From positions 1 to 64,000 of the forward strand of contig NZ_JABVED010000017.1 in NCBI RefSeq assembly GCF_014323725.1: a stretch of DNA of 64,000 nt, given 5' to 3'. Position numbers and translations under genes: made by a program. The number at the start of each line of letters is the position of its first letter. The stretch's first letter is position 1. Positions 1 to 64,000 of the stretch are shown one piece after another. Source of the DNA: Actinokineospora xionganensis (GTDB taxonomy: Bacteria > Actinomycetota > Actinomycetes > Mycobacteriales > Pseudonocardiaceae). The notes under the pieces are model-generated. The model was not told the DNA's origin. It did no database searches and saw nothing but the letters and a program-made list of their open reading frames with translations.

Positions 1-147
1 GCCAAGAAGCGCCCCGCGGTCGTCAAGTACCAGGAGGTCTCCTCCGCCATTCAGGAAGCCGCGTACGCGGCGATGAGTGGCCAGACAAGCAGCCAGGACG
101 CATTGGCCTCGTTGCAGACGAAGCTGGAGTCCCTGACCGGTAGCTGA
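1..147 (+). CDS. ABC sugar transporter substrate-binding protein, C-terminal fragment
   Basis: Only the last 48 codons are inside the window, ending in TGA at 145-147. The tail (AKKRPAVVKYQEVSSAIQEA then QDALASLQTKLESL) has the helical ending typical of family 1 extracellular solute-binding lipoproteins, where a final pair of helices precedes the stop. It sits 61 nt before a MalF-type permease, the normal binding-protein / permease / permease order of a CUT1 carbohydrate importer. The sugar cannot be told from this piece. The assignment rests mostly on context; the family is likely and the substrate unknown. Confidence 0.75.
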   Translation, partial: AKKRPAVVKYQEVSSAIQEAAYAAMSGQTSSQDALASLQTKLESLTGS

Positions 148-156
148 CTTCGGCAC

Positions 157-186
157 GCGGGGTCCCGGGTGCCGCCGGGACCCCGC
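157..186 (+). terminator. Intergenic hairpin between binding protein and permease genes
   Basis: A perfect 12-bp stem (157-168 with 175-186) closes a 6-nt loop and is followed by CTTCGTT, not a clean T-run. It lies between the binding-protein stop and the first permease start. In sugar ABC operons such a structure often acts as a partial terminator or mRNA stabiliser, so that more binding protein than permease is made. The stem is seen directly; the role is inferred. Confidence 0.6.
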
Positions 187-208
187 CTTCGTTCGCGGAG
201 GGCAACCC

Positions 209-1171
209 ATGTCCACTCTCATCGGCGCGCCGGTCGATCCCAAGCCCGCCAAGCCCGTGGGGCGCAGACAGGGAGTCGGGAAGCTCGCCGCCCTGCTCGT
301 GTCGCCGACCCTGCTGGTGCTCGGGATCGTCGTCGCCTACCCCATCGTCTCCGCCATCCGATTGGCGTTCTACCAACGCAAGGAAGGCATCGACCCGGAG
401 ACGGGCGTACTGGAGACCGGCAACAAGTTCGTCGGCATCGACAACTTCACCGACATGTTCAGCGGCACCACCGGCGCCCGGTTCCTCAACGCCCTGTGGA
501 ACACCACCAGCTTCACCATCGTCGCCGTGGGCCTGGAAGTCATCCTGGGCGTGCTGATGGCTTTGGTGATGCACAAGGCTTTCAAGGGTCGCGCCCTTGT
601 CCGCGCCAGCATCCTGGTGCCGTGGGCGGTGCCCACCGCGATCGCGGGCATCCTGTGGCGGTGGATCTTCCAGGCCGACGGTGTGGCGAACGACCTGCTG
701 CCCGGTGACCCGATTCTCTGGACGACCGACGGGCCGCAGGCGTGGCTGGCGGTCGTCATCGCCGACACGTGGAAGACCGCGCCGTTCATCGGACTCCTTG
801 TGCTGGCGGGATTGCAGGTCATCTCCAACGAGGTCTACGAGGCGGCCAAGCTGGACGGCGCGTCGCCGTGGAAGACCTTCTGGTCGATCACCCTGCCGCT
901 GGTCAAGCCGACGCTCATGGTGGCGGTCCTGTTCCGCATCCTCGACACGCTGCGGATGTTCGACCTGCCGTACACCCTCATCGGACCAGGGAAGAACTCC
1001 ACCGACACGGTCACGATCCTGGCGTTCGAGGAGGCGGTGAAGTTCACCAAGTACGGACCCGCCTCCGCGTATGCGATCTTCCTGTTCGTCTACGTCGCCG
1101 TCGTGGCGTTCGTGTTCGTCAAGTTGCTGGGTGCCGACGTCGTCGGCGCGCGGACCGGGAGGAACCGATGA
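209..1171 (+). CDS. Carbohydrate ABC transporter permease, MalF type
   Basis: A 320-residue polytopic membrane protein. A cytosolic N-terminus is followed by a first membrane helix near residues 28-50 and about six helices in all. The EAA loop that docks on the ATPase is visible as EAAKLDGASPWKTFWSITLP in the second half. The ATG at 209 has GGAGGG just upstream. It overlaps the next permease by ATGA. With its partner it forms the transmembrane channel of an ATP-driven sugar importer. No ATPase gene is present, so a shared MsiK-like ATPase elsewhere may power it; that is inference from actinomycete practice. Confidence 0.93.
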   Translation: MSTLIGAPVDPKPAKPVGRRQGVGKLAALLVSPTLLVLGIVVAYPIVSAIRLAFYQRKEGIDPETGVLETGNKFVGIDNFTDMFSGTTGARFLNALWNTTSFTIVAVGLEVILGVLMALVMHKAFKGRALVRASILVPWAVPTAIAGILWRWIFQADGVANDLLPGDPILWTTDGPQAWLAVVIADTWKTAPFIGLLVLAGLQVISNEVYEAAKLDGASPWKTFWSITLPLVKPTLMVAVLFRILDTLRMFDLPYTLIGPGKNSTDTVTILAFEEAVKFTKYGPASAYAIFLFVYVAVVAFVFVKLLGADVVGARTGRNR

Positions 1172-2049
1172 CCGCCACGCTGTCGACCACGCCGACCGCT
1201 TCCGCGACCCCGCCCACGAAGCCGAAGAAGTCCGGCTGGCGCTGGCTGCCCTACGTCGGCATCGCGGCGATCGTCGTCTACTGCCTCGCGCCGTTCTATT
1301 GGATGCTGGTGTCGAGTCTTCGGCGAACCAACGACATCTTCGACTCCGCGCCTGTGCCGTCGCCGTTCTCGACCGACTCCTACACCGCCGCGTTCGCGGC
1401 GAACAACGGCTTCCTCCGCGCTCTCGGCAACAGCTTCCTGGTCGCCGGGACCACCACGGTGCTGGTTCTGATCATCGGCATCCTGACCGCGTACGCGTTG
1501 GCGCGGCTGGACTTCCGGTTCAAGAACCTGGTGCTGGCGATCATCATCACGACCAGCATGTTCCCCGGCATCTCGCTGCTGGTGCCGCTGCTGGACCTGT
1601 TCAGCAACATCGGCTGGATCAACACCTACCAGGCGATGATCGTGCCCAGCATGAGCTTCGCCCTGCCGCTGGCGGTCTGGAACCTCACCGCGTTCTTCCG
1701 CCAGATGCCCGTCGAACTTGAGGAAGCGGCCCAGATCGACGGCTGCACCCCAGCCCAGGCGTTCCGCAAGGTGATCCTGCCGCTCGCCGCGCCAGGTGTC
1801 TTCACCACCGCGATCATCACGTTCATCGCGTCCTGGAACGAGTTCATCATCGCCCTGTCGGTGGTCAACAAGAAGGAACTCAAGACCGCTCCCGTGATCA
1901 CCAGCCAGTTCACCGGCACCACCCAGTTCGACGCCCCGTTCGGCACCCAGATGGCCGCGGGCGTCATCGTGACCATCCCGCTGGTCATCCTGGTCTTGCT
2001 CTTCCAACGCCGGATCGTCGCCGGCCTGACAGCGGGAGGCGTGAAATAA
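1168..2049 (+). CDS. Carbohydrate ABC transporter permease, MalG type
   Basis: A 293-residue permease partner. The start is set by the ATGA overlap with the upstream permease and the GGGAGGAACC upstream of ATG 1168. After a basic, Pro/Thr-rich N-terminus come six predicted helices. The EAA motif reads EEAAQIDGCTPAQAFRKVIL, and the C-terminus (FQRRIVAGLTAGGVK) is the usual MalG ending. It completes the heterodimeric pore of the importer. It is the last gene of the operon in view; the next start lies 46 nt on and belongs to an unrelated protease. Confidence 0.94.
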   Translation: MTATLSTTPTASATPPTKPKKSGWRWLPYVGIAAIVVYCLAPFYWMLVSSLRRTNDIFDSAPVPSPFSTDSYTAAFAANNGFLRALGNSFLVAGTTTVLVLIIGILTAYALARLDFRFKNLVLAIIITTSMFPGISLLVPLLDLFSNIGWINTYQAMIVPSMSFALPLAVWNLTAFFRQMPVELEEAAQIDGCTPAQAFRKVILPLAAPGVFTTAIITFIASWNEFIIALSVVNKKELKTAPVITSQFTGTTQFDAPFGTQMAAGVIVTIPLVILVLLFQRRIVAGLTAGGVK

Positions 2050-2095
2050 CAGGCCGTCACCGGTGATGACTCCCAGGTGATTCACCCGTTCGCGC

Positions 2096-3190
2096 GTGGC
2101 GGGGGACGCTAACCAGGCCGTACCGGCGAGCGACTCCCTTCATATGGACACCCGAGTGGACGGGCAGGGCGCCGATCTCGTGCTCGACGCGCTGCCGGAT
2201 GAGTTGGTCGCCTCCCTGGAGGTGCGCGACGCCTGGCGCGAGCGGGTCGCCGCGCAGCGTGAGGGTCTGGAGTTCCTCATCGACGACCTGGCCCGCTGGC
2301 GGCCCGGCTCCGCGGTGCGGGTCGCGTTCCTCGACGGAGACAAGGACCTGCACCGCGACATCGTCGACGCCACGGCGCAGATCACCGACGCCTGCAACCT
2401 GGAACTCGACTTCGGGCTCGACCCGGCGAGCGGCGAGTTCCGCCGGTGGACCGTCCTCGACACCGAGCACGCCGCGGACATCCGGGTCAGCTTCGACATG
2501 CCCGGCTTCTGGTCCCTGGTCGGCACCGACAGCAACGACAGCACCATCGGCGGCCCGGGCAGCCCGATCGGCGGCGGACCCGGCCAGCGCAGCCTCAACC
2601 TCGGCGGTTTCAAGACCGCCAAACCCAACCGGTGGCAAGGCACGGTCCGCCACGAGTTCCTGCACGCGCTGGCGTTCAAGCACGCCCACCAGAACATGCG
2701 CGGGCCGTGTGAGGACGAGTTCCGCTGGGACGACGACCCCGGGTACGTGCCGACCAAGGACAACCGGGGCAGGTTCGTGCCGGACGCGGCCGGGCGTCGC
2801 CCCGGCATCTACACCTACCTCGCGGGCGAGCCCAACAAGTGGCCGCGGGCCAAGGTCGACCACAACCTTCGCACCAAGGAGTCGCCGGACGTGATCGCGG
2901 GCCCGTTCGACGCGAAATCCGTGATGCTCTACCAGTTCGAGCCATTCTTCTACCACTCCGCGCCGAGCGCCTGCGCGCCGACCGGAAACGGTCTCGACCT
3001 CTCCGAAGGGGATAAACGCGGCCTGCAGCTGCTCTACCCCCACGCGGCCGACGACCTCTCCGACCTGGCCGGGCGCGCGGAGTCCACTTTGGAGATCATG
3101 GGTGCCGGGCAGGAGGCCGACCTGGAGCAATTCCCCTACCTGGCAAGGGTTTTCGACTTGCTCAACGGGATGGTGGGCCGCACGGACTAA
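2096..3190 (+). CDS. Metzincin-like zinc metalloprotease, probable conflict-system effector
   Basis: Up to 364 residues from GTG 2096; ATG 2144 (16 codons in) is an alternative and neither has a clear ribosome site. The zinc signature HEFLHALAFKH lies at residues 186-196, giving HExxHxxxxxH with H186, H190 and H196 as ligands and E187 as the base. A downstream SVMLY near residues 275-279 matches an astacin-type Met-turn (SxMxY). There is no signal peptide and no pro-domain, so the enzyme is predicted to stay in the cytosol, unlike most astacins. The stop is 10 nt before the next gene of a four-gene operon with STAND-type proteins. Protease fold and context are well supported; the effector role is inferred. 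Confidence 0.8.
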   Translation: MAGDANQAVPASDSLHMDTRVDGQGADLVLDALPDELVASLEVRDAWRERVAAQREGLEFLIDDLARWRPGSAVRVAFLDGDKDLHRDIVDATAQITDACNLELDFGLDPASGEFRRWTVLDTEHAADIRVSFDMPGFWSLVGTDSNDSTIGGPGSPIGGGPGQRSLNLGGFKTAKPNRWQGTVRHEFLHALAFKHAHQNMRGPCEDEFRWDDDPGYVPTKDNRGRFVPDAAGRRPGIYTYLAGEPNKWPRAKVDHNLRTKESPDVIAGPFDAKSVMLYQFEPFFYHSAPSACAPTGNGLDLSEGDKRGLQLLYPHAADDLSDLAGRAESTLEIMGAGQEADLEQFPYLARVFDLLNGMVGRTD

Positions 3191-3200
3191 GGCGGGCGCG

Positions 3201-4244
3201 GTGCTTCTGACCGACGAACAGCACAAGCAGGTCGTGTACCTGATCACGGAGTACCTCGGCGAGGGCAGATACGGCCAGGTCGCCAGGGACCTGTTCGGCC
3301 CGGAGGCGCTGCGCGTGGTCCCGGCGGGGCTCAACCCGCACAACCACGCCAAGTGGCTGCTGGACTGGTCACTGGCGCTGCCCACGGCCGACACCTTCGT
3401 CAACGTCGTGCTGCGGGTCGACGCCGCGGGTGAACTTGTCAAGGTGCACCAGCTCGTGGGCCACTTGCGGACCGGGCAGCTCGACTGGACCGGTCTCGGC
3501 ACCGGCGAACTGTGGATGCCCGCGGAATGGCCGTTCGCCGACCGGGAGCCGCTGCGGACCCACCTGGGCGACATCGCCCGCGGGGACGGCCCCACCGCCT
3601 TGACCATCGACGGCCCCGCCGGGCACGGAAAGCGCACGATGTGCGCCTACATCGACCACTGCGCCCGCAGACACGGCGTCTTCACACCGGTGGTCGAGCA
3701 CCTGCAGCGGCTGCACGACAACCGGATGGTCGACTACCTCGCCGACCAGCTGCGGCTCAAACTGGGCGTGGTGGTGCCGCCCGCGATCGACCCCGAACCC
3801 GAGCGCCGGGCGGTCACCCTTGCCGCGAACCTCGGCGGCTTCGCGGTGCACAGCCGCACCCCGGTCTGGTTCGTCGCCAACCTCGTCGAGCCTGAGCAGG
3901 ACGCGGGGGTGCTGAAGTTCCTCGGTGAACTGCTGCGGCAGGTCCAGACGACCCCGCTGCTGGCCAAGAAGCTGCGGATCACCGTGCTGGCCGATTTCGC
4001 CGCCGTCGCGATGGAGAACCTGCCCGAGATCAACTCCCGGTACACCCTCGCCGAGATCTCCGAGGCAGAGATAGCCGGGTGGCTGGCCGCCGCGGTGCCC
4101 GGCAAGGACGAGGCCTACTACCGGCACACCGCCGACCAGGTGATCAGCCATGTCACCGCCCTGCAGCCCACCCCGAGGATGCGGCTGCGTCTGCTGGCGC
4201 AGAAGTGCGTCGACGCGCACCGCGTGCTGCTGCAGGAGGCCTGA
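3201..4244 (+). CDS. Adaptor domain plus degenerate P-loop (iSTAND-like) protein
   Basis: A 347-residue protein from GTG 3201. The first ~95 residues form a small domain (LLTDEQHKQVVYLITEYLG onward) that resembles effector-associated adaptor domains. A P-loop-like GPAGHGKRT follows at residues 138-146: the lysine is kept, but the position after it, normally Ser/Thr, is Arg. The strand where Walker B should sit reads PVWFVANLV (221-229) with Asn in place of the acidic residue. Nucleotide hydrolysis is therefore doubtful. The stop overlaps the next start (TGATG). Inactive STAND-like proteins of this size are known partners in effector-associated-domain conflict operons; the match here is by pattern and context. 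Confidence 0.6.
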   Translation: MLLTDEQHKQVVYLITEYLGEGRYGQVARDLFGPEALRVVPAGLNPHNHAKWLLDWSLALPTADTFVNVVLRVDAAGELVKVHQLVGHLRTGQLDWTGLGTGELWMPAEWPFADREPLRTHLGDIARGDGPTALTIDGPAGHGKRTMCAYIDHCARRHGVFTPVVEHLQRLHDNRMVDYLADQLRLKLGVVVPPAIDPEPERRAVTLAANLGGFAVHSRTPVWFVANLVEPEQDAGVLKFLGELLRQVQTTPLLAKKLRITVLADFAAVAMENLPEINSRYTLAEISEAEIAGWLAAAVPGKDEAYYRHTADQVISHVTALQPTPRMRLRLLAQKCVDAHRVLLQEA

Positions 4245-7200
4245 TGGAAGCGGGCGACCGGCTGCGGGAGCTGTTGGCGGTCCTGTTCGACGACCACCGG
4301 GAGCTGCAGAGCTTCCTCGCGCTCGAAGGGATGCGGGTGAGCACCCGCCCGGGTGGCAAGGGGTCGTCGTTCGCGGCCGAGGTGTCGATGGAGCTCCGCA
4401 GGCGCGGGCTGGTCGACGAGCGGCTCTTCGCCGCGCTCACCAGGCGGTTCCCCGACCGGGCCGACGACATCGCCGACGTCGCCAGGTCCTTTCTCGGCGG
4501 GTCTGCTGTGGACACGCCGGCGGTCCGGGAACTGCCCCCGGAGTACGCGGACTTCACCGCGAAGCTGAACGCCGCGCTGTCGGACACGGCGGTCCCCACC
4601 GACGAGGAAATCGCGCTGGACGACGACCACCTGCCGTGGACGACGGCCGCGGCGGTGCTGGGGCGGTTCCTCCCGGCGAAGCTGCGCCCGCTGCGGCCGA
4701 CCCGCACCTCGGCGGTCGGCATGCTCGCGGAGTTCAGCCACACCGCCATCGACGGCTGCTGGATCCTGCTCGACGAGGTCCGGACCCAGTGCCTGCGCCT
4801 GCTCTGGGAGACCGGAACCCTGCAGGACGCGCTGGCGGTCAACGCCGACCTGCCCGACGCCGAGCGCGACAAGGTGCGCGAATTGCTCGCGGGCACGCGG
4901 CCGAACCTCGCCGGGCTCGGCACGGCCGAACTCGAGGAATACGCCGTCGTCACCGGCTGGCTGGAGGTCGCGGGCGTCCTCGACGAGACCGTCGGCACCG
5001 AGGTCGACGCCACCCTGGAGCGCCGCGCGCTGCTCGACCCGCTCCGAGCCCTGGTGGGCACCCACTTCCACGGCCGGGAACCCGAACTGGCGGTGTTCGA
5101 CTCCTTCGTCCACGGGGTGGCCGACCCCATGCTGCTGTGCCTGCGCGGGCCGGGCGGGGTCGGCAAGTCGAGCCTGCTCGGCAAAGTCCTCCTGGGGCTC
5201 GAACAGGCCGCGGGGGAGTACGCGGCGGTCCCGTTCGCCTACCTCGACTTCGACCGCGCGCGCAACGACCCGCGCGACCCGATCGGGCTGCTGCGGCAGA
5301 TCGCGCGGCAGTTGCGGCTGCTCCACGCGACCACCGAGGAAGCCCGCGCCCTGGCCGCGACCGAAAGCGTCTACTGGGGCTCCGATTTGGAGAAGGCCTC
5401 GGCCATTCTCGACATCGACTTCGACCGGCAGGGAAATCTGGCCGCGATGGTCGGCGTCCTCGCCGACCGGCTGCACAAGCTGATGGACACCCACGGCCCC
5501 GCCGGCTACCGGACCCCGCTCGTGCTGTTCCTCGACACCTACGAGGAAGTGCAGCTCAAAGGTCCGGGAGCGGTGCGCGACCTCGAGCGGCTCATCGGGC
5601 ACCTGCTCGCCGCGCTCCCCGATATGCGCGTCATCGTCTCCGGGCGCGGCGACCCGACGGTGTTCACCGGTTTCGAGAACCTGGTCCTGACCCTGGGCGA
5701 GCTGGAACCGCCCGCCGCGGACGCGGTGCTCGCCGACCTCGGGGTCGCCGATCTGGCGCTGCGCACGACCATCGTGGCGAAGTTCGGCGGCCACCCGCTG
5801 ACCCTGCGGCTGGCCGCGGAGGCGTTGGAGCGCACGGGGACCGCGGTGTTCGACGACGTCGCCGCGCGCGGCGACGCGCTCGCCGGGATCGCCATCGAAC
5901 AGGTCCAGGGGATGCTCTACGGACGCATCCTCAGCCACATCGCCGACCCGGAAGTCCGCCGGATCGCCTACCCGGGCCTGGCGGTGCGGCGGATCACCGT
6001 CGACGTGCTGCGCGAGGTGCTGGCCGACCCCTGCGATCTCGACCCCGACCACGCCGAGCTGATCTTCGACAAGCTCCGGTTCGAGGTCAGCCTGTTCGAG
6101 CTCGACGGGCCGGACACGCTGCGCCACCGCCAGGACGTCCGCACGCTGATGCTGCGGTCCATGATGGACGAACCCGCCCTGGCCGCCGTCGTGGCGCGCG
6201 TCCACCGCCGCGCGATCGACTACTACCAGGCCCGCCCGGGCACCGAAGACCGCGCGGAAGAGGTCTACCACCGGCTGATGGTCGGCGAGGACCCTAGATA
6301 CCTCGACCGCGTCTGGGACCCGGCGCTGCGCCCGCTGTTGGCCCCGGCGCTCGGCGAGCCGCTGCCGCCAAGGGCGTGGACCTGGCTGAGCAGGCGCCTC
6401 GGCTTCGGCGAGACCGACGACCGCGCGGAATGGGACCAGCGCGACTGGGAGGCCGATGCGGAGGGGCGGGCGATGTCGTGGCTGGCCTCCGGCGACCCGG
6501 CGAGCGCGCTGGCCGTGCTCGCCGAGCGGACGGAACGGCTACCCGACACCAAGCTCCACCTTGTGGAAGTGCGGGCGAGGCTGGCGGCCAAGGACGTCGA
6601 GGGCGCGGCGGCGGCCTTGGAGCGCGGGATGGCCGCGGCCGCGGAGTCCGACGACCGCGACACTCAGGTGGCCCTGGCCGAACAGGCCGTCGTCGTCCGC
6701 GGACTGCGGGGCGACGGCGCCGGTGTGGTCAGCGCGGCGGAATGGGCGGTGCGCGGCTGCGACCTTCTCGGCGACCAGACCCGCGGCGTGGACGTGCTGA
6801 CCGACGCGGTGGGCATCCTGGGCGGACTCGACGACGCAGGCGAAGGCCTCCGCGGCGAGTTGGCGTCCCGATTCACCCACCTGTCGCGGTCCGACCTGCT
6901 GGACAACGTGGACCTGGTCCGGCGCGTGCTGCACACCGCGGGCCCGTCGGACGACACCGTGCTGCACCACGCCGCGGTGCAGGTGGGCGACCAGACCGAG
7001 GCCGAGGACGGCGTGTTCCAGCACGACCCGTTCGCCGTCGCCCGGCTGCTGCGGGAGATCTCACCGGAAGGCGCGCCCGCGCTCGCGGACCTGGCGGCCG
7101 AGGTCGGACTGTCCGGTCGAGGGTGGAAGACCGAGGACCTGGCCAGCTCGGTGGTACGCGCGGGCCGGACCGGCAAGGCGGTCGCGGTCGGGCTGGACTG

Positions 7201-7288
7201 GGCGCGCGACGCGGGCCAGGCCCGCCGGATGGTCGTCGACACTCTCGTTCGGCCGGTCGCCGGCCACGATGGCAGGAGCAAGTCATGA
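4244..7288 (+). CDS. STAND-family NTPase with N-terminal effector-associated domain
   Basis: A 1014-residue cytosolic protein; ATG 4244 overlaps the previous stop by one base. Residues 1-85 form an all-helical adaptor (RELLAVLFDDHRELQSFLAL) like effector-associated domain 1. The NTPase core has Walker A GPGGVGKSS at 302-310, Walker B LVLFLDTYEE with D431, a sensor strand MRVIVSGRGD and the STAND-type GGHPLTL near 515. The C-terminal half is Ala/Leu/Arg-rich with paired helices, a TPR-like supersuperhelix suited to sensing a ligand. It should act as the signal-gated switch that gathers the adaptor-bearing proteases encoded on both sides. The trigger is unknown. Family call is firm, role inferred. 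Confidence 0.85.
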   Translation: MEAGDRLRELLAVLFDDHRELQSFLALEGMRVSTRPGGKGSSFAAEVSMELRRRGLVDERLFAALTRRFPDRADDIADVARSFLGGSAVDTPAVRELPPEYADFTAKLNAALSDTAVPTDEEIALDDDHLPWTTAAAVLGRFLPAKLRPLRPTRTSAVGMLAEFSHTAIDGCWILLDEVRTQCLRLLWETGTLQDALAVNADLPDAERDKVRELLAGTRPNLAGLGTAELEEYAVVTGWLEVAGVLDETVGTEVDATLERRALLDPLRALVGTHFHGREPELAVFDSFVHGVADPMLLCLRGPGGVGKSSLLGKVLLGLEQAAGEYAAVPFAYLDFDRARNDPRDPIGLLRQIARQLRLLHATTEEARALAATESVYWGSDLEKASAILDIDFDRQGNLAAMVGVLADRLHKLMDTHGPAGYRTPLVLFLDTYEEVQLKGPGAVRDLERLIGHLLAALPDMRVIVSGRGDPTVFTGFENLVLTLGELEPPAADAVLADLGVADLALRTTIVAKFGGHPLTLRLAAEALERTGTAVFDDVAARGDALAGIAIEQVQGMLYGRILSHIADPEVRRIAYPGLAVRRITVDVLREVLADPCDLDPDHAELIFDKLRFEVSLFELDGPDTLRHRQDVRTLMLRSMMDEPALAAVVARVHRRAIDYYQARPGTEDRAEEVYHRLMVGEDPRYLDRVWDPALRPLLAPALGEPLPPRAWTWLSRRLGFGETDDRAEWDQRDWEADAEGRAMSWLASGDPASALAVLAERTERLPDTKLHLVEVRARLAAKDVEGAAAALERGMAAAAESDDRDTQVALAEQAVVVRGLRGDGAGVVSAAEWAVRGCDLLGDQTRGVDVLTDAVGILGGLDDAGEGLRGELASRFTHLSRSDLLDNVDLVRRVLHTAGPSDDTVLHHAAVQVGDQTEAEDGVFQHDPFAVARLLREISPEGAPALADLAAEVGLSGRGWKTEDLASSVVRAGRTGKAVAVGLDWARDAGQARRMVVDTLVRPVAGHDGRSKS

Positions 7289-8457
7289 CATTCGCGTATC
7301 TGACCTCCGACGAGCTCAGGGAAGTCCAGCAGGCGGCCGTCGACCTCGGCTTCGCCGACGCGGACCAGAGCGCCGCGCTGACCGCGAACATCTCGCGCGC
7401 GTTCGTGGCCACCGCGACGCAGGGCGGCACCCCGCTGGCCAAGCTGATGACGCTGACCTCGCGGATGAACACCACGAGGGCGCTGGTCTCCGGCCAGGTC
7501 CCGCTGCGGGAGTGGCTCGGGGCGGCCATCCCGATGGCGGGCGGACAGCCGCAGGAGATGGTCTTCCGGCGGGCCCTGGAGCTGATGTCCGCCGACGGGC
7601 GGGCGCGGAGCTCACCCGGCGCCGACCCGGCGCCGGTGCTGGTCGACGTCGAGGACCTGCCGCGCAACGACGGCGAACTCGAGGTCGTGATCTTCGAGGA
7701 CGACACCCTGGACGTGGCGTTCCTGCACACCGGGACGGACGTGTCCCGGTCGGTGGCGAAACTTGTGGTGCACCGGCACTTCGACGGCGTGCCCGCGACG
7801 TTGGCGGGCAACGCGCCCGACGTCGGCCACGGCACCGGCTGGATGATCGGACCCAACCTGCTGATCACCAACAACCACGTCGTCAACGCCCGCGTCGGCA
7901 GCGAACCGGACGCGAGCGCCGCCGACTTCGACCTGCAGGGCAAGGCGATCCGCGCGCTGTTCGACTTCTACACGACCGACGCGACCGTGCACAGCGCGGT
8001 CTCGGCGGGCTGCGTCGCCCACGACAAGACGCTGGACTACGCCATCCTGCGGCTCGCCCCGGACAGCTCGCCCCGGCCGCCGCTGCGGCTGCGGACCAAC
8101 CCGATCCTCAAACCCAAGGACCGGGCGCTGCGCGAACGGGTCAACGTCCTGCAGCACCCCGGCGGCAACCCGATGCGCCTGGGGTTCCGCAACAACTTCG
8201 TCGTCACCGGCACCGCCGACCGCCTCAGCTACCTGACCGACACCGCGGGCGGGTCGTCGGGCTCACCGATCTGCGACGACGCCTGGTTCGCCGCCGCGCT
8301 GCACCGCGGGTTCCAGACCATCACCGGCGGATCGGTGTCGGTGTGGGGGCGGACCATCAACCAGGAGAACTACGGCACGCCGATCGGGAAGATCCTGGAA
8401 CACCTCGCGGCCAACCACCCCGACCTGCGCGCGGAGATCGTCGCGGGCCAGGGTTGA
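7285..8457 (+). CDS. Trypsin-like serine protease with N-terminal effector-associated domain
   Basis: A 390-residue protein; ATG 7285 overlaps the NTPase stop (ATGA) and has AGGAGC upstream. Residues 1-90 are a helical adaptor (LREVQQAAVDLGFADADQ), matching effector-associated domain 1 in size and pattern. The protease domain spans about 160-380 with the triad H198 (ITNNHVV), D251 (DYAILRL) and S325 (GGSSGSP), a V8/trypsin-like arrangement. No signal peptide is present, so it should act inside the cell. The adaptor can pair with the like domain of the adjacent NTPase, bringing the protease to it on activation. It ends the four-gene operon, 3 nt from a convergent phosphatase gene. Confidence 0.87.
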   Translation: MTFAYLTSDELREVQQAAVDLGFADADQSAALTANISRAFVATATQGGTPLAKLMTLTSRMNTTRALVSGQVPLREWLGAAIPMAGGQPQEMVFRRALELMSADGRARSSPGADPAPVLVDVEDLPRNDGELEVVIFEDDTLDVAFLHTGTDVSRSVAKLVVHRHFDGVPATLAGNAPDVGHGTGWMIGPNLLITNNHVVNARVGSEPDASAADFDLQGKAIRALFDFYTTDATVHSAVSAGCVAHDKTLDYAILRLAPDSSPRPPLRLRTNPILKPKDRALRERVNVLQHPGGNPMRLGFRNNFVVTGTADRLSYLTDTAGGSSGSPICDDAWFAAALHRGFQTITGGSVSVWGRTINQENYGTPIGKILEHLAANHPDLRAEIVAGQG

Positions 8458-8460
8458 CGG

Positions 8461-9909
8461 TCAGACGCCGATCTTCCCCCAAGGACCCCAGATCGCGAAC
8501 GTCACGCCGCGGCTGGCCTGGATGTTCACGAACAGCGTGTGCCCGTCGGGGCTGAACGTCGACCCGGCGAACTCGTCGTTGAACCTGGGGGCGCCCGTGC
8601 TGCTCACCAGCCGGTTGAGGGCGATGTCGAAGAGTTGCCCCTGCCGGGTCAGGCCGCGCATGTAGTTGTTGTTGCTGCCGTCCTCGCAGACGACGAGCGT
8701 GCCCCGGTTGCTGGTGGTGACGTTGTCCGGGAAGTCGAGCACGTCCGCGCCGGGGGACTGGTACTGCAGCCGCAGGACCTCCTCGCGGGTGTCGTAGGCC
8801 CAGATCTGGCCGCTCCCGTTGCCGTAGCCCGAGACGTTGTCGGGCCCGGTCTCGGCCGGACCGCCGCCCTGGGTGGAGGTGAAGTAGACGACGCCGCGGT
8901 CGATGGCGGCGCCCTCCAGTCGGGAGAAGAAGGCGGCGCCCTGGGCCCAGCCCTGGCTTGCGACATAAGTGATCGCGTCGTTGTTCGAGGTCGGGGCGGG
9001 CTGGCCCGGGGTGTAGGGGAACGTCGGTGCCGGGTCCTCGATGTCGACCCATTCCACCTGGTAGGTGGTGCCCGCGGGCTGCCCGGCCTCCAGGTGCGCG
9101 TTGGGCTGCCCCTTGACCTTGAGCATCTGCAGCCTGCCGAGGTTGTCCAGGCGCCCGTACTCCATCGGGTCCAGCCGCGGCTTGTACCGGTAGAAGCCCG
9201 AGGGGAATCCGAAGTCGTCCTCGGTGAGGTAGAGGCAGCCACCCTCGCGGTCGTATGCCACCGACTCGTGCGCGAACCGGCCCGCCGCGGTGATCGGCTC
9301 GCCGTCGGACACACCGTGCGCGGGGACGTCGAAGATGAAGCCGTGCGGCCTGGTCAGCGGGACGTTGGACACGCCGGTGAAGTCCGGGCCCACGTCCGGG
9401 CCGTTGACGGTCTCCTCGCAGGTGATCCAGGAGCCGAACGGCATCTGGCCGCCGGAGCAGTTCATCTGCGTGCCGTTGAGGCTGGTGTAGGAGCGCACGA
9501 CCTCGCCGTACCGGGTGACCTCCACGGAGGTTGTTCCGCCCATGGCCTTCGCGTCGTAGGCCTTGGACACGTCGCCGAACGCCGTGCCCGTGCCGTTGAC
9601 CTCATGGTTGCGCACCAGCATGACGTTGGTGCCACGCGTCTTGAACGCGCCCATGCCGTCGTGCCTGCCGGGCAGCACCGTGTCGTCGTCCAACACGACC
9701 CGGGACTCGGTGTCGTGGAAGGAGCGGTACTGGAAGCCGTCGGGCAGCCAGAGCCGCACGGCGCCGTCGCGCAGGTCGGGCACCGGGCCCAGGGGATACG
9801 ACACCGCGGGCGCGGCGGCCGCGCGGTTGACGAAGCCGAGGAACGGGCCGCCGAGCAGTGCGCCCGCGACCGCCCCTCGGAGGACGGAGCGTCGGTCCAT
9901 GTCCACCAT
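8461..9909 (-). CDS. PhoX-family (DUF839) exported phosphatase
   Basis: A 482-residue protein that opens with a twin-arginine signal (DRRSVLRGAVAGALLG) and an AxA-type cleavage region near residue 33. The body is a beta-propeller of the PhoX/DUF839 family with typical stretches such as LVRNHEVNGTG, GSWITCEETVNGP and HESVAYDREGGCLYLTEDD. PhoX enzymes are calcium/iron-dependent phosphomonoesterases folded in the cytosol and exported by Tat. ATG 9909 has AGGATCG upstream; ATG 9900 is a possible second start. It lies 44 nt after a co-directional methyltransferase gene. Phosphatase activity is presumed from the family only. Confidence 0.88.
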   Translation of the reverse strand: MVDMDRRSVLRGAVAGALLGGPFLGFVNRAAAAPAVSYPLGPVPDLRDGAVRLWLPDGFQYRSFHDTESRVVLDDDTVLPGRHDGMGAFKTRGTNVMLVRNHEVNGTGTAFGDVSKAYDAKAMGGTTSVEVTRYGEVVRSYTSLNGTQMNCSGGQMPFGSWITCEETVNGPDVGPDFTGVSNVPLTRPHGFIFDVPAHGVSDGEPITAAGRFAHESVAYDREGGCLYLTEDDFGFPSGFYRYKPRLDPMEYGRLDNLGRLQMLKVKGQPNAHLEAGQPAGTTYQVEWVDIEDPAPTFPYTPGQPAPTSNNDAITYVASQGWAQGAAFFSRLEGAAIDRGVVYFTSTQGGGPAETGPDNVSGYGNGSGQIWAYDTREEVLRLQYQSPGADVLDFPDNVTTSNRGTLVVCEDGSNNNYMRGLTRQGQLFDIALNRLVSSTGAPRFNDEFAGSTFSPDGHTLFVNIQASRGVTFAIWGPWGKIGV

Positions 9910-9953
9910 CGGACGATCCTGCGCCTAGTTTGTGCGGCTGCGCAAGGGTTCTG

Positions 9954-10499
9954 TTACCCGACTTTGTGGACGGACACCGCGTAGTCCCCGCCGGAGAAGG
10001 GTTCCCGATCCCAGGTGGCGAACCGCTCGACCAGCGACAACCCGGCCGCTTTCGCGTGGGCGTCGTAGTCGGCGACGGTGTAACCCCTGTCGAGGCTGAA
10101 CCCGGCCACGAGCAGGCGCCCGACATGGCGCGCCACTCCCGCGACGAGGGCCGCCTCGGTGCCCGGCGCGGTGAAGAGCGGGACGTTGCCCGCCATGACC
10201 ACGATGTCGAAGGCGCGGCCGAGGTCGAGTTCGGCAAGGTCGGACCGCACCCAGGTGATCCCGGGGGCGCGGGCGCCCGCGGTGGCGAGCATGGAGGCGT
10301 CGACGTCCACGCCGACCACCTCGATCCCGTGCCGGGCGAGTTCGATGCCCACTCGTCCGGTCCCACACCCGGCGTCGAGCACGCTCGCGGGCTGGTAGGC
10401 GCGGACGAAGGTCGCCTCGCCGTGCACGTCGGCGCCGGTCGCGGCCAGGTCGTCGAACCGGCGCTGGTAGTCGTCGCCGTCCCATTGTGTGTCGCTCAC
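9954..10499 (-). CDS. Class I SAM-dependent methyltransferase
   Basis: A 181-residue protein starting at GTG 10499 (MSDTQWDGDDYQRRFDDLAA). The SAM site is clear: motif I VLDAGCGTGRVGIEL, acidic motif II VVGVDVDASML and motif IV-like FDIVVMAGNVPLF. The short length and the DDYQRRFDDLAATGADVHGE start match small actinobacterial methyltransferases of unknown substrate. It is divergent from the SGNH hydrolase gene across a 51-nt gap. The substrate cannot be told. Confidence 0.88.
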   Translation of the reverse strand: MSDTQWDGDDYQRRFDDLAATGADVHGEATFVRAYQPASVLDAGCGTGRVGIELARHGIEVVGVDVDASMLATAGARAPGITWVRSDLAELDLGRAFDIVVMAGNVPLFTAPGTEAALVAGVARHVGRLLVAGFSLDRGYTVADYDAHAKAAGLSLVERFATWDREPFSGGDYAVSVHKVG

Positions 10500-10550
10500 G
10501 GGGCCACTGTCCCATCCGTCGGTGTTACCGTCCGGCTCTGGGAGGTTTCG

Positions 10551-11369
10551 ATGCGGGTGCTTGCCGTGGTGTTGGCGTTGATGTTCGTGGTCGCGCCCAG
10601 GGCGCGGGCGGCGCAACCCCCGACGGTCCTCTATGTCGGCGACTCGGTCGCCGTCCAGAACTCGGGTGCCTTGGCGGCGGCGCTGACCCCGGCGTCTTTC
10701 CGGGACGCGACACTGGGCGGGACGGGCATCTGCGACTACCTGGCCGCGACGCCGACGTGGCTGCCCGCCTCGGCGAAGTTCGACAACCTGATCCGGGAAG
10801 TCCGCCCCGACCTGGTCATCCTGCAGTTCTGGGGCAACGACTACTACTCGCCCTGCGTCGAACACACCCGCCGCGGCACGGAGACCTTCTACGACCAGTA
10901 CCTGTGGAACGCCTTCTCCGCCCGCCGCGAGATCTCCGCGGCAGCGGACGCGGTGGGCCTGCCGAGGCCCAAGCTGCTGTGGGTCCTGCAGGCGCCGATG
11001 CCCGCACCGCGACAGGAGGTGCCTCGGCGACTCAACTCGATCTACACCTACGCGGCGGACCTGGCGGGCGACCGGGTCAGCGACGCGGGTGCGTTGGTGA
11101 GCATGGCGGCGTACCCGTATGACAACCTGCCGCGGGACCGGTATGAGTTCACCCGGTTCCTGCCTTGCACGGAGGCGGAGCGGGGGACGGCGGCTTGCAC
11201 GGAGCCGGAGGTTTTCGGTGGGGTGACGCGGTTGCGTGCGGACAACGACGACATCCACTTCTGTTTGGACGGGCTTGATCCGGGTCGGGGGTGTGGTGGG
11301 GTGGCTCCGGGGATCGGTCGGTATGTCTCGCGGATCTCTTCCGATGCCAAGGCGTGGCTGGGTCTTTAG
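10551..11369 (+). CDS. Secreted SGNH/GDSL-type hydrolase
   Basis: A 272-residue protein; ATG 10551 has GGGAGG seven bases upstream. A Sec signal peptide (MRVLAVVLALMFVVAPRARA) ends near AAQ. The nucleophile block is VLYVGDSVAVQNSG, where GDSV is the GDSL motif, and a later FWGNDYY supplies the oxyanion-hole Asn. The Asp-His pair is probably DNDDIHFC near residue 235. Such proteins act outside the cell as esterases, lipases or cell-wall deacetylases; this one cannot be narrowed. Four cysteines in the C-terminal third suggest disulfides. Confidence 0.82.
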   Translation: MRVLAVVLALMFVVAPRARAAQPPTVLYVGDSVAVQNSGALAAALTPASFRDATLGGTGICDYLAATPTWLPASAKFDNLIREVRPDLVILQFWGNDYYSPCVEHTRRGTETFYDQYLWNAFSARREISAAADAVGLPRPKLLWVLQAPMPAPRQEVPRRLNSIYTYAADLAGDRVSDAGALVSMAAYPYDNLPRDRYEFTRFLPCTEAERGTAACTEPEVFGGVTRLRADNDDIHFCLDGLDPGRGCGGVAPGIGRYVSRISSDAKAWLGL

Positions 11370-11533
11370 GGGTCGCAGGCTGTCTGAAGGCGTCGCGTTG
11401 GGCCGTTGCGTTCGTGTGGTGGGTCGGCAGCCTCTTGACCTTTGGCATCTGGTAACGAAGTCCTCCATTCGTCTGTTGACGGTTGCCGGCGACTGCACTT
11501 GGTTGGGTGCACACGTCCGCTCGGGAGGTCGCG

Positions 11534-14500
11534 ATGCGCCTGGTCACCAAGTTCGCCGCCATGGCCGCCGCGGTGGTGGCTGGGTTGGTGGGGGTGTCGG
11601 TGCCCGCCGGGGCCGCCGAGCCCGCCGCCGGTGGGGAGTATCTGGGCGCCGTCACGCTGATCACGGGGGACCGGGTCACGGTTCGTCGGGTTGGGGCAAG
11701 GCTGGTGCCTGCCGTGGATCCCGCGGAAGGTCGCGAGCACGTGCACTTCGCGACCACCGGTGACGGGACCAGGTTGCACGTCATCCCGTCCGACGCCTGG
11801 ACCGAGGTCAACGCCGGGCGGCTCGACCTGCGGCTCTTCGACGTCGCCCTGCTGATTCGGGACGGGTACGACGACGGGCGCACCGACTCGCTGCCGTTGA
11901 TCGCCGGGGACCTCACCGCGCTGAGCGCGCCCAAGAACGGGGAGATCTGGGTCCAGCGCAAGCAGTCCCGAGACACCGGCAAGCTCTGGCTCGACGGCAT
12001 GCGCAAGCCCAGCCTGGACGTCAGCGTCCCCCAGATCGGCGCCCCGGCGGCCTGGCAGGGCGGGTTCACCGGCAAAGGGGTCACGGTCGCGGTGCTCGAC
12101 ACCGGGGTCGACGCCACCCACGCCGACCTGCGCGATCGGGTGATCGAGGCCAAGAACTTCACCGACGGCACCCTGCGCGACGAGGACGGGCACGGGACGC
12201 ACGTCGCGTCCACCATCGCCGGGACCGGGCGGGGGGACCGCGAGTACACCGGGGTCGCGCCCGACGCGAAGCTGTTGGTGGGCAAGGTCTGTGGGCCGCG
12301 CGGGTGCCCGGAGTCGGCGATCCTCGCCGGGATGCGGTGGGCCGCGGAGTCCGGCGCCAAGGTGGTCAACCTGAGCCTCGGCGGGCCGGACGCGCGCGGG
12401 GACGATCCCCTTGAGGTGGGGGTGAACGACCTCAGCGCCCGACATGGGACGCTGTTCGTCGTCGCGGCGGGCAACGACGGGTCCTACGGCGCCGAGACGG
12501 TGTCCTCGCCTGCCAGCGCCGACGCCGCGCTGGCGGTCGGGGCGGTGGACGGCGACGACGCGATCGCGAGTTTCTCCGGGCGGGGGCCGCGGATCCACGA
12601 CGCCGCACTCAAGCCGGACATCGTGGCGCCCGGGGTGAACATCATGGCCGCCCGCTCCCGCCACTCATTCGGGAGGCCGCAGGAGAAGTACCGCGAACTC
12701 AGCGGCACCTCCATGGCCACCCCGCACGTCGCCGGGGCCGCGGCCATCCTCGCGCAGCGGCATCCCGAGTGGACCGGCGCGCAGCTCAAAGCCGCCCTGA
12801 TGGCCTCGGCGAAACCCATCGAAGCGGGCAACTATGACCAAGGCGCGGGCCGGGTGGACGTCGCCCACGCCGTCAAACAAACCCTCTACGCCGAACCGGC
12901 GGCCGTGTCGATGGGCAGGCAGGCCTGGCCGCACACCGACGACACCCCGGTCACCAAGCCGATCACCTACACCAACACCGGTGACCAGCCCGTCACCGTC
13001 CGGCTGACACTCACCACCGCGGGACCCGACGGCGAACCCGCGCCCGACATGTTCCGCCTGTCCGCCACCGAGTTGACGATCCCCGCCCGCGGCCAGGCCA
13101 CCGTGCAGCTCACCGCCGACACGAAGATCGACGCCGCGCAAGGCGCGTTCAGCGCCCGCGTCACGGCCGAGAGTCCGACCGGCCGGGTCACCACGCCCGT
13201 CGCCATCGACCGGGAACCCGAGAGCTACGACCTGACCATCAAGACCCTCGACACCACCGGCGCCCTGTCCGACAACAACTTCTCGTTCCTCTTCGGCATC
13301 GATCCCTCGCGCTACCGGGGCGTGCCCACCATCGACGGCGTCGGCACCGTCCGCGTCCGCAAAGGCAGCTACCACCTCGATTCCGTCATCAACACCCCGC
13401 GGCCGGACGGCGTGACGGTCAACTCCAACAAGGTCGTCCACCCCACAATCGACGTCACCGCCGACACGACCGTCGTGCTCGACGCGCGCTCGGCGAAACC
13501 GATCTCGGTCACCTTCGACCGGGCGGGCGTGCTGCCCAAGGCGGTCGGCGCGGGCTACGGCCGGGTCAGCGGGGAACGGGCGGTGTTCACCGGCGTGCTT
13601 GGCGACACCTTCGAGCGGATCTTCATCGGCCAGGTCGGGCAACCGCTGCCCGACGCCGAGTTCGTCGCCGACATCGGCGGCGCCTGGGCCGTCCCCGACC
13701 GGTTCGGCGAGATCACCCGCGCCGCCGTGGCCTACCACCTCGCGTGGTTCGACTACGGCAGGCTGCCGACCGGGTTCGCCAAGCACGTCGTCGACACCGA
13801 CCTCGCCGAAGTTCGCACCACGTACCGGGAACAGGCCGACCGGCGCGGCGGCACCAAGATCTGGGTGGCGAAGGAACCCCGCCATGGCACGGCCGTCGGC
13901 TACGGCATCCCGTTCGAGCTGCCCCGCACCCGAACCGAGTTCCACAACGTCGACGACCTGTCGTGGTCGGCGGAGTTCCAGCAGTGGCGCAAAGTGCGCA
14001 AGTCCCTGCGCACCGAGACGGTCGTGACCGGCGGGGCCGTCACGCACGAAGCCGGAAAGTCCTATGCAGACGACTGGAACAGCGCGGTGTTCGGCCCGAG
14101 TTTCCGCGTCGACCAGGCGTCCCGGGCCCGCGACACGATGTCGGTGTCGATCCCGATGTACGCCGACGCCGGCCTCGACCGGGTCGGCGTGTCCGAAATG
14201 GACAGCGGGTCGACGGTGCTGTACATGGACGGCGTCAAGGTGGGTGAGTCCGACACCGCTGGGCAGGGCTCGTTCGACGTCCGGCCGGAGCAGGCGGCCT
14301 ACCGCCTGGAGACCACGGCGACCCGCTCGGCCGTGTCCGGTTTCTCGACGTCGATGTCGACCACGTGGACCTTCACCTCCGTGCGCCCGCCGGACACCGG
14401 GCCGGGCAAGGGCAAGGGCGGGGTGCCGCTCCCGCTGATGGTCGTGCGCGCGGCCCCACAGGGCCTCGACGACGGCAACCGGACCACCGCCGACTCGGCG

Positions 14501-14734
14501 AAGGTGCCCGTGACCGTCCAGTGGAACAAGGGGCTCGACCCGGTGGCGCTCACCTCGCTGACCGTCGAGGCGTCCTTCGACGACGGCCGCACCTGGCGGG
14601 CCGTCCCGGTCGAGGCGGGCGTGGCCACGGTCGGCCATCCGCGGTCGGCCCGATTTGTCTCATTGCGCGCGAAAGCCGCCGACGCCACCGGGAATACCGT
14701 GGAGCAGACCACAATCCGCGCCTACGGGATCTGA
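11534..14734 (+). CDS. Secreted subtilisin-like serine protease (S8), large
   Basis: A 1066-residue protein with ATG 11534 preceded by TCGGGAGGTCGCG. A Sec signal peptide (residues 1-28) and a propeptide-like region are followed by a subtilase domain. The triad is D189 (VAVLDTGVD), H220 (DGHGTHVAS) and S393 (GTSMATPHVAG). After it come ~650 residues of beta-rich, Fn3-like and jelly-roll-like sequence (for example KPITYTNTGDQPVTVRLTL), common in long actinomycete S8 enzymes. It should be an extracellular protease for nutrient use or development. It stands alone with its own promoter region. Confidence 0.93.
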   Translation: MRLVTKFAAMAAAVVAGLVGVSVPAGAAEPAAGGEYLGAVTLITGDRVTVRRVGARLVPAVDPAEGREHVHFATTGDGTRLHVIPSDAWTEVNAGRLDLRLFDVALLIRDGYDDGRTDSLPLIAGDLTALSAPKNGEIWVQRKQSRDTGKLWLDGMRKPSLDVSVPQIGAPAAWQGGFTGKGVTVAVLDTGVDATHADLRDRVIEAKNFTDGTLRDEDGHGTHVASTIAGTGRGDREYTGVAPDAKLLVGKVCGPRGCPESAILAGMRWAAESGAKVVNLSLGGPDARGDDPLEVGVNDLSARHGTLFVVAAGNDGSYGAETVSSPASADAALAVGAVDGDDAIASFSGRGPRIHDAALKPDIVAPGVNIMAARSRHSFGRPQEKYRELSGTSMATPHVAGAAAILAQRHPEWTGAQLKAALMASAKPIEAGNYDQGAGRVDVAHAVKQTLYAEPAAVSMGRQAWPHTDDTPVTKPITYTNTGDQPVTVRLTLTTAGPDGEPAPDMFRLSATELTIPARGQATVQLTADTKIDAAQGAFSARVTAESPTGRVTTPVAIDREPESYDLTIKTLDTTGALSDNNFSFLFGIDPSRYRGVPTIDGVGTVRVRKGSYHLDSVINTPRPDGVTVNSNKVVHPTIDVTADTTVVLDARSAKPISVTFDRAGVLPKAVGAGYGRVSGERAVFTGVLGDTFERIFIGQVGQPLPDAEFVADIGGAWAVPDRFGEITRAAVAYHLAWFDYGRLPTGFAKHVVDTDLAEVRTTYREQADRRGGTKIWVAKEPRHGTAVGYGIPFELPRTRTEFHNVDDLSWSAEFQQWRKVRKSLRTETVVTGGAVTHEAGKSYADDWNSAVFGPSFRVDQASRARDTMSVSIPMYADAGLDRVGVSEMDSGSTVLYMDGVKVGESDTAGQGSFDVRPEQAAYRLETTATRSAVSGFSTSMSTTWTFTSVRPPDTGPGKGKGGVPLPLMVVRAAPQGLDDGNRTTADSAKVPVTVQWNKGLDPVALTSLTVEASFDDGRTWRAVPVEAGVATVGHPRSARFVSLRAKAADATGNTVEQTTIRAYGI

Positions 14735-14746
14735 AACCTCCCTAAG

Positions 14747-15163
14747 ATGATCGACATGGCGACATGGGGCGATCTGGCGGCGTACGTCAACGAGACCTAC
14801 GACGTGCTGTCCGAGGATGAGGGCGAGATCCGCATCCTGTTCAACTTCGAGCACTACGACGACGAGGACGAGCGCACCCAGGTGATCTTCCTGGCCCGCG
14901 AGGTGCTCGACAAGCAGCACGAATGGGTGCAGATTGCCTCCCCGGTGGGTCTGGCCGACAAGGTCGACCTGAAGGCCCTGCTCACCGAGGTCGGCCACAC
15001 CTCGATCGCGTGCGGCGCGGCGATCATGGGCGACCACGTGGTGCTGCGGCACGCGCTGCCGCTGACCACTCTCGACCTGCACGAGTTCACCGAGCCGCTG
15101 AGCCTGCTCGCGGGCACCGCCGACCAGATCGAGGAGATCTTCTCCGGCGGCGACGAGTACTGA
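14747..15163 (+). CDS. YbjN / type III chaperone-fold small protein
   Basis: A 138-residue acidic cytosolic protein. ATG 14747 and ATG 14756 are both possible starts and neither has a strong ribosome site. The pattern (short helix, two strands, VQIASPVG strand, helix DLKALLTEV, strand-turn MGDHVVLRHALPL, C-terminal helix ending TADQIEEIFSGGDEY) fits the YbjN/secretion-chaperone-like fold common in actinobacteria. Proteins of this fold bind peptides or other proteins; no catalytic residue is evident. It follows the subtilase by 12 nt and could be co-transcribed. A functional call is not possible. Confidence 0.6.
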   Translation: MIDMATWGDLAAYVNETYDVLSEDEGEIRILFNFEHYDDEDERTQVIFLAREVLDKQHEWVQIASPVGLADKVDLKALLTEVGHTSIACGAAIMGDHVVLRHALPLTTLDLHEFTEPLSLLAGTADQIEEIFSGGDEY

Positions 15164-15170
15164 CGCGAGC

Positions 15171-15199
15171 GCGGGCGGCGCCGGATCGGCGCCGCCCGC
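15171..15199. terminator. Bidirectional hairpin between convergent genes
   Basis: A perfect 12-bp GC stem (15171-15182 with 15188-15199) around a 5-nt loop lies eight bases after the stop of the YbjN-like gene and nine bases before the stop of the convergent LVIVD gene. There is no T-run, as is usual for actinomycete terminators. The position supports termination from both sides. Confidence 0.7.
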
Positions 15200-15208
15200 G
15201 TCACTCAC

Positions 15209-17125
15209 TCAGCCGTTGTACTTGAACACGTAGAGACCGAAGTCCCGGTCACTGCCGAGGATGTACTTCTCCCCGTTCTCGTCCTTCCAGACCTCGACGC
15301 CCCAGAAGTTGCTGCCACCCTCGTCGATGAAGGCGCCGACCTCTTGGATGCCGTTCTTCCCGTACTCGAGCACCCGCAGTCCGGCGGCGTAGTACGAGAG
15401 GTAGGCGAGGCTGCTGTTGTCGGGGTCCATCGCGACCTCGTGCACCGAGAGGTCGCCGAATCCGGTCGCGTAGGCCGGGTCCTGCGCCTCGGGCACGCTG
15501 TAGGTGTCGAGCTGGCTGATCGCACCGGTCGTGCCCGCCTTGTGCGGGATGCTGGTCGAGAAGAGCCGCACGTAGCCCCAGCCGTCGAACACGGCCTTGA
15601 TCGTCGTGGTCTCACCAGGACCAGGCGACGGGCTCGCGGTGGTGCAGGCGTTGGCCTCGGTCACGCCGGGCACGCCCAGCAACTTGAGGCCGTTGAGCCG
15701 GTTCACGAACACGTACGGGAGGGTCCCGCTCGCCAGCATCGTCACGCCCGCCAGGCAGTCCGGCCGGGCGTTCTGGAACACGATGCCCGCTGAGTAGCCC
15801 GCGGCGGTGATGTTGTCCAGCTTCACCTGGAACGCGCAGGTGCCGCGTTCGACGAGTGCGGTCCCAGTGCCGGGGGCGACTGGGGCGCACCCTTCGCCGA
15901 CGTAGGTCGTCGGTCCGCTGATCGTGGTGTTCTGGTCGATCGGCGGGGTGTTGCTCGCCTGGGTCGCGATGTAGGACTGGCCTGCGTACGGGCCGGAGTC
16001 GATCGTCGCGGTCACCCGGTACGGGTTGAAGTCCTCGTCGGTGCCGATCATGAACTTGTTGTTCGGCGACAACTCGGACTGGTGGGCGTTGCCCTCGGGC
16101 GAGATCGAGTGCCCGCGGGCGAGCCGCTCCTCGTCGAGGGGCCCGTAGTCGCTCTCGGCGATCAGGGCCACCTTGCCCGGACGCGGGTCGGTGACGTCGA
16201 GCAGGACGTAGCCGCCATCCCAGTAGTTCACGTTCATCACGTACCGCTGGCCGACCTTGGTGATCATCATGTCGTGGCTGAAGGTCGAGGTCAGGTTGCT
16301 CGGAGTGGCCTGGTTGACACCGAACTGGGCCACCAGGTCGAGGGTGTCGTTGACCATCACCGGGGCGTAGGGGTTGGTGATGTCCATGATGTCGACGTCG
16401 GCGAGCTCCTCGTTGTCGACGAGCGCGACGTAGCTTCTGTTGTCGAAGTTGTTGGTCCACATCCGCATGCTGTGCGTCGAGTTCGGGGCCGGGTCGGTCG
16501 CGCCGCTCGGGTTGCTGAAGTCGCCGGTGTGCAGCGCGACCGGCTTGGGGTCGCGCGGGTCGGTGACGTCCCACAAGGAGATGCCGCCGCGGTTCGGCGC
16601 GGGCGGCGTCTGCCCGGGGCAGGTCTCGTTCTGGTGGGCGAGCAGGTCGCCGGTGAACGAGGCGTTCTCGACGTGGATGACCTGGATGCCCTCACCGGCG
16701 TAGGACCCGGCGCTGGTCGGGATGAACGCGTCGAGGACCTCGGCGGGGTTGGCGGGGTCGGAGATGTCCATGACGTGCACGCCGGTCTGCTCGCACGTCG
16801 GCTCGCGGAAGGCGGTGAGGTAGGCGTAGTCGCCGTGGGCGGTCACGTCGGCGACGCGGCCGGTGTTGCCCGTGCCCGCGGGGTTGGTCACCTCGCCCTT
16901 GCCGACGAGGGTGATGTTGTTGTTGACCGGCGGGAGGTGGCCCTCTTCGCCGTCATGCTGCTTGTACATGCCGTCGGCGACGCCCTCGCCGGGGAAGTCC
17001 TCCCGGCCGCCGCCGGGATGGTCGGGGTGGGCGCTGGAAACGCCCGTGGACAACACACTGGCAACGAGTACGACGGCGCCGAGTAGGCCGGTCTGTCGTG
17101 CTCGCGATCTGCGCGGATCACGCAT
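15209..17125 (-). CDS. Exported LVIVD-repeat protein with inserted PA domain
   Basis: A 638-residue protein. The chosen ATG 17125 has GGAGG seven bases upstream; an in-frame start further up lacks one. A Sec signal peptide with basic start (MRDPRRSRARQTGLLGAVVL) ends before AHPDHPGGG. The body carries LVIVD-type beta-propeller repeats (YAYLTAF, VHVMDISDP, GISLWDVTDPRDP, YVLLDVTDPRPG). A protease-associated (PA) domain sits inside it (TISGPTTYVGEGCAP through VLVERGTCAF-like GTALVERGTCAFQVKL). Extracellular, function unknown; PA domains usually bind peptides or shape substrate access. It appears monocistronic. Confidence 0.85.
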   Translation of the reverse strand: MRDPRRSRARQTGLLGAVVLVASVLSTGVSSAHPDHPGGGREDFPGEGVADGMYKQHDGEEGHLPPVNNNITLVGKGEVTNPAGTGNTGRVADVTAHGDYAYLTAFREPTCEQTGVHVMDISDPANPAEVLDAFIPTSAGSYAGEGIQVIHVENASFTGDLLAHQNETCPGQTPPAPNRGGISLWDVTDPRDPKPVALHTGDFSNPSGATDPAPNSTHSMRMWTNNFDNRSYVALVDNEELADVDIMDITNPYAPVMVNDTLDLVAQFGVNQATPSNLTSTFSHDMMITKVGQRYVMNVNYWDGGYVLLDVTDPRPGKVALIAESDYGPLDEERLARGHSISPEGNAHQSELSPNNKFMIGTDEDFNPYRVTATIDSGPYAGQSYIATQASNTPPIDQNTTISGPTTYVGEGCAPVAPGTGTALVERGTCAFQVKLDNITAAGYSAGIVFQNARPDCLAGVTMLASGTLPYVFVNRLNGLKLLGVPGVTEANACTTASPSPGPGETTTIKAVFDGWGYVRLFSTSIPHKAGTTGAISQLDTYSVPEAQDPAYATGFGDLSVHEVAMDPDNSSLAYLSYYAAGLRVLEYGKNGIQEVGAFIDEGGSNFWGVEVWKDENGEKYILGSDRDFGLYVFKYNG

Positions 17126-17493
17126 TTTCGCCTCCGGGTAGGTCAGGCGGGAATCCAGCCGATGGACGCTATGCGCGCATGCGAAGTTCGACAAGCAATT
17201 CCCTCATACGGGGGAGTCGCCGCTCGAACGGGCGGCGTTTCGTCCCGACCGCTCCGAATTTCCGCTACGCGTAGTCATCCGGGAGCGGGGGTTATCCCTA
17301 CCGTCGATTCTGGTGTGCACCCGATTGGTTCGGCGTCGCCTGGTTCCTACCGTGGTCACCAAGATCGGTACCGAGGCGTGTGGGGACGAGGTGACAGCCG
17401 AAGTGGCCAGGTCAGGGGCACGTTCGAGGTGGTAGGGGAGCCCTTGGGTGCTGCCGCTGGTGGTGGTCGAGGCGTGGCTGATCCGGCGGCGCG
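17126..17493. other. Intergenic region, 368 nt
   Basis: This spacer lies between the end of the leftward DUF418 gene and the start of the leftward LVIVD gene, so it should hold the latter's promoter. No convincing ORF, strong hairpin or repeat was seen in it. Confidence 0.5.
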
Positions 17494-18606
17494 TCAGCGC
17501 AGGGCGGGCCGGGGCTGGGGAGCGCGGTACGCCCACTGCCACAGCGCCTCCACCGGCCCGCGCTCGTGCCGGCGCAGCCACCATGCCGCCCCGGCCATGA
17601 GCAGCACCGAGATCACCAGCCACAGCGCGGCGCTGACCGCGGGACCGTGGCCGTTGAGGCCGAAACCCCAGTCGTAGCACAGGATCGAGGCGATCACGTT
17701 CTGCCCGACGTAACAGGTGAGCGCGGCTCGCCCGACGGAGGTGAGGCCGCGCCGCACCACGCCCGCCTCGGCGCGCATCCGGTTGACCACCATGGTGATC
17801 AGGCCGAGCAGCCCGAAGGCCACGACCGGCGCGCACAGGTACCGGTCGACCAAGAACCACTCGGTTCCGGCGAAGCTGGTGACCGCGTTGAGCGGGACGC
17901 CGAGCCCGAGTCCCCACACCGTCAGCCCGCGCTGGATCCGCTTGCCGCGGTCGGAGTCCTCCAGGGCGCCCGCCCGCAGCAGGCGAGCGCCCGCGAGGAA
18001 CAGGACGGTGCTCAGCGGGATGGCGAAGATCGCCTCCACGCGGTAGACACCGGCGTAGTCGAGCCGGGCCTGGACCTGCGCGAACCAACTCGACGTGTCG
18101 GCGGGCAGCCCACCCGAGGGGCCACCGGCTTTGCTCGCGAGCAGGGCCCACGTGAGCAGACCGATGATGCTGACCAGCAGGACGGCCTGCCCGATCATCC
18201 ACCCGCGGATCACCTTGTCACCGCGCCCGACGAGGTAGGCGACCAGGACGGACACGAGTGCGTAGAACATCAGCACGTCGAACTCGAAGATCAGCACATA
18301 GTGGATGAGCCCTTCGAGCAGCAGCAGCGCCGAGCGCCACAGGTACCAGCCGGGCCAGCGCTCACCCCGGCGCACCGCCGAGGCGTGCTGCATCGCCAGG
18401 CCGATGCCGAACATGATGGACAGCAGCGCCAGGAACTTCCCGTTGCTCAGAAACCTGAGAAACGTCTCGGCGAACCCCGACCCGCCCCCGCTGAGAAAGC
18501 CTGCGGCACCGCCGGGTGTGGTGAAGATCCAGATATTCGTGCCCAGCGTCCCCAGGATCGCCACCCCACGCAGCACATCCAAAGCCGCGACGCGTCCCCC
18601 GACCAT
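17494..18606 (-). CDS. DUF418 / YeiB-family membrane protein
   Basis: A 370-residue integral membrane protein with about ten helices. ATG 18606 has GGAGGGGG upstream. The N-terminal signature AALDVLRGVAILGTLGTNIW is the DUF418/acyltransferase-3-like opening, and the C-terminal part has the DUF418 block (SVGRAALTCYVGQNVIAS, then SAALWLVISVLLM). Members are inner-membrane proteins with no settled biochemical role, sometimes linked to transport or to modification of surface molecules. It stands between geosmin synthase and LVIVD genes, all leftward but with separate start regions. Confidence 0.87.
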   Translation of the reverse strand: MVGGRVAALDVLRGVAILGTLGTNIWIFTTPGGAAGFLSGGGSGFAETFLRFLSNGKFLALLSIMFGIGLAMQHASAVRRGERWPGWYLWRSALLLLEGLIHYVLIFEFDVLMFYALVSVLVAYLVGRGDKVIRGWMIGQAVLLVSIIGLLTWALLASKAGGPSGGLPADTSSWFAQVQARLDYAGVYRVEAIFAIPLSTVLFLAGARLLRAGALEDSDRGKRIQRGLTVWGLGLGVPLNAVTSFAGTEWFLVDRYLCAPVVAFGLLGLITMVVNRMRAEAGVVRRGLTSVGRAALTCYVGQNVIASILCYDWGFGLNGHGPAVSAALWLVISVLLMAGAAWWLRRHERGPVEALWQWAYRAPQPRPALR

Positions 18607-18707
18607 GTGTCCCCCTCCGTTGTCGCACAACGGAGTCGACGCTAGCCTGCGGCGCCGACCCGGGCGTCAGCCTTTCGACGGATGCCCGGGTCGGACCTTC
18701 GGCTGAC

Positions 18708-21444
<2,737 letters not shown>

Positions 21445-22545
21445 ATGAAGCACCGTTGGCTGGGCCGCCTCGCGGCCGCCGCGCTGGCACTGGGAGTGGC
21501 GGTGACCGTCGGCGAGGCCGCGCTGGCCGCCCCGCCGTCGGACGACCCACCCCAGGAGATCCAGATCATCGGCGGCGGCAACGCCACCGAGACGTACTCC
21601 TTCCACGCCGCCATGAGCAACGGCTGCGGCGGCAGCCTGGTCGCCCCGCAGTGGATCGTCACCGCCACCCACTGCGGCAACGCCTCGTCCGCCCGCATCG
21701 GCTCGGTCTACCGCTCCTCCGGCGGCGAGGTCCGCGGCATCGACCGAAGGGTCGACAAGACCGGCACCGACCTGACTCTGATGCACCTGTCGCAGCCCTC
21801 GACCATGACCCCGGTCAAGATGGCCGCGTCGAACCCGGCGCCGGGCACGCCCGCCCGGCTCATCGGCTTCGGCTGCACCAGCTGGCCCAGCTGCTCCAAC
21901 CCGTCGTACCTGCAGGAGATCGACCTGACGGTGCTGGAGTCGAGCCGCTGCTACGCGGGCGGCGGGAAGTCGACCGACGTCTGCATCTCCGGCGACCGCA
22001 CCCACTCGGCCTGCCACGGCGACTCCGGCGGTCCCGCCCTGGTCGGCTCGCGCGGCAACTGGACCCTGGTCGGCGAGACCAAGGGGCCTGGCGACAACAA
22101 CGGCGAGTGCGCGACCACGACCCTCTACACCGGCATCGCGGCCAACCTCGCCTGGATCAACCAGCAGACCGGCGGCACCACGGAGCCGCCGCCCACCGGG
22201 AGCAAGTTCGAGAACACCAACAACGTCACCATCCCGGACGCCGGGGTCGCGATCACCAGCGACGTCACCGTCACCGGCCAGGCGGGCAACGCGCCGTCGA
22301 CACTGAAGGTCGACGTCGACATCAAGCACACCTGGCGCGGCGACGTGGTCATCGACCTGGTGGCCCCGGACGGCTCGGCCTACCGGCTCAAGAGCTCCAG
22401 CTCCAACGACTCCGCTGACAACGTCATCACCACGTACACGGTGAACGCGTCTACCGAGGTCGCGAACGGGACCTGGAAGCTCAAGGTCCAGGACGTGGCC
22501 CGCTACGACACCGGATACATCGATGCCTGGAGCCTGCAGTTCTAG
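21445..22545 (+). CDS. Secreted trypsin-like protease with C-terminal P-domain
   Basis: A 366-residue protein. A Sec signal (MKHRWLGRLAAAALALGVAV) and short propeptide precede the mature start at IIGGG. The S1 triad is His in TATHC, Asp in TGTDLTLM and Ser in GDSGGP; the cysteine pattern is chymotrypsin-like and the sequence SACHGDSGGP shapes the primary pocket. Residues ~255-366 form a P/homoB (proprotein convertase) domain (HTWRGDVVIDLVAPDG), which commonly follows actinomycete trypsins and metalloproteases and may aid folding or substrate binding. It is followed by a strong terminator, so it is monocistronic. Confidence 0.95.
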   Translation: MKHRWLGRLAAAALALGVAVTVGEAALAAPPSDDPPQEIQIIGGGNATETYSFHAAMSNGCGGSLVAPQWIVTATHCGNASSARIGSVYRSSGGEVRGIDRRVDKTGTDLTLMHLSQPSTMTPVKMAASNPAPGTPARLIGFGCTSWPSCSNPSYLQEIDLTVLESSRCYAGGGKSTDVCISGDRTHSACHGDSGGPALVGSRGNWTLVGETKGPGDNNGECATTTLYTGIAANLAWINQQTGGTTEPPPTGSKFENTNNVTIPDAGVAITSDVTVTGQAGNAPSTLKVDVDIKHTWRGDVVIDLVAPDGSAYRLKSSSSNDSADNVITTYTVNASTEVANGTWKLKVQDVARYDTGYIDAWSLQF

Positions 22546-22559
22546 GTTCCTGAGAGACA

Positions 22560-22597
22560 GGTGGCCCATCTCCGCGCCCGAGATGGGCCACCGCCTT
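22560..22597 (+). terminator. Rho-independent terminator after the protease gene
   Basis: A perfect 13-bp stem (22560-22572 with 22580-22592) and 7-nt loop are followed by a short T-run in GCCTTTTC. It begins 14 nt after the protease stop. Confidence 0.9.
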
Positions 22598-22811
22598 TTC
22601 GCTCGATCGGGTGGTGTGGGAACTTTGTCCGCGCCTGACCGACCACTGGGACATCGCCCCCGACGGCGATGCGGCAGTACAACGTCGTCACACCGGATCG
22701 GTCGCCAGTGTCGGCCCACTGGTCCGGTGTCACGAGTTTTCTTTCCCAGCGCACTCAACAATCGCGGCCGTCACCGCGTTGTGGGGGTGTCGACCAGGGA
22801 AAGGAGCGATA

Positions 22812-23318
22812 GTGCCGGACAGTTTCGACGCGTTCGTGGCCGAACGGATAGACCGGCTGCTGCGCTACGCCACGGCGTTGACCTGCGATCCGCATCTCGC
22901 GCAGGACGTCGTGCAGGAAGTCCTGCTCCGCGCGCAGTCGCGATGGGGACGCATCGGAGGACTCGACGCCCCCGACCTCTACGTCAAGCGGATGATCACC
23001 AACGAGTACCTCTCGTGGCGGCGCAGGCGGGCCGCGCGCGATGTCACCTCGGCACACTCGACGCTGGAGGCGATCGGGCCCTCCGGGGGCGACCCGGCGG
23101 TCCGCCACGCCGAACGTGAGGCCATGCGGATCCGGATCGCCACGTTGCCGCGCAAACAGCGGGCCGCGATCGTCCTGCGCTACTACGAGGACAGTACCGA
23201 CGCGGAGATCGCCGAGGTCCTCGGCTGCTCCGCGGGGACCGTCCGCAGCCACATCTCGCGCGCGCTGGGCACCCTGCGCGCCGCCGCCGACCTGACCGTG
23301 ACGGAGGTCCACTCATGA
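22812..23318 (+). CDS. ECF RNA polymerase sigma factor, SigE/SigK-like
   Basis: A 168-residue sigma factor. GTG 22812 is chosen because AAGGAG lies 8 nt upstream; in-frame sequence before it has no homology-like features. Region 2 reads RYATALTCDPHLAQDVVQEV and region 4 reads LPRKQRAAIVLRYYEDSTDA then GCSAGTVRSHISRAL, the usual SigE-family actinobacterial pattern. It should direct a small regulon, likely including itself. The stop overlaps the next start by ATGA, so the downstream membrane protein is translationally coupled and is its probable regulator. Confidence 0.93.
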   Translation: MPDSFDAFVAERIDRLLRYATALTCDPHLAQDVVQEVLLRAQSRWGRIGGLDAPDLYVKRMITNEYLSWRRRRAARDVTSAHSTLEAIGPSGGDPAVRHAEREAMRIRIATLPRKQRAAIVLRYYEDSTDAEIAEVLGCSAGTVRSHISRALGTLRAAADLTVTEVHS

Positions 23319-24310
23319 CGCACGACAAGACCGAGTCCCTGATCCGCGAAGCCGTCACCGAACAGGCGGGCCGCGCAGTGGACGGCTCAGTCGTCATCCG
23401 AGCGCTCCAGCGTGAGCGGCCGCGGCGGTCGATGGCGCTGGTGTTCGCGGCCGTCGCGGTGGTGGTCGTGGCGGCGTCCGCCGTGGTCATCCCGCAACTG
23501 ATGCGCCGTGACCAGGCCCCACCCGCCGCGCCCGGCGTCGTCGAGGAGCGCACGATCCTGGTGCTCGGCCGGGACGGGGAGAGCCGCACCGACACGATCA
23601 TGCTGACCCGGCTCGCAGGCGAGCGGGCGACGGCGATCTCCGTGCCGCGCGACACGCTCGTCGACATCCCTGGGTTCGGCCCCGGGAAGGTGAACTCGGC
23701 GTTCAGCCAGGGACGGGAGGCCGCGCTGGCGGCCGGAGCGAGCCAGGGCGCGGCGGACAAGACGGGGGCCGAGTTGACGATGTCCGTCGTCGGCGGGCTC
23801 ACCGGCATGGAGATCGACGACTACCTCTTGATCGACATGGCCGCGATCGGCCGGGCGGCGGACGCGGTGGGCGGCGTCGAGGTGTGTGTGCGGTCGGATA
23901 CTCGTGACCCGCTCGCCCAGGCCGACTTCCGGGCGGGCAGGTCTCTGCTGACCGGGCCCGACGCGCTGGCGTTCGTGCGGCAGCGCCGCGGACTTCCCAA
24001 CGGAGACCTGGACCGGATCATGCGCCAGCAGGTTTTCCTCTCCGGGTTGATCGGCCGCGTCACTCCCGCCAACGCGGCCGGGGTGCTGGCCGCCGTCCGC
24101 GATCACGTGGTCACCGACGCGGACCTGCTCGGGCTCGTCGAGAGCCTGGCCAGGACGCGCGGCGGGGTCCGGGTCGCGCTGATCCCCGTGGACTTGGAGG
24201 TGAGTTCCCCGCAGGGAGCCGGGTTGGAGGTGTCGCCGGAGGTGGTGCGGCCGTTCGTCCAGTCCGCGCTGGCCGGGGAGGCGCCCGCGGCGCCGGACTG
24301 CGTGGACTGA
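23315..24310 (+). CDS. Anti-sigma-position membrane protein with LytR-CpsA-Psr (LCP) domain
   Basis: A 331-residue protein coupled by ATGA to the sigma factor. Residues 1-45 are cytosolic and polar, residues ~46-66 form one membrane helix, and the rest is extracellular. The outer part is an LCP domain: ESRTDTIMLTRL, AISVPRDTLVDIPG and later DPLAQADFRAG and DALAFVRQRR, with the conserved Arg/Asp residues for polyprenyl phosphate. LCP enzymes join glycopolymers to peptidoglycan. The place of an anti-sigma factor taken by an LCP protein suggests wall-state sensing or a sigma-controlled ligase; that link is inference. Confidence 0.85.
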   Translation: MTHDKTESLIREAVTEQAGRAVDGSVVIRALQRERPRRSMALVFAAVAVVVVAASAVVIPQLMRRDQAPPAAPGVVEERTILVLGRDGESRTDTIMLTRLAGERATAISVPRDTLVDIPGFGPGKVNSAFSQGREAALAAGASQGAADKTGAELTMSVVGGLTGMEIDDYLLIDMAAIGRAADAVGGVEVCVRSDTRDPLAQADFRAGRSLLTGPDALAFVRQRRGLPNGDLDRIMRQQVFLSGLIGRVTPANAAGVLAAVRDHVVTDADLLGLVESLARTRGGVRVALIPVDLEVSSPQGAGLEVSPEVVRPFVQSALAGEAPAAPDCVD

Positions 24311-24386
24311 CCTGGGACCGCCGGTGTCGGTGTCAGCCGGCATGCTCGGGTTGACGGGGCAGTGCGGATAGAGACGAGGGCGCGGG

Positions 24387-25658
24387 TTGCGATGGACCGC
24401 TGAGCGGGTGCTCGACCTCGCGCCCGACCCCGCCTCCGCGAAGGCCGGTCGGAGCCAGGCGAGCCCGGCGAAGTGGCCCTCGCTCGGGGCATCGGCGCAC
24501 GCGGTGTGGGGTGACTGCCAGGGGAGTGGGAAGGCGCCGTACCAAGTCGGCGTCGACCTGGCGGAGCCCGCGTTCAAGTGCTCGTGTCCGAGCCGGAAGT
24601 TCCCCTGCAAGCACGCCATCGGATTGCTCCTGCTGTGGGCCGAGGGCGCGGTCCCGGAGTCCGGCGAGCCGGAGTGGATCGACACCTGGCTGGCCCGGCC
24701 CAAGCGGGCCGAGCCAACCGGTGAGCGCGACGAGGAAGCGGCCGCGCGGCGCGCGGAGAAGCGGGCCTCGCGGGTCGCGGGCGGTGCCGCGGAGCTGATC
24801 GGCTGGCTGGGCGACCAGGTGACGACCGGCCTGGCGGTGCTCGACCAGAGTCCCGACGTGCTCTACGGCGTCGCCGCCCGCATGGTCGACGCCCAGGCCC
24901 CTGGGCTCGCTTCGGGACTGCGGCGGGCCGCGATGCTCCCCGGCCGCGGGCGGGACTGGCCGTCGCGGCTGCTGGAGGACCTCGCGCTGCTGCGGACCCT
25001 CGCGGTGGCGTACTCCCGGATCGATGACCTGCCCGCCCCGCTCGCCGCGACCGTGCGCACCCGGCTGGGGTTCACGGTGGACGCCGCCGACGTCCTCGCC
25101 TCCGGCGACCGCGTGCGTGACGAGTGGCTGGTCGCGGGACATGTCGACCAGGAGAACGACCAGTTGGTCTCCAGGCGGACGTGGCTTCGGGGTTCTTCGA
25201 GCGGGCGGTGGGCGCTGGTGCTGTCGTTCGCCGGTCCGGGCCGGATTCTCGACACCTCCCTGGTGTCCGGCACGCTGATCCCGGCAACCCTGGCGTTCTA
25301 CCCGGGCGCGCTGCCACTGCGCGCCCTCGTGGCCGACCGCGACGACGCTGTCCCCGCACCGGTGCCCGGAGGTGGGACCGTGGACGACGCACTGGCCGCG
25401 TTCGCCGCCGGACTGGCGCTCGACCCGTGGCTCGACCGTTTGCCGGTGGTGCTGCGCGAGGTCGCGCCGGTGTCGCTGGGCAAGGACTGGGGACTGTCCT
25501 CTGTGGACGGTTCGGCGCTGCCGCTCGGCTCCGGTGTCGACCCGTGGCCGCTGCTGGCGGTCTCGGGCGGGCGGGCGCTGACGGTGGCGGCGGAGCTTTC
25601 GGTGAGCGGGTTGCGTCCGCTGTCCTGTTGGGACGGGGAGCGAGCGGTGCGGCTGTGA
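24387..25658 (+). CDS. SWIM zinc-finger protein of the MoxR/VWA operon
   Basis: A 423-residue protein; TTG 24387 (MRWTAERVLDLAPD) fits the usual family opening and has GAGGG upstream. The SWIM finger is C65-S-C67, C74, H76 (KCSCPSRKFPCKH), a CxCxnCxH zinc site thought to bind DNA or protein. The remainder is Ala/Arg-rich helical sequence without a recognised catalytic site. It overlaps the next gene by GTGA and opens a five-gene operon found widely in actinobacteria. Its place with MoxR and VWA proteins suggests a substrate or nucleic-acid recognition part. Confidence 0.85.
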   Translation: MRWTAERVLDLAPDPASAKAGRSQASPAKWPSLGASAHAVWGDCQGSGKAPYQVGVDLAEPAFKCSCPSRKFPCKHAIGLLLLWAEGAVPESGEPEWIDTWLARPKRAEPTGERDEEAAARRAEKRASRVAGGAAELIGWLGDQVTTGLAVLDQSPDVLYGVAARMVDAQAPGLASGLRRAAMLPGRGRDWPSRLLEDLALLRTLAVAYSRIDDLPAPLAATVRTRLGFTVDAADVLASGDRVRDEWLVAGHVDQENDQLVSRRTWLRGSSSGRWALVLSFAGPGRILDTSLVSGTLIPATLAFYPGALPLRALVADRDDAVPAPVPGGGTVDDALAAFAAGLALDPWLDRLPVVLREVAPVSLGKDWGLSSVDGSALPLGSGVDPWPLLAVSGGRALTVAAELSVSGLRPLSCWDGERAVRL

Positions 25659-27073
25659 GCGGGTGGGATGAGCTGGTGGCCGCCGCCCTGCTGGGCACGC
25701 GGCGGCGGGTGGTGCACACCGAAGGGTTGCCGGAGTCCGTGCGGGCTTTGGTACCCGACGACGGGGACTCGGCCGGTCGGTTGCTGACCGCTGCCGCGCT
25801 TATGGCCGGGTACCGGCGGGCGGGGCGGGTCCCGGAGACCGGCGGCCTGCCGATAGCCGAGGCGGTCGAGGACACCAGGCCGGTCATCCCCGCCGTGGCG
25901 CGACGACGGCTCGATCGGATGCTCACCGGCGATCACACCGACCTGCTCGGTGACTGGCTGGAACTGGTGCGCCGCACCGATATGCGGTTGCCGCCGGAGC
26001 GCTTGCCGGTCCTGGCCGAGTTGGCGCGGACGCGGCATGCGCTGCGCTCCTCGTTCGCGGAGGTCGCCGGGGGACGTGGCAGTTGGCTGGGCGCGCTCAA
26101 TCCTGAGTGGACCTACCTGGCCGACCACCGTTGCGATGTCGCCGACGTGTGGCGCTACGGCGACACCGACCAGCGGGTGCGCTGGCTGCGGGAGACGTTC
26201 GCCGCCGACCCGGCCGCCGCGCGCGAAGCGTTGGCCCGTGACTGGGTGGCTGAGCCCGCCGCGAACCGCGTGCGGTTCCTGCGCGCCGTCGGTGACCTGG
26301 TCGGGGACGACTTCCTCGAAGCCGCCCTCGACGACCGGGCCCAGGAGGTGCGGGCGCTGGCCGCCGACATCCTCTCCGGCAGGCCCGCCTCCGCGTTCGC
26401 CGCCCGGATGGCCGCGCGCCTTCGTGCACTGGTCACGGTGGCCGATTCGACGATCACCGTCCGGCTCCCGACCACCCGCGACGGCGGCATGGCGCGCGAC
26501 GGCGTCCCCGCCGCACCCGCCCGGGGCGGACAGCGCACGGCCTGGCTGCGGCACATCGTGGCGGCGTCCCCGCTCGCCGCGTGGGAGCGGAGCCCCGCCG
26601 AACTGCTGGTGATGCCGGTCCAGGGCTGCGATCCCGGCGTGCTCCTCGAGGCCTGGGCCGCCGCCGCCATCCGCCAGCGCGACGTCGCCTGGGCGCGAGC
26701 GCTGCTCACCACCGACGACCTCACCACCCCGGAGACCGCCGCGCTGGTGAACGTGCTGCCCGCCGCCGAGCGGGCCCGGGTGGTCGCCGAACTCGGCGGC
26801 GCGCGCAAGTCCGCCGACCTCGCCGAACTCGTCGTGGCGCTGCCCGCCCCCTGGCCCACCGACCTGGGGAACGCCCTCCTGGACTGGCTGGCTGGCCACA
26901 CCGACCATCGCGCCGTCGCCCGGGCGGCGGGAGTCATCGCGCGCACCGTGCCCGCCGAGTGCCTGCGGCACAAAGTCGCCGTCGAGCCACTGCCCCCGGA
27001 CGCGCCAGCCTGGCGCCGGCACCTGTCGGAGACGCTGGTGTTCCGCCGCGAGATGGCGGAGGAATTGCGATGA
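25655..27073 (+). CDS. DUF5691-family protein of the MoxR/VWA operon
   Basis: A 472-residue cytosolic protein; GTG 25655 overlaps the SWIM gene stop (GTGA). It opens WDELVAAALLGTRRR, the usual first block of the DUF5691 family, and is made almost wholly of helices in HEAT-like pairs (RVRWLRETFAADPAAAREAL, VRFLRAVGDLVGDDF). No catalytic motif was found. The gene always keeps this company in related operons, so it is likely a scaffold or adaptor for the AAA ATPase. A 34-nt gap with GAGAGGG leads to the next gene. Confidence 0.8.
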   Translation: MSGWDELVAAALLGTRRRVVHTEGLPESVRALVPDDGDSAGRLLTAAALMAGYRRAGRVPETGGLPIAEAVEDTRPVIPAVARRRLDRMLTGDHTDLLGDWLELVRRTDMRLPPERLPVLAELARTRHALRSSFAEVAGGRGSWLGALNPEWTYLADHRCDVADVWRYGDTDQRVRWLRETFAADPAAAREALARDWVAEPAANRVRFLRAVGDLVGDDFLEAALDDRAQEVRALAADILSGRPASAFAARMAARLRALVTVADSTITVRLPTTRDGGMARDGVPAAPARGGQRTAWLRHIVAASPLAAWERSPAELLVMPVQGCDPGVLLEAWAAAAIRQRDVAWARALLTTDDLTTPETAALVNVLPAAERARVVAELGGARKSADLAELVVALPAPWPTDLGNALLDWLAGHTDHRAVARAAGVIARTVPAECLRHKVAVEPLPPDAPAWRRHLSETLVFRREMAEELR

Positions 27074-27107
27074 ATACCCTGATCTGCCGCAGTGAGAGGG
27101 ATGACAG

Positions 27108-28193
27108 ATGACCGAGACCGTGCTGCGCCCGCACGCCGAGCAGGCCCACGCCGCCGAGTTGGCCGCGCTGGCCGAGCACGACGACCGGCAGCGGCCGCCG
27201 TCGTGGCGGCTCTCACCGTGGGCGGTGCTCAACTACCTTCTGGGCACCACCCTGCCTGACGGCACCGTGATCACCCCCAAGTACATCGGCCCGCGCAGGC
27301 TCATCGAGGTCGCGATCGCCACCCTCGCCACCGACCGCGCGCTCCTGCTGCTGGGCGTGCCGGGCACGGCGAAGACCTGGGTGTCCGAACACCTCGCCGC
27401 TGCCATCAGCGGCGACTCGACGCTGCTGGTCCAGGGCACGGCGGGCACCGCGGAGGAAGCGATCCGCTACGGCTGGAACTACGCCCGGCTCATCGCCGAG
27501 GGGCCCAGCGAGCAGGCGTTGGTGCCCAGCCCGGTGCTGCGCGCGATGCGGGAGGGCAGGCTGGCCCGGGTCGAGGAGCTGACCCGCATCCCGGCCGACG
27601 TGCAGGACAGCCTCATCACCATCCTGTCCGAGAAGACCCTTCCGATCCCGGAACTCGAGTCCGAGGCGCAGGCCCGCCCGGGCTTCAACGTCATCGCCAC
27701 CGCCAACAACCGCGACAAGGGCGTCAACGAGCTGTCCAGCGCGCTGCGCAGGCGGTTCAACACCGTCGTCCTCCCGCTGCCGGACACCGCGGAGGCCGAG
27801 GTCGAGATCGTCACCCGTCGGGTGAGCGACCTCGGCGCCTCGCTCGCGCTGCCCGCCGACAGCGCCGGTCTCGCCGAGATCCGCCGCGTGGTCACCGTGT
27901 TCCGCGAGTTGCGCGCCGGGCGCACCGAGGACGGGCGGATCGCGGTGAAGTCCCCGTCGGGCACGCTGTCCACCGCGGAGGCGATCAGCGTGCTCACCGG
28001 CGGTGTCGCGCTCGCCGCGCACTTCGGCGACGGGGTGCTGCGCCCGCACGACGTGGCGGCCGGAATCCTTGGCGCGGTCGTGAAAGACCCGTCCGCCGAC
28101 CGTGTCGTGTGGATGGAGTACCTGGAGACTGTTGTCCGCGAACGCGATGGCTGGTCGGACTTCTACCGGGCGTGCCGGGAGCTGAGCGGATGA
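27108..28193 (+). CDS. MoxR-family AAA+ ATPase
   Basis: A 361-residue AAA+ protein. Walker A is GVPGTAKT at residues 83-90, in the MoxR form with Ala before Lys. The helix-2 insert region (VQGTAGTAEEAIRYGWNYA), a Walker B-like VEELTRIPADVQ region and sensor 1/arginine-finger stretch NVIATANNRDKGVNELSSAL with RRRF follow. MoxR ATPases act as hexameric chaperones with VWA partners, remodelling or inserting metal into target complexes. The VWA partner is encoded two genes on. ATGA overlap joins it to the next gene. Confidence 0.93.
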   Translation: MTETVLRPHAEQAHAAELAALAEHDDRQRPPSWRLSPWAVLNYLLGTTLPDGTVITPKYIGPRRLIEVAIATLATDRALLLLGVPGTAKTWVSEHLAAAISGDSTLLVQGTAGTAEEAIRYGWNYARLIAEGPSEQALVPSPVLRAMREGRLARVEELTRIPADVQDSLITILSEKTLPIPELESEAQARPGFNVIATANNRDKGVNELSSALRRRFNTVVLPLPDTAEAEVEIVTRRVSDLGASLALPADSAGLAEIRRVVTVFRELRAGRTEDGRIAVKSPSGTLSTAEAISVLTGGVALAAHFGDGVLRPHDVAAGILGAVVKDPSADRVVWMEYLETVVRERDGWSDFYRACRELSG

Positions 28194-30367
28194 CCGCAGC
28201 GGTCACCCTGCTCGGCATCCGCCACCACGGCCCCGGTTCCGCCCGGGCCGTGGTGCGCGCGCTCGCCGACCTCGCGCCGGACCTGGTGCTGATCGAAGGC
28301 CCGCCGGAGGCCGACGCCCTGGTGTCGTGGGCCGCCGAGGACACCATGGTGCCGCCGGTCGCCCTGCTGGCCTACGCCACCGACGACGCCGCCCGCGCCG
28401 CGTTCTGGCCGTTCGCCGTGTTCAGCCCGGAATGGCAGGCGATCCGCCACGCGGTCGAGGCGGGCGTCCCGGTGCGCTTCTGCGACCTGCCCGCCGCCCA
28501 CCAGTTCGCCGCCGAACCCACCCGCCGCCGCGGTCGCACCGAGGACCCGCTCGGGACCTTGGCCCAGCTGGCGGGCTATGACGACGCCGAGCGCTGGTGG
28601 GACGAGATGATCGAACACGGCCGCCACGGCGAGCCGCCGTTCGAGGTGATCGCCGAGGCGATGGGCGCCCTGCGCGAGGAGCACCAGGACACCGACGAGC
28701 GCGAGCGGCAGCGCGAGGCGTACATGCGCCAGGTCATCCGCAAGTCGCAAAAGGACGGTTACGAGCGGATCGCCGTGGTCTGCGGCGCCTGGCACGTTCC
28801 CGCGCTGGGGCAACCTTTCCCGCCCGCCACGCACGACCAGAAAGTCCTCAAAGGACTCCCGAAGCGCAAGGTCGCGTGCACCTGGGTGCCGTGGACCCAC
28901 AGCAGGCTCGCCACCACCAGCGGCTACGGCGCGGGCATCACCTCGCCCGGCTGGTACCACCACCTGTTCACCGCGACCGACCACATCACCGCCCGCTGGC
29001 TGACCGACGTCGCCCGGGTGCTGCGCGCCGAGGACCTGCCCGTGTCGAGCGCCCACGTGATCGAGGCTGTCCGGCTGGCCGACACCCTTGCCGCGCTGCG
29101 CGGCCGGGCCGTCGCGGGACTGTCCGAGGTCACCGAGGCGACCCGGGCTGTCCTGTGCGGCGGCGATGAGCTGCAACTCGACCTCGTGACCAGGCGCCTG
29201 GTCGTGGGGGAGCGCCTGGGCGAGGTGCCCGAGGGCACGCCGCAGGCGCCGGTCGCCGCCGACCTCACCGCCCAGGCGCGCAGGCTGCGGCTCAAGCGCG
29301 ACCCGCAGGAGCGCGAACTCGACCTGGACCTGCGTGACACCAACGGCGCCGAGCGTTCCAAGCTCCTGCACCGGCTGCGGATCCTCGGCGTCGACTGGGG
29401 CGTTCCCGCGATCTCCGCGCGCCGCTCCAAAGGCACGTTCCGCGAGACCTGGTCGCTGGCTTGGGAACCGGCGTTCGAGGTCGACCTCGTCGCGGCCGGG
29501 GTGCACGGAACGTCCGTGGTCGCCGCCGCCACCTCGGTGGTGCGGTCACGGACCACCGGTGAGTCCTCGCTGCCCGACATCACCGGCGCCATCGAGGACT
29601 GCCTGCTCGCCGACCTCGTCGACGCCCTGCCCGTAGCGCTCGCCGCCCTCGACACCCGGGCCGCCGCCGACGCGGACGCCGCGGCGCTCATGGGCGCGCT
29701 CCCGCCGCTGGCCCGGGCCGCGCGCTACGGCGACGTCCGCGGCACCGACACCGCGGCGCTGACCGCGGTCAGCGAACGGATCCTGACCAGGGTCTGCGCC
29801 GGTCTCCCGCGGGCCGCGCACGGCCTCGACGACCAAGCCGCCGAGGAGCTCTGCGCCTTGGTCGACGGCGTGCACGAGGCCACAGGGCTGCTGGGTGAGG
29901 CCGCGACCGCCCAGTGGCTCGACGCGCTCGCGGCCGTCGCCGCCCGGGACTTCGCCCCGCCCCTGCTGGCAGGCCGGGTCACCCGGCTCCTGCACGACGC
30001 CGACCGGGTGGTCACCGACGAGGTCGCGCTGCGCCTGGGCCGGGAACTGACCGCCGGTGTCGCGCCCGCCGCGGCCGCCGCCTACATCGAGGGCTTCTTC
30101 GCGGGCGGCGCCCTGCTGCTGATCCACGACGACGCGCTCCTCGACGTCCTCGACCGCTGGCTCGCTGGTATCGCCTGCGAACAGTTCGCCCAGGTCCTTC
30201 CGTTGCTGCGGCGTACTTTCGGCGCGTTCGCCGGCCCGGAGCGGCGCACGATCGGCGAACGCGCCGCCCGGCGCGGCTCGGGTGTCCCGGCGGTCGTGGC
30301 GGAGCTCGACGAGGAACGGGCGGCGGCCGCCGTGCCGGTGCTCGCGACACTGTTGGGGGTGCGGTGA
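28190..30367 (+). CDS. DUF5682-family large protein of the MoxR/VWA operon
   Basis: A 725-residue cytosolic protein starting at ATG 28190 in an ATGA overlap. The N-terminal ~230 residues (LLGIRHHGPGSARAVVRAL, LVLIEGPPEADAL, VVCGAWHVPAL) resemble the TraB/PrgY-like or ChaN-like fold, with conserved HH, E and H residues that could bind metal. The rest is helical and Ala-rich. DUF5682 proteins occur only in this type of operon, so it may be the substrate or the effector of the MoxR-VWA machine. That assignment is inferred. Confidence 0.8.
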   Translation: MTAAVTLLGIRHHGPGSARAVVRALADLAPDLVLIEGPPEADALVSWAAEDTMVPPVALLAYATDDAARAAFWPFAVFSPEWQAIRHAVEAGVPVRFCDLPAAHQFAAEPTRRRGRTEDPLGTLAQLAGYDDAERWWDEMIEHGRHGEPPFEVIAEAMGALREEHQDTDERERQREAYMRQVIRKSQKDGYERIAVVCGAWHVPALGQPFPPATHDQKVLKGLPKRKVACTWVPWTHSRLATTSGYGAGITSPGWYHHLFTATDHITARWLTDVARVLRAEDLPVSSAHVIEAVRLADTLAALRGRAVAGLSEVTEATRAVLCGGDELQLDLVTRRLVVGERLGEVPEGTPQAPVAADLTAQARRLRLKRDPQERELDLDLRDTNGAERSKLLHRLRILGVDWGVPAISARRSKGTFRETWSLAWEPAFEVDLVAAGVHGTSVVAAATSVVRSRTTGESSLPDITGAIEDCLLADLVDALPVALAALDTRAAADADAAALMGALPPLARAARYGDVRGTDTAALTAVSERILTRVCAGLPRAAHGLDDQAAEELCALVDGVHEATGLLGEAATAQWLDALAAVAARDFAPPLLAGRVTRLLHDADRVVTDEVALRLGRELTAGVAPAAAAAYIEGFFAGGALLLIHDDALLDVLDRWLAGIACEQFAQVLPLLRRTFGAFAGPERRTIGERAARRGSGVPAVVAELDEERAAAAVPVLATLLGVR

Positions 30368-31491
30368 ACGACGAACGCCTGCGGCGGTGGCGCCTGGTCC
30401 TCGGCGGCGACGAGGACGGCACCGGCGTCGGCCTCAACGCCGAGGACTCCAAAATAGACGGTGTGCTGGCCGCCCTGTACCAGCCCGAACCGGAGTCAGG
30501 CACGCCGCGCTCGGGCGGGCTGGCCGCCTCCGCGCCGCGGGTCGCCCGGTGGCTGGGCGACATCCGCGCCTACTTTCCGAGTTCCATCGTGCAGGTCATG
30601 CAGCGCGACGCCGTCCACCGGCTCGGCCTCAAACGGCTGCTGCTCGAACCGGAACTGCTCTCGGCCGTCGAGCCGGACGTGCACCTGGTGGGGACACTGC
30701 TGTCGCTCAACTCCGTGATGCCCGAACGCACCAAGCAGACCGCTCGCGACGTCGTGCGCAAGGTGGTGGACGATTTGGAGAGCCGCCTGGGCGAGCCGAC
30801 TCGTGCGGCGGTGAGGGGGGCGCTTGACCGGGCGGCCCGCAGTGCGCGGCCCCGGCATGCGGACATCAACTGGGGCAGGACAGTACATGCCAACCTGCGC
30901 AACTACTCGCCTGAGCTGCGGACGGTCGTCCCGGAGCGCCTGGTGGGGTATGGGCGGCGCAACAAGAGCATTCAGCGGGACGTGATCCTGGCGATCGACC
31001 AGTCGGGGTCGATGGCTGAATCCGTTGTGTACGCGAGCCTTTTCGGTGCTGTGCTGGCGTCGATGCGGGCGTTGCGTACTCAGCTGTTCGCGTTCGACAC
31101 CGCCGTGGTGGATCTGTCGGATCTGCTTGAGGATCCGGTGGATGTGCTGTTCGGGACGCAGCTTGGTGGTGGGACTGATATCAACCGGGCGCTCGCTTAT
31201 ACGCAGGGGTTGATCAGCAAACCGGCGGACACGTTGGTGGTGTTGGTGAGTGATCTTTATGAGGGTGGGAACCGGGAGGAGATGCTGGCTCGGGTTCGGA
31301 TGATCGTCGAATCCGGGGTGCAGATGGTGGCGCTGCTGGCTTTGGCCGACTCCGGTGCGCCTTCATATGATCACGACAATGCCGCCGCTTTCGCCGCTCT
31401 CGGGGTTCCGGCGTTCGCTTGCACGCCTGATCGGTTTGGTGATCTTCTCTCGGCTGCTCTGCGGCGGGAGGATCTGAGTCGGTGGGTGTGA
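30364..31491 (+). CDS. VWA-domain (CoxE-like) protein, MoxR partner
   Basis: A 375-residue protein; GTG 30364 overlaps the previous stop (GTGA). The first ~190 residues are helical. The von Willebrand A domain starts near 205 with a full MIDAS metal site DQSGSM (D212, S214, S216), the Thr in GGTDINRAL and the Asp in LVVLVSDLYEGG. It should bind the MoxR ATPase and hand substrates to it. It ends the five-gene operon; codon use in the last 500 nt drifts to lower GC at third positions, but the frame and motifs stay intact. Confidence 0.92.
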   Translation: MNDERLRRWRLVLGGDEDGTGVGLNAEDSKIDGVLAALYQPEPESGTPRSGGLAASAPRVARWLGDIRAYFPSSIVQVMQRDAVHRLGLKRLLLEPELLSAVEPDVHLVGTLLSLNSVMPERTKQTARDVVRKVVDDLESRLGEPTRAAVRGALDRAARSARPRHADINWGRTVHANLRNYSPELRTVVPERLVGYGRRNKSIQRDVILAIDQSGSMAESVVYASLFGAVLASMRALRTQLFAFDTAVVDLSDLLEDPVDVLFGTQLGGGTDINRALAYTQGLISKPADTLVVLVSDLYEGGNREEMLARVRMIVESGVQMVALLALADSGAPSYDHDNAAAFAALGVPAFACTPDRFGDLLSAALRREDLSRWV

Positions 31492-31593
31492 GGCTTGGTT
31501 GCCTGCGGGCTCCTGCTGGGTGCCTGTTCGGGTGGTCCGCCCCTCGCGTTCGCGGGGGATGTCGGGGGTGTGGTGCCAGGCTGCCTGCGGCGC

Positions 31594-32181
31594 CTAACCC
31601 GATGAGGTCCGCCGTGTTCCATCCGCCCGCAGTAGATCCTCACGGGCGCGGGCGATGCGGGAGCGGACTGTCCCTACTGGACAGTCGCAGATCTCCGCCA
31701 CCTCGTTATAGGACAGTCCCAGCACCTGAGTGAGCACCAGTGCCTCCCGTCGCTCTGACGAGAGGTCCGCCAGCAACAAGGTCATCTCCACGATGTCCTC
31801 GAACCCGGCCACTCCCTGATGCGTTGACGCATGGCGGGTTTCCGCTGAGGTGGCCCAGTCATCGATCGCCGCCACCTTGGGGCGGGTCAGTGCGGAGCGG
31901 ACGTTGTCCACCGCGACGCGGCGGGCTATGGAGAAGAGCCAGGTGCGGGCGGTCGACCTACCCGCGAAGCGGGGGAGGCTCGGCAGGGCGCGCAGATAGG
32001 TTTCCTGGGTCAGGTCGTCCGCCAGGTCCAGGTGCGTCAGGTGGGCGAGGAACCGCCAGACGTCGCGCTGGGTCGCGCGGATGAATCGTTCCAAGGCCCG
32101 CCGGTCGCCCGCGCCCGCGGCCAGTGCGCACGCCGTCAGGTCGTCGTGACCGTCGTTCTGGTCGCCCTCTGGTGCTCCCAC
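31594..32181 (-). CDS. ECF sigma factor, SigC-like
   Basis: A 195-residue sigma factor from GTG 32181 (MGAPEGDQNDGHDDL). Region 2 includes RDVWRFLAHLTHLDLADDLT and TYLRALPSLPRFAGRSTART, and region 4 has LSSERREALVLTQVLGLSYN with CPVGTVRSRIARARE. The FAGRSTARTWLFSIARRVAVD stretch is characteristic of SigC-like factors in actinobacteria. A zf-HC2 protein lies divergently 64 nt away, the likely anti-sigma. The gene is convergent with the VWA gene across about 100 nt with no clear hairpin. Confidence 0.92.
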   Translation of the reverse strand: MGAPEGDQNDGHDDLTACALAAGAGDRRALERFIRATQRDVWRFLAHLTHLDLADDLTQETYLRALPSLPRFAGRSTARTWLFSIARRVAVDNVRSALTRPKVAAIDDWATSAETRHASTHQGVAGFEDIVEMTLLLADLSSERREALVLTQVLGLSYNEVAEICDCPVGTVRSRIARAREDLLRADGTRRTSSG

Positions 32182-32245
32182 GCCGCGCAGCGTAGCGGAG
32201 GAAGTGCGGGGAACTTCCAGGGCCGAACGGGCGACTAACTGTGAT

Positions 32246-32974
32246 GTGGACTGTGTGACGTGCCGCGAAGCCGTGTCCGCACGGCTCGACAGCGAAGTTG
32301 AGCCCGCGCCCGCCGAGGCCACCGACCGGCACCTCGCCGGGTGCGCCGCCTGTCGGCAGTGGCAGGCGGGCGTGGTGGCGCTGACCCGTTCGCTGCGCGT
32401 GCGCGTGGCGGTGGCGGTGCCCGACCTGACCGACGCCATCCTCACCGCCGCGCCGAAGGCGACCCGGGTGTGGCCGCGGGTAGGGTTGGGTGTGGTGGCC
32501 GTCGCCCAGTCGACCCTGGCCATCGCGCAGATCGTCGGCGTCGACACGGCCATGGCGCACGTCGGGCACGGGCACGCCGGGCCGTTCGCCGGGCACCTGG
32601 TCAACGAGAGCACCGCCTGGACGCTCGCGCTCGGGATCGGGCTCGCCTGGGCGGCGCTGCGGCCCCGCGCGGCGTCCGGACTGATCCCGGTGCTCTCCGG
32701 GTTCGTCTTGGTGTTGCTGGGATATTCGGCCTACGACCTGTTCGTCGATGCCGTACCCGCGTCCCGCGTGGTCGGCCATGGTGTGCTCGTGTTCGCCCTG
32801 TGCCTGCTGCTCTTGGTGCGCCGCGACTCCGCCGCGCCGACGCCCGGACGGGGTGACGCCGTTGGCACGCCTGGGGAATTCGCCGACACCGCGCGGGCTG
32901 AGGACCGTAGGCCCGCCGAACGTGGCCCGGGGCAAGGATTTCTGCGGCCCGCGGGCAGACACCGCGCCGCGTAG
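32246..32974 (+). CDS. zf-HC2 membrane anti-sigma factor
   Basis: A 242-residue protein; GTG 32246 gives MDCVTCREAVSARLD, the usual opening. The zinc anti-sigma motif HxxxCxxC appears as HLAGCAAC with an earlier CVTC. Four to five membrane helices follow (GLGVVAVAQSTLAIAQIVG, GLIPVLSGFVLVLLGYSAYD, VLVFALCLLLLV), with a His-rich loop AHVGHGHAGPF facing outside that could bind metal such as copper. The C-terminal 45 residues are polar. Divergent from the SigC-like gene, it is the predicted partner that holds the sigma factor at the membrane. Confidence 0.82.
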   Translation: MDCVTCREAVSARLDSEVEPAPAEATDRHLAGCAACRQWQAGVVALTRSLRVRVAVAVPDLTDAILTAAPKATRVWPRVGLGVVAVAQSTLAIAQIVGVDTAMAHVGHGHAGPFAGHLVNESTAWTLALGIGLAWAALRPRAASGLIPVLSGFVLVLLGYSAYDLFVDAVPASRVVGHGVLVFALCLLLLVRRDSAAPTPGRGDAVGTPGEFADTARAEDRRPAERGPGQGFLRPAGRHRAA

Positions 32975-33077
32975 CGCCGCCGACGTGGACATCGGGACGG
33001 CCGCCCAGGGCGGCGTGGAGATCGTTCGGGCATGCCCGAACGTCGGTGGCGGGCGGTTGCGTCATATCCTCTTCGCT

Positions 33078-35876
33078 GTGGACGGCGAGGTAGGTCCCAG
33101 CGCGGATGTGCGCCCGTCCGCGGACCGGGCGGCGCGCATCGTCGGTCGGGCACGGGTGTTGGAGAGCCTTCGGGGCCATCTCGCCGACGGCGGCGGGGTG
33201 CTGCTCACCGGGCCCAGCGGCATCGGCAAGACCACCCTGCTCGACGAGGTGGCCGCCGCGACGCAGGGACGCGTCCTGCGGGCCACCAGCGCGGAGAACG
33301 AGCGCTGGATCCCCGGCACCGCCTTGGCCGACCTGCTCGCCCAAGTTCCCAGCACGGCCGTGGCCGACCTGCCCGAACCCCAGCGCCGCGCCGTCGAAGG
33401 CGTGCTGAGCGGCGAGCGGGTCGACCCGCAGGGATCGCCCGCGCTGCGCATGGCCTGGCACTCGCTGCTGCTCGGGCTGGCCGCCGACGCCCCCGTCCTG
33501 GTGCTGCTCGACGACGTCCAGTGGATCGACGCCACCTCGGCCGACATCCTCGCCTACGCCGCGCGTCGGCTGCCCGGCAGCGCCGTGCGAGTCGTCGTGG
33601 CGGGCCGGGTCGAGGAGCCGACCGACCTCGCCGAGGACGCCGACGGCGCCGACCCCCGACCGGTGCCGCCCGCGCTGCTCGCGCCGCGCCCGCTGCTGCG
33701 GCTGCCGGTGCCGCCGCTGACCGCCGATGACCTCGCGGAGCTGTTCGACGCCTACGGCCTGCCCGCCCGCACCGCCGTGGCCATCCACGCCGACTCCGAG
33801 GGCAACCCGTACCTCGCGCTGACCCTGGCGGGCGCGTTCTCCGAGCGCACCGGCCTGCGCGCCCCCGCACCGCTGCCGCCCGGGGTGGCCGCTCTGGTGC
33901 ATGAGCGGCTGGCCGGGGTGGCTCCCCGGGTCCGGCAGACCCTGCTCATGTGCGCGTTGGCGACCCGACCCACGATCCGCCTGCTGCTGCGAGCGGGCCG
34001 GGCCGACGCCCGCCACGACATCCGCCACGCCGTGCAGGCCGGTCTCGTCGTCACCGACGAGGAGAACATCCGCTTCACCCCGCCCGCCGCGGCCTCCATC
34101 GTCGCCGAACTCGCCGACGCGGAGCAGCGGGTGCAGGCACACCGGCAGTTGGCCGAGGCGGTCACGTTCGACGACCAGCGCGACCGCCACCTGGCGCTCG
34201 CCTCCGCCGCGCCGGACGCCCAGGTGGCCCGATCGCTCGTCGTCGCGGCCGAGACCGCGATCCGCCGCGGCTCCCGCGACCTGGCCGCCGAGCTGTACCT
34301 CCTCGCCGCCGACCGCGCGCCCGCCGACCTCGCCAGCCAGCGACTGGACTGGCTGGTCGCGGCCACCGAGGCGGCGGCCAACGCGGGCCTGCCCGAGCAG
34401 GCCAACCGCGCCGCCCGCGCCCTGCTGGCCGCCGAGGCCCGGCCATTGCAGCGGGTCCGGGTGCGCATGGCGGTGATCCACCTGGCAGGCCAGGGGCTCG
34501 GCGGCATGCGCGAGATGTTCGCCGCCGCGATCGCCGACGCGGGCGACGACGCCGCTTCGCAGGCCCTGCTGTTCCTTTGGCAGTCGTGGGCCGCCATGGT
34601 CGCCGCCGACTCCGACAAGGCGATCGCCGACGCCGAGCGCGCGGTCGAACTGGCCAGGCAGGTCGGCGACCACAACACCGAAGCCCTTGCCGCCGCCGCG
34701 ATCGCGCTGCAGTTCCGGGTGATCGGCCGACCCGACAGCTGGTCGGCGCTCGGCGCCGCCCTCGCGCTGCCCGCACCCGACGTCGACGGCTGGACCCATC
34801 TCTCGCCGCGCTACATCGGCACCCGCTTCGCGATCTTCGACGACCGGCTCGACGACGCCCGCTCCGACCTGCTCGACATGCTCGCCCTCGTCGAACACGG
34901 CGCGGCTGAGGAACTCGTGCACGTGCTGCGGTCGCTGTCGGAGGTCTCGGTGGGCCTGGGCCGCTGCCAGGACGCGCTGAACTACGCCGACCGCGCGCTG
35001 CGGATCGCGGGCGAGGCGCGGATGAGTCCCGGCCCGTGCTGGCACGCCAGCGCGGAGGCCGAACTCGCAGGCGGCAACGTCGCCCGCGCCCAGTTCCTCG
35101 CCGAACGCGGCATCCGGGCCTCGGAACAGGAGTCCGACGGGGTGTTCGTCCGGCGGCACCTGCATGTCCTCGGGCAGGCCCTGCTGCGGTCGGGCCAGCC
35201 CGCGCAGGCGGTCGCCGCGCTGCGCCGGGTCGCGGAGTCCGAACCGACCGGTGGCAACCCGTCGATCCTGCGGTGGCACGGCGACCTGGTCATCGGCCTG
35301 GTCAACACCGGCGAACTGGACGACGCCGACCGCGTTCTGTCCCAGGCCCGCGCCACCATCGACGGGAGGCCGCACACCGACGGGGTGAGCGCTCGCCTGG
35401 ACCGTGCCGAAGCCAACCTGCTCGTCGCCCGCGGCGACTCCGACGCCGCCATCGCCCTGCTCGACCGCGCGACAGCCGCGTTCGTCGCGCTGAGCCAGCC
35501 GCTGGAAGTCGGCAAGACCTACCTGACCCGCGCCAAGATCGAACGCCTCCGCCGCCGCTTCGCCCCCGCACGGGCGGCTCTGGACGCGGCCGCGGAGGTC
35601 TTCCAGAGTGCGCACGCCCGCCCATGGGCCGACCAGACTGAGCAGATGCGTTCCCGCCTCGACGGTTCGGACACCGCGCCGCCGACCGCGCTGCCGCTGA
35701 CCACCGGCGAATCCCGGATCACGGAACTGGTGGTCGAAGGGGCCACGAACCGGGAGATCGCCGACCGGCTCTTCGTCAGCGTCAAGACGGTTGAGGCGAC
35801 GCTGACCCGGCTCTACCGCAAGCTCGGGATCCGGTCGCGCACCCAGCTGATCCGGTTGCTCCGCGACCAGGCTTAA
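33078..35876 (+). CDS. LuxR-family transcriptional regulator with AAA ATPase domain (LAL type)
   Basis: About 932 residues from GTG 33078; no strong ribosome site marks the start, so it may lie elsewhere. The N-terminal NTPase has Walker A GPSGIGKTTL and Walker B VLVLLDDVQWID. A long helical TPR-like middle follows. The C-terminal LuxR helix-turn-helix reads TGESRITELVVEGATNREIA then RLFVSVKTVEATLTRLYRKL. LAL regulators bind ATP and an inducer and activate catabolic or secondary-metabolite genes. It is followed by a strong terminator and has no obvious target beside it. Confidence 0.92.
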   Translation: MDGEVGPSADVRPSADRAARIVGRARVLESLRGHLADGGGVLLTGPSGIGKTTLLDEVAAATQGRVLRATSAENERWIPGTALADLLAQVPSTAVADLPEPQRRAVEGVLSGERVDPQGSPALRMAWHSLLLGLAADAPVLVLLDDVQWIDATSADILAYAARRLPGSAVRVVVAGRVEEPTDLAEDADGADPRPVPPALLAPRPLLRLPVPPLTADDLAELFDAYGLPARTAVAIHADSEGNPYLALTLAGAFSERTGLRAPAPLPPGVAALVHERLAGVAPRVRQTLLMCALATRPTIRLLLRAGRADARHDIRHAVQAGLVVTDEENIRFTPPAAASIVAELADAEQRVQAHRQLAEAVTFDDQRDRHLALASAAPDAQVARSLVVAAETAIRRGSRDLAAELYLLAADRAPADLASQRLDWLVAATEAAANAGLPEQANRAARALLAAEARPLQRVRVRMAVIHLAGQGLGGMREMFAAAIADAGDDAASQALLFLWQSWAAMVAADSDKAIADAERAVELARQVGDHNTEALAAAAIALQFRVIGRPDSWSALGAALALPAPDVDGWTHLSPRYIGTRFAIFDDRLDDARSDLLDMLALVEHGAAEELVHVLRSLSEVSVGLGRCQDALNYADRALRIAGEARMSPGPCWHASAEAELAGGNVARAQFLAERGIRASEQESDGVFVRRHLHVLGQALLRSGQPAQAVAALRRVAESEPTGGNPSILRWHGDLVIGLVNTGELDDADRVLSQARATIDGRPHTDGVSARLDRAEANLLVARGDSDAAIALLDRATAAFVALSQPLEVGKTYLTRAKIERLRRRFAPARAALDAAAEVFQSAHARPWADQTEQMRSRLDGSDTAPPTALPLTTGESRITELVVEGATNREIADRLFVSVKTVEATLTRLYRKLGIRSRTQLIRLLRDQA

Positions 35877-35893
35877 CGCCTGTCGTTCTTTTC

Positions 35894-35928
35894 ATGAAAA
35901 ACGCATGCGCAGCGCATGCGTTTTTCAT
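35894..35928. terminator. Perfect 17-bp palindromic terminator
   Basis: 35894-35910 pairs perfectly with 35912-35928 around a single central base, with an A-run on the left arm and a T-run on the right. It begins 17 nt after the LuxR stop. Bidirectional shape is notable because the next gene runs the same way. Confidence 0.88.
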
Positions 35929-35985
35929 CTCGTGCGCCGTAATCGTTCACGACCGTTGGCGTCCGGGCGCGAGTACCGTTTAGGT

Positions 35986-36219
35986 ATGGGCGCGGGTTTG
36001 CTCGCCGAGGACGAGTTTGGCGGATTTCGGCTGGACACCGCTGTTTTCGCCGGAACGGCAGGCGCAATTGTGAAGATGCACCGCGGACGGCGCGACAGCA
36101 CGATGGAACTGTACACCGCAGAAACAATCCTACGGAGTAAGCCCATCGTCGACTACGCCTGCGGCGACGGGAATGTCATCGGTTGCGGGGACGACGCAGA
36201 TTGGATGCGGACAAAATGA
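35986..36219 (+). other. Doubtful 77-codon ORF coupled to the HxlR gene
   Basis: An ATG at 35986 opens a frame ending in TGA at 36217-36219, overlapping the HxlR start as ATGA. Third-position GC is clearly below that of neighbouring genes and no motif is recognised (MGAGLLAEDEFGGFRLDTAV). The overlap is suggestive of coupling but could be chance. The rest of the 339-nt gap holds only the terminator and presumably the HxlR promoter. Confidence 0.25.
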
Positions 36220-37055
36220 CGGATAACCAATGGAAACTGGTCGTCGACCGGGAGGGCGTGACCATCGCCAGCGATCGGTTTCGGCTGACCGCCGCGGGGA
36301 CCGTGCCCGCGCAGGGTGAGCTCGCGCCGGACGAGGCCGTGCTCGAGGCGATGGAGTCCAGCCAGCTTGAGGGCATCATCTCCGAGCTGCAGTCGATGAC
36401 CCGCCGGACCTACGGACAGTTCTGCGGCCTGTCCCGGGCGGTGGAGATGGTCGGCGAGCGCTGGGCGCTGCTGATCATCCGGGATCTGCTGGTCGGCCCG
36501 AAGTCGTTCACCGACCTGGCCGAGGGCTTCCCGCGGCTGTCGATCGACGTGCTCTGCGCCCGGCTCCGGGAGATGGAGCACTTCGGCGTGCTCGAGGAGA
36601 GCATGAAGGACGGCGACATGACCTACGAGCTGACCGACTACGGTCGCGCGCTCGACGACATCGTCATGGCGCTGGGCCGGTGGGGCGCGCTGTCGCTGGA
36701 GGACCCGCGCCCGGAGGACATCATCACCGAGAACTCGATGATCATGGCGCTGCGCTCGACCTACCAGGCCGAGGCCGCCGCTGGGCTCACCGCGAGCTTC
36801 GAACTGCGCCTGGGCGAGGTCATCATCCACGCCAAGGTCGTCGACGGTGTGCTCAAGGCCGGTGCCGGGCCCCTGCCGGGCGCCGACCTCGTCGTCGAGC
36901 CGGGCCCGACGCTGAAGATGCTGATGACCAACGAGATGACCCCGGTGCAGGCCATCGACACCGGCCACGTCACCCTCACCGGCGACGCCTCGCTGTTCCC
37001 CCGCTTCGTCAGCCTCTTCCAGATCCACCCGGTCCCCGTCTCCGCCACCACCTAA
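36216..37055 (+). CDS. HxlR-family regulator with N-terminal extension and sterol-carrier-like tail
   Basis: A 279-residue protein from ATG 36216. Residues 1-65 form an extra N-terminal part (WKLVVDREGVTIASDRFRLT). Residues ~70-165 are the HxlR winged helix (VEMVGERWALLIIRDLLVGP, FPRLSIDVLCARLREMEHFG). The remaining ~110 residues resemble an SCP2-like domain (AGLTASFELRLGEVIIHAKV). Most HxlR proteins are only ~110 residues. Convergent with an AraC gene, it sits at the edge of the RiPP locus and may regulate it. Regulation is inference. Confidence 0.85.
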   Translation: MTDNQWKLVVDREGVTIASDRFRLTAAGTVPAQGELAPDEAVLEAMESSQLEGIISELQSMTRRTYGQFCGLSRAVEMVGERWALLIIRDLLVGPKSFTDLAEGFPRLSIDVLCARLREMEHFGVLEESMKDGDMTYELTDYGRALDDIVMALGRWGALSLEDPRPEDIITENSMIMALRSTYQAEAAAGLTASFELRLGEVIIHAKVVDGVLKAGAGPLPGADLVVEPGPTLKMLMTNEMTPVQAIDTGHVTLTGDASLFPRFVSLFQIHPVPVSATT

Positions 37056-37066
37056 CCCCCCACCCC

Positions 37067-37098
37067 AAGAGCCCGGCGCTTCCCAGCGCCGGGCTCTT
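37067..37098 (+). terminator. Terminator after the HxlR gene
   Basis: A perfect 14-bp stem (37067-37080 with 37085-37098), TCCC loop and a short T-run. It begins 11 nt after the HxlR stop and touches the large palindrome that follows. Confidence 0.9.
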
Positions 37099-37247
37099 TC
37101 CATGCGGTCGCGAGTCCAACGTTCAAGACACTGAGTCCAACGTTCAGAACATCAGAAGCCCACGTTCCGGATAATCGGAACGTGGGCTCGATGTTCTGAA
37201 CGTTGGACTCAGTGTCTTGAACGTTGGACTCGCGACCGCATGGAAAG
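37096..37247. repeat. 152-nt near-perfect palindrome between convergent regulators
   Basis: Arms of 58 nt (37096-37153 and 37190-37247) are perfect inverted copies. Inside them a second 13-bp stem (37157-37169 with 37176-37188) closes a 6-nt loop. Each arm holds two direct copies of GAGTCCAACGTTCA. The palindrome fills the gap between the HxlR terminator and the AraC stop at 37253. It could be a bidirectional terminator, a non-autonomous palindromic repeat or a processed RNA. No ORF is present. Confidence 0.93.
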
Positions 37248-37252
37248 CGGGG

Positions 37253-38023
37253 TCAGACGGCTTGGCGGAGGGTGGTGCGGTGGCGGGTGAGGGCGGCGGA
37301 GCGGACGTCGAGGAGGGCGCTGAGCACCGGGGGGTCGAACGAGCGCATCTCGTGCAGGGAGACGTCGGCGATGCGGGCGATGATGTCGGGGCGGATGGTG
37401 ATCGGGCCGTGCGCGCCGACGTAGGGGACCGGGTCGAGGGATTCCTCGGCGCCGGGCGGAACGGAGTGGGCGAGCACGTGCCACGTGCCCTCTGGGACGT
37501 CGTTGAGCGCGTACGGGCCGGGCTGGTCGAGTACCGCGCAGCGGACCGGGGAGCCCTGCAGCATCCGGCTGGGGAACAGGCCGATGAACACGAGACCGGC
37601 CCGCCCGTCACGCGGCGGGGTGACGTGGCCCCTGATCGTCGAGGTGCGGGCCGGTCCGGGAACCGGGACGTCCTCGGGTAATTCGGAGGTCGAGCCACCT
37701 AACTGGCGGTAGGAGATCGGGGACAGGCCGACCGTGGAGCGGAAGCGCGAACTGAACGTCCCGACGCTGTTGTACCCGACCTGGTGGCTGATGTCGGCGA
37801 CGGTGAGCGAGGTCGTCAACAGCAGCCGCTTGGCCTCCTCGAGCCGCATGGCGGACAGGAACCGGCCGGGGGACACCCCGGTGACCTGCTGGAAGACCCT
37901 GGAGAAGTGGAACTTGCTGAACATGGCGGACCTGGCCATGTCATCGATGGTGAGTCGATCGGCGAGGCCACGCCGCATGGTGTCGATAGCCCGTTCGACG
38001 GCTCGCACGACCATCTCGTCCAT
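37253..38023 (-). CDS. AraC-family transcriptional regulator
   Basis: A 256-residue protein. ATG 38023 has AAAGGGA upstream. The DNA-binding domain is N-terminal: two helix-turn-helix units, LTIDDMARSAMFSKFHFSRV and LTVADISHQVGYNSVGTFSS, ending SPISYRQL. The C-terminal ~150 residues form a beta-rich domain (STIRGHVTPPRDGRAGLVFI) that may bind a ligand. It lies 161 nt beyond the end of the two-subunit thiamine-diphosphate operon and in the same direction, so it could be read through from that operon or act on it. Confidence 0.88.
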   Translation of the reverse strand: MDEMVVRAVERAIDTMRRGLADRLTIDDMARSAMFSKFHFSRVFQQVTGVSPGRFLSAMRLEEAKRLLLTTSLTVADISHQVGYNSVGTFSSRFRSTVGLSPISYRQLGGSTSELPEDVPVPGPARTSTIRGHVTPPRDGRAGLVFIGLFPSRMLQGSPVRCAVLDQPGPYALNDVPEGTWHVLAHSVPPGAEESLDPVPYVGAHGPITIRPDIIARIADVSLHEMRSFDPPVLSALLDVRSAALTRHRTTLRQAV

Positions 38024-38184
38024 GGCTGTTCCCTTTCGCTGGAAACGTCTGCGACTGTGTTTATACAGCTCAAAGAAGCATTGTCCAGAGTTGCGCGAAT
38101 CGCTTTCAAGTGTTTCCCGCATCAGTGCGCGTGACGATTTCTCGGAGCCGCACATGAAATATGCACCCGATAATTGTGCGTAAG

Positions 38185-38772
38185 TCACGCCGCTCGGGCG
38201 TCGTCGTCGAGAATCGACAGGTGCGCGTGGAAACGGGTCGCGTGGATCGCCGGGTCGGAATCGGACGGATAGGGCATCGGCGAGTCCGGATGGGTGAGCA
38301 CCGCGCGCACCAGCACCGGCGAGTGGCATTTCGCCAGTCCGCCGCGCAGCAGGGTGGTGAACTTGTCGAGCTGTGTGGTGGTGGAGACGTCGGTGTAGCC
38401 GGACGCCCGCGCCAGGGCCAGGACGTCGGCCCGGTCCGACGGCGGGGGAGAGGTGTGGCCCGAGCCGTAGAGACCGTCGTCGAGCACGATGTGGATCAGC
38501 GGCAGGTCGACGAGGGTGCCCGCGGTGATCAGCCCGACCGGGTTGCGCACCAGGTTGCTGTAGGAGTCGACGATCACGGTGGGGCGCCTGGTCTCCAGCG
38601 CGATGCCGATGCCGAGCGAGCCCGCCAGGCCGGTCGACGCGGTGAGGTAGAAGTGGTTCGGCCGGTCCTCGACGACTTGCGCGATGCGGCAGGTCGAGTC
38701 GGTCGTGAACACCACGGGCTGTGCGGTCGAGGTGGCCGAGATGATCGCCTGGATGGCCGCGGTCTTGTTCAT
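38185..38772 (-). CDS. Thiamine-diphosphate enzyme, beta (TPP-binding) subunit, motif altered
   Basis: A 195-residue protein related to the C-terminal subunit of sulfopyruvate/phosphonopyruvate decarboxylases. It shows the fold's path (VVFTTDSTCRIAQVV, HFYLTASTGLAGSLGIGIAL, LPLIHIVLDDGLYGSGHTSP). The cofactor motif normally written DGDGxxxMN reads DSYSNLVRN here, so the metal-binding Asp is Tyr, and the LDNG that supplies the second ligand is LDDG. Activity may be changed or lost. The start overlaps the alpha gene by ATGA. The partner of a RiPP locus, its role is unknown. Confidence 0.75.
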   Translation of the reverse strand: MNKTAAIQAIISATSTAQPVVFTTDSTCRIAQVVEDRPNHFYLTASTGLAGSLGIGIALETRRPTVIVDSYSNLVRNPVGLITAGTLVDLPLIHIVLDDGLYGSGHTSPPPSDRADVLALARASGYTDVSTTTQLDKFTTLLRGGLAKCHSPVLVRAVLTHPDSPMPYPSDSDPAIHATRFHAHLSILDDDARAA

Positions 38773-39302
38773 CGCGGTAACCCGGAGGTGTCGGAGGCGA
38801 TCAGCAGGGCGGCGGGCCTGCGCTGGTCCTGTACGGACTCCCGGATCAGGTTCACCTGCTCCGCGAGCGGGGTGTCCGGTTCCAACTCGAACGTCTCGAC
38901 GCCCAGCCCGACGAGCAGCGGCACGGTGAGTTTGCGCAGGATCACGCTCTCGCCGGGCAGTGCCGCGCCGGGCTGCTCGTCGGTGGCGACCCGGACGTCC
39001 ACGACGAACAGCATCGGGATCTTGTAGGGCACCACGAGTGAGGCGATCGCGCTCAGCGACAGCCCCAGACCCGCGTTCTCCATGAGCACCACCGGGTTGC
39101 GCCCGGTGAGCGAGGCGCCGACGGCGATGCCGACCGCGTTGTCCTCACGCGCCACGGTCAGCACGCCGACCAGTTCGTCGAGCGTGCGGTGCAATGGCGA
39201 GAGAATGCCGCAGGGCGTCGCGTAAAACGGGCCGAAGTCCGCCGCAATCAGTTCCTTGCTCAATTCATTCGCGACGTCGATCCCTTGGGTGAAAGTTGGC
39301 AT
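38769..39302 (-). CDS. Thiamine-diphosphate enzyme, alpha (PYR) subunit
   Basis: A 177-residue protein with ATG 39302 and GGGAG upstream. It matches the N-terminal PYR domain of sulfopyruvate/phosphonopyruvate decarboxylases: ATPCGILSPLHRTLDELVGV, LTVAREDNAVGIAVGASLTG (the Glu needed to activate the thiazolium is present), NPVVLMENAGLGLSLSAIAS. It needs the beta subunit to form an active site at the interface. The pair is transcribed away from the RiPP precursor across a shared 501-nt region. Reaction unknown; decarboxylation of a 2-oxo acid is the family norm. Confidence 0.78.
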   Translation of the reverse strand: MPTFTQGIDVANELSKELIAADFGPFYATPCGILSPLHRTLDELVGVLTVAREDNAVGIAVGASLTGRNPVVLMENAGLGLSLSAIASLVVPYKIPMLFVVDVRVATDEQPGAALPGESVILRKLTVPLLVGLGVETFELEPDTPLAEQVNLIRESVQDQRRPAALLIASDTSGLPR

Positions 39303-39803
39303 CTTGTCTCCCTGCAGGTGTGCCGTTGACCGAACATGACGGCTGGATGAACTCAAGGCCATCGGATCCGCGATATCGGCGGAACCGCGAAACCGTCGAT
39401 TCGAAAGCGATCGGCCCGGTATGCGCGCGATCGTTCGGGCCGCACCCGGACCGGCCGGAGAAGTGGGCCATGACCTGTGGATTTGGCCGCAACGATGATC
39501 GACCGGGGGTACCCGGTCCCCGCGTGTCGGGACGGTTCCGATAGCGTGACCGGACATCTTCACTCCCTCCGTCGCCGTTAGGGTTGCCTTATCCGGTGAT
39601 CGCGGCCAGCACGCCCAGAACACTTGCAGAATGGGCGCGCGCCCGACAGTGATGCCACCACGACGGCCGCCGTGAAAACAGGTCCACCCAGGGTATGAAA
39701 AAGACATGGACCGCCGGTGACACTGACACTGGCCGGGTAAGACCGCTGACTCCCAGAATTGGCATCCCCACCGATTCACCGCGACAACCTGGGAGAGTCC
39801 CCG
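39303..39803. promoter_or_regulatory. Divergent control region of the RiPP locus
   Basis: This 501-nt spacer should hold promoters for the leftward thiamine-diphosphate genes and the rightward precursor operon. A 7-bp stem with a 4-nt loop lies at 39501-39518. GGGAGAG before 39804 is the precursor's ribosome site. No convincing extra ORF was found; a second precursor is not evident. Confidence 0.5.
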
Positions 39804-39992
39804 ATGGTCAAGTCCGACGTGGAAAACATGATCACCCGCTTAGCCACCCTCGGCGTCGAAGCCGCTCCCGCGGAGCGTTCCGCCGAGCTCAGGATCGACC
39901 GGTTCACCCAGTGGGTGGATGACCAGAGCCCGGTGGCCAAGGCGTGCGTGGGTGGCTTCACCTCCGTCTTCCCGGCTGAGCAGCTGGTCTGA
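39804..39992 (+). CDS. RiPP (TOMM) precursor peptide
   Basis: A 62-residue peptide, ATG 39804 with GGGAGAG upstream. The first ~40 residues are leader-like (VKSDVENMITRLATLGVEAA then ELRIDRFTQW). The tail reads ACVGGFTSVFPAEQLV and holds one Cys, one Thr and one Ser, far fewer than classic azole peptides. Its stop overlaps the cyclodehydratase start (TGATG), so the two are coupled. Identification rests on size, position and coupling; the core boundary and the modified residues are not known. Confidence 0.7.
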   Translation: MVKSDVENMITRLATLGVEAAPAERSAELRIDRFTQWVDDQSPVAKACVGGFTSVFPAEQLV

Positions 39993-42253
39993 TGGCCGCC
40001 GACGGCGCGAAGGGGCCGCTGGTCGCGTTCAGGCGGCACCTTCGTGCCGAGATCGCCGCCGGCGAAGGCGTGTACCTGTTCTCCGAAGACGGTGTCACCG
40101 TCCTCAAGGGGTCCGCCATCGAGTCGGTTGTGTCCCTTGTGGACGGAACGAGGGACCTGTCGGGGGTCCTCGGCGGCCTGCCCGACGACGTCAGCCGCGA
40201 ACAGGCGGGCGGGGTGCTCGCCTCGCTGACCCGGGCGGGCCTGGTGACGTTCCGGCCCGTGCGCGAAGGCGCGGACCCGAGCACCCTGGCCTACTGGGAC
40301 GCGGGCGGCCTCGACGCCTCCACCGCGTTCGCCGCCACCACGACCGCCACCGTCGGCCTGCACGTCGTCGGCGGTCTCGACGCGGACGCGGCCACGACCG
40401 CCTTGCGCGCGGCGGGTCTCTCCGTCACTGACGACGCCGACCGGGCCACGGTCGGCGTCGTGCTCTGTGACGACTATCTGAACCCGGCGCTGGCCGACCT
40501 CGACGCCGCGCACCGGGCGTCCGGCGTGCCGTGGCTGCTCGCCAAACCGGGCGGCACGAGGACCTGGCTGGGTCCGGTGTTCGAGCCCGCCAAGGCCGGG
40601 TGCTGGCACTGCCTGGCGCGCCGGTTGTGGGGCCACCGCAACGCCGAGCGCTGCCTGCAGGGCTCACTCGGCCGCCAGGGACCCGCGTCGAGCCCGGCCG
40701 CGGCCACGCCCGCGTCCAGCGCGATGGCCCTGCACCTGGTCGCCGCGGAGGCCCTGAAGTGGGTCGCCGGTCTGCGGTACCCGGGCCAGCGCAAGGTCTG
40801 GACGCTCGACACCCTCGACCTGCGCGGCGCCCACCACGATATCCCGGTCTACCCGCAGTGCCGCGCTTGCGGCGACCCGGCCGTGGTGCGTGAGCGCTCA
40901 CACCGGCCGGTTCGGCTCACCCCGCGGCGCAAGGTGGCGGGTACGGGCGGCGGACACCGTTCCCTGACGCCGGAGCAGGTCCGCGACCGCTACTGCCACC
41001 TGATCAGCCCGGTCACGGGCATCGTCAAGGAGATCAAGCGCGACACGCGCGGCCCCGCGTTCTTCAACTCCTACCGCTCCGGCGCCAACGCCGCCGCGCG
41101 CACGCGCGACGTGGGCACGCTGCGCGCGATGCTGCGCATGGCGAACGGCGGCAAGGGCGTCACCCCGGTGCACGCCGAGGTGAGCGCCCTTTGCGAGGCC
41201 ATCGAGCGCTACTCCGGGACCTTCCACGGCGACGAGGAGCGGGTGACCGGCAGCTTCCGATCCCTTGGCGCGGGGGCGATCCACCCGAACACCTGCCTGC
41301 TCTACGACGAGCGCCAGTTCGCCGACCGCGCCGCGTGGAACCGCACGCACGCGCCGTTCCAGCATGTCGCCGAGCCGTTCGACCCGGACGCCGTGCTCGA
41401 CTGGACGCCGGTCTGGTCGATGACCGAGGAGCGCCACCGGCTGATGCCGACCGCGATGCTCTACTACGGCGCCCCCGGGAACGGCTACATGACCGCCGAC
41501 TCGAACGGCAGCGCCGCAGGCAGCAGCCTGGAAGACGCTGTCCTGCAAGGACTTCTCGAAGTGGTCGAACGCGACGCGGTGGCCCTGTGGTGGTACAACC
41601 GCACCCGGCAGCCCGGCGTCGACCTCGCCGCGTTCGACGACGAGTGGACCGCCGAGGCCCGGCGGGTGCACGCCCGGCTGGGCCGCGCCGTCTGGGCGCT
41701 GGACCTGACCACCGACCTCGGCGTCCCGGTCATGGTCGCGCTGTCGCGTCGCGTCGGCGGCGGCCCGGAGGACATCATGATGGGCTTCGGCGCCCACCTC
41801 GACCCGTGCGTCGCACTGCGCCGCGCGGTGACCGAGCTCAACCAGATGATGCCCGCCGTGGTCGACGCCCGGCCCGGCGAGTACGACTGCGACGACCCCG
41901 ATGCCGTGCGCTGGTGGCGGACCGCGACCGTGGCCAACCAGCCCTATCTGACCCGTGATCCCGCGGTGCGACCCCGCGTGCCGGGGGACTACGGGTACAC
42001 CCCGTCGGAGGACCTGCTCGTCGACGTCACGACAGTGCGGGCCCGGGTGGAGCACGCCGGGCACTCGGTGCTCGTGCTCGACCAGACCCGGCCGGACATC
42101 GGACTCCCGGTGGTCAAGGTGATCGTCCCGGGGTTGCGCCACTTCTGGTCCCGGTTCGCACCGGGCCGGCTCTTCGACGTACCCGTCCGACTGGGCAGGG
42201 TCGCCGCGCCCACGCGGTACGAGGACCTCAACCCCCTGCCCATGTTCCTTTGA
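39992..42253 (+). CDS. Fused TOMM cyclodehydratase (ThiF/Ocin-like plus YcaO)
   Basis: A 753-residue protein. Residues 1-90 resemble a leader-binding RiPP recognition-type winged helix. A ThiF/E1-like part runs to about 330 and has a zinc site (CWHC and CRAC). The YcaO ATPase follows: EVSALCEAIERYSG, SNGSAAGSSLEDAVLQGLLE and VVERDAVALWWYN carry the ATP and magnesium residues, and it ends LNPLPMFL, the proline-rich C-terminus needed by azoline-forming YcaO proteins. The enzyme should activate peptide amide bonds with ATP and cyclise Cys/Ser/Thr to azolines. SagB follows 9 nt later. Confidence 0.93.
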   Translation: MAADGAKGPLVAFRRHLRAEIAAGEGVYLFSEDGVTVLKGSAIESVVSLVDGTRDLSGVLGGLPDDVSREQAGGVLASLTRAGLVTFRPVREGADPSTLAYWDAGGLDASTAFAATTTATVGLHVVGGLDADAATTALRAAGLSVTDDADRATVGVVLCDDYLNPALADLDAAHRASGVPWLLAKPGGTRTWLGPVFEPAKAGCWHCLARRLWGHRNAERCLQGSLGRQGPASSPAAATPASSAMALHLVAAEALKWVAGLRYPGQRKVWTLDTLDLRGAHHDIPVYPQCRACGDPAVVRERSHRPVRLTPRRKVAGTGGGHRSLTPEQVRDRYCHLISPVTGIVKEIKRDTRGPAFFNSYRSGANAAARTRDVGTLRAMLRMANGGKGVTPVHAEVSALCEAIERYSGTFHGDEERVTGSFRSLGAGAIHPNTCLLYDERQFADRAAWNRTHAPFQHVAEPFDPDAVLDWTPVWSMTEERHRLMPTAMLYYGAPGNGYMTADSNGSAAGSSLEDAVLQGLLEVVERDAVALWWYNRTRQPGVDLAAFDDEWTAEARRVHARLGRAVWALDLTTDLGVPVMVALSRRVGGGPEDIMMGFGAHLDPCVALRRAVTELNQMMPAVVDARPGEYDCDDPDAVRWWRTATVANQPYLTRDPAVRPRVPGDYGYTPSEDLLVDVTTVRARVEHAGHSVLVLDQTRPDIGLPVVKVIVPGLRHFWSRFAPGRLFDVPVRLGRVAAPTRYEDLNPLPMFL

Positions 42254-42262
42254 GAATCGAGT

Positions 42263-43765
42263 GTGATCGTGCCCATCGAGCCCGGCCGCCGTTCCGATCC
42301 CCGGATACGGCTGTGGTCGCTGCGAGAAGACGTTCTCGTCGAAGGCGAACCACAAGACGATCGACTGGTCGTGGTCACCCGCTGGGGTGAGACCAAGATC
42401 GAGAACGCCGGTGAGATGGTGTGGGAGTCGCTGCGCAGGATGAGCCTGGGCCCGGTGTCGCTGGACAACGTGCTCGGCCCGCGCGGCGGCTCCCCGGACG
42501 AGGTGGCCCGGCTGGAGTCGGTCCTGCTGCGGCTCTCCGGGTCCGTCGTGCACTCACTGGGCACGAGAACCGGGGAGGGGCCGATGCTCTCGGCCGTCCC
42601 GATCTCCCGGTCGGCCCGGTTCACCTTCGCCGACGTCGACCCGGCCAGGCCCGTCCGGCTGTCCCGGTTCGCGGCGCTGCGCACGGTCGACGGCGATCTC
42701 GTCGTCGAGTCACCGCTCGCGGAGTACCGGGTGGTGCTGCACCGGCGGATCGCCTCCCGGGTCGTGGTCGCCCTCAGCGCGGCCACGTCGGTCGAGGCGC
42801 TGACCAGGGCGCTGGAGTTCGAGCCCGCGCTGGTCGGCGACATCGTCGCGTTCATGGCGGCCGCCGGGATCGTGCTGCTCGGCGACTGGGCCGACGGCGC
42901 GACCGCCCGGGTGCCGCGCTTCGTCGAGGACACCGACCCGAACCTGGTCAGCTGGTCGCACCACGACCTGCTGTTCCACTCGCGCACCCGGCTCGGCCGC
43001 TACGGCGGGCTGTCCGGGGTGGTGTTCCCCACCGCGCAGTCGGTGCCGCCGCCTCCCCTGGTCAAGCAGCCGACCGGTGGGGAGCGGTACCCGCTGTTCC
43101 AGCCCGATCTGTCCGCGCTGGCGACCGCCGACCCGTCGATGACCGAGGTCATCGAGAACACCCGCCTCTGCCAGGAGCTCGCCGACCGGCCGGTGACCGC
43201 CGAACAGGTCGGTGAGCTGCTCTTCCGGGCCGCGCGGGTGCGGTCGGTCTCGCCCGCGTCGGCGGGCGGCGAGGTCACCTACGAGATCTCCGACCGCCCG
43301 TACCTGAGCGTGCACGGCCTTTATGAGCTGGAGATCTACCTGCTCCTGCACAACTGCACGGGACTGCCGCGGGGGATCTTCCACTTCGACCCGCAGGAGC
43401 ACTGCCTGACACTCGTCAACGACGACGCGGGCGAACTCGACGAGGTCCTCGACTACGCGATGATCGGCAGTGCGACGTCGCAGTGGCCGCCCGCGATGAT
43501 CACGGTGACCGCGCGCGCCGAGCGGTCGTCGTGGATGTACGGCGGGATCGCGTACTCGCTGACACTCACGCACGTGGGTGCGCTGCAGCAGACGTTGTGT
43601 CTCGCCGCGACCGCGATGGGGCTCGCCGCGTGTGTGCCCGCCATCGACCCCGGCGACGTCGTGGACAGCGCGCTGCGGCTGGAGTGGCCCGCCGAGATCG
43701 GAGTAGGAGAGTTCGTGTTCGGTTACCGCCGGGGACACTGGAACACAGACAGTGTCCCTCTATAA
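42263..43765 (+). CDS. SagB-type FMN dehydrogenase
   Basis: A 500-residue protein from GTG 42263. The first ~220 residues are a winged-helix-like extension. The nitroreductase-like FMN domain follows (TEVIENTRLCQELADRPVTA, LLFRAARVRSVSPASAGG, HVGALQQTLCLAATAMGLAA, GVGEFVFGYRRG). It should oxidise azolines made by the YcaO enzyme to azoles. The gene ends 73 nt before a kinase gene with its own ribosome site. Together with precursor and cyclodehydratase it makes a minimal azole-forming set; no dedicated protease or ABC exporter is present nearby. Confidence 0.92.
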   Translation: MIVPIEPGRRSDPRIRLWSLREDVLVEGEPQDDRLVVVTRWGETKIENAGEMVWESLRRMSLGPVSLDNVLGPRGGSPDEVARLESVLLRLSGSVVHSLGTRTGEGPMLSAVPISRSARFTFADVDPARPVRLSRFAALRTVDGDLVVESPLAEYRVVLHRRIASRVVVALSAATSVEALTRALEFEPALVGDIVAFMAAAGIVLLGDWADGATARVPRFVEDTDPNLVSWSHHDLLFHSRTRLGRYGGLSGVVFPTAQSVPPPPLVKQPTGGERYPLFQPDLSALATADPSMTEVIENTRLCQELADRPVTAEQVGELLFRAARVRSVSPASAGGEVTYEISDRPYLSVHGLYELEIYLLLHNCTGLPRGIFHFDPQEHCLTLVNDDAGELDEVLDYAMIGSATSQWPPAMITVTARAERSSWMYGGIAYSLTLTHVGALQQTLCLAATAMGLAACVPAIDPGDVVDSALRLEWPAEIGVGEFVFGYRRGHWNTDSVPL

Positions 43766-43838
43766 TCGGACGGTAGTACTGCTACCGGAATCAAGCTCGG
43801 GTGGGGGCGCGGGTAAACCAGCTCAACGAGGGGGACAC

Positions 43839-46163
43839 ATGCACCCGGTCACCGTTCACGCAGAGTTACCCGGCGGCCACGACGGCCTCGTGGGGCCGGT
43901 CGCGCCGAAAGGGGACTCGTACCGCGTCCCGTTGATCGCGCCGTTCCTCGCTCGTGCCATCACCGTCGTGGTGTTCCTCACCCTCGGGATGTTCGCCTTC
44001 CTGCAGATCGCCACCTCGGGCGTCAGCGTCGGCACGACGGTCCGGGCCGCCGGATACCTGCTGGTCATGCTCACGCTGCAGCTGTTCTATTTCAGCCGTG
44101 TCGGCGCGGCGGCCCGCTCGCCGATGGGCTACGCCGCCCTCGGGGTCCAGGCCTATGTCTCCTTCGTGCCGCTGTCCGAGTTCGGTGACCCCTGGCTGCC
44201 GATGCCGCTGTTTCTCGCCGCCACCACGTTGCTGGTGTTACCGCGGGTGATCGCGTGGGCCGCCGTCACCGCGATCCTCGCGATCGTCGTCGGCAAGCAG
44301 TGGGTCCTCACCGGATCCCTGCTCGACGTCTCCTACCTCACCGTCGGCTTCATCGGCGTGACCCTTTACCTCTACGGGCTGACCAGGCTCGGCGGTCTGA
44401 TCACCGCCCTGCATGAGGCCCGCAGCGAACTCGGCAAGGTGGCCGTGGCCCGGGAACGGACCCGCTTCGCCCGCGACCTGCACGACCTGCTGGGACTGAG
44501 CCTGGCCGCGATCGGCCCGAAGGGCTCCATCGCGCGCCGCGCGCTGGCAGGAGACCCGGACCGGGCGCGTAAGGAACTCGGCGAGATCCTGGCCGTGTCG
44601 CGGCACGCCCTCGCCGACGTCCGGCTGATCGCCAGCGGATACCGGGAGATGTCGCTGCACGAGGAGTCCCGCACGGTCGAGTCGCTGCTCGCGGCCTCCA
44701 ACGTCGACGTGCGGATGGAGCTCAACCACGGCGAGCTGCCGGTCCACATCCGGTCGCTGATCGTCGCGGTCCTGCGCGCGGGCGTGGCGAACGTGCTCGA
44801 CCACACCGGGGTGGCGCGGTGCGAGATCGCCCTGCGGCAGGCGGGCCGGACGGTGACGCTGGACATCATCGATGACGGCATGACCGGGATGTGCCCGCTC
44901 ACCCCGGACGCCGACCTCGGCCTGGAGAACCTGGTCGAGCGGGTGACCGCGCTCGGCGGCGAACTCGTCGTCGGACCGGATCCGGACGGCCGGTTCGGCC
45001 TGCACCTGACCATTCCGGTCTCCCGCGAGCACGCGGACGCCAAGTCCGAACCAGACGAGGTCGAGCAGATCCCCCGGTTCGCCTCGCTGTTCGCCACCGG
45101 GCTGATGAACGTCGTGTTCGTCGGGATGGCCATCGCGGCGCTGCTGCACCTGACCTACCTGACGCGCGACGCCGTGGTGCTCACCGTCAGCGGACTCTGC
45201 ATGGCGGGACTGGCGGCACTGCAGCTGTTCTACGTCAGCAAACCGGGCACCCGGTTCACCTCGCCGACCAAATACCTGGTGATCGCCGCCCAGGCCGCGA
45301 TGGTGTACGTGCCCGCCCTGTTGTTCCCCCACGCCTGGATCAGCATCCCCGGGATGCTCGCGGGCACCGTCCTGCTGGTGCTGCGTCCGGTCGCGGGCTG
45401 GATCGGGTTCGGCGCGGTCGTGCTCAGCGTTCCGTTCGCGCAGGCGGACTTCCACGCCGACGCGCTCAGCATCTTCTACAACGTCGGCGCCACCGTGACC
45501 ACCGGCCTGGTCACCTGCGGCCTGACCTGGATGGCCCGGTCGGTGTGGGAGTTGCGCGCCGCGCGGCGCGCGCTGGCCGAGGCGGCTGTCGCCGAGGAGC
45601 GGATGCGCTTCGCCCGCGACCTGCACGACCTGCTCGGCCTGAGTCTGTCCGCGATCACCCTCAAGACCGAGCTGACGCAGCGGCTGATGAAGGCCGACCC
45701 GGCCCGGGCGGCCACCGAGCTGATGGAGATCGTGGAGATCTCCCGCCTCGCCCTCACCGACGTCCGCCTAGTCGCCAGCGGCTACCGGGACCTCTCGCTC
45801 AACGAGGAGTCACGGTCGGCGGAGTCGGTGCTGGCCGCGGCCGACGTCGACGTGAGGATGGACCTGCACTACGGGGAACTGCCGGTTGAGGTGCGCACCG
45901 TCCTGGCGACGGTGCTGCGCGAGGGAGTGACGAACGTGTTGCGGCACAGCCGGGGCGCGCGGTGCGAGATCACCGTGCGCCAGCACGACAACATGGTGGA
46001 ACTCGAGATCGTCAACGACGGCGTCGGGGTCGGCGACACCGGACCCGGCAGTGGCAGTGGCATCCGCAACCTGTCCGACCGGGTCGCGACGGTGGGCGGC
46101 AGGCTCACCGCGGGCCTGGACTCCGACGGATCGTTCCGGCTCCGTGCCCTGGTTCCCGCTTAG
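43839..46163 (+). CDS. Membrane histidine kinase with two tandem kinase modules (first)
   Basis: A 774-residue protein; ATG 43839 has GAGGGGG upstream. It is a fused duplicate: five or six membrane helices, a HisKA_3 segment with H215 (ARDLHDLLGLSL), an ATPase domain, then a second membrane block, HisKA_3 with H596 and a second ATPase domain. The second ATPase has a good N-box (REGVTNVLRHS) and G-box (GSGSGIRNLSDRV). The first has RAGVANVLDHT and DLGLENLVERV, losing the N-box Glu and the Gly-rich turn. A NarL regulator lies convergently at 48449. DesK-type sensing is likely, signal unknown. Confidence 0.9.
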   Translation: MHPVTVHAELPGGHDGLVGPVAPKGDSYRVPLIAPFLARAITVVVFLTLGMFAFLQIATSGVSVGTTVRAAGYLLVMLTLQLFYFSRVGAAARSPMGYAALGVQAYVSFVPLSEFGDPWLPMPLFLAATTLLVLPRVIAWAAVTAILAIVVGKQWVLTGSLLDVSYLTVGFIGVTLYLYGLTRLGGLITALHEARSELGKVAVARERTRFARDLHDLLGLSLAAIGPKGSIARRALAGDPDRARKELGEILAVSRHALADVRLIASGYREMSLHEESRTVESLLAASNVDVRMELNHGELPVHIRSLIVAVLRAGVANVLDHTGVARCEIALRQAGRTVTLDIIDDGMTGMCPLTPDADLGLENLVERVTALGGELVVGPDPDGRFGLHLTIPVSREHADAKSEPDEVEQIPRFASLFATGLMNVVFVGMAIAALLHLTYLTRDAVVLTVSGLCMAGLAALQLFYVSKPGTRFTSPTKYLVIAAQAAMVYVPALLFPHAWISIPGMLAGTVLLVLRPVAGWIGFGAVVLSVPFAQADFHADALSIFYNVGATVTTGLVTCGLTWMARSVWELRAARRALAEAAVAEERMRFARDLHDLLGLSLSAITLKTELTQRLMKADPARAATELMEIVEISRLALTDVRLVASGYRDLSLNEESRSAESVLAAADVDVRMDLHYGELPVEVRTVLATVLREGVTNVLRHSRGARCEITVRQHDNMVELEIVNDGVGVGDTGPGSGSGIRNLSDRVATVGGRLTAGLDSDGSFRLRALVPA

Positions 46164-48429
46164 CTCAACTCCGTGGGGGACGCACCGCGCGACCTTCGCA
46201 TCCGGCCCGCTCCTCGCCCCGCTCCTCGCCCGCGCCATCGTCGCCGCGGTGTACTCCGGACTCTGTGTCGTCGCGTTCCTGCACGTCCTGGAGTCGGCGC
46301 CGGCGTTCTCGGTCGCGCTGTTCGCGGCGACCGCGCTGCTGATCCTGCTGGCCCTGCAGGTCTGCTACTTCAGCAGGCCGGGCGGACCGCCGCGCTCCCC
46401 GCTCACCTACTGGGTGCTGGCCGCGCAGGCCTGCCTGATCTTCGTCCCCGCGCAGCAGTTCGGGCAGGCCTGGGTGGCGCTGCCCAGCCTGCTCGCGGGA
46501 ACCGTGCTGCTGGTGCTGCCGCCCGCCGCGGCGGTGACCGCGTTCGTCGCCATCCTGGCGATCACCGCGCGGACCCAGGAAACGCTGACGGACTCGGCGC
46601 TCGACGTCGCCTACATCGTCGTGGGCGGCCTGGTGGCGGCCCTGGAGGTGTTCGGCCTGACCCGGCTGGCCGGGCTGATCACCGAACTGCACGCGGCTCG
46701 CTCGGAGCTGGGGAAGGTGGCCGTGGCCCGGGAACGCACCCGGTTCGCCCGCGACCTGCACGACCTGCTCGGACTCAGCCTCGCCGCCATCGGGCCCAAG
46801 AGCGCCGCCGCGAGCACCGCGCTCACCGCCGACCCGGACAAGGCCCGCGCTGAGCTGCGGGAGATCCTGGTCGTGGCCCGGCACGCGCTGGCCGACGTGC
46901 GGCTGATCGCCAACGGATACCGGGAACTGTCGCTGCGCGAGGAGTCGCGCACGGTCGAGGCGCTGCTCGCCGCGTCCAATGTGGATGTTCGGATGGAGCT
47001 GAACCACGGCGAGCTGCCCGCGCACATCCGATCGGTGGTCGTCGCGGTGCTCCGGGCGGGGGTCGCCAACGTCCTGCACCACACGAGCGTCGCCCGGTGC
47101 GACATCACCATGCGGCAGGCGGGCCGGACCATCGCCCTCGACATCGTCGACGACGGGGTCACCGGTCGGTGTCCCACCGAGGAAAGCTCCTTCGACGGGG
47201 GACTGGAAAGCCTGGCCGACCGGGTCCGCCGGCTGGGTGGGACGCTCGTCGAGGGCCCCGACCCGGACGGCCGCTTCGGCCTGCACCTGACGATCCCGGT
47301 GAGCGGGCGGCCCGAACTCGCGGCAGCGCCCGACGAGGTCGAGCACGTGCCCCGCTACGCGGCGCTGCTCGCCACCGGGCTGATGAACGTTGTGTTCGTC
47401 GGCTTCCTCTGCGCCGCGATGCTGCATTTGCTGTACCTGACACGCGATCCGCTCGTGCTCGCGTTCAGCGCGACCTGCCTGGCCGTCCTCGTCGCGCTGC
47501 AGTTGCTGTGGGTGAGCAGACCCGGCGTCCGGATCGGGTCGCCGTCGAGGTACGTGGTGGTGGCCGTGCAGGCGGTCCTGGTCTATCTGCCGCTCGCGGT
47601 GTTCCCGCAGGCATGGGTGAGCGTGCCGGGGCTGCTCGCGGGCACCGCGCTGCTGGTGTTCCGCCCGGCCACGGGATGGCTCGGCTTCGTCGCGGTCGTG
47701 GCCAGCGTCCCCTGGGCGCAGGGGTCCTCCGGGCTGATCGACGTCTTTCTCGCGGTGACCGCCACGGTGATCACCGGCCTGGTCACCTACGGGCTCACCT
47801 GGATGGCGGGCTCGGTCTCGGAATTGCGCGCCGCCCGACGCGCTCTCGCCCACGCGGCCGTCGCACAGGAGCGGCTGCGGTTCGCGCGGGACCTGCACGA
47901 CCTGCTGGGGCTGAGCCTGTCGGCGATCACCCTCAAGGCGGAGCTGGCCTTTCGGGCGATGAAGGTCGATCCGGCGCGGGCGGCGAGCGAGTTGGGGGAG
48001 ATCGTCTCCATCGCCCGGCTGGCCCTCGCCGACGTCCGGCTGGTGGCGAGCGGGTACCGGGACCTCTCACTGAACGAGGAGTCCAGGTCCGTGGAGTCGG
48101 TGCTCGCGGCGGCGAACGTCGACGTGCGGATGGACCTGCGCTACGGGGAGCTGCGGGCCGAGGTCCGGACGGTGCTGGCGACTGTGCTGCGCGAAGGCGT
48201 GACGAACGTGTTGCGGCACAGTCGCGGCGGCCACTGCGAGATCAGCGTGCGGCGCCACGGCGACATGGTCGTGTTGGAGATCGTCAACGACGGCGTGTCG
48301 GTGTCGTTCGAGGGCCCGGGCAACGGGATCCGGAACCTGACCGAGCGGGTGACGACGGTCGGCGGGGAGCTGACCGCCGGAGTCGGAGCCGATGGGCGGT
48401 TCCGACTCCGCGCCCAGGTTCCCGCCTAG
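46144..48429 (+). CDS. Membrane histidine kinase with two tandem kinase modules (second)
   Basis: About 761 residues; GTG 46144 lies 20 nt inside the end of the first kinase gene and is chosen since the membrane helices begin soon after; no clear ribosome site. The layout copies the first: membrane block, H206 module, degenerate ATPase (RAGVANVLHHT, GLESLADRV), second membrane block, H585 module and a canonical ATPase (REGVTNVLRHS, GNGIRNLTERV). Long stretches are near-identical to the neighbour, so the two arose by gene duplication after the module duplication. Likely works with or against its neighbour. Confidence 0.88.
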   Translation: MPWFPLSSTPWGTHRATFASGPLLAPLLARAIVAAVYSGLCVVAFLHVLESAPAFSVALFAATALLILLALQVCYFSRPGGPPRSPLTYWVLAAQACLIFVPAQQFGQAWVALPSLLAGTVLLVLPPAAAVTAFVAILAITARTQETLTDSALDVAYIVVGGLVAALEVFGLTRLAGLITELHAARSELGKVAVARERTRFARDLHDLLGLSLAAIGPKSAAASTALTADPDKARAELREILVVARHALADVRLIANGYRELSLREESRTVEALLAASNVDVRMELNHGELPAHIRSVVVAVLRAGVANVLHHTSVARCDITMRQAGRTIALDIVDDGVTGRCPTEESSFDGGLESLADRVRRLGGTLVEGPDPDGRFGLHLTIPVSGRPELAAAPDEVEHVPRYAALLATGLMNVVFVGFLCAAMLHLLYLTRDPLVLAFSATCLAVLVALQLLWVSRPGVRIGSPSRYVVVAVQAVLVYLPLAVFPQAWVSVPGLLAGTALLVFRPATGWLGFVAVVASVPWAQGSSGLIDVFLAVTATVITGLVTYGLTWMAGSVSELRAARRALAHAAVAQERLRFARDLHDLLGLSLSAITLKAELAFRAMKVDPARAASELGEIVSIARLALADVRLVASGYRDLSLNEESRSVESVLAAANVDVRMDLRYGELRAEVRTVLATVLREGVTNVLRHSRGGHCEISVRRHGDMVVLEIVNDGVSVSFEGPGNGIRNLTERVTTVGGELTAGVGADGRFRLRAQVPA

Positions 48430-48434
48430 GTCCT

Positions 48435-48449
48435 GGCCCGCAAAGGGCC
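48435..48449. terminator. Weak hairpin between convergent kinase and regulator genes
   Basis: A 5-bp stem GGCCC/GGGCC with loop GCAAA lies in the 19-nt gap between convergent stops. It is short and without a T-run. Confidence 0.35.
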
Positions 48450-49054
48450 TAGAGCCAGCCCGATTCCGTGGCGATCCGGATCGCGTCGACCCGGTTGCGG
48501 GCGTTGAGCTTGGTGACGATGGTCGTCAGGTAGTTCCGCACCGTGCCCGCCGACAGGTATAAGCGGGCGGCGATGTCCACCGCGTTCGCACCACCCGCCG
48601 CCATCTGCAGCACCTCGATCTCACGGCCCGTCAGGGGGCAGTCGGCGCCGTCCCAGGCGGCCAGGGCCAGGTCGCCGTCCACGACGCGCCTTCCCGCGGC
48701 CACGCCGCGGATCGCGTTGGCGAGCTTGTCTGCGGGGGCGTCCTTGAGGATGAAGCCGCCCACCTTGGCCGCCAGGGCGCGCCGCAGGGTGCCGGGGCGG
48801 CCGAGGCTGGTGAGGATCAGGGTTCGGCATTCGGGGAGATGCTCATGCAGTTCGGTGGCCGCGGTGAGGCCGTCCTTGCCCGGCAGGTCGATGTCGATCA
48901 CCGCCACATTCGCCTGCGATTTGCGTGCCGCCGGCAGGATGTCGTCGCCCGAGGCGACCTCCGCGACGACGTCGACGTCCTGCTCCAAGTTCAGCAGCGC
49001 GACCAGTGCGCCTCTCACCATGTGCATGTCCTCAGCAATCAACACTCTGATCAC
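48449..49054 (-). CDS. NarL/LuxR-family response regulator
   Basis: A 201-residue protein from GTG 49054 (MIRVLIAEDMHMVRGALV); two upstream in-frame starts are possible and none has an ideal ribosome site. The receiver has acidic pocket E8-D9, phosphoacceptor D54 (VIDIDLPGKDG), Thr/Ser in LILTS and Lys in GGFILKDAP. The output domain reads PLTGREIEVLQMAAGGANAV then LYLSAGTVRNYLTTIVTKLN. It faces the two kinase genes tail to tail and is the likely phosphorylation target of both. Regulon unknown; the RiPP genes and the leftward operon that precedes it are candidates. Confidence 0.93.
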   Translation of the reverse strand: MIRVLIAEDMHMVRGALVALLNLEQDVDVVAEVASGDDILPAARKSQANVAVIDIDLPGKDGLTAATELHEHLPECRTLILTSLGRPGTLRRALAAKVGGFILKDAPADKLANAIRGVAAGRRVVDGDLALAAWDGADCPLTGREIEVLQMAAGGANAVDIAARLYLSAGTVRNYLTTIVTKLNARNRVDAIRIATESGWL

Positions 49055-49181
49055 ATCTCCACGCACCCTTCGCCCGCACACGCCATGGTTGTTTGTACCA
49101 CTTTCCCGGTGTCCGATTTTCGCCCGTCTGGTCGCCTGTGGATTCCCACCGATACCGGCGAATGGGGGTTGACTGCCGCCC

Positions 49182-50237
49182 CTATCCGCTGTGGCCAGGC
49201 GTTTTCCCCTGCTGGGCCACCGCGGCCACCCGTCGGGCCGCGGTCAGGCTCGACCACGAGGTCAGCTCGATCAGTGTGCTGTGGGACAGGCCGGCGTCGT
49301 CCACGACGGACGGATCGATCTGGTAGGCGGCCATCGCGGTGAGCAGTGCCAGCATGCCGATGGGCCGGTCGCGCGGCGACAACACGGAAACCGCCTCGCC
49401 CGCCCACGCCCGGCTCACCCCCCTGGGCCGTCCGTCCCATTGGGCCAGTTGGGCTATCACCAGCGCGCGGACGTCGGCCGGGACCGCGCGGTCGCCCGCC
49501 TCGTCGATGACGGCGTACGCGCGGGCGAAGGCGTCGGCGATCGTCGGGCTGTCCGCCGCCCACCACAGGTCCTGGCCGACCGGGGCAGGGGGCAGCAAGT
49601 CGAGGGAGTCGCCGGGTCGGTGCTCCGCGGTCGCCGAGGAACGCATGAAGCGGCCCAGGAAACGGGTCGCCGGGCCGCGCGCGCCCGCTGGAACGTTCGG
49701 TGGCAGCGGGGAGTCGCCGAGGAAGACACTCACCATGCGGTTGAGGTAGTGGAAGGTCACCGCGACGCCGACCGTCTCTGCGGTGGGCGACGGCGGTCGC
49801 GCGTGTGCGAAGGCGCTGTCCCGGGCCCACAGCGCGAGTGCCCTGGTGCTGTCGTCGGCGATGTCCTCGACCCGCGACGTGCTCAGCGCGGCCGCGGCGG
49901 GGCCGTGGACCAGCCCGCCGAACGTGGCGCTGTGGACCTGCACGCAGTACGGGCAGCCGTTGCCGACCGACACCCCGGCCGCGACGACCTCCTTCGTGGC
50001 GCGGTCGAGTTCACCGCGGGCCAGCAGCGATTCCCGCAGCATCACCCAACTCGCGGCGAGCACGGTCGGGCTGGGGGAGTGCAGGGCGATCGGGGGCGCC
50101 AGCATGCCGAACTCCCGCTCGACGCGCTGGTACACGGTCGCGACGACGTCGCGGGCCTGCCGCGGCCGGACCGGGTCGACGTACAGGACCTGGTTGAGCG
50201 CCGAACGCAGCGCGGCGCGGATCACGGTGCCACCCAT
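49182..50237 (-). CDS. AhpD/carboxymuconolactone-decarboxylase-like protein
   Basis: A 351-residue protein; ATG 50237 has GGGAGGGACACC upstream. The AhpD core includes ELDRATKEVVAAGVSVGNGC with CPYC at C95 and C98 and the following His, the redox centre of AhpD-like peroxidase reductases. The remaining two thirds is helical and may be a second, diverged AhpD unit (ADVRALVIAQLAQWDGRP, IGMLALLTAMAAYQ). It sits last but one in the leftward run that also holds a GMC oxidoreductase, suggesting a redox role for the set. Confidence 0.83.
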   Translation of the reverse strand: MGGTVIRAALRSALNQVLYVDPVRPRQARDVVATVYQRVEREFGMLAPPIALHSPSPTVLAASWVMLRESLLARGELDRATKEVVAAGVSVGNGCPYCVQVHSATFGGLVHGPAAAALSTSRVEDIADDSTRALALWARDSAFAHARPPSPTAETVGVAVTFHYLNRMVSVFLGDSPLPPNVPAGARGPATRFLGRFMRSSATAEHRPGDSLDLLPPAPVGQDLWWAADSPTIADAFARAYAVIDEAGDRAVPADVRALVIAQLAQWDGRPRGVSRAWAGEAVSVLSPRDRPIGMLALLTAMAAYQIDPSVVDDAGLSHSTLIELTSWSSLTAARRVAAVAQQGKTPGHSG

Positions 50238-50316
50238 GGTGTCCCTCCCCGAACGTGGGTAAACAAACCAAATCTAGTGACGGCGAAGGCCGTGGGGGCT
50301 CTCCGAGAATGCGGTC

Positions 50317-51075
50317 TCAGAAGCCACCCGCGACGGTGGCCTGGGCAGCGGCGGCCAGCAGCGCGGTCGCCACCACCGCCGAACCCGCGTGCACGGTCAG
50401 TCGGGCGGCGCGGCGGCGGCACCCGACCAACGGCAGCCAGGCCAGCCCGGCGAGCGCCAGAATCACTCCGCTGTGGAGGGTCGCGGGCGACCCCGCGCCG
50501 GTCCACGCCTTGGCGAAGTGGAAGATCGCGCCGGCCGAGGCGGCGGCCAGGACGACCGGAGCGGCCCGGCGAGCGGGCTCGGCCAGGGGCGCGGCGACAG
50601 GGGCGAGGGTGAGGAAGACCGGGAAGCAGCCCGCCACCACGGCGAGGAAGACGACCTGGTTGGACACCTCGACCCTGCCCGCGAGCATCAGGTCGAGGAG
50701 CACGCCCAGCGCGGCGCTGCCGCAGACGAAGGCGACGGTCATGCGGCTGGGCCGGTCGAGGAACCCTCGCAGCAAAGCAAAACCGGCGACAGCGGGCACG
50801 GCGTAGAGCAGCGCGATCCGCAGGGCCAGCGGCCCGAACGAGACCGGGACGGACAGGGTGTGCTCGTGCTGCGCCACCGCCCGACCCGCGCAGGCGACGA
50901 GGAACAAGACTGTGGCGGCGAGGACAGCGATCGTCCGCACCGCATGGGTGTGGAGCGGCTTTGTGGTGGCAGTGGTGCCGAGGGTCGCGGTCGGTTGCCC
51001 GGTGAGGCGTGGCCCAGGGGAAATAGGGGTGATAGGGGTGGGCCGTCCACTCGAACGGCCCACCCCCCGCCTCAT
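50317..51075 (-). CDS. Integral membrane protein, possible natural-product-associated family
   Basis: A 252-residue protein; ATG 51075 overlaps the previous gene's stop (ATGA). About six or seven membrane helices are visible (AVRTIAVLAATVLFLVACAG, ALRIALLYAVPAVAGFALLR, VVFLAVVAGCFPVFLTLAPV). A QHEHTL stretch and HFAKAWTG place His residues near the membrane. No family was recognised with confidence; similar proteins accompany GMC oxidoreductases in actinomycete gene sets. It is paired tightly with the upstream membrane gene. Confidence 0.7.
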   Translation of the reverse strand: MRRGVGRSSGRPTPITPISPGPRLTGQPTATLGTTATTKPLHTHAVRTIAVLAATVLFLVACAGRAVAQHEHTLSVPVSFGPLALRIALLYAVPAVAGFALLRGFLDRPSRMTVAFVCGSAALGVLLDLMLAGRVEVSNQVVFLAVVAGCFPVFLTLAPVAAPLAEPARRAAPVVLAAASAGAIFHFAKAWTGAGSPATLHSGVILALAGLAWLPLVGCRRRAARLTVHAGSAVVATALLAAAAQATVAGGF

Positions 51076-51641
51076 CCGACCGGCACCGGCGCGGCGCACG
51101 AGCAGACCATTTCGGCGCGTTCCTCGGGCCGTGGCCGCAGGTGCGCGATCATCGCCACGACCATCGGGACGAAGACGACGAAGTTGTAGAACAGGTGCAG
51201 CTCGACCCTTGGGGCGATGAGCTGGATGATGCTGGTCGGCTTGGGCTCACCGAGCAGGTATTGCCCGGTCATCGCCTGGACCAGCAGCAGAAGGTGCTCG
51301 AAGTGGTGCCAGACCTGGATCCACATCGCCGCCACCCACCACGTGCGGGACCGGCCGGTGAACCCGTGGCGCAGCACCACGAACCCGATGAGCATCACCA
51401 GCGCGTAGCCATAATGCATCCACTCGGAGGTGAACAACCACGGTATGTAGTGCCCGATCAGCCCGAGCGACTTGGGCCGGGGCCAGCCGAGGACGAAGAT
51501 CTGCCACGCCTGGACGAGGTGCTCGGCCCAGTGTCCGATCACAATCACCGTGAACCCCAGCACGGCGGCCTTGTGGTATTTCCCGTTGAGCGCCGCGACG
51601 AACCCCACGCGCCCGCCCGCGCCCGCCTGCACTGCCATCAC
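51072..51641 (-). CDS. Histidine-rich integral membrane protein
   Basis: A 189-residue protein from GTG 51641 or ATG 51638, with GAGAGG upstream. Four to five helices carry paired charged residues: VIVIGHWAEHLVQAWQ, SEWMHYGYALVMLIGFVVLR, IQVWHHFEHLLLLVQAMTGQ and RVELHLFYNFVVFVP. His-x3-His and HHFEH inside the membrane look like metal or haem ligands, as in fatty-acid hydroxylases or di-haem proteins, but the usual hydroxylase spacing is absent. A C-terminal CSC may bind metal. Function unknown. Confidence 0.72.
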   Translation of the reverse strand: MMAVQAGAGGRVGFVAALNGKYHKAAVLGFTVIVIGHWAEHLVQAWQIFVLGWPRPKSLGLIGHYIPWLFTSEWMHYGYALVMLIGFVVLRHGFTGRSRTWWVAAMWIQVWHHFEHLLLLVQAMTGQYLLGEPKPTSIIQLIAPRVELHLFYNFVVFVPMVVAMIAHLRPRPEERAEMVCSCAAPVPVG

Positions 51642-51704
51642 GCCCGCCTCTCTTCGCGATGCCGCGGGCCGCCCGGCACGGGCCGACCCACGGTGATCAT
51701 TTCC

Positions 51705-51911
51705 TCACGCGGCGCGATCGAGCAAGGCCTGCGAACGCCGATGGGCCAACAGCGCCAGCGCGCTCACCTGATCGGAGTCCGGGCCGCCCTCGGCCGCGAT
51801 CTGCTCAAGCAACCGTGCCTTGCGCTCGTACCAGGCCGCGACCTCTTCCTTGCTCGCCCGCGGTCCCGGCATACTCAGAATCACCTGCGTGATCTCCTGC
51901 AACCCGCTCAT
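51705..51911 (-). CDS. Small helical protein of unknown function
   Basis: A 68-residue protein (MSGLQEITQVILSMPGPRAS) from ATG 51911; GTG 51917 is possible. The rest is one long amphipathic helix pair with KEEVAAWYERKARLLEQIA and LALLAHRRSQALLDRAA. It fits the codon bias of its neighbours and the order of the leftward operon. No family is recognised. Confidence 0.6.
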   Translation of the reverse strand: MSGLQEITQVILSMPGPRASKEEVAAWYERKARLLEQIAAEGGPDSDQVSALALLAHRRSQALLDRAA

Positions 51912-51989
51912 GACCACCGCCGTCGTCGAACGTCCACACCGGACGCGGCTGCGACCGGGTCTGCCGGACGGTCGACGACGGCGCGGTCA

Positions 51990-53639
51990 TCACGCGCCCT
52001 GGGTCGCCGTCACCGGCCTCATCAGGGGCTTGGTCACCGCCGCAGTGGGCAGCGGCGCCCCGTAGCTGACATTGATCCCGCGGGCCCGGGCTGCCTCGAC
52101 GATGCCCGGCATGGCGCGCTCGGCGAGCGCCGAGATGGTCAGCGCCGGGTTCACCGTCAGCGCGGCGGGAACCGCGGAACCGTCGGTCACGAAGATGCCC
52201 GGGTGACCGCGCAGCTCATGCCGGTCGTCGAGCGCCGAGGTCTCCGGGTCGTCGCCGATGCGGCACGACGCCAGCGGGTGCACCGTGTACGCGCCGACCA
52301 GGTCGTTGGTCCACGGCAGCACGGTGGCGATCCCGTCGCGTTCGAGGATGTCGCGCACCTCCGCGTCCGCGGCGGCCCACGCGCCCAGCGTGTTCGGCGT
52401 CGGGTCGTAGCTCAGCGGCCCGCGGCCCAGCATCTGCTGGGAGATGCGGTAGGCGTTGCCGGTGGGCGGCGGCGGCCCGAAGACGCCCTCGTTGTCGTCC
52501 TCGACGATCTGGAAGATCGTCAGCCAGGACTGCCAGCGGCGCAGCATCTCCTTCTTCTCCACGCCCAGCCAGGTCGGGCCGTCCGCGCCTTGGGCCTGGG
52601 CCAGGATCGTGCCCAGTCCCGGCGGGAAGTACAGCTGCTCCAAGGAGAAGCGGCGGTACTCCGGCAGCGAGCCGTCGAGGTGGTCCCAGTTGGCGACCAC
52701 CGGGCCCTTGCCGATCTGGTTGGCCGCGTACGCCAATCCGTTGCCTCGGTCGAGCCCGAGCACCTCGCGGGCGCGGTCCTCGTTGATGATCGCGGTGTTG
52801 AGGCGCTCACCGTTGCCGGAGAAGTACCGGCCGACCGCGTGCGGCATCTTGCCGAGCGTGGCCTCGGAGCGCTGCAGGATGACCGGCGTGGCGCCCGCGC
52901 CCGCGGCCATGATCACGATCTTCGCGTCGATCGTGCCGCTGCCGACGGTGATCCGGTAGTCCTCTTCGTCGATCTGGTTGTAGCGCACCCGGTAGCCGCC
53001 GTCGTCGGTCCGCTCCAACTGCTGGACCTCGTGCAGCGGACGGATCTCCGCGCCGTTGGCGACCGCGCCGGGCAGGTAGTTGAACAACAGCGAGCGCTTG
53101 GCGTCGAACTTGCAGCCGGCCATCATCCAGTTGCAGTTGGTGCACTTGGCCTTGTCGATGCCGACCGGCACCGGGTTGGCGGTGCGCCCGGCGTGGTTGC
53201 ACGCCGCGGCCCAGAGGCCGCCGGCGTAGCTGATGTCGTCCCAGCCCTGCTGCACCACCGGGATCACCTGCGAAACCCGGTCATACCAGGGATCGAGGGT
53301 GTCACGGCTGATCGCCTTCGGCCACATCCGGCGCCCGATGCTGCCCTGCCGCTCGAAGGTGAACCGCGGGGCGCGGGGGAGCGCGGCGAAGTACACCACC
53401 GAGCCGCCGCCGACGCAGTTGCCGCTCAGCACGCTCATCCCGTCGCCCGCGACGAAGTCGAAGACCTTGGTGTAGCTCTTGCCGAGCAGGTAGTCGTGGT
53501 CGAAGTCCTCGGCCTGCAGCCACGGACCGCGTTCCAGGACCACGACCTTCGCCCCGCCGGCGGCCAGGTGGTAGGCCGCGATGGCGCCGCCGAAGCCGCT
53601 GCCGACGACGAGGACGTCCGTGCTTTCGATACTGGTCAC
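51990..53639 (-). CDS. GMC-family FAD oxidoreductase
   Basis: A 549-residue protein; GTG 53639 overlaps the upstream stop (GTGA). The FAD Rossmann motif VLVVGSGFGGAIAAYHLAAG lies at residues 9-28. A cysteine cluster CTNCNWMMAGCKFDAK near 165-180 and GCVGGGSVVYF-like NCVGGGSVVYF follow, and the C-terminal catalytic part has HPLASCRIG and FVTDGSAVPAALTVNPALTI. It resembles cholesterol-oxidase-type and sugar-dehydrogenase GMC proteins. No signal peptide. The small upstream partner resembles gluconate 2-dehydrogenase subunit 3, so the pair may be a membrane-linked alcohol or sterol dehydrogenase. Substrate unknown. Confidence 0.88.
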   Translation of the reverse strand: MTSIESTDVLVVGSGFGGAIAAYHLAAGGAKVVVLERGPWLQAEDFDHDYLLGKSYTKVFDFVAGDGMSVLSGNCVGGGSVVYFAALPRAPRFTFERQGSIGRRMWPKAISRDTLDPWYDRVSQVIPVVQQGWDDISYAGGLWAAACNHAGRTANPVPVGIDKAKCTNCNWMMAGCKFDAKRSLLFNYLPGAVANGAEIRPLHEVQQLERTDDGGYRVRYNQIDEEDYRITVGSGTIDAKIVIMAAGAGATPVILQRSEATLGKMPHAVGRYFSGNGERLNTAIINEDRAREVLGLDRGNGLAYAANQIGKGPVVANWDHLDGSLPEYRRFSLEQLYFPPGLGTILAQAQGADGPTWLGVEKKEMLRRWQSWLTIFQIVEDDNEGVFGPPPPTGNAYRISQQMLGRGPLSYDPTPNTLGAWAAADAEVRDILERDGIATVLPWTNDLVGAYTVHPLASCRIGDDPETSALDDRHELRGHPGIFVTDGSAVPAALTVNPALTISALAERAMPGIVEAARARGINVSYGAPLPTAAVTKPLMRPVTATQGA

Positions 53640-54202
53640 GCCGGGCTCCCTGAGGGCGTCGTGTCGGGGTGCGGCTTGGCCAGCTGCCTGCCGTAGGAGA
53701 AGTCCGCGAACCGCCAGAGTCCGTCGTCCTGGGGCAGCTCGAAGCCGATCGTGAGCAGACCCGGGTGGCCCTGCGCGATGGCGTCGTGCGTGCTCATGTG
53801 GGCGGCGCTGTCGAAGGCCATGTTGCAGAACAGCGACAGCAGCACCCAGCCGTCCTTCTCCGGGTGGCCGGGGGTGGTCAGCGTCCGGATGATCGCGCAC
53901 CGGTCGTCGAACTCCAGCGCCACGAACGGCGGGACGTCCCCGTCGAGCGTGATGCCCTTGTCGGCGGCGTAGGTGGTGGCATGCCCGTTGAGCATGCCCA
54001 CCAGCGCTTCGAGCCCGGCGGTGATCCCGGTGGCGTCGTGGTGCAGCATCTCGAGCGCACCAGCCTGCACCGCGCCCCCACCGGTGGAGACCCCCGCGAT
54101 GGCCCGGTCATCAGGCGAGCGCTTCTCGCCGGGCACGATGCAGTCCGCGAACGCTTCCAGCGTGATCGTCTTGACGTGTTCGTCTGAGGTGCCCGAGTGC
54201 AC
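53636..54202 (-). CDS. DUF5987 / gluconate-dehydrogenase subunit 3-like protein
   Basis: A 188-residue protein; GTG 54202 has GGGAGG upstream. It opens TITLEAFADCIVPGEKRSPD, which matches the first block of gluconate 2-dehydrogenase subunit 3-like and DUF5987 proteins; the body is helical and ends LWRFADFSYGRQLAKPHP. No Tat signal is present, unlike classical subunit 3. It overlaps the GMC oxidoreductase gene and should form a complex with it. It is the first gene of the leftward run ending at the response regulator. Confidence 0.75.
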   Translation of the reverse strand: MHSGTSDEHVKTITLEAFADCIVPGEKRSPDDRAIAGVSTGGGAVQAGALEMLHHDATGITAGLEALVGMLNGHATTYAADKGITLDGDVPPFVALEFDDRCAIIRTLTTPGHPEKDGWVLLSLFCNMAFDSAAHMSTHDAIAQGHPGLLTIGFELPQDDGLWRFADFSYGRQLAKPHPDTTPSGSPA

Positions 54203-54328
54203 GGTGTGTCCTCCCTCGGCCTTGGTAGAACTCCATCGTCGTGGTGGGGCAGTGGCTGGCGCATCTCCCGGTATGCCGTCGTTTCCTTGCTGGACAAGGG
54301 AAATACCGCACAGTGAGAGGCGCTGGTG

Positions 54329-55176
54329 TCAGGTGGAGGGGAGATTTGGCATCCGGTGACAGAGATACCGTCGAGCCAGGTCCGCACGGTGAGGAGTGGT
54401 GCGGCCGACAGTCGCCCAGTAGTTCCACAGACCGGCCACGAAAACCGCCCATGGCGTCAGCGCGGTATCCGCTTTGGCAGACCACGATGAGCGCGTCCGT
54501 GCCCATGCTTCGGCTTCGGCTGGGTGGTGTCCGGAATCGATCAGACGCAGCAACAGGAATGCGGTGTCGACCAGCCCGCACCGCGACCGGGCAGACCCCA
54601 GTCGATCACCCGAACGGCGGGGCCGTCGATCAGGAACTGGTGTGAGTGCAGGTCGGTGTGGACGAGTCGATCGCCGTCCACGAGGTCGGGCACCAGCGCG
54701 GCGATCGAGTCCAGGCGCTCGGCGTCCATCCCCGTGTCGAGTCGACTCCACCAGTCCGTGACGGCCCACCGCTCGCTCAGCGGGCGGAGTGCGGGTGCGG
54801 GCGTGGCACTGAGCTGATCGACTGTCGCACCGACCAGTGCCAGATCGGGCGAGCCAGGTGTGAGATCGGCCGGGCGGCCCGGAACGAATTCGAACCCGAC
54901 CACCAACCAGTCCTCGACGTCCTCGGCGAACAGCACCGCCGGAGCCAGGTCCGCGGCGAGCGGCGACGCGAGGGTTTCGTTGCGCAGCCACCGCATCCGA
55001 GGTGATCGTCCCGCGACACCCTTGACGAACACCGGCTCGCCGGTGGCGGGACGCAGGATCGCCGTGAGGTCACAGGTCTGGCCCGCGGTGACGTCCATGA
55101 AGTCGGCTACCGGTCCGATGCGTCTCTCGATCGTCGCCCGCACCTGGGGGGACAGGTCGGTCCAGCCGACCTTCAT
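54329..55176 (-). pseudogene. Frameshifted APH-family phosphotransferase
   Basis: The first frame (from ATG 55176) encodes an aminoglycoside/choline-kinase-like enzyme: LTAILRPATGEPVFVKGVAG, the catalytic loop LVHTDLHSHQFLID and the metal site VRVIDWGLPGRG. It then breaks at about 54571-54575. The rest of the domain (LVDTAFLLLRLIDSGHHPAE to RRYLCHRMPNLPST) continues in another frame to 54329. Restoring one G in the TGGTC at the break would rejoin the two halves as GWVDTAF. The cause is a one-base deletion or a sequencing error. Without it the gene would make 282 residues. Confidence 0.82.
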
Positions 55177-55199
55177 CGTCGAGCCCTCATATCGGCCGC

Positions 55200-55688
55200 T
55201 TATCGCTTCCTGGTCTCAGTGTTCTCGTTGCCGTCTTCCCCGCTGGAGCTGCAGTTGCCGTCTTCATGGCAGCTGCCGCACTTGCCGTCGAGCGCCCACA
55301 ACTCGTGGTCGACGAGATACCCCGCGGCTTCGATCGCCTCCAGCGTACGGAGTACACCCCGCGCGGTCGCGGCGTTCGAGGTCTCGGCAGGCGTGTCGTC
55401 CGGGACGTGGTGGATGAACCGGCCCGCCACCCGTTCACAGAACGCGGCGTAGTCCTTGGTCCAACGCAGGAACAGGTGCCACCCCGCGTCGACTGCCGGG
55501 CTGGGCGACAGACGCTCGCCAGGGTGTCCGGCAGCCGCGAGAAAGGCAAGCGTCTGGTCCATGATTCGTGTGGCCAGGTCCAGGTCGATGTTCCGATCTT
55601 GGGCGAGTCTTGTCGTCAGGAGGTCGAACAATTCCTCCGAGATCAGAGTGCGGGCCCGGCGAGAGTCAAGGCGCAATACCCCGGTCAT
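55200..55688 (-). CDS. DUF1399-like (glycine-rich-domain-like) protein with Cys-rich tail
   Basis: A 162-residue protein; ATG 55688 has AAAGGA upstream. The stretch PSPAVDAGWHLFLRWTKDYA then AFCERVAGRFIHHVP has the VDxxWHxHLxxTxxYxxFC pattern of the DUF1399/GRDP group. The end is Cys- and Ser-rich (KCGSCHEDGNCSSSGED) and could bind metal. Function unknown. First of three small leftward genes facing an XRE regulator. Confidence 0.7.
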   Translation of the reverse strand: MTGVLRLDSRRARTLISEELFDLLTTRLAQDRNIDLDLATRIMDQTLAFLAAAGHPGERLSPSPAVDAGWHLFLRWTKDYAAFCERVAGRFIHHVPDDTPAETSNAATARGVLRTLEAIEAAGYLVDHELWALDGKCGSCHEDGNCSSSGEDGNENTETRKR

Positions 55689-55719
55689 TGGATAGTTCCT
55701 TTCGTTGATGTACTCATCA

Positions 55720-56064
55720 TCACGGCGACCACAGGGCGCTGCCCCTGATCACCAACGACGGCGCACCCGGTTCGCCGGGAGCGGGTAGGTTGACAAGCTC
55801 ACGCACCACCTCGACCAGGTCAGTGCCGTCCTTGAGCCAGACGACACCGCCATGCTCTTCGGTGAGCACACGGCTGGCGACGACATGGGTGCGATCAAAA
55901 ACGAACACAGCGTCGGTGTGCGCTCCGTGATTCCTGGAACAGGCGACGCACACAAGTTCGCCGTTGTCGTCGTGAAGCAGCCGGAATTGCCACCCGTTGT
56001 CCCGTAGCGCCGCCAGTTCGGCAAGCTCTGGGAACCGGGTAATGGAACTGGCGGATTCAGTCAT
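55720..56064 (-). CDS. Hypothetical protein, XRE-linked
   Basis: A 114-residue protein (MTESASSITRFPELAELAAL). It has a beta-rich middle (QFRLLHDDNGELVCVACSRN, HTDAVFVFDRTHVVASRV) and a C-terminal helix DLVEVVRELVNLPA. Its start overlaps the end of the preceding gene by 8 nt, so the two are coupled. No family is recognised. Confidence 0.65.
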   Translation of the reverse strand: MTESASSITRFPELAELAALRDNGWQFRLLHDDNGELVCVACSRNHGAHTDAVFVFDRTHVVASRVLTEEHGGVVWLKDGTDLVEVVRELVNLPAPGEPGAPSLVIRGSALWSP

Positions 56065-56374
56065 AGCGGCGACCGAATGATTGTGCCGAGTTCAATGTCG
56101 ACGAATACTCAGTGTCCGCCTGCGGCGGCCACAGTCGCTGATGCAGATCCGATGACACGAGGTCGTTCAGTCGGAGCCCAGCGCCCATCACGTCTTGCGC
56201 CGCCGCCGCGAATCGCGAACATGGCCAATGCTCGGTCGAGCAGAGGAGGCACGTTTCGGTTCCTTCAGCCGGCTGATGCGCGGTCAGATCGTCGATCACC
56301 CGCGCGACTTGGCCGAGCAGGCTGTCTGATCCCACGACTACAGCCACGATCGGTCGGTATCCGGGCCTCGGCAT
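56057..56374 (-). CDS. Small Cys/His-containing hypothetical protein
   Basis: A 105-residue protein from ATG 56374 with AGAGGAC upstream (MPRPGYRPIVAVVVGSDSLL). A CLLCSTEHWPCSRFAAAAQD stretch has three Cys and a His placed as in a small zinc site. It begins the leftward trio and lies 164 nt from the divergent XRE regulator start. No family is recognised. Confidence 0.65.
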   Translation of the reverse strand: MPRPGYRPIVAVVVGSDSLLGQVARVIDDLTAHQPAEGTETCLLCSTEHWPCSRFAAAAQDVMGAGLRLNDLVSSDLHQRLWPPQADTEYSSTLNSAQSFGRRYD

Positions 56375-56538
56375 TGACGTCCTCTTGATTCGGTCGGGCC
56401 GGTCGTTGCCGGTGGAAGCATCACCCTGCGTTGCTGTTGACCACCGCATAGTGAACGCTAGGCTTGTTCGACCTGGTAGAGGACTGACCACGGGTACGAG
56501 TACGGCAGGGCTCGGGGCGACGATGTGCAGGGGGCGAT

Positions 56539-57561
56539 GTGGGCTACAGGCGGGCAACACCGCGCGCTGGTCAACGTTCGCCCGGCCGCGCCTGCATCTC
56601 GGGCTACGTGTTCAAGCTGATTCGTGAGTCGACGCATTTCACTCAGGCGCGTCTCGCCGAAATCCTGCGTGTGGATGTGGCGACAGTTCAGGGCTGGGAG
56701 AGCGGTCGTCGGCCCCTGGGTGCATTGCGCAGCGCAGATCTCGTCCGGCTACGGATGAGCATGCGCCGTCTCGGAGCGCCTGCGGTCGCCTTGGCCGTGT
56801 TGGATCTCGCGATCGAGGCTGACCTCATCGTCTTCGACGCTGTCGAGGCAGGCCCCACAGTGTTGGCTGCCGACACCCATCCGCTCGCCGCCGCTGTGCA
56901 TCGTCGAACGCTCACCAGCCTGCTCACCTGGCCGTTCACGGGAACTGTGCCGGGCGTTCTGGCAGTGCCTGCGCAAACGGCCCGCCGTGGTCCCGTTGCC
57001 GACCGACCATTACTGGGCTCGGAGGAACGCGAGCGGTTCTTCGACCACCTGCAGGTCACTGCGGATGCCTCACGAGGAACAGCAAACGCGTTGCTGAGGC
57101 GCCAAGCCGTCTATCTGCTGGGCTTCGATCAACGCCCAGACTCCGCCCGGTGGCTCACTTCTGAGCTGCGGGACGCCAACCGCATCGCCGGACACGCCGA
57201 TCACCTGTCGTCCTGGGTCGCACATCGGTCGTCGGCCATCGCCTTGGCGCAGAAGGGACACCGTGACGCTCTGCATGCTTTCGTCGCACGGGAGTTGAAC
57301 ACCGACGCGCAGGAGATCGCCAATCTGAACTACTGGGCCTATTGGCTTGGGGAGATCGCCGATCCTCAGGTCGATGACGACTTCATGACTACCGTGGACC
57401 CCGAACAGTGGTTTGGCGCCCGCGTGCTTGATCACCTGCTTGTTCGACTCAATCCGGGCTCGCATCACGCCGACCTCAACATCCACACGCTCTGGGCACT
57501 GTTTGCTTGCTCGGCCAATTGTTTTGCGGGGTCGGAGGCATGCCCAAGCTCGGGCAGGTGA
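56539..57561 (+). CDS. XRE-family transcriptional regulator
   Basis: A 340-residue protein from GTG 56539 with AGGGG upstream. The helix-turn-helix is near the N-terminus (KLIRESTHFTQARLAEILRV, DVATVQGWESGRRPLGAL). The following ~260 residues are helical and Ala/Leu-rich, a TPR-like ligand or peptide-binding part. It is divergent from the three small genes and precedes an HD hydrolase by 111 nt. Third-position GC is lower than in most of the window, which may mark a more recent arrival. Confidence 0.85.
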   Translation: MGYRRATPRAGQRSPGRACISGYVFKLIRESTHFTQARLAEILRVDVATVQGWESGRRPLGALRSADLVRLRMSMRRLGAPAVALAVLDLAIEADLIVFDAVEAGPTVLAADTHPLAAAVHRRTLTSLLTWPFTGTVPGVLAVPAQTARRGPVADRPLLGSEERERFFDHLQVTADASRGTANALLRRQAVYLLGFDQRPDSARWLTSELRDANRIAGHADHLSSWVAHRSSAIALAQKGHRDALHAFVARELNTDAQEIANLNYWAYWLGEIADPQVDDDFMTTVDPEQWFGARVLDHLLVRLNPGSHHADLNIHTLWALFACSANCFAGSEACPSSGR

Positions 57562-57672
57562 AGTCGTGGATCGGATGAGCGCCGACCCCCACCTCACCCA
57601 CCGTGCTCGCCGTGAACTGGATAGCGTGGCGTACGCCATCCGGCTGGCTGACAGATGAGAGAGGGGCACCAC

Positions 57673-58266
57673 GTGTCCGGTGACCACACCCGGCGACCCG
57701 AGGACGAAGAGGCCTGCGCGACCGCTGCTTTCGCCTTCGAGCTCGGCGTTCTCAAGAACATGCGCCGGGCCGGCTGGTGGCATGCGGGAGTTCGTGACCC
57801 GGAGTCGGTCGCCGAGCACAGTCTTCGTGTCGCGCAGCTCGCCTCGCTGATCGCCGCCGAGGAAGGGGCGGACCCGGCGCGGGCGGCGTTTCTCGGGTTG
57901 TGGCACGACAGCCAGGAGACTCGGACGGGCGATATCCCGCACACCGCGAAGCCCTATCTCGCAAGCCGGATCGACAATCGGGCGATCACCGCGGACCAGA
58001 CCGCGCGCATGCCCGAGATGGCCGCCAAGACTGTCCGGGAAGCTGTCGACGAGTACGAGAGTCAGGACACCGCCGAGGCGCACTGCGCCAAGGACGCCGA
58101 CAAGCTCGAATGCCTCATCCAGGCCGTCGAATACCGTACCGCCGGCTACCAGAACCTCCAGTCCTGGATCGACTCGTCCCGAGCGGGGTTGCGGACCGAA
58201 GCGGCTCGGCGGATCGCTGACGCGGCGCTGCGAACCTCGCCGCTGACGTGGCGGGAGCACGTCTGA
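57673..58266 (+). CDS. HD-domain phosphohydrolase, YfbR-like
   Basis: A 197-residue protein; GTG 57673 is preferred because GAGAGGGG precedes it, with ATG 57655 as an alternative. HD motifs are ordered as in 5'-nucleotidase YfbR: RDPESVAEHSLRVAQLASLI (first His), GLWHDSQETRTGDIPHTAKP (HD pair) and CAKDADKLECLIQAVEY (last Asp). Such enzymes dephosphorylate deoxynucleoside monophosphates with a divalent metal. It ends before a strong terminator. Confidence 0.87.
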   Translation: MSGDHTRRPEDEEACATAAFAFELGVLKNMRRAGWWHAGVRDPESVAEHSLRVAQLASLIAAEEGADPARAAFLGLWHDSQETRTGDIPHTAKPYLASRIDNRAITADQTARMPEMAAKTVREAVDEYESQDTAEAHCAKDADKLECLIQAVEYRTAGYQNLQSWIDSSRAGLRTEAARRIADAALRTSPLTWREHV

Positions 58267-58277
58267 TCTAAACGGAC

Positions 58278-58309
58278 GGAGGGTCCCGGCAATGCCGGGA
58301 CCCTCCTTT
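58278..58309. terminator. Terminator between convergent genes
   Basis: A perfect 13-bp stem (58278-58290 with 58294-58306), AAT loop and TTT. It serves the HD gene and probably also the convergent P450 gene whose stop is at 58320. Confidence 0.92.
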
Positions 58310-58319
58310 GAACCACAGC

Positions 58320-59669
58320 TCAGGCCGGGTGCACCGTCATCGGCAGCCCGCCCTTGACCCGCAGCGACAGCATCGGCTCCGGGACCACCTCATACCCCGG
58401 CACCAGCTTCAGCGTCATCTCCCGCGCCAGCATGGAGATCACGAACGTCGCCTCCATCAGCCCAAGGTGGCTCCCGACGCAGAAGCGCGGTCCAGCCCCG
58501 AAAGGCAGGTATGCGTACCGCGGCCGGGTGTTCGCCCGAGACGGGTCGAACCGGTCCGGGTCGAACTTCTCCGGTGCGTCCCAGAACTCCGGGTGGCGGT
58601 GCAAGGTGTACGGGCACACCATCACATCCGAGCCCGCGGGCACGTGGTAGCCGCCGACCTCGTCCTCCTCGACCGAACGCCGGGTCAGGATCCACACCGG
58701 CGGGTAGAGACGCATGGCCTCTTCGAGCACCATGTTCGTGTACGTCAGGCTCTTCAGATCCTCCAGCACGGGCGTCCGGTCGCCCAGCACCGCGATGGCC
58801 TCCTCCCGCAGGCGGGAAGCGACATCCGGGTGCTGGTCCATCAGGTACAGCGCCCACCCGACCGTGGACGCCGTCGTCTCGTGGCCTGCCAGGAGCAACG
58901 TGATCAGTTCGTCGCGCATGCGCGTCTGGGCGACGCGGGGGTCGGATTCCTTGCTGGTGGACTGGATCAGCCGGGAGATCACGTCGTCCGCCGGGTCGCG
59001 CGGATTGCCAAGGCGTTCCGCGACAAGGGCTTCGACGATCCGCGACAGGTCGTCGCTGGCCTTGCGGAACTCCCGCTGCCTGCGCAGCGGGAGCCACGTG
59101 GGGACCATGCCCATGGTCTCCATCTCGAACATCGCCTGGTCCTGCACGGCTTCGAACGAGTGCCCGATCGACTCGAACGCGTCCAGGTCGGCGTCGAGGA
59201 GGGTCCGGCCGAGTACACCGAGGGTGAACCCGGTGAGCTCGTGCAGGACGTCCGTCGGGCCCTGGCGGGTCCGCAGGCGGGCCACCAGCTTGGCCGCCTC
59301 CTCGACGATGGTGTCGGCCTGGGCGGCGATCCGCCGGTGCTGGAACACCGGCTGGATCGTCCGCCGCTGCTCCCGCCACAGCGCCCCGTCGCTGGTCAGC
59401 AGGCCGTCCCCGAGGGCTCGGCGTGCTTCAACGTAGCCGATTCCCTTGTGGTAATTGGCACTGTTGTCGGCGAGGATGTGCTTCGCGTGGTCGGGGTGGT
59501 TGAAGTAGTAGAGCGTCTTTGGTCCGATCCCCACCCGCACCGCGTCCCCGTAGGTCGCCGCCGCCGTGGACATCAGCGTGAGCCGGTCGCCTTTGAGCTG
59601 CTTGAGCAGGCTGAGCGTCTGACTGCGTGGGGGACCGGGGGGGACACGGTGCGAGGGGGTCATCGTCAT
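58320..59669 (-). CDS. Cytochrome P450
   Basis: A 449-residue monooxygenase; ATG 59669 overlaps the UnbU stop (ATGA). The oxygen-binding I-helix is AGHETT (261-266), the K-helix is EEAMRLYPP and the haem loop is FGAGPRFCVG with Cys397. The proline-rich start (RVPPGPP) and large size resemble CYP102/CYP110-like fatty-acid or polyene hydroxylases more than small antibiotic P450s. Last gene of the leftward operon, so it likely oxidises the product of that pathway. No redox partner is encoded here. Confidence 0.95.
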   Translation of the reverse strand: MTMTPSHRVPPGPPRSQTLSLLKQLKGDRLTLMSTAAATYGDAVRVGIGPKTLYYFNHPDHAKHILADNSANYHKGIGYVEARRALGDGLLTSDGALWREQRRTIQPVFQHRRIAAQADTIVEEAAKLVARLRTRQGPTDVLHELTGFTLGVLGRTLLDADLDAFESIGHSFEAVQDQAMFEMETMGMVPTWLPLRRQREFRKASDDLSRIVEALVAERLGNPRDPADDVISRLIQSTSKESDPRVAQTRMRDELITLLLAGHETTASTVGWALYLMDQHPDVASRLREEAIAVLGDRTPVLEDLKSLTYTNMVLEEAMRLYPPVWILTRRSVEEDEVGGYHVPAGSDVMVCPYTLHRHPEFWDAPEKFDPDRFDPSRANTRPRYAYLPFGAGPRFCVGSHLGLMEATFVISMLAREMTLKLVPGYEVVPEPMLSLRVKGGLPMTVHPA

Positions 59670-60628
59670 GCCGCCTTCTGCTCCGCGGTGGCGGCCGGGG
59701 TGGCCGGGACCAGGGTGACCGGGGGAGCGGAAGCCTTCGACTTCTCCACGAAGTGGACCGTCCAGTGGTAGCAGCCGCGGATCAGGCAGACCAGCGCGGT
59801 GGCGAGGAAGATGTTGTACGCCACGTGCGCCACGATCAGCACGCCGTAGGCCAGCGCCACGCCGCCGCCGAAGGCGAACTGAGCCCACGGCTTCGACGGG
59901 GACGTGCCCGGGTCGGTGATCATGTAGTTGGTGAACAAGATGAACGCGACACCGGTCATCATGCCCAGCGCGGCCGGGATCGACGTGTCGAACAGCCATC
60001 CGCGGATGATCGACTGGGCGGCGAACACACCGACCCAGCCCGCGATCAGCCACATCCGGCCGGTCAGCTTGCCGTTGATCATCGTGCCGCCGATGATGAT
60101 CAGACCCGGGATCAGCCAGTCCACCCAGCCCGAGACGTGCTCGGTGAAGTGGTACGGCGGTGCGATCGAGGCCCAGGGGAACAGGACCAGGATCATCGCG
60201 ATGCCGAAGTTCGACGGGTTCATGAAGTGCCGCATGCGGCCCTTCACCGGCGCCCGCAGGATCCACTTCGCGCCGACCGCCAGGGTGACGCCGAAGACGA
60301 GCACCCAGACCCGGTCGTTGACGTAGATCAGCATGTTCACCGCGAGGCTGGTGATGTGCGCGGGGAACAGGAACTGCACGAGCCCCTTGAAGCCGCCGCC
60401 CAGGTAGCGCGGGTCGCGGCCCTCGGAGCGGGCGCCGATCTTCTCCAGGCCCAGTTCGACCGCGTAGCCGGTCGCCAGGGCGATGAAGGGCCACACCCAC
60501 GGCTGCTCGAAGCCGAGGAAGGCGTACCCGACGATGTTGAACACGCTGATGGATATCGCGAAGTTGCGGAGCGCCTTGATGACCTTGGGGTCATGGCGCA
60601 CTGGCGCGGCTGTCTTGGTCTCAGCCAT
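59666..60628 (-). CDS. unbU: UnbU-like membrane protein of enediyne-type clusters
   Basis: A 320-residue polytopic protein with about eight helices. It carries family-like stretches: NFAISISVFNIVGYAFLGFE, KGRMRHFMNPSNFGIAMILV, LIPGLIIIGGTMINGKLTGR, ITDPGTSPSKPWAQFAFGGG. The RNF/NqrB-like HFMNPSNFG and TNYMITDPGTSP blocks are typical of UnbU, suggesting a flavin-linked or ion-coupled membrane role. In enediyne cassettes unbU goes with unbV and the PKS. It stands between those parts here, but no enediyne PKS is in view. Confidence 0.88.
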   Translation of the reverse strand: MAETKTAAPVRHDPKVIKALRNFAISISVFNIVGYAFLGFEQPWVWPFIALATGYAVELGLEKIGARSEGRDPRYLGGGFKGLVQFLFPAHITSLAVNMLIYVNDRVWVLVFGVTLAVGAKWILRAPVKGRMRHFMNPSNFGIAMILVLFPWASIAPPYHFTEHVSGWVDWLIPGLIIIGGTMINGKLTGRMWLIAGWVGVFAAQSIIRGWLFDTSIPAALGMMTGVAFILFTNYMITDPGTSPSKPWAQFAFGGGVALAYGVLIVAHVAYNIFLATALVCLIRGCYHWTVHFVEKSKASAPPVTLVPATPAATAEQKAA

Positions 60629-60634
60629 GACGGG

Positions 60635-62563
60635 TCACTTCTCCTTCGCCTGGGTGCCGAGCCGCAGCGCGTGCATGCCCGAGGTCAACTGCAGGTCTTG
60701 TTCACGCATCTGGCCCGAGCGGTCCCGCCAGGTCAGGTGCACCTTGACCGGTCCGGCGTCGTCGCCGAGTCCGATGTGGACGTCGTTGCTGCGCTTGCCG
60801 GAGTGCCCGCCGCCACCGTCGACCCGACCGATGACCTTGGTGCCGTCGGCCTTCGTCACGACCACCTGGGCGCCGACGACCGGCGACCCGGGCGCGCCGT
60901 CCGCGGTGGGGGCGTCGTGGAACAGGCACAGCGTGAGGCTGTGGCCCGCGTTCGGCGCGTTGTTCTGGTAGAACACCGGCTGGTCCCACTGCCGGGCCAT
61001 GGCGAAGTCGAGCCTGCCGTCGCCGTCGGCGTCACCGGTGGCGACACCGCGGGTCGGGACCGGGACGGCCAGACCAAGCTCGGGGGCGAGGTCGTCGTAG
61101 TGGCCGTCGGCGCCCTTGACGAAGAACTTCATGGTGTGGTCGCCGCCGACATCGTCGCCGAGGGTCACGTTCGGCCAGAACGACGGGTTGGTGAGCAGTT
61201 CGTCGTTGGCGGTGGCCAGTTCCTGCAGCTGCGGCCAGCGGTTGGTGTATCCGCGGACGAAGCCGGTGGCCTGCACGACCTGGTTGGTGCCGCTGTTGGT
61301 GAAGTCACCCGCCTTGACGTCCCAGCCCCAGCCGGACCACGCGGTGTTGGCCGAGCCGCTGACGTCGTCGAACGGGGCCTCACCGGCGAGCAGCTTCGTG
61401 CGCAGGTCGGCCTGGTCCTTGGCCTTGGTGAGGAAGTGGAAGTTGCTCTCCTCGATGCCCCACGAGGTGGTGATGTTGCTGACGAACAGGTCGTAGAGGC
61501 CGTCGCCGTCGAGGTCGGCGAAGTCCTCGCCCATGCCCTTGAACGAGTCCTGGCCGATCAGCTTGGACTTGGGCACGACCGGGGATCGGCCGCCGATGAT
61601 CTCCTCGAAGGCGAGCTTGCCCGGCGTGGACTTGTTGTGCAGCAGGTGGTCCGGGCCGAAGTCGTTGGCCAGGTGCAGCTCCGGCAGGCCGTCGCCGTCG
61701 AGGTCGGCCGAGGCCGCCCCGAGCTCCCAGCCCCGGGAGATCTCGACGGGCAGCGCGTCGTCGACCTTGCGGAAAGTGCCGTCGCCATTGGCGAGGAAGA
61801 AGTAGTTCTCACCGCCGTTGCGGGCATCCGACATCGAGTCGTTCATTTCCACCCCGCCTGCGACCCGGTCGTCGAGCACCGGGCTGTGCGGGAAGTAGTT
61901 CGTGATCAGGATGTCGTAGTGCCCGTCACCGTCGAAGTCCTCATAGGTGACGGCGTTGCTGTTCCACTGTGGACCGTCGTAGACGCCATTGGTCTTGCCG
62001 GGCACCAGTTCCACCGCGGTGAAGCACTCGGCGTCGAGTTTCTTCGCCTCGGGCTTGGTGAGGAAAATGATCGGCGTGCGTCCCCAGTAGTAGACCAGCA
62101 GGTCCGTGCGGCCGTCCTCGTTGTAGTCGCCGGGCAGGCACCCCATCGGCGCGATCTGCCCGTTCATCGGCAGCGGGGCGGGGTTCAGCGCGAAGGCCGG
62201 GTAGCGGTGGCCGTTCTTGTCCGGCACCGGGGTCACCACGACCTGGTCGATCCGCGGGTCGGTGATGCACAGGTCGTTGGGCAGGCCGTCGCCGTCGACG
62301 TCGTTCATCGCGATGGCCGCGCCGACCGAGGAGATCCACGCGTCGATGTGCTTGTAGTCCTTGTTGACCTTGCGGACTTCCTGCTGGGCGAACCCGCTCG
62401 GCATGGCGATGGACTTCGCGGTGAACTTGAAGTCCTTGGCCAGTGCGGCCTTCGTCTCGGCGCTCGACTCAGGCAGGCGGGCCACCATGAACGTGGTCAC
62501 CACCAAGACCAGAGCGATGATCCCAGGAAGCTGCCTGTGCAGCCATCCAGGTTTGGTGGTCAT
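60635..62563 (-). CDS. unbV: CRTAC1 / UnbV-like FG-GAP repeat protein with ASPIC domain
   Basis: A 642-residue protein. One N-terminal membrane helix (GIIALVLVVTTFMVARL) anchors a large outer beta-propeller. At least six calcium-binding loops are visible: NDVDGDGLPND, GDYNEDGRTD, EDFDGDGHYD, ADLDGDGLPE, ADLDGDGLYD and GDADGDGRLD. An ASPIC/UnbV end domain follows (VKVHLTWRDRSGQMREQDLQ). UnbV proteins are conserved in enediyne cassettes with no settled chemistry. The start overlaps the end of the DUF1702 gene by 4 nt. Confidence 0.92.
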   Translation of the reverse strand: MTTKPGWLHRQLPGIIALVLVVTTFMVARLPESSAETKAALAKDFKFTAKSIAMPSGFAQQEVRKVNKDYKHIDAWISSVGAAIAMNDVDGDGLPNDLCITDPRIDQVVVTPVPDKNGHRYPAFALNPAPLPMNGQIAPMGCLPGDYNEDGRTDLLVYYWGRTPIIFLTKPEAKKLDAECFTAVELVPGKTNGVYDGPQWNSNAVTYEDFDGDGHYDILITNYFPHSPVLDDRVAGGVEMNDSMSDARNGGENYFFLANGDGTFRKVDDALPVEISRGWELGAASADLDGDGLPELHLANDFGPDHLLHNKSTPGKLAFEEIIGGRSPVVPKSKLIGQDSFKGMGEDFADLDGDGLYDLFVSNITTSWGIEESNFHFLTKAKDQADLRTKLLAGEAPFDDVSGSANTAWSGWGWDVKAGDFTNSGTNQVVQATGFVRGYTNRWPQLQELATANDELLTNPSFWPNVTLGDDVGGDHTMKFFVKGADGHYDDLAPELGLAVPVPTRGVATGDADGDGRLDFAMARQWDQPVFYQNNAPNAGHSLTLCLFHDAPTADGAPGSPVVGAQVVVTKADGTKVIGRVDGGGGHSGKRSNDVHIGLGDDAGPVKVHLTWRDRSGQMREQDLQLTSGMHALRLGTQAKEK

Positions 62564-63537
62564 CGACTTACACCTCCCATTGCGGCGAATCGGCCTGCGA
62601 CACGCTGGCGCCAGACCTCGTAAGCGGGTACATCACCGTCGGCCGGAAGGTCGCGACGGGCGTCGTGGGTGAGCTGTGCGGCGTCCTCCGGGGACATACC
62701 GCAGAAAACCTTCGAGGCGACCCGGGTGTGCGGGATGACAAGGCCGGCGCGCACCCTGGCCTCGGAGGCGAACGACGAGGCCTGGGCGAGCATCGGCGCG
62801 TAGTCGCCCGCCAGGTCGCGGTAGGCGAGCAGTTCGGTCTCGTCGGCGCCACCGGCATAGGTGGCGGCCAACCCGGTGCCCGCCCAGAGGTCCGCGCGCC
62901 GGTGCTCGGGGAACTTGGCGATCATCGACGCGACGAGCGGGCCGTCGCTGCCGCCGATGAACCACAGGGCCCGGCCGATTCCCTGGTCGATCCCGTGGTT
63001 GGCCTGACCTTCGCCCCAACTGGTGAGCCAGTCGAACTTCTCGACGTACTGCTCCTCGACATAGCGCTTCGTCTTGAAGTAAGCCTGGTGGAAGCCGTAG
63101 CCGTCGAGCACCAGGCCCACGAGCAGCGGGTCGAGGGTCTCCGCCTTGCGCCAGGCGAACTTCGGCAGCCTGCACATCGCCCAGCCGAGGCCGACGTAGA
63201 CCATGTAGACGTGCTTGTCGCCCTCGCCGGCGAGGAAGTCGTCGAGGTGGTGCTTGCCGCCCAGCGGTAGGCCGTCGCGGATCCCGTAGCCCATCCCGGC
63301 GCCCTCATAGGCGAAGCCCCGGTAGTAAGGCTCGATCTGGTCCAGCTTGGCGACGGCGTCGTCGATGGTGGCCGCTTCCGCGGCGTAGGCATAGCCTTCG
63401 AGGAACCTGCGGCCGACGGTCTCCAGGTTCTCCTGGGCGGCCGGACTCTTCTTGTGGAAGCCACGCACGTCCAGCAAAGTGGCCGACGCGTTCGGTGTCA
63501 GGATGCGGCGCCGTAGCGCCCGCCATGCAGTGCCCAA
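62560..63537 (-). CDS. DUF1702-family protein (second copy)
   Basis: A 325-residue protein; TTG 63537 is chosen since GAGGGGGAAAG lies just before it and the protein then begins MGTAWRALRRRILTPNASAT, as DUF1702 proteins do. Further landmarks are RGFHKKSPAAQENLETVGRR, FAYEGAGMGYGIRDGL and NHGIDQGIGRALWFIGGSDG. No catalytic motif is known. It follows a related copy by 13 nt and overlaps the UnbV-like gene. DUF1702 proteins occur beside unusual polyketide genes. Confidence 0.88.
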   Translation of the reverse strand: MGTAWRALRRRILTPNASATLLDVRGFHKKSPAAQENLETVGRRFLEGYAYAAEAATIDDAVAKLDQIEPYYRGFAYEGAGMGYGIRDGLPLGGKHHLDDFLAGEGDKHVYMVYVGLGWAMCRLPKFAWRKAETLDPLLVGLVLDGYGFHQAYFKTKRYVEEQYVEKFDWLTSWGEGQANHGIDQGIGRALWFIGGSDGPLVASMIAKFPEHRRADLWAGTGLAATYAGGADETELLAYRDLAGDYAPMLAQASSFASEARVRAGLVIPHTRVASKVFCGMSPEDAAQLTHDARRDLPADGDVPAYEVWRQRVAGRFAAMGGVSR

Positions 63538-63550
63538 CTGACTTTCCCCC

Positions 63551-64000
63551 TCACGGGACTCGATCTGCGGATGGTTGAGCCGCCGCCTGGCTGACGGTGG
63601 CGGTGACGAGCCGGGTGCGGATGCGCTCGCGCCAGCGCTCGTACGCGGGATCGAGGCCGGTGCCCCACGGGTCGGCCTCGGTGCCGTCGGCGATGTCAAC
63701 CGCCTCCGACACCGCGAGTCCGGCCAGGGCCTTCGCGGCGAGTTCGGTGTGCGGGGGAGTGAATCCGGCGTAGGTCCGGGCTTTCACCGCGAACACCACC
63801 CCGAGCGCCAGTTCCGCCCAGTGGGCCCCGGACGCCGCGCGCAGGCGGGTGAGGCCGGGTTCGTCGCAGCCGCCCGCGAACGTCGCGGCCAGGCCGACCC
63901 CGCTCCACAGATCGGCGTGCCGGTGCGGGGCGAACTTGTTCACCGCTTCGGTGACGGCCTCGGGGCGGGCGCCGTTGATGAACCACAGCGCGCGTCCGAC
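63551..64000 (-). CDS. DUF1702-family protein (first copy), N-terminus outside window
   Basis: The last 149 codons are present and end at 63551. The segment VGRALWFINGARPEAVTEAV then HRHADLWSGVGLAATFAGGC aligns with the same region of the next copy, so the genes are tandem paralogues. The N-terminal half lies beyond the window edge. It ends 13 nt before the second copy starts. Confidence 0.85.
   Translation of the reverse strand, partial: VGRALWFINGARPEAVTEAVNKFAPHRHADLWSGVGLAATFAGGCDEPGLTRLRAASGAHWAELALGVVFAVKARTYAGFTPPHTELAAKALAGLAVSEAVDIADGTEADPWGTGLDPAYERWRERIRTRLVTATVSQAAAQPSADRVP

Follow-up and report, generated by a model that had tools for sequence, protein, structure and literature searches.

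CARD-NLR systems act against phages in Lysobacter, and their Caulobacter counterpart LypABC serves the release of gene-transfer agents, as described in the available parts of Banks et al. 2026 (PMC13236601), where Azospirillum sp. TSO35-2 is named as a source of a CARD crystal structure. These systems, described from Lysobacter enzymogenes and Azospirillum (Wein et al. 2025) and from Caulobacter (Banks et al. 2026), have in common an NLR-like STAND protein with a TPR-like tail, an inactive ATPase partner, one or more serine proteases and a varying death effector, and in the Lysobacter system the protease is placed upstream of the effector. EAD5 domains, inactive STAND modules and peptidase effectors are also found in the EAD-coupled, VMAP and iSTAND systems, for which the accessible text of Kaur et al. 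(PMC7159879, PMC8195603) reports metallopeptidases as rare effectors, fused to a vWA component. Finally, the parts of Tuck et al. 2025 (PMC12799240) available describe nuclease-protease pairs in Hachiman, AVAST, Lamassu and DRT systems, in which a serine protease is co-inherited with an insertion-bearing second enzyme; gating insertions are proven there for nucleases, and further classes of protease-activated enzymes are proposed to exist, recognizable by co-evolution with a protease and by insertions that block the active site.

The operon analysed here, located in a 64,000-nucleotide stretch of Actinokineospora xionganensis DNA (the window), is a relative of the CARD-NLR systems and not a textbook member, because the inactive ATPase and the serine protease are encoded by separate genes.

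Organization of the operon

Four genes, A to D, are transcribed from the forward strand (Table 1) with a gap of 10 nt between A and B and overlaps of 1 nt between B and C and 4 nt between C and D, which confirms the short gaps or overlaps described in an earlier note made from the sequence alone. Neither a hydrophobic N-terminus nor a transmembrane-like stretch was revealed by hydropathy analysis of the four proteins. Three further genomes (G201, G159 and G190) have the order A-B-C-D, which thus goes beyond chance. The earlier description of a conflict operon built around a STAND protein and containing two different proteases has held, with one clear EAD.

Table 1. Genes, domains and motifs of the operon, with positions in the window.
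Feature	Position	Strand	Description
Gene A	2144..3190	+	348 aa, putative cytosolic metalloprotease of the astacin/metzincin type; open frame reaches back to GTG 2096
A zinc motif HEFLHALAFKH (HExxHxxxxxH)	2651..2683	+	Three His and Glu invariant in 10/10 A proteins
A insertion, residues 184-221	2693..2806	+	Between zinc motif and IYTYL; possible activation gate
A Met-turn SVMLY (metzincin)	2918..2932	+	Metzincin-type Met-turn
Gene B	3201..4244	+	347 aa from a GTG start; helical adaptor and degenerate STAND-type ATPase
B N-terminal adaptor, residues 5-90	3213..3470	+	Six helices in predicted model; EAD1-like only via distant B proteins
B degenerate P-loop GPAGHGKRT	3612..3638	+	Arg in place of the Ser/Thr that follows Lys
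Gene C	4244..7288	+	1014 aa, STAND NTPase whose C-terminal region is TPR-like
C weak EAD1-like N-terminal segment, residues 6-81	4259..4486	+	Absent from the alignment rows of 12 distant C/LypB proteins
C N-terminal domain, residues 95-275	4526..5068	+	Homologous to CARD-NLR NLR protein domain (profile comparison)
C Walker A GPGGVGKSS	5147..5173	+	Intact
C Walker B LVLFLDTYEEV	5519..5551	+	Intact
Gene D	7285..8457	+	EAD5 and chymotrypsin-fold serine protease, 390 aa
D EAD5 domain, residues 5-148	7297..7728	+	E 9.7e-51
D Trypsin_2 domain	7831..8286	+	E 3.3e-17; triad H198, D251, S325; T320 in domain, H340 just behind

The two ATPases

Gene C encodes the large STAND NTPase predicted earlier, with Walker A, Walker B and sensor residues all intact. 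Its N-terminal domain was matched to that of the CARD-NLR NLR proteins by profile comparison (97.7%, E 1.7e-12), and the protein, an NLR-like STAND ATPase of the LypB kind by these comparisons, matches the NLR-like protein of Azospirillum sp. TSO35-2 (L037; 31%, E 2e-35), whose gene adjoins the sole near-full-length LypA-like match of that genome. In a search of 397 genomes of the order, with two candidates scored per genome, C matches were found in 34, 6 of them with E < 1e-30 and the remainder apparently at the level of the P-loop.

The product of gene B is a degenerate P-loop protein, as proposed, with Arg replacing the Ser/Thr that follows the Lys and no Asp at the Walker B place. Compared as profiles with the C-terminal ATPase of LypA-like proteins, the distant B proteins reached 99.8% (E 2.4e-27) and the whole B set 99.2%, the match being weaker for the B clade of the window (90.7%, E 1.5e-7); the B N-terminus did not match the LypA-like N-termini (2.8%). 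Only weak matches to the PDB were obtained with the B profile, the best one (E 0.0024) to an unrelated protein, and no PDB chain passed the thresholds of phmmer searches run with three L037 proteins; the structural neighbours listed for B align mostly to its residues 58-347. Genes in the loci of relatives were called by a custom ORF scorer with approximate starts. The B-like genes of distant loci were chosen by position and size, the B profile matching directly in 8 of 33 loci; those of L027, L033 and L045 were left out of the alignments, and the L046 contig starts inside C.

By these profile comparisons, the two ATPase components of CARD-NLR systems have their relatives in B and C. In proteins of the LypA kind a single chain holds a CARD, a trypsin and an inactive ATPase, whereas D is separate from B, the protease adaptor is EAD5 and the effector candidate is an astacin-like metalloprotease. 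Protease and ATPase are fused in 12 of 33 C relatives and also in L091-L093, and the Ktedonobacter locus L048 encodes B and C together with a serine protease domain in a single ORF of 1878 aa. The earlier statement that no part of the operon was known as experimentally studied needs qualification, CARD-NLR relatives having been studied by Banks et al. 2026 (PMC13236601). Unlike the EAD-coupled, VMAP and iSTAND systems, the operon has no MoxR-vWA pair, its metalloprotease is a separate gene with an intact zinc motif, and the genome has no second EAD5. The MoxR AAA and vWA genes that accompany the inactive STAND in iSTAND ternary systems are thus missing from the operon; MoxR-like and vWA genes are located about 19 kb away (27108-31491), within a DUF5682 run.

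Serine protease and adaptor domains

The trypsin-like protease assignment of D is confirmed by the Trypsin_2 match, and all 21 D proteins in the alignment retain the His/Asp/Ser triad. In the same 21 proteins a Thr at Ser-5 and a His at Ser+15 are also invariant and align with glutamyl endopeptidases. These two residues determine V8-type glutamyl specificity, which is thus suggested for D from its alignment; FAM111A has the His of the pair, not the Thr. A literature search on V8 specificity residues found no paper. The D profile of the window clade alone gave no PDB match at 1e-5, but the wider D set did match.

The earlier note had C and D opening with the same helical adaptor of about 85 residues, through which they would pair. 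This was not borne out: D begins with EAD5, predicted as a mixed alpha+beta domain in the available text of Kaur et al. (PMC7159879), and residues 6-81 of C reached EAD1 only at E 0.18, short of the cut-off. EAD1 was listed for 3 of the 5 C proteins scanned, that of the window included (best E 0.061). A pairing of C with D through like EADs was rejected on the hhalign comparison of their N-termini (0.1%) and on a genome search for a second EAD5, in which the copy in D was the only one, so that for this clade the refuting condition set in the earlier note applies to the pairing; the N-termini of B and D were likewise unmatched (0.2%). The helical adaptor of B is absent from the earlier note. 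In distant relatives B and D have EAD1-like adaptors in common, and in the wider sets 8 of 21 B proteins and 7 of 20 D proteins have EAD1 among their listed matches; an EAD1 search of the own genome gave no match, the controls being unmatched as well. An EAD shared by effector and core component, as in the EAD-coupled systems of Kaur et al., is therefore not found in this operon.

Genomic neighbourhood and distribution

No defence island, a setting considered earlier, is visible around the operon in the window: PADLOC, run on 43 of the other 44 genes called, returned seven models with one gene each (subtilase, four IetS, mad2 and CARF3), and among the four operon proteins it matched D alone (best E 1.1e-4). 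The lack of clear defence neighbours within the window would suit a developmental or lysis regulator in this actinomycete, not anti-phage, for which LypABC provides a precedent (PMC13236601) and to which SCO6992, a distant relative of A that stimulates antibiotic synthesis (PMC9705864), also points. We regard such a role as unlikely, since B is patchy, with matches in 3 of 16 genus genomes and in 7 of the 249 family genomes (one of the latter a weak match at the P-loop), and neighbours are exchanged between genomes, a pattern that fits conflict systems better than core development. An initial contig scan with B alone as query confirmed no relative.

Full-length A was found in ten genomes, and a serine protease gene adjoins it in all ten. 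The complete ABCD set is present in four of them, the B and C cores are deleted in one, A and D occur without the NTPases in two, and the other three carry a Lyp-like operon with the order A, protease, LypA-like, NLR, in which the separate protease is a weak match to the D profile (E 9e-4 to 4e-5). The NTPases are therefore not constant partners, and the expectation that the four genes stay together holds for the three other ABCD genomes, not for the two genomes of the genus with A-D without B and C, nor for another genome, with B-C-D without A. Weak A-like matches (5 of 11 genomes in one search and 6 of 7 in another, with five candidates scored per genome) were taken as distant relatives outside the ten; A was used as query for part of the genus genomes. 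Among plasmids, five records had A matches and six had C matches, all below 60% identity and none covering 80%. A and D distances are correlated (r 0.91, 21 pairs of 7 genomes), which may come partly from common descent.

The A-D pair is like those of Tuck et al. 2025 (PMC12799240) in that a serine protease is co-inherited with an insertion-bearing second enzyme in more than one system type; here, however, the second enzyme is a metalloprotease and not an MBL nuclease, and its cleavage by D is a prediction. Of the two marks named in the available text of that work, the pair shows protease co-evolution and possibly has an active-site-blocking insertion.

Genes for D without A, next to other effector-like genes, are present in G239, L017 and L024, and D thus does not need A; the effector-like neighbours found elsewhere include caspase-Hsp70, PLD, lipases and trypsin-subtilisin. 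The retention of D-type proteases beside varying neighbours, and the inclusion of a D-type protease domain within the switch protein itself in L018 and L048 (weak D-profile matches), could also be explained if A acted upstream, maturing or releasing D or cleaving B/C, with D as executioner. This order of action is quite improbable, given that D occurs without A, that A is never found without a serine protease in the ten genomes and that the Lysobacter CARD protease precedes the effector in the available account (PMC13236601).

The metalloprotease

The assignment of A as a putative HExxHxxxxxH protease has stood, the protein having the zinc motif HEFLHALAFKH, the Met-turn SVMLY and the metzincin fold of astacins (M12A), with a Pfam Astacin match under its cut-off. 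These features are common to myroilysin and other M12A astacins, from which A differs in the absence of a hydrophobic signal peptide, in its extra insertions and in its location in a conflict-type operon. Myroilysin and three distant relatives either lack the insertion 184-221 or have a far shorter one, and its conservation in A is higher than that of the whole protein (0.78 versus 0.67), that of the disordered stretch 127-147 being lower (0.58). In the predicted model (mean pLDDT 66) the N-terminus is not resolved and the insertion 184-221 is folded, and the model shows neither a covered nor an open active site.

It is hardly probable that A is not a protease and that its zincin fold was recruited to another zinc-dependent reaction, as might be argued from the Gly of HExxHxxGxxH, which is exchanged for Ala in nine of the ten A proteins, from SCO6992, which bound zinc but showed no protease activity, caseinolysis included, and is reported as a beta-glucuronidase (PMC9705864), and from the inactive zincin domains of iSTAND2 systems in the available text of Kaur et al. 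2021 (PMC8195603).

Proposed mechanism

The reading preferred here, to which we assign a probability of about 55%, is a CARD-NLR-like cell-death system with a protease-protease pair as effector, in which D activates latent A. C would be the NTP-dependent switch and, by its STAND domain and TPR-like tail, the probable sensor of the trigger, with B as its degenerate ATPase partner bearing the helical adaptor. D would act as the signalling serine protease, docked through EAD5, and A as an executioner that can be swapped for others, an astacin-like metalloprotease of the cytosol whose latency would come from insertions close to the zinc site. Cleavage by D would probably turn A on, and active A would digest cell proteins, so that the cell is stopped or killed. 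The protease-protease pair is best read, by analogy, as a counterpart of the nuclease-protease pairs in the available text of Tuck et al. 2025 (PMC12799240). More tentatively, it may form a movable cassette, in which a V8-like serine protease would activate a gated cytosolic astacin-like pro-metalloprotease, present in two kinds of NLR-type operon and also alone without NTPase.

No metallopeptidase in a CARD-NLR-like operon was found in the literature searched. If the proposed mechanism is true, a two-step protease cascade would operate under a bacterial NLR-like switch, paralleling inflammasome cascades, which the A-D loci of two genes would allow to be studied free of the NTPases.

Organization of the operon

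The four genes are closely packed, with a gap of 10 nt between A and B and overlaps of 1 nt between B and C and 4 nt between C and D. Neither a hydrophobic N-terminus nor a transmembrane-like stretch was found in the four products by simple hydropathy.

Features of the window
Feature	Position	Strand	Description
Permease gene	1168-2049		ABC-type, upstream of A; named from sequence
A	2144-3190	+	Astacin-like metalloprotease; gene call
B	3201-4244	+	Helical adaptor and degenerate STAND-type ATPase; gene call
C	4244-7288	+	STAND NTPase with TPR-like tail; gene call
D	7285-8457	+	EAD5 and chymotrypsin-fold serine protease; gene call
PhoX-type protein gene	8461-9909	opposite	Downstream of D
Single gene run	24408-31491		SWIM protein, DUF5691, MoxR-type AAA, DUF5682, vWA (CoxE-like)
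YcaO protein	39804-42253		With adjoining small ORF
P450-like gene	58320-59573		By sequence
UnbV/ASPIC and DUF1702 genes	59666-64000		

Outside the operon, the run with the MoxR-type AAA gene is a MoxR-vWA cluster, the YcaO gene and its small ORF are possibly a RiPP locus, and the genes at 58320-64000 resemble enediyne-type biosynthesis genes.

The profile search assigned to D the domains EAD5 (E 9.7e-51) and Trypsin_2. His198, Asp251 and Ser325 are invariant in 21/21 D proteins, as are Thr320 and His340. Because these last two residues align with staphylococcal glutamyl endopeptidases, D may cleave after acidic residues; FAM111A has the histidine without the threonine, and this specificity is therefore a hint only. 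EAD5 was matched by 13 and EAD1 by 7 of the 20 D proteins scanned; in the gene maps, 13 D genes with EAD5-like sequence are downstream of C and 7 others upstream of B, the matches being assigned to individual proteins from sequence and not from this tally. Walker A, Walker B, sensor Arg and GxP Pro are invariant in C across 24 aligned proteins. The four-gene STAND/EAD operon with two proteases described in the earlier note was mostly right, except for the helical adaptor of about 85 residues said to begin both C and D, which is wrong in detail: residues 1-90 of C are EAD1-like at E 0.18 only, and are missing from 12 distant proteins aligned.

Conservation of the A-D pair

Full-length A was found in 10 genomes, and the order A-B-C-D in four of them (the window, G201, G159 and G190). 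G215 keeps A and D and has lost the region from about B191 to about C781. At this locus (L014, 8638-9906) one ORF runs from the B start into the C-terminal part of C, with both ATPase cores lost and A and D intact. In G152 and G100, of the same genus as the window, D comes after A at a distance of about 114 nt or with a 4-nt overlap. Neither B nor C nor any remnant of them lies between, and the rest of either genome contains no B and no convincing C (G100 has weak STAND-type matches, best 3.7e-8). G826, G906 and G921, from another genus of the order, carry, besides A, a serine protease domain in a gene of its own (matching the D profile weakly), a LypA-like protein and an NLR. A is therefore beside a serine protease in 10/10 genomes, and B and C are not constant. 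The distances of A and D are correlated (r 0.91, 21 pairs), and G239 has B-C-D with a caspase-Hsp70 gene where A would be.

A adjoins the same permease in 3/16 genomes of the genus (in G190 with one small called gene between), and each of these three also carries another copy of the permease that has no operon within 1.5 kb. A was absent within 1.5 kb of the best permease match in 12 others, and in G100 the contig ends too near this match to judge. By eye, locus L086 (1-7406) contains a distant A relative, a second astacin-like gene, two MBL-like genes and a metalloprotease-like gene, and may be another protease-MBL system.

Relatives of C and CARD-NLR systems

A profile scan of genome contigs with the C alignment has revealed 33 loci from several phyla. 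In 19 of them the gene immediately upstream encodes 309-451 aa and was counted as B-like, and 12 have a LypA-like gene (628-737 aa, protease domain and ATPase); L048 has a single ORF with B, C and protease domain, and the L046 contig starts inside C. Only one locus includes A: L016 from Saccharothrix carnea, whose contig, judging by its length, appears to be the one seen in G159. The effector-like neighbours differ between loci: caspase-Hsp70 with Pepco (L012), caspase and trypsin-LCAT (L017), LCAT (L018), PLD (L024; L026 and L028 similar by sequence), downstream GDSL (L029) and trypsin-subtilisin (L044); the L020 neighbour gave no match. In L012 (10585-13220) the caspase-Hsp70 fusion and Pepco gene lie upstream of B-C-D, an effector swap.

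In profile comparisons, the LypA-like C-terminal ATPase was matched by distant B proteins (99.8%, E 2.4e-27) and by B of the window's own clade (90.7%, E 1.5e-7). Locus L037, from Azospirillum sp. TSO35-2, holds the sole near-full-length LypA-like match in that genome; this strain and Lysobacter enzymogenes are named in PMC13236601 as sources of CARD structures from CARD-NLR systems. The operon therefore looks like a split version of the CARD-NLR machine. It does not have the strict LypA architecture (CARD, trypsin and inactive ATPase in one protein), and it is therefore named CARD-NLR-like.

Proposed mechanism

From linkage and homology only, a cascade from C and B through D to A appears most likely: C would sense a trigger and assemble with B, thereby activating D, which would cut a latent A, and A would do the damage. 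Proven nuclease-protease pairs, in which insertions gate a pro-nuclease until the partner protease cuts (PMC12799240), serve as the precedent. The distant A relative SCO6992 counts against this cascade: in PMC9705864 it binds zinc, does not cleave casein and is reported as a beta-glucuronidase, a behaviour that would be compatible with either a latent zymogen or an enzyme that is not a protease. SCO6992, the zincin behind the AbsR1 name, may be misnamed or may be a latent protease. The NCBIfam model 'beta-glucuronidase AbsR1' matches A at 2807-3157 (residues 222-338) with 41.4 bits, the cut-off being 650.

Metallopeptidase effectors are listed as rare in other conflict systems by Kaur et al. 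(PMC7159879, PMC8195603), and no description of one in a CARD-NLR-like system was met in the literature search, Wein et al. 2025 being outside it. The sharper reading suggested by the relatives is that a metalloprotease-serine protease pair may be plugged into a CARD-NLR-like switch.
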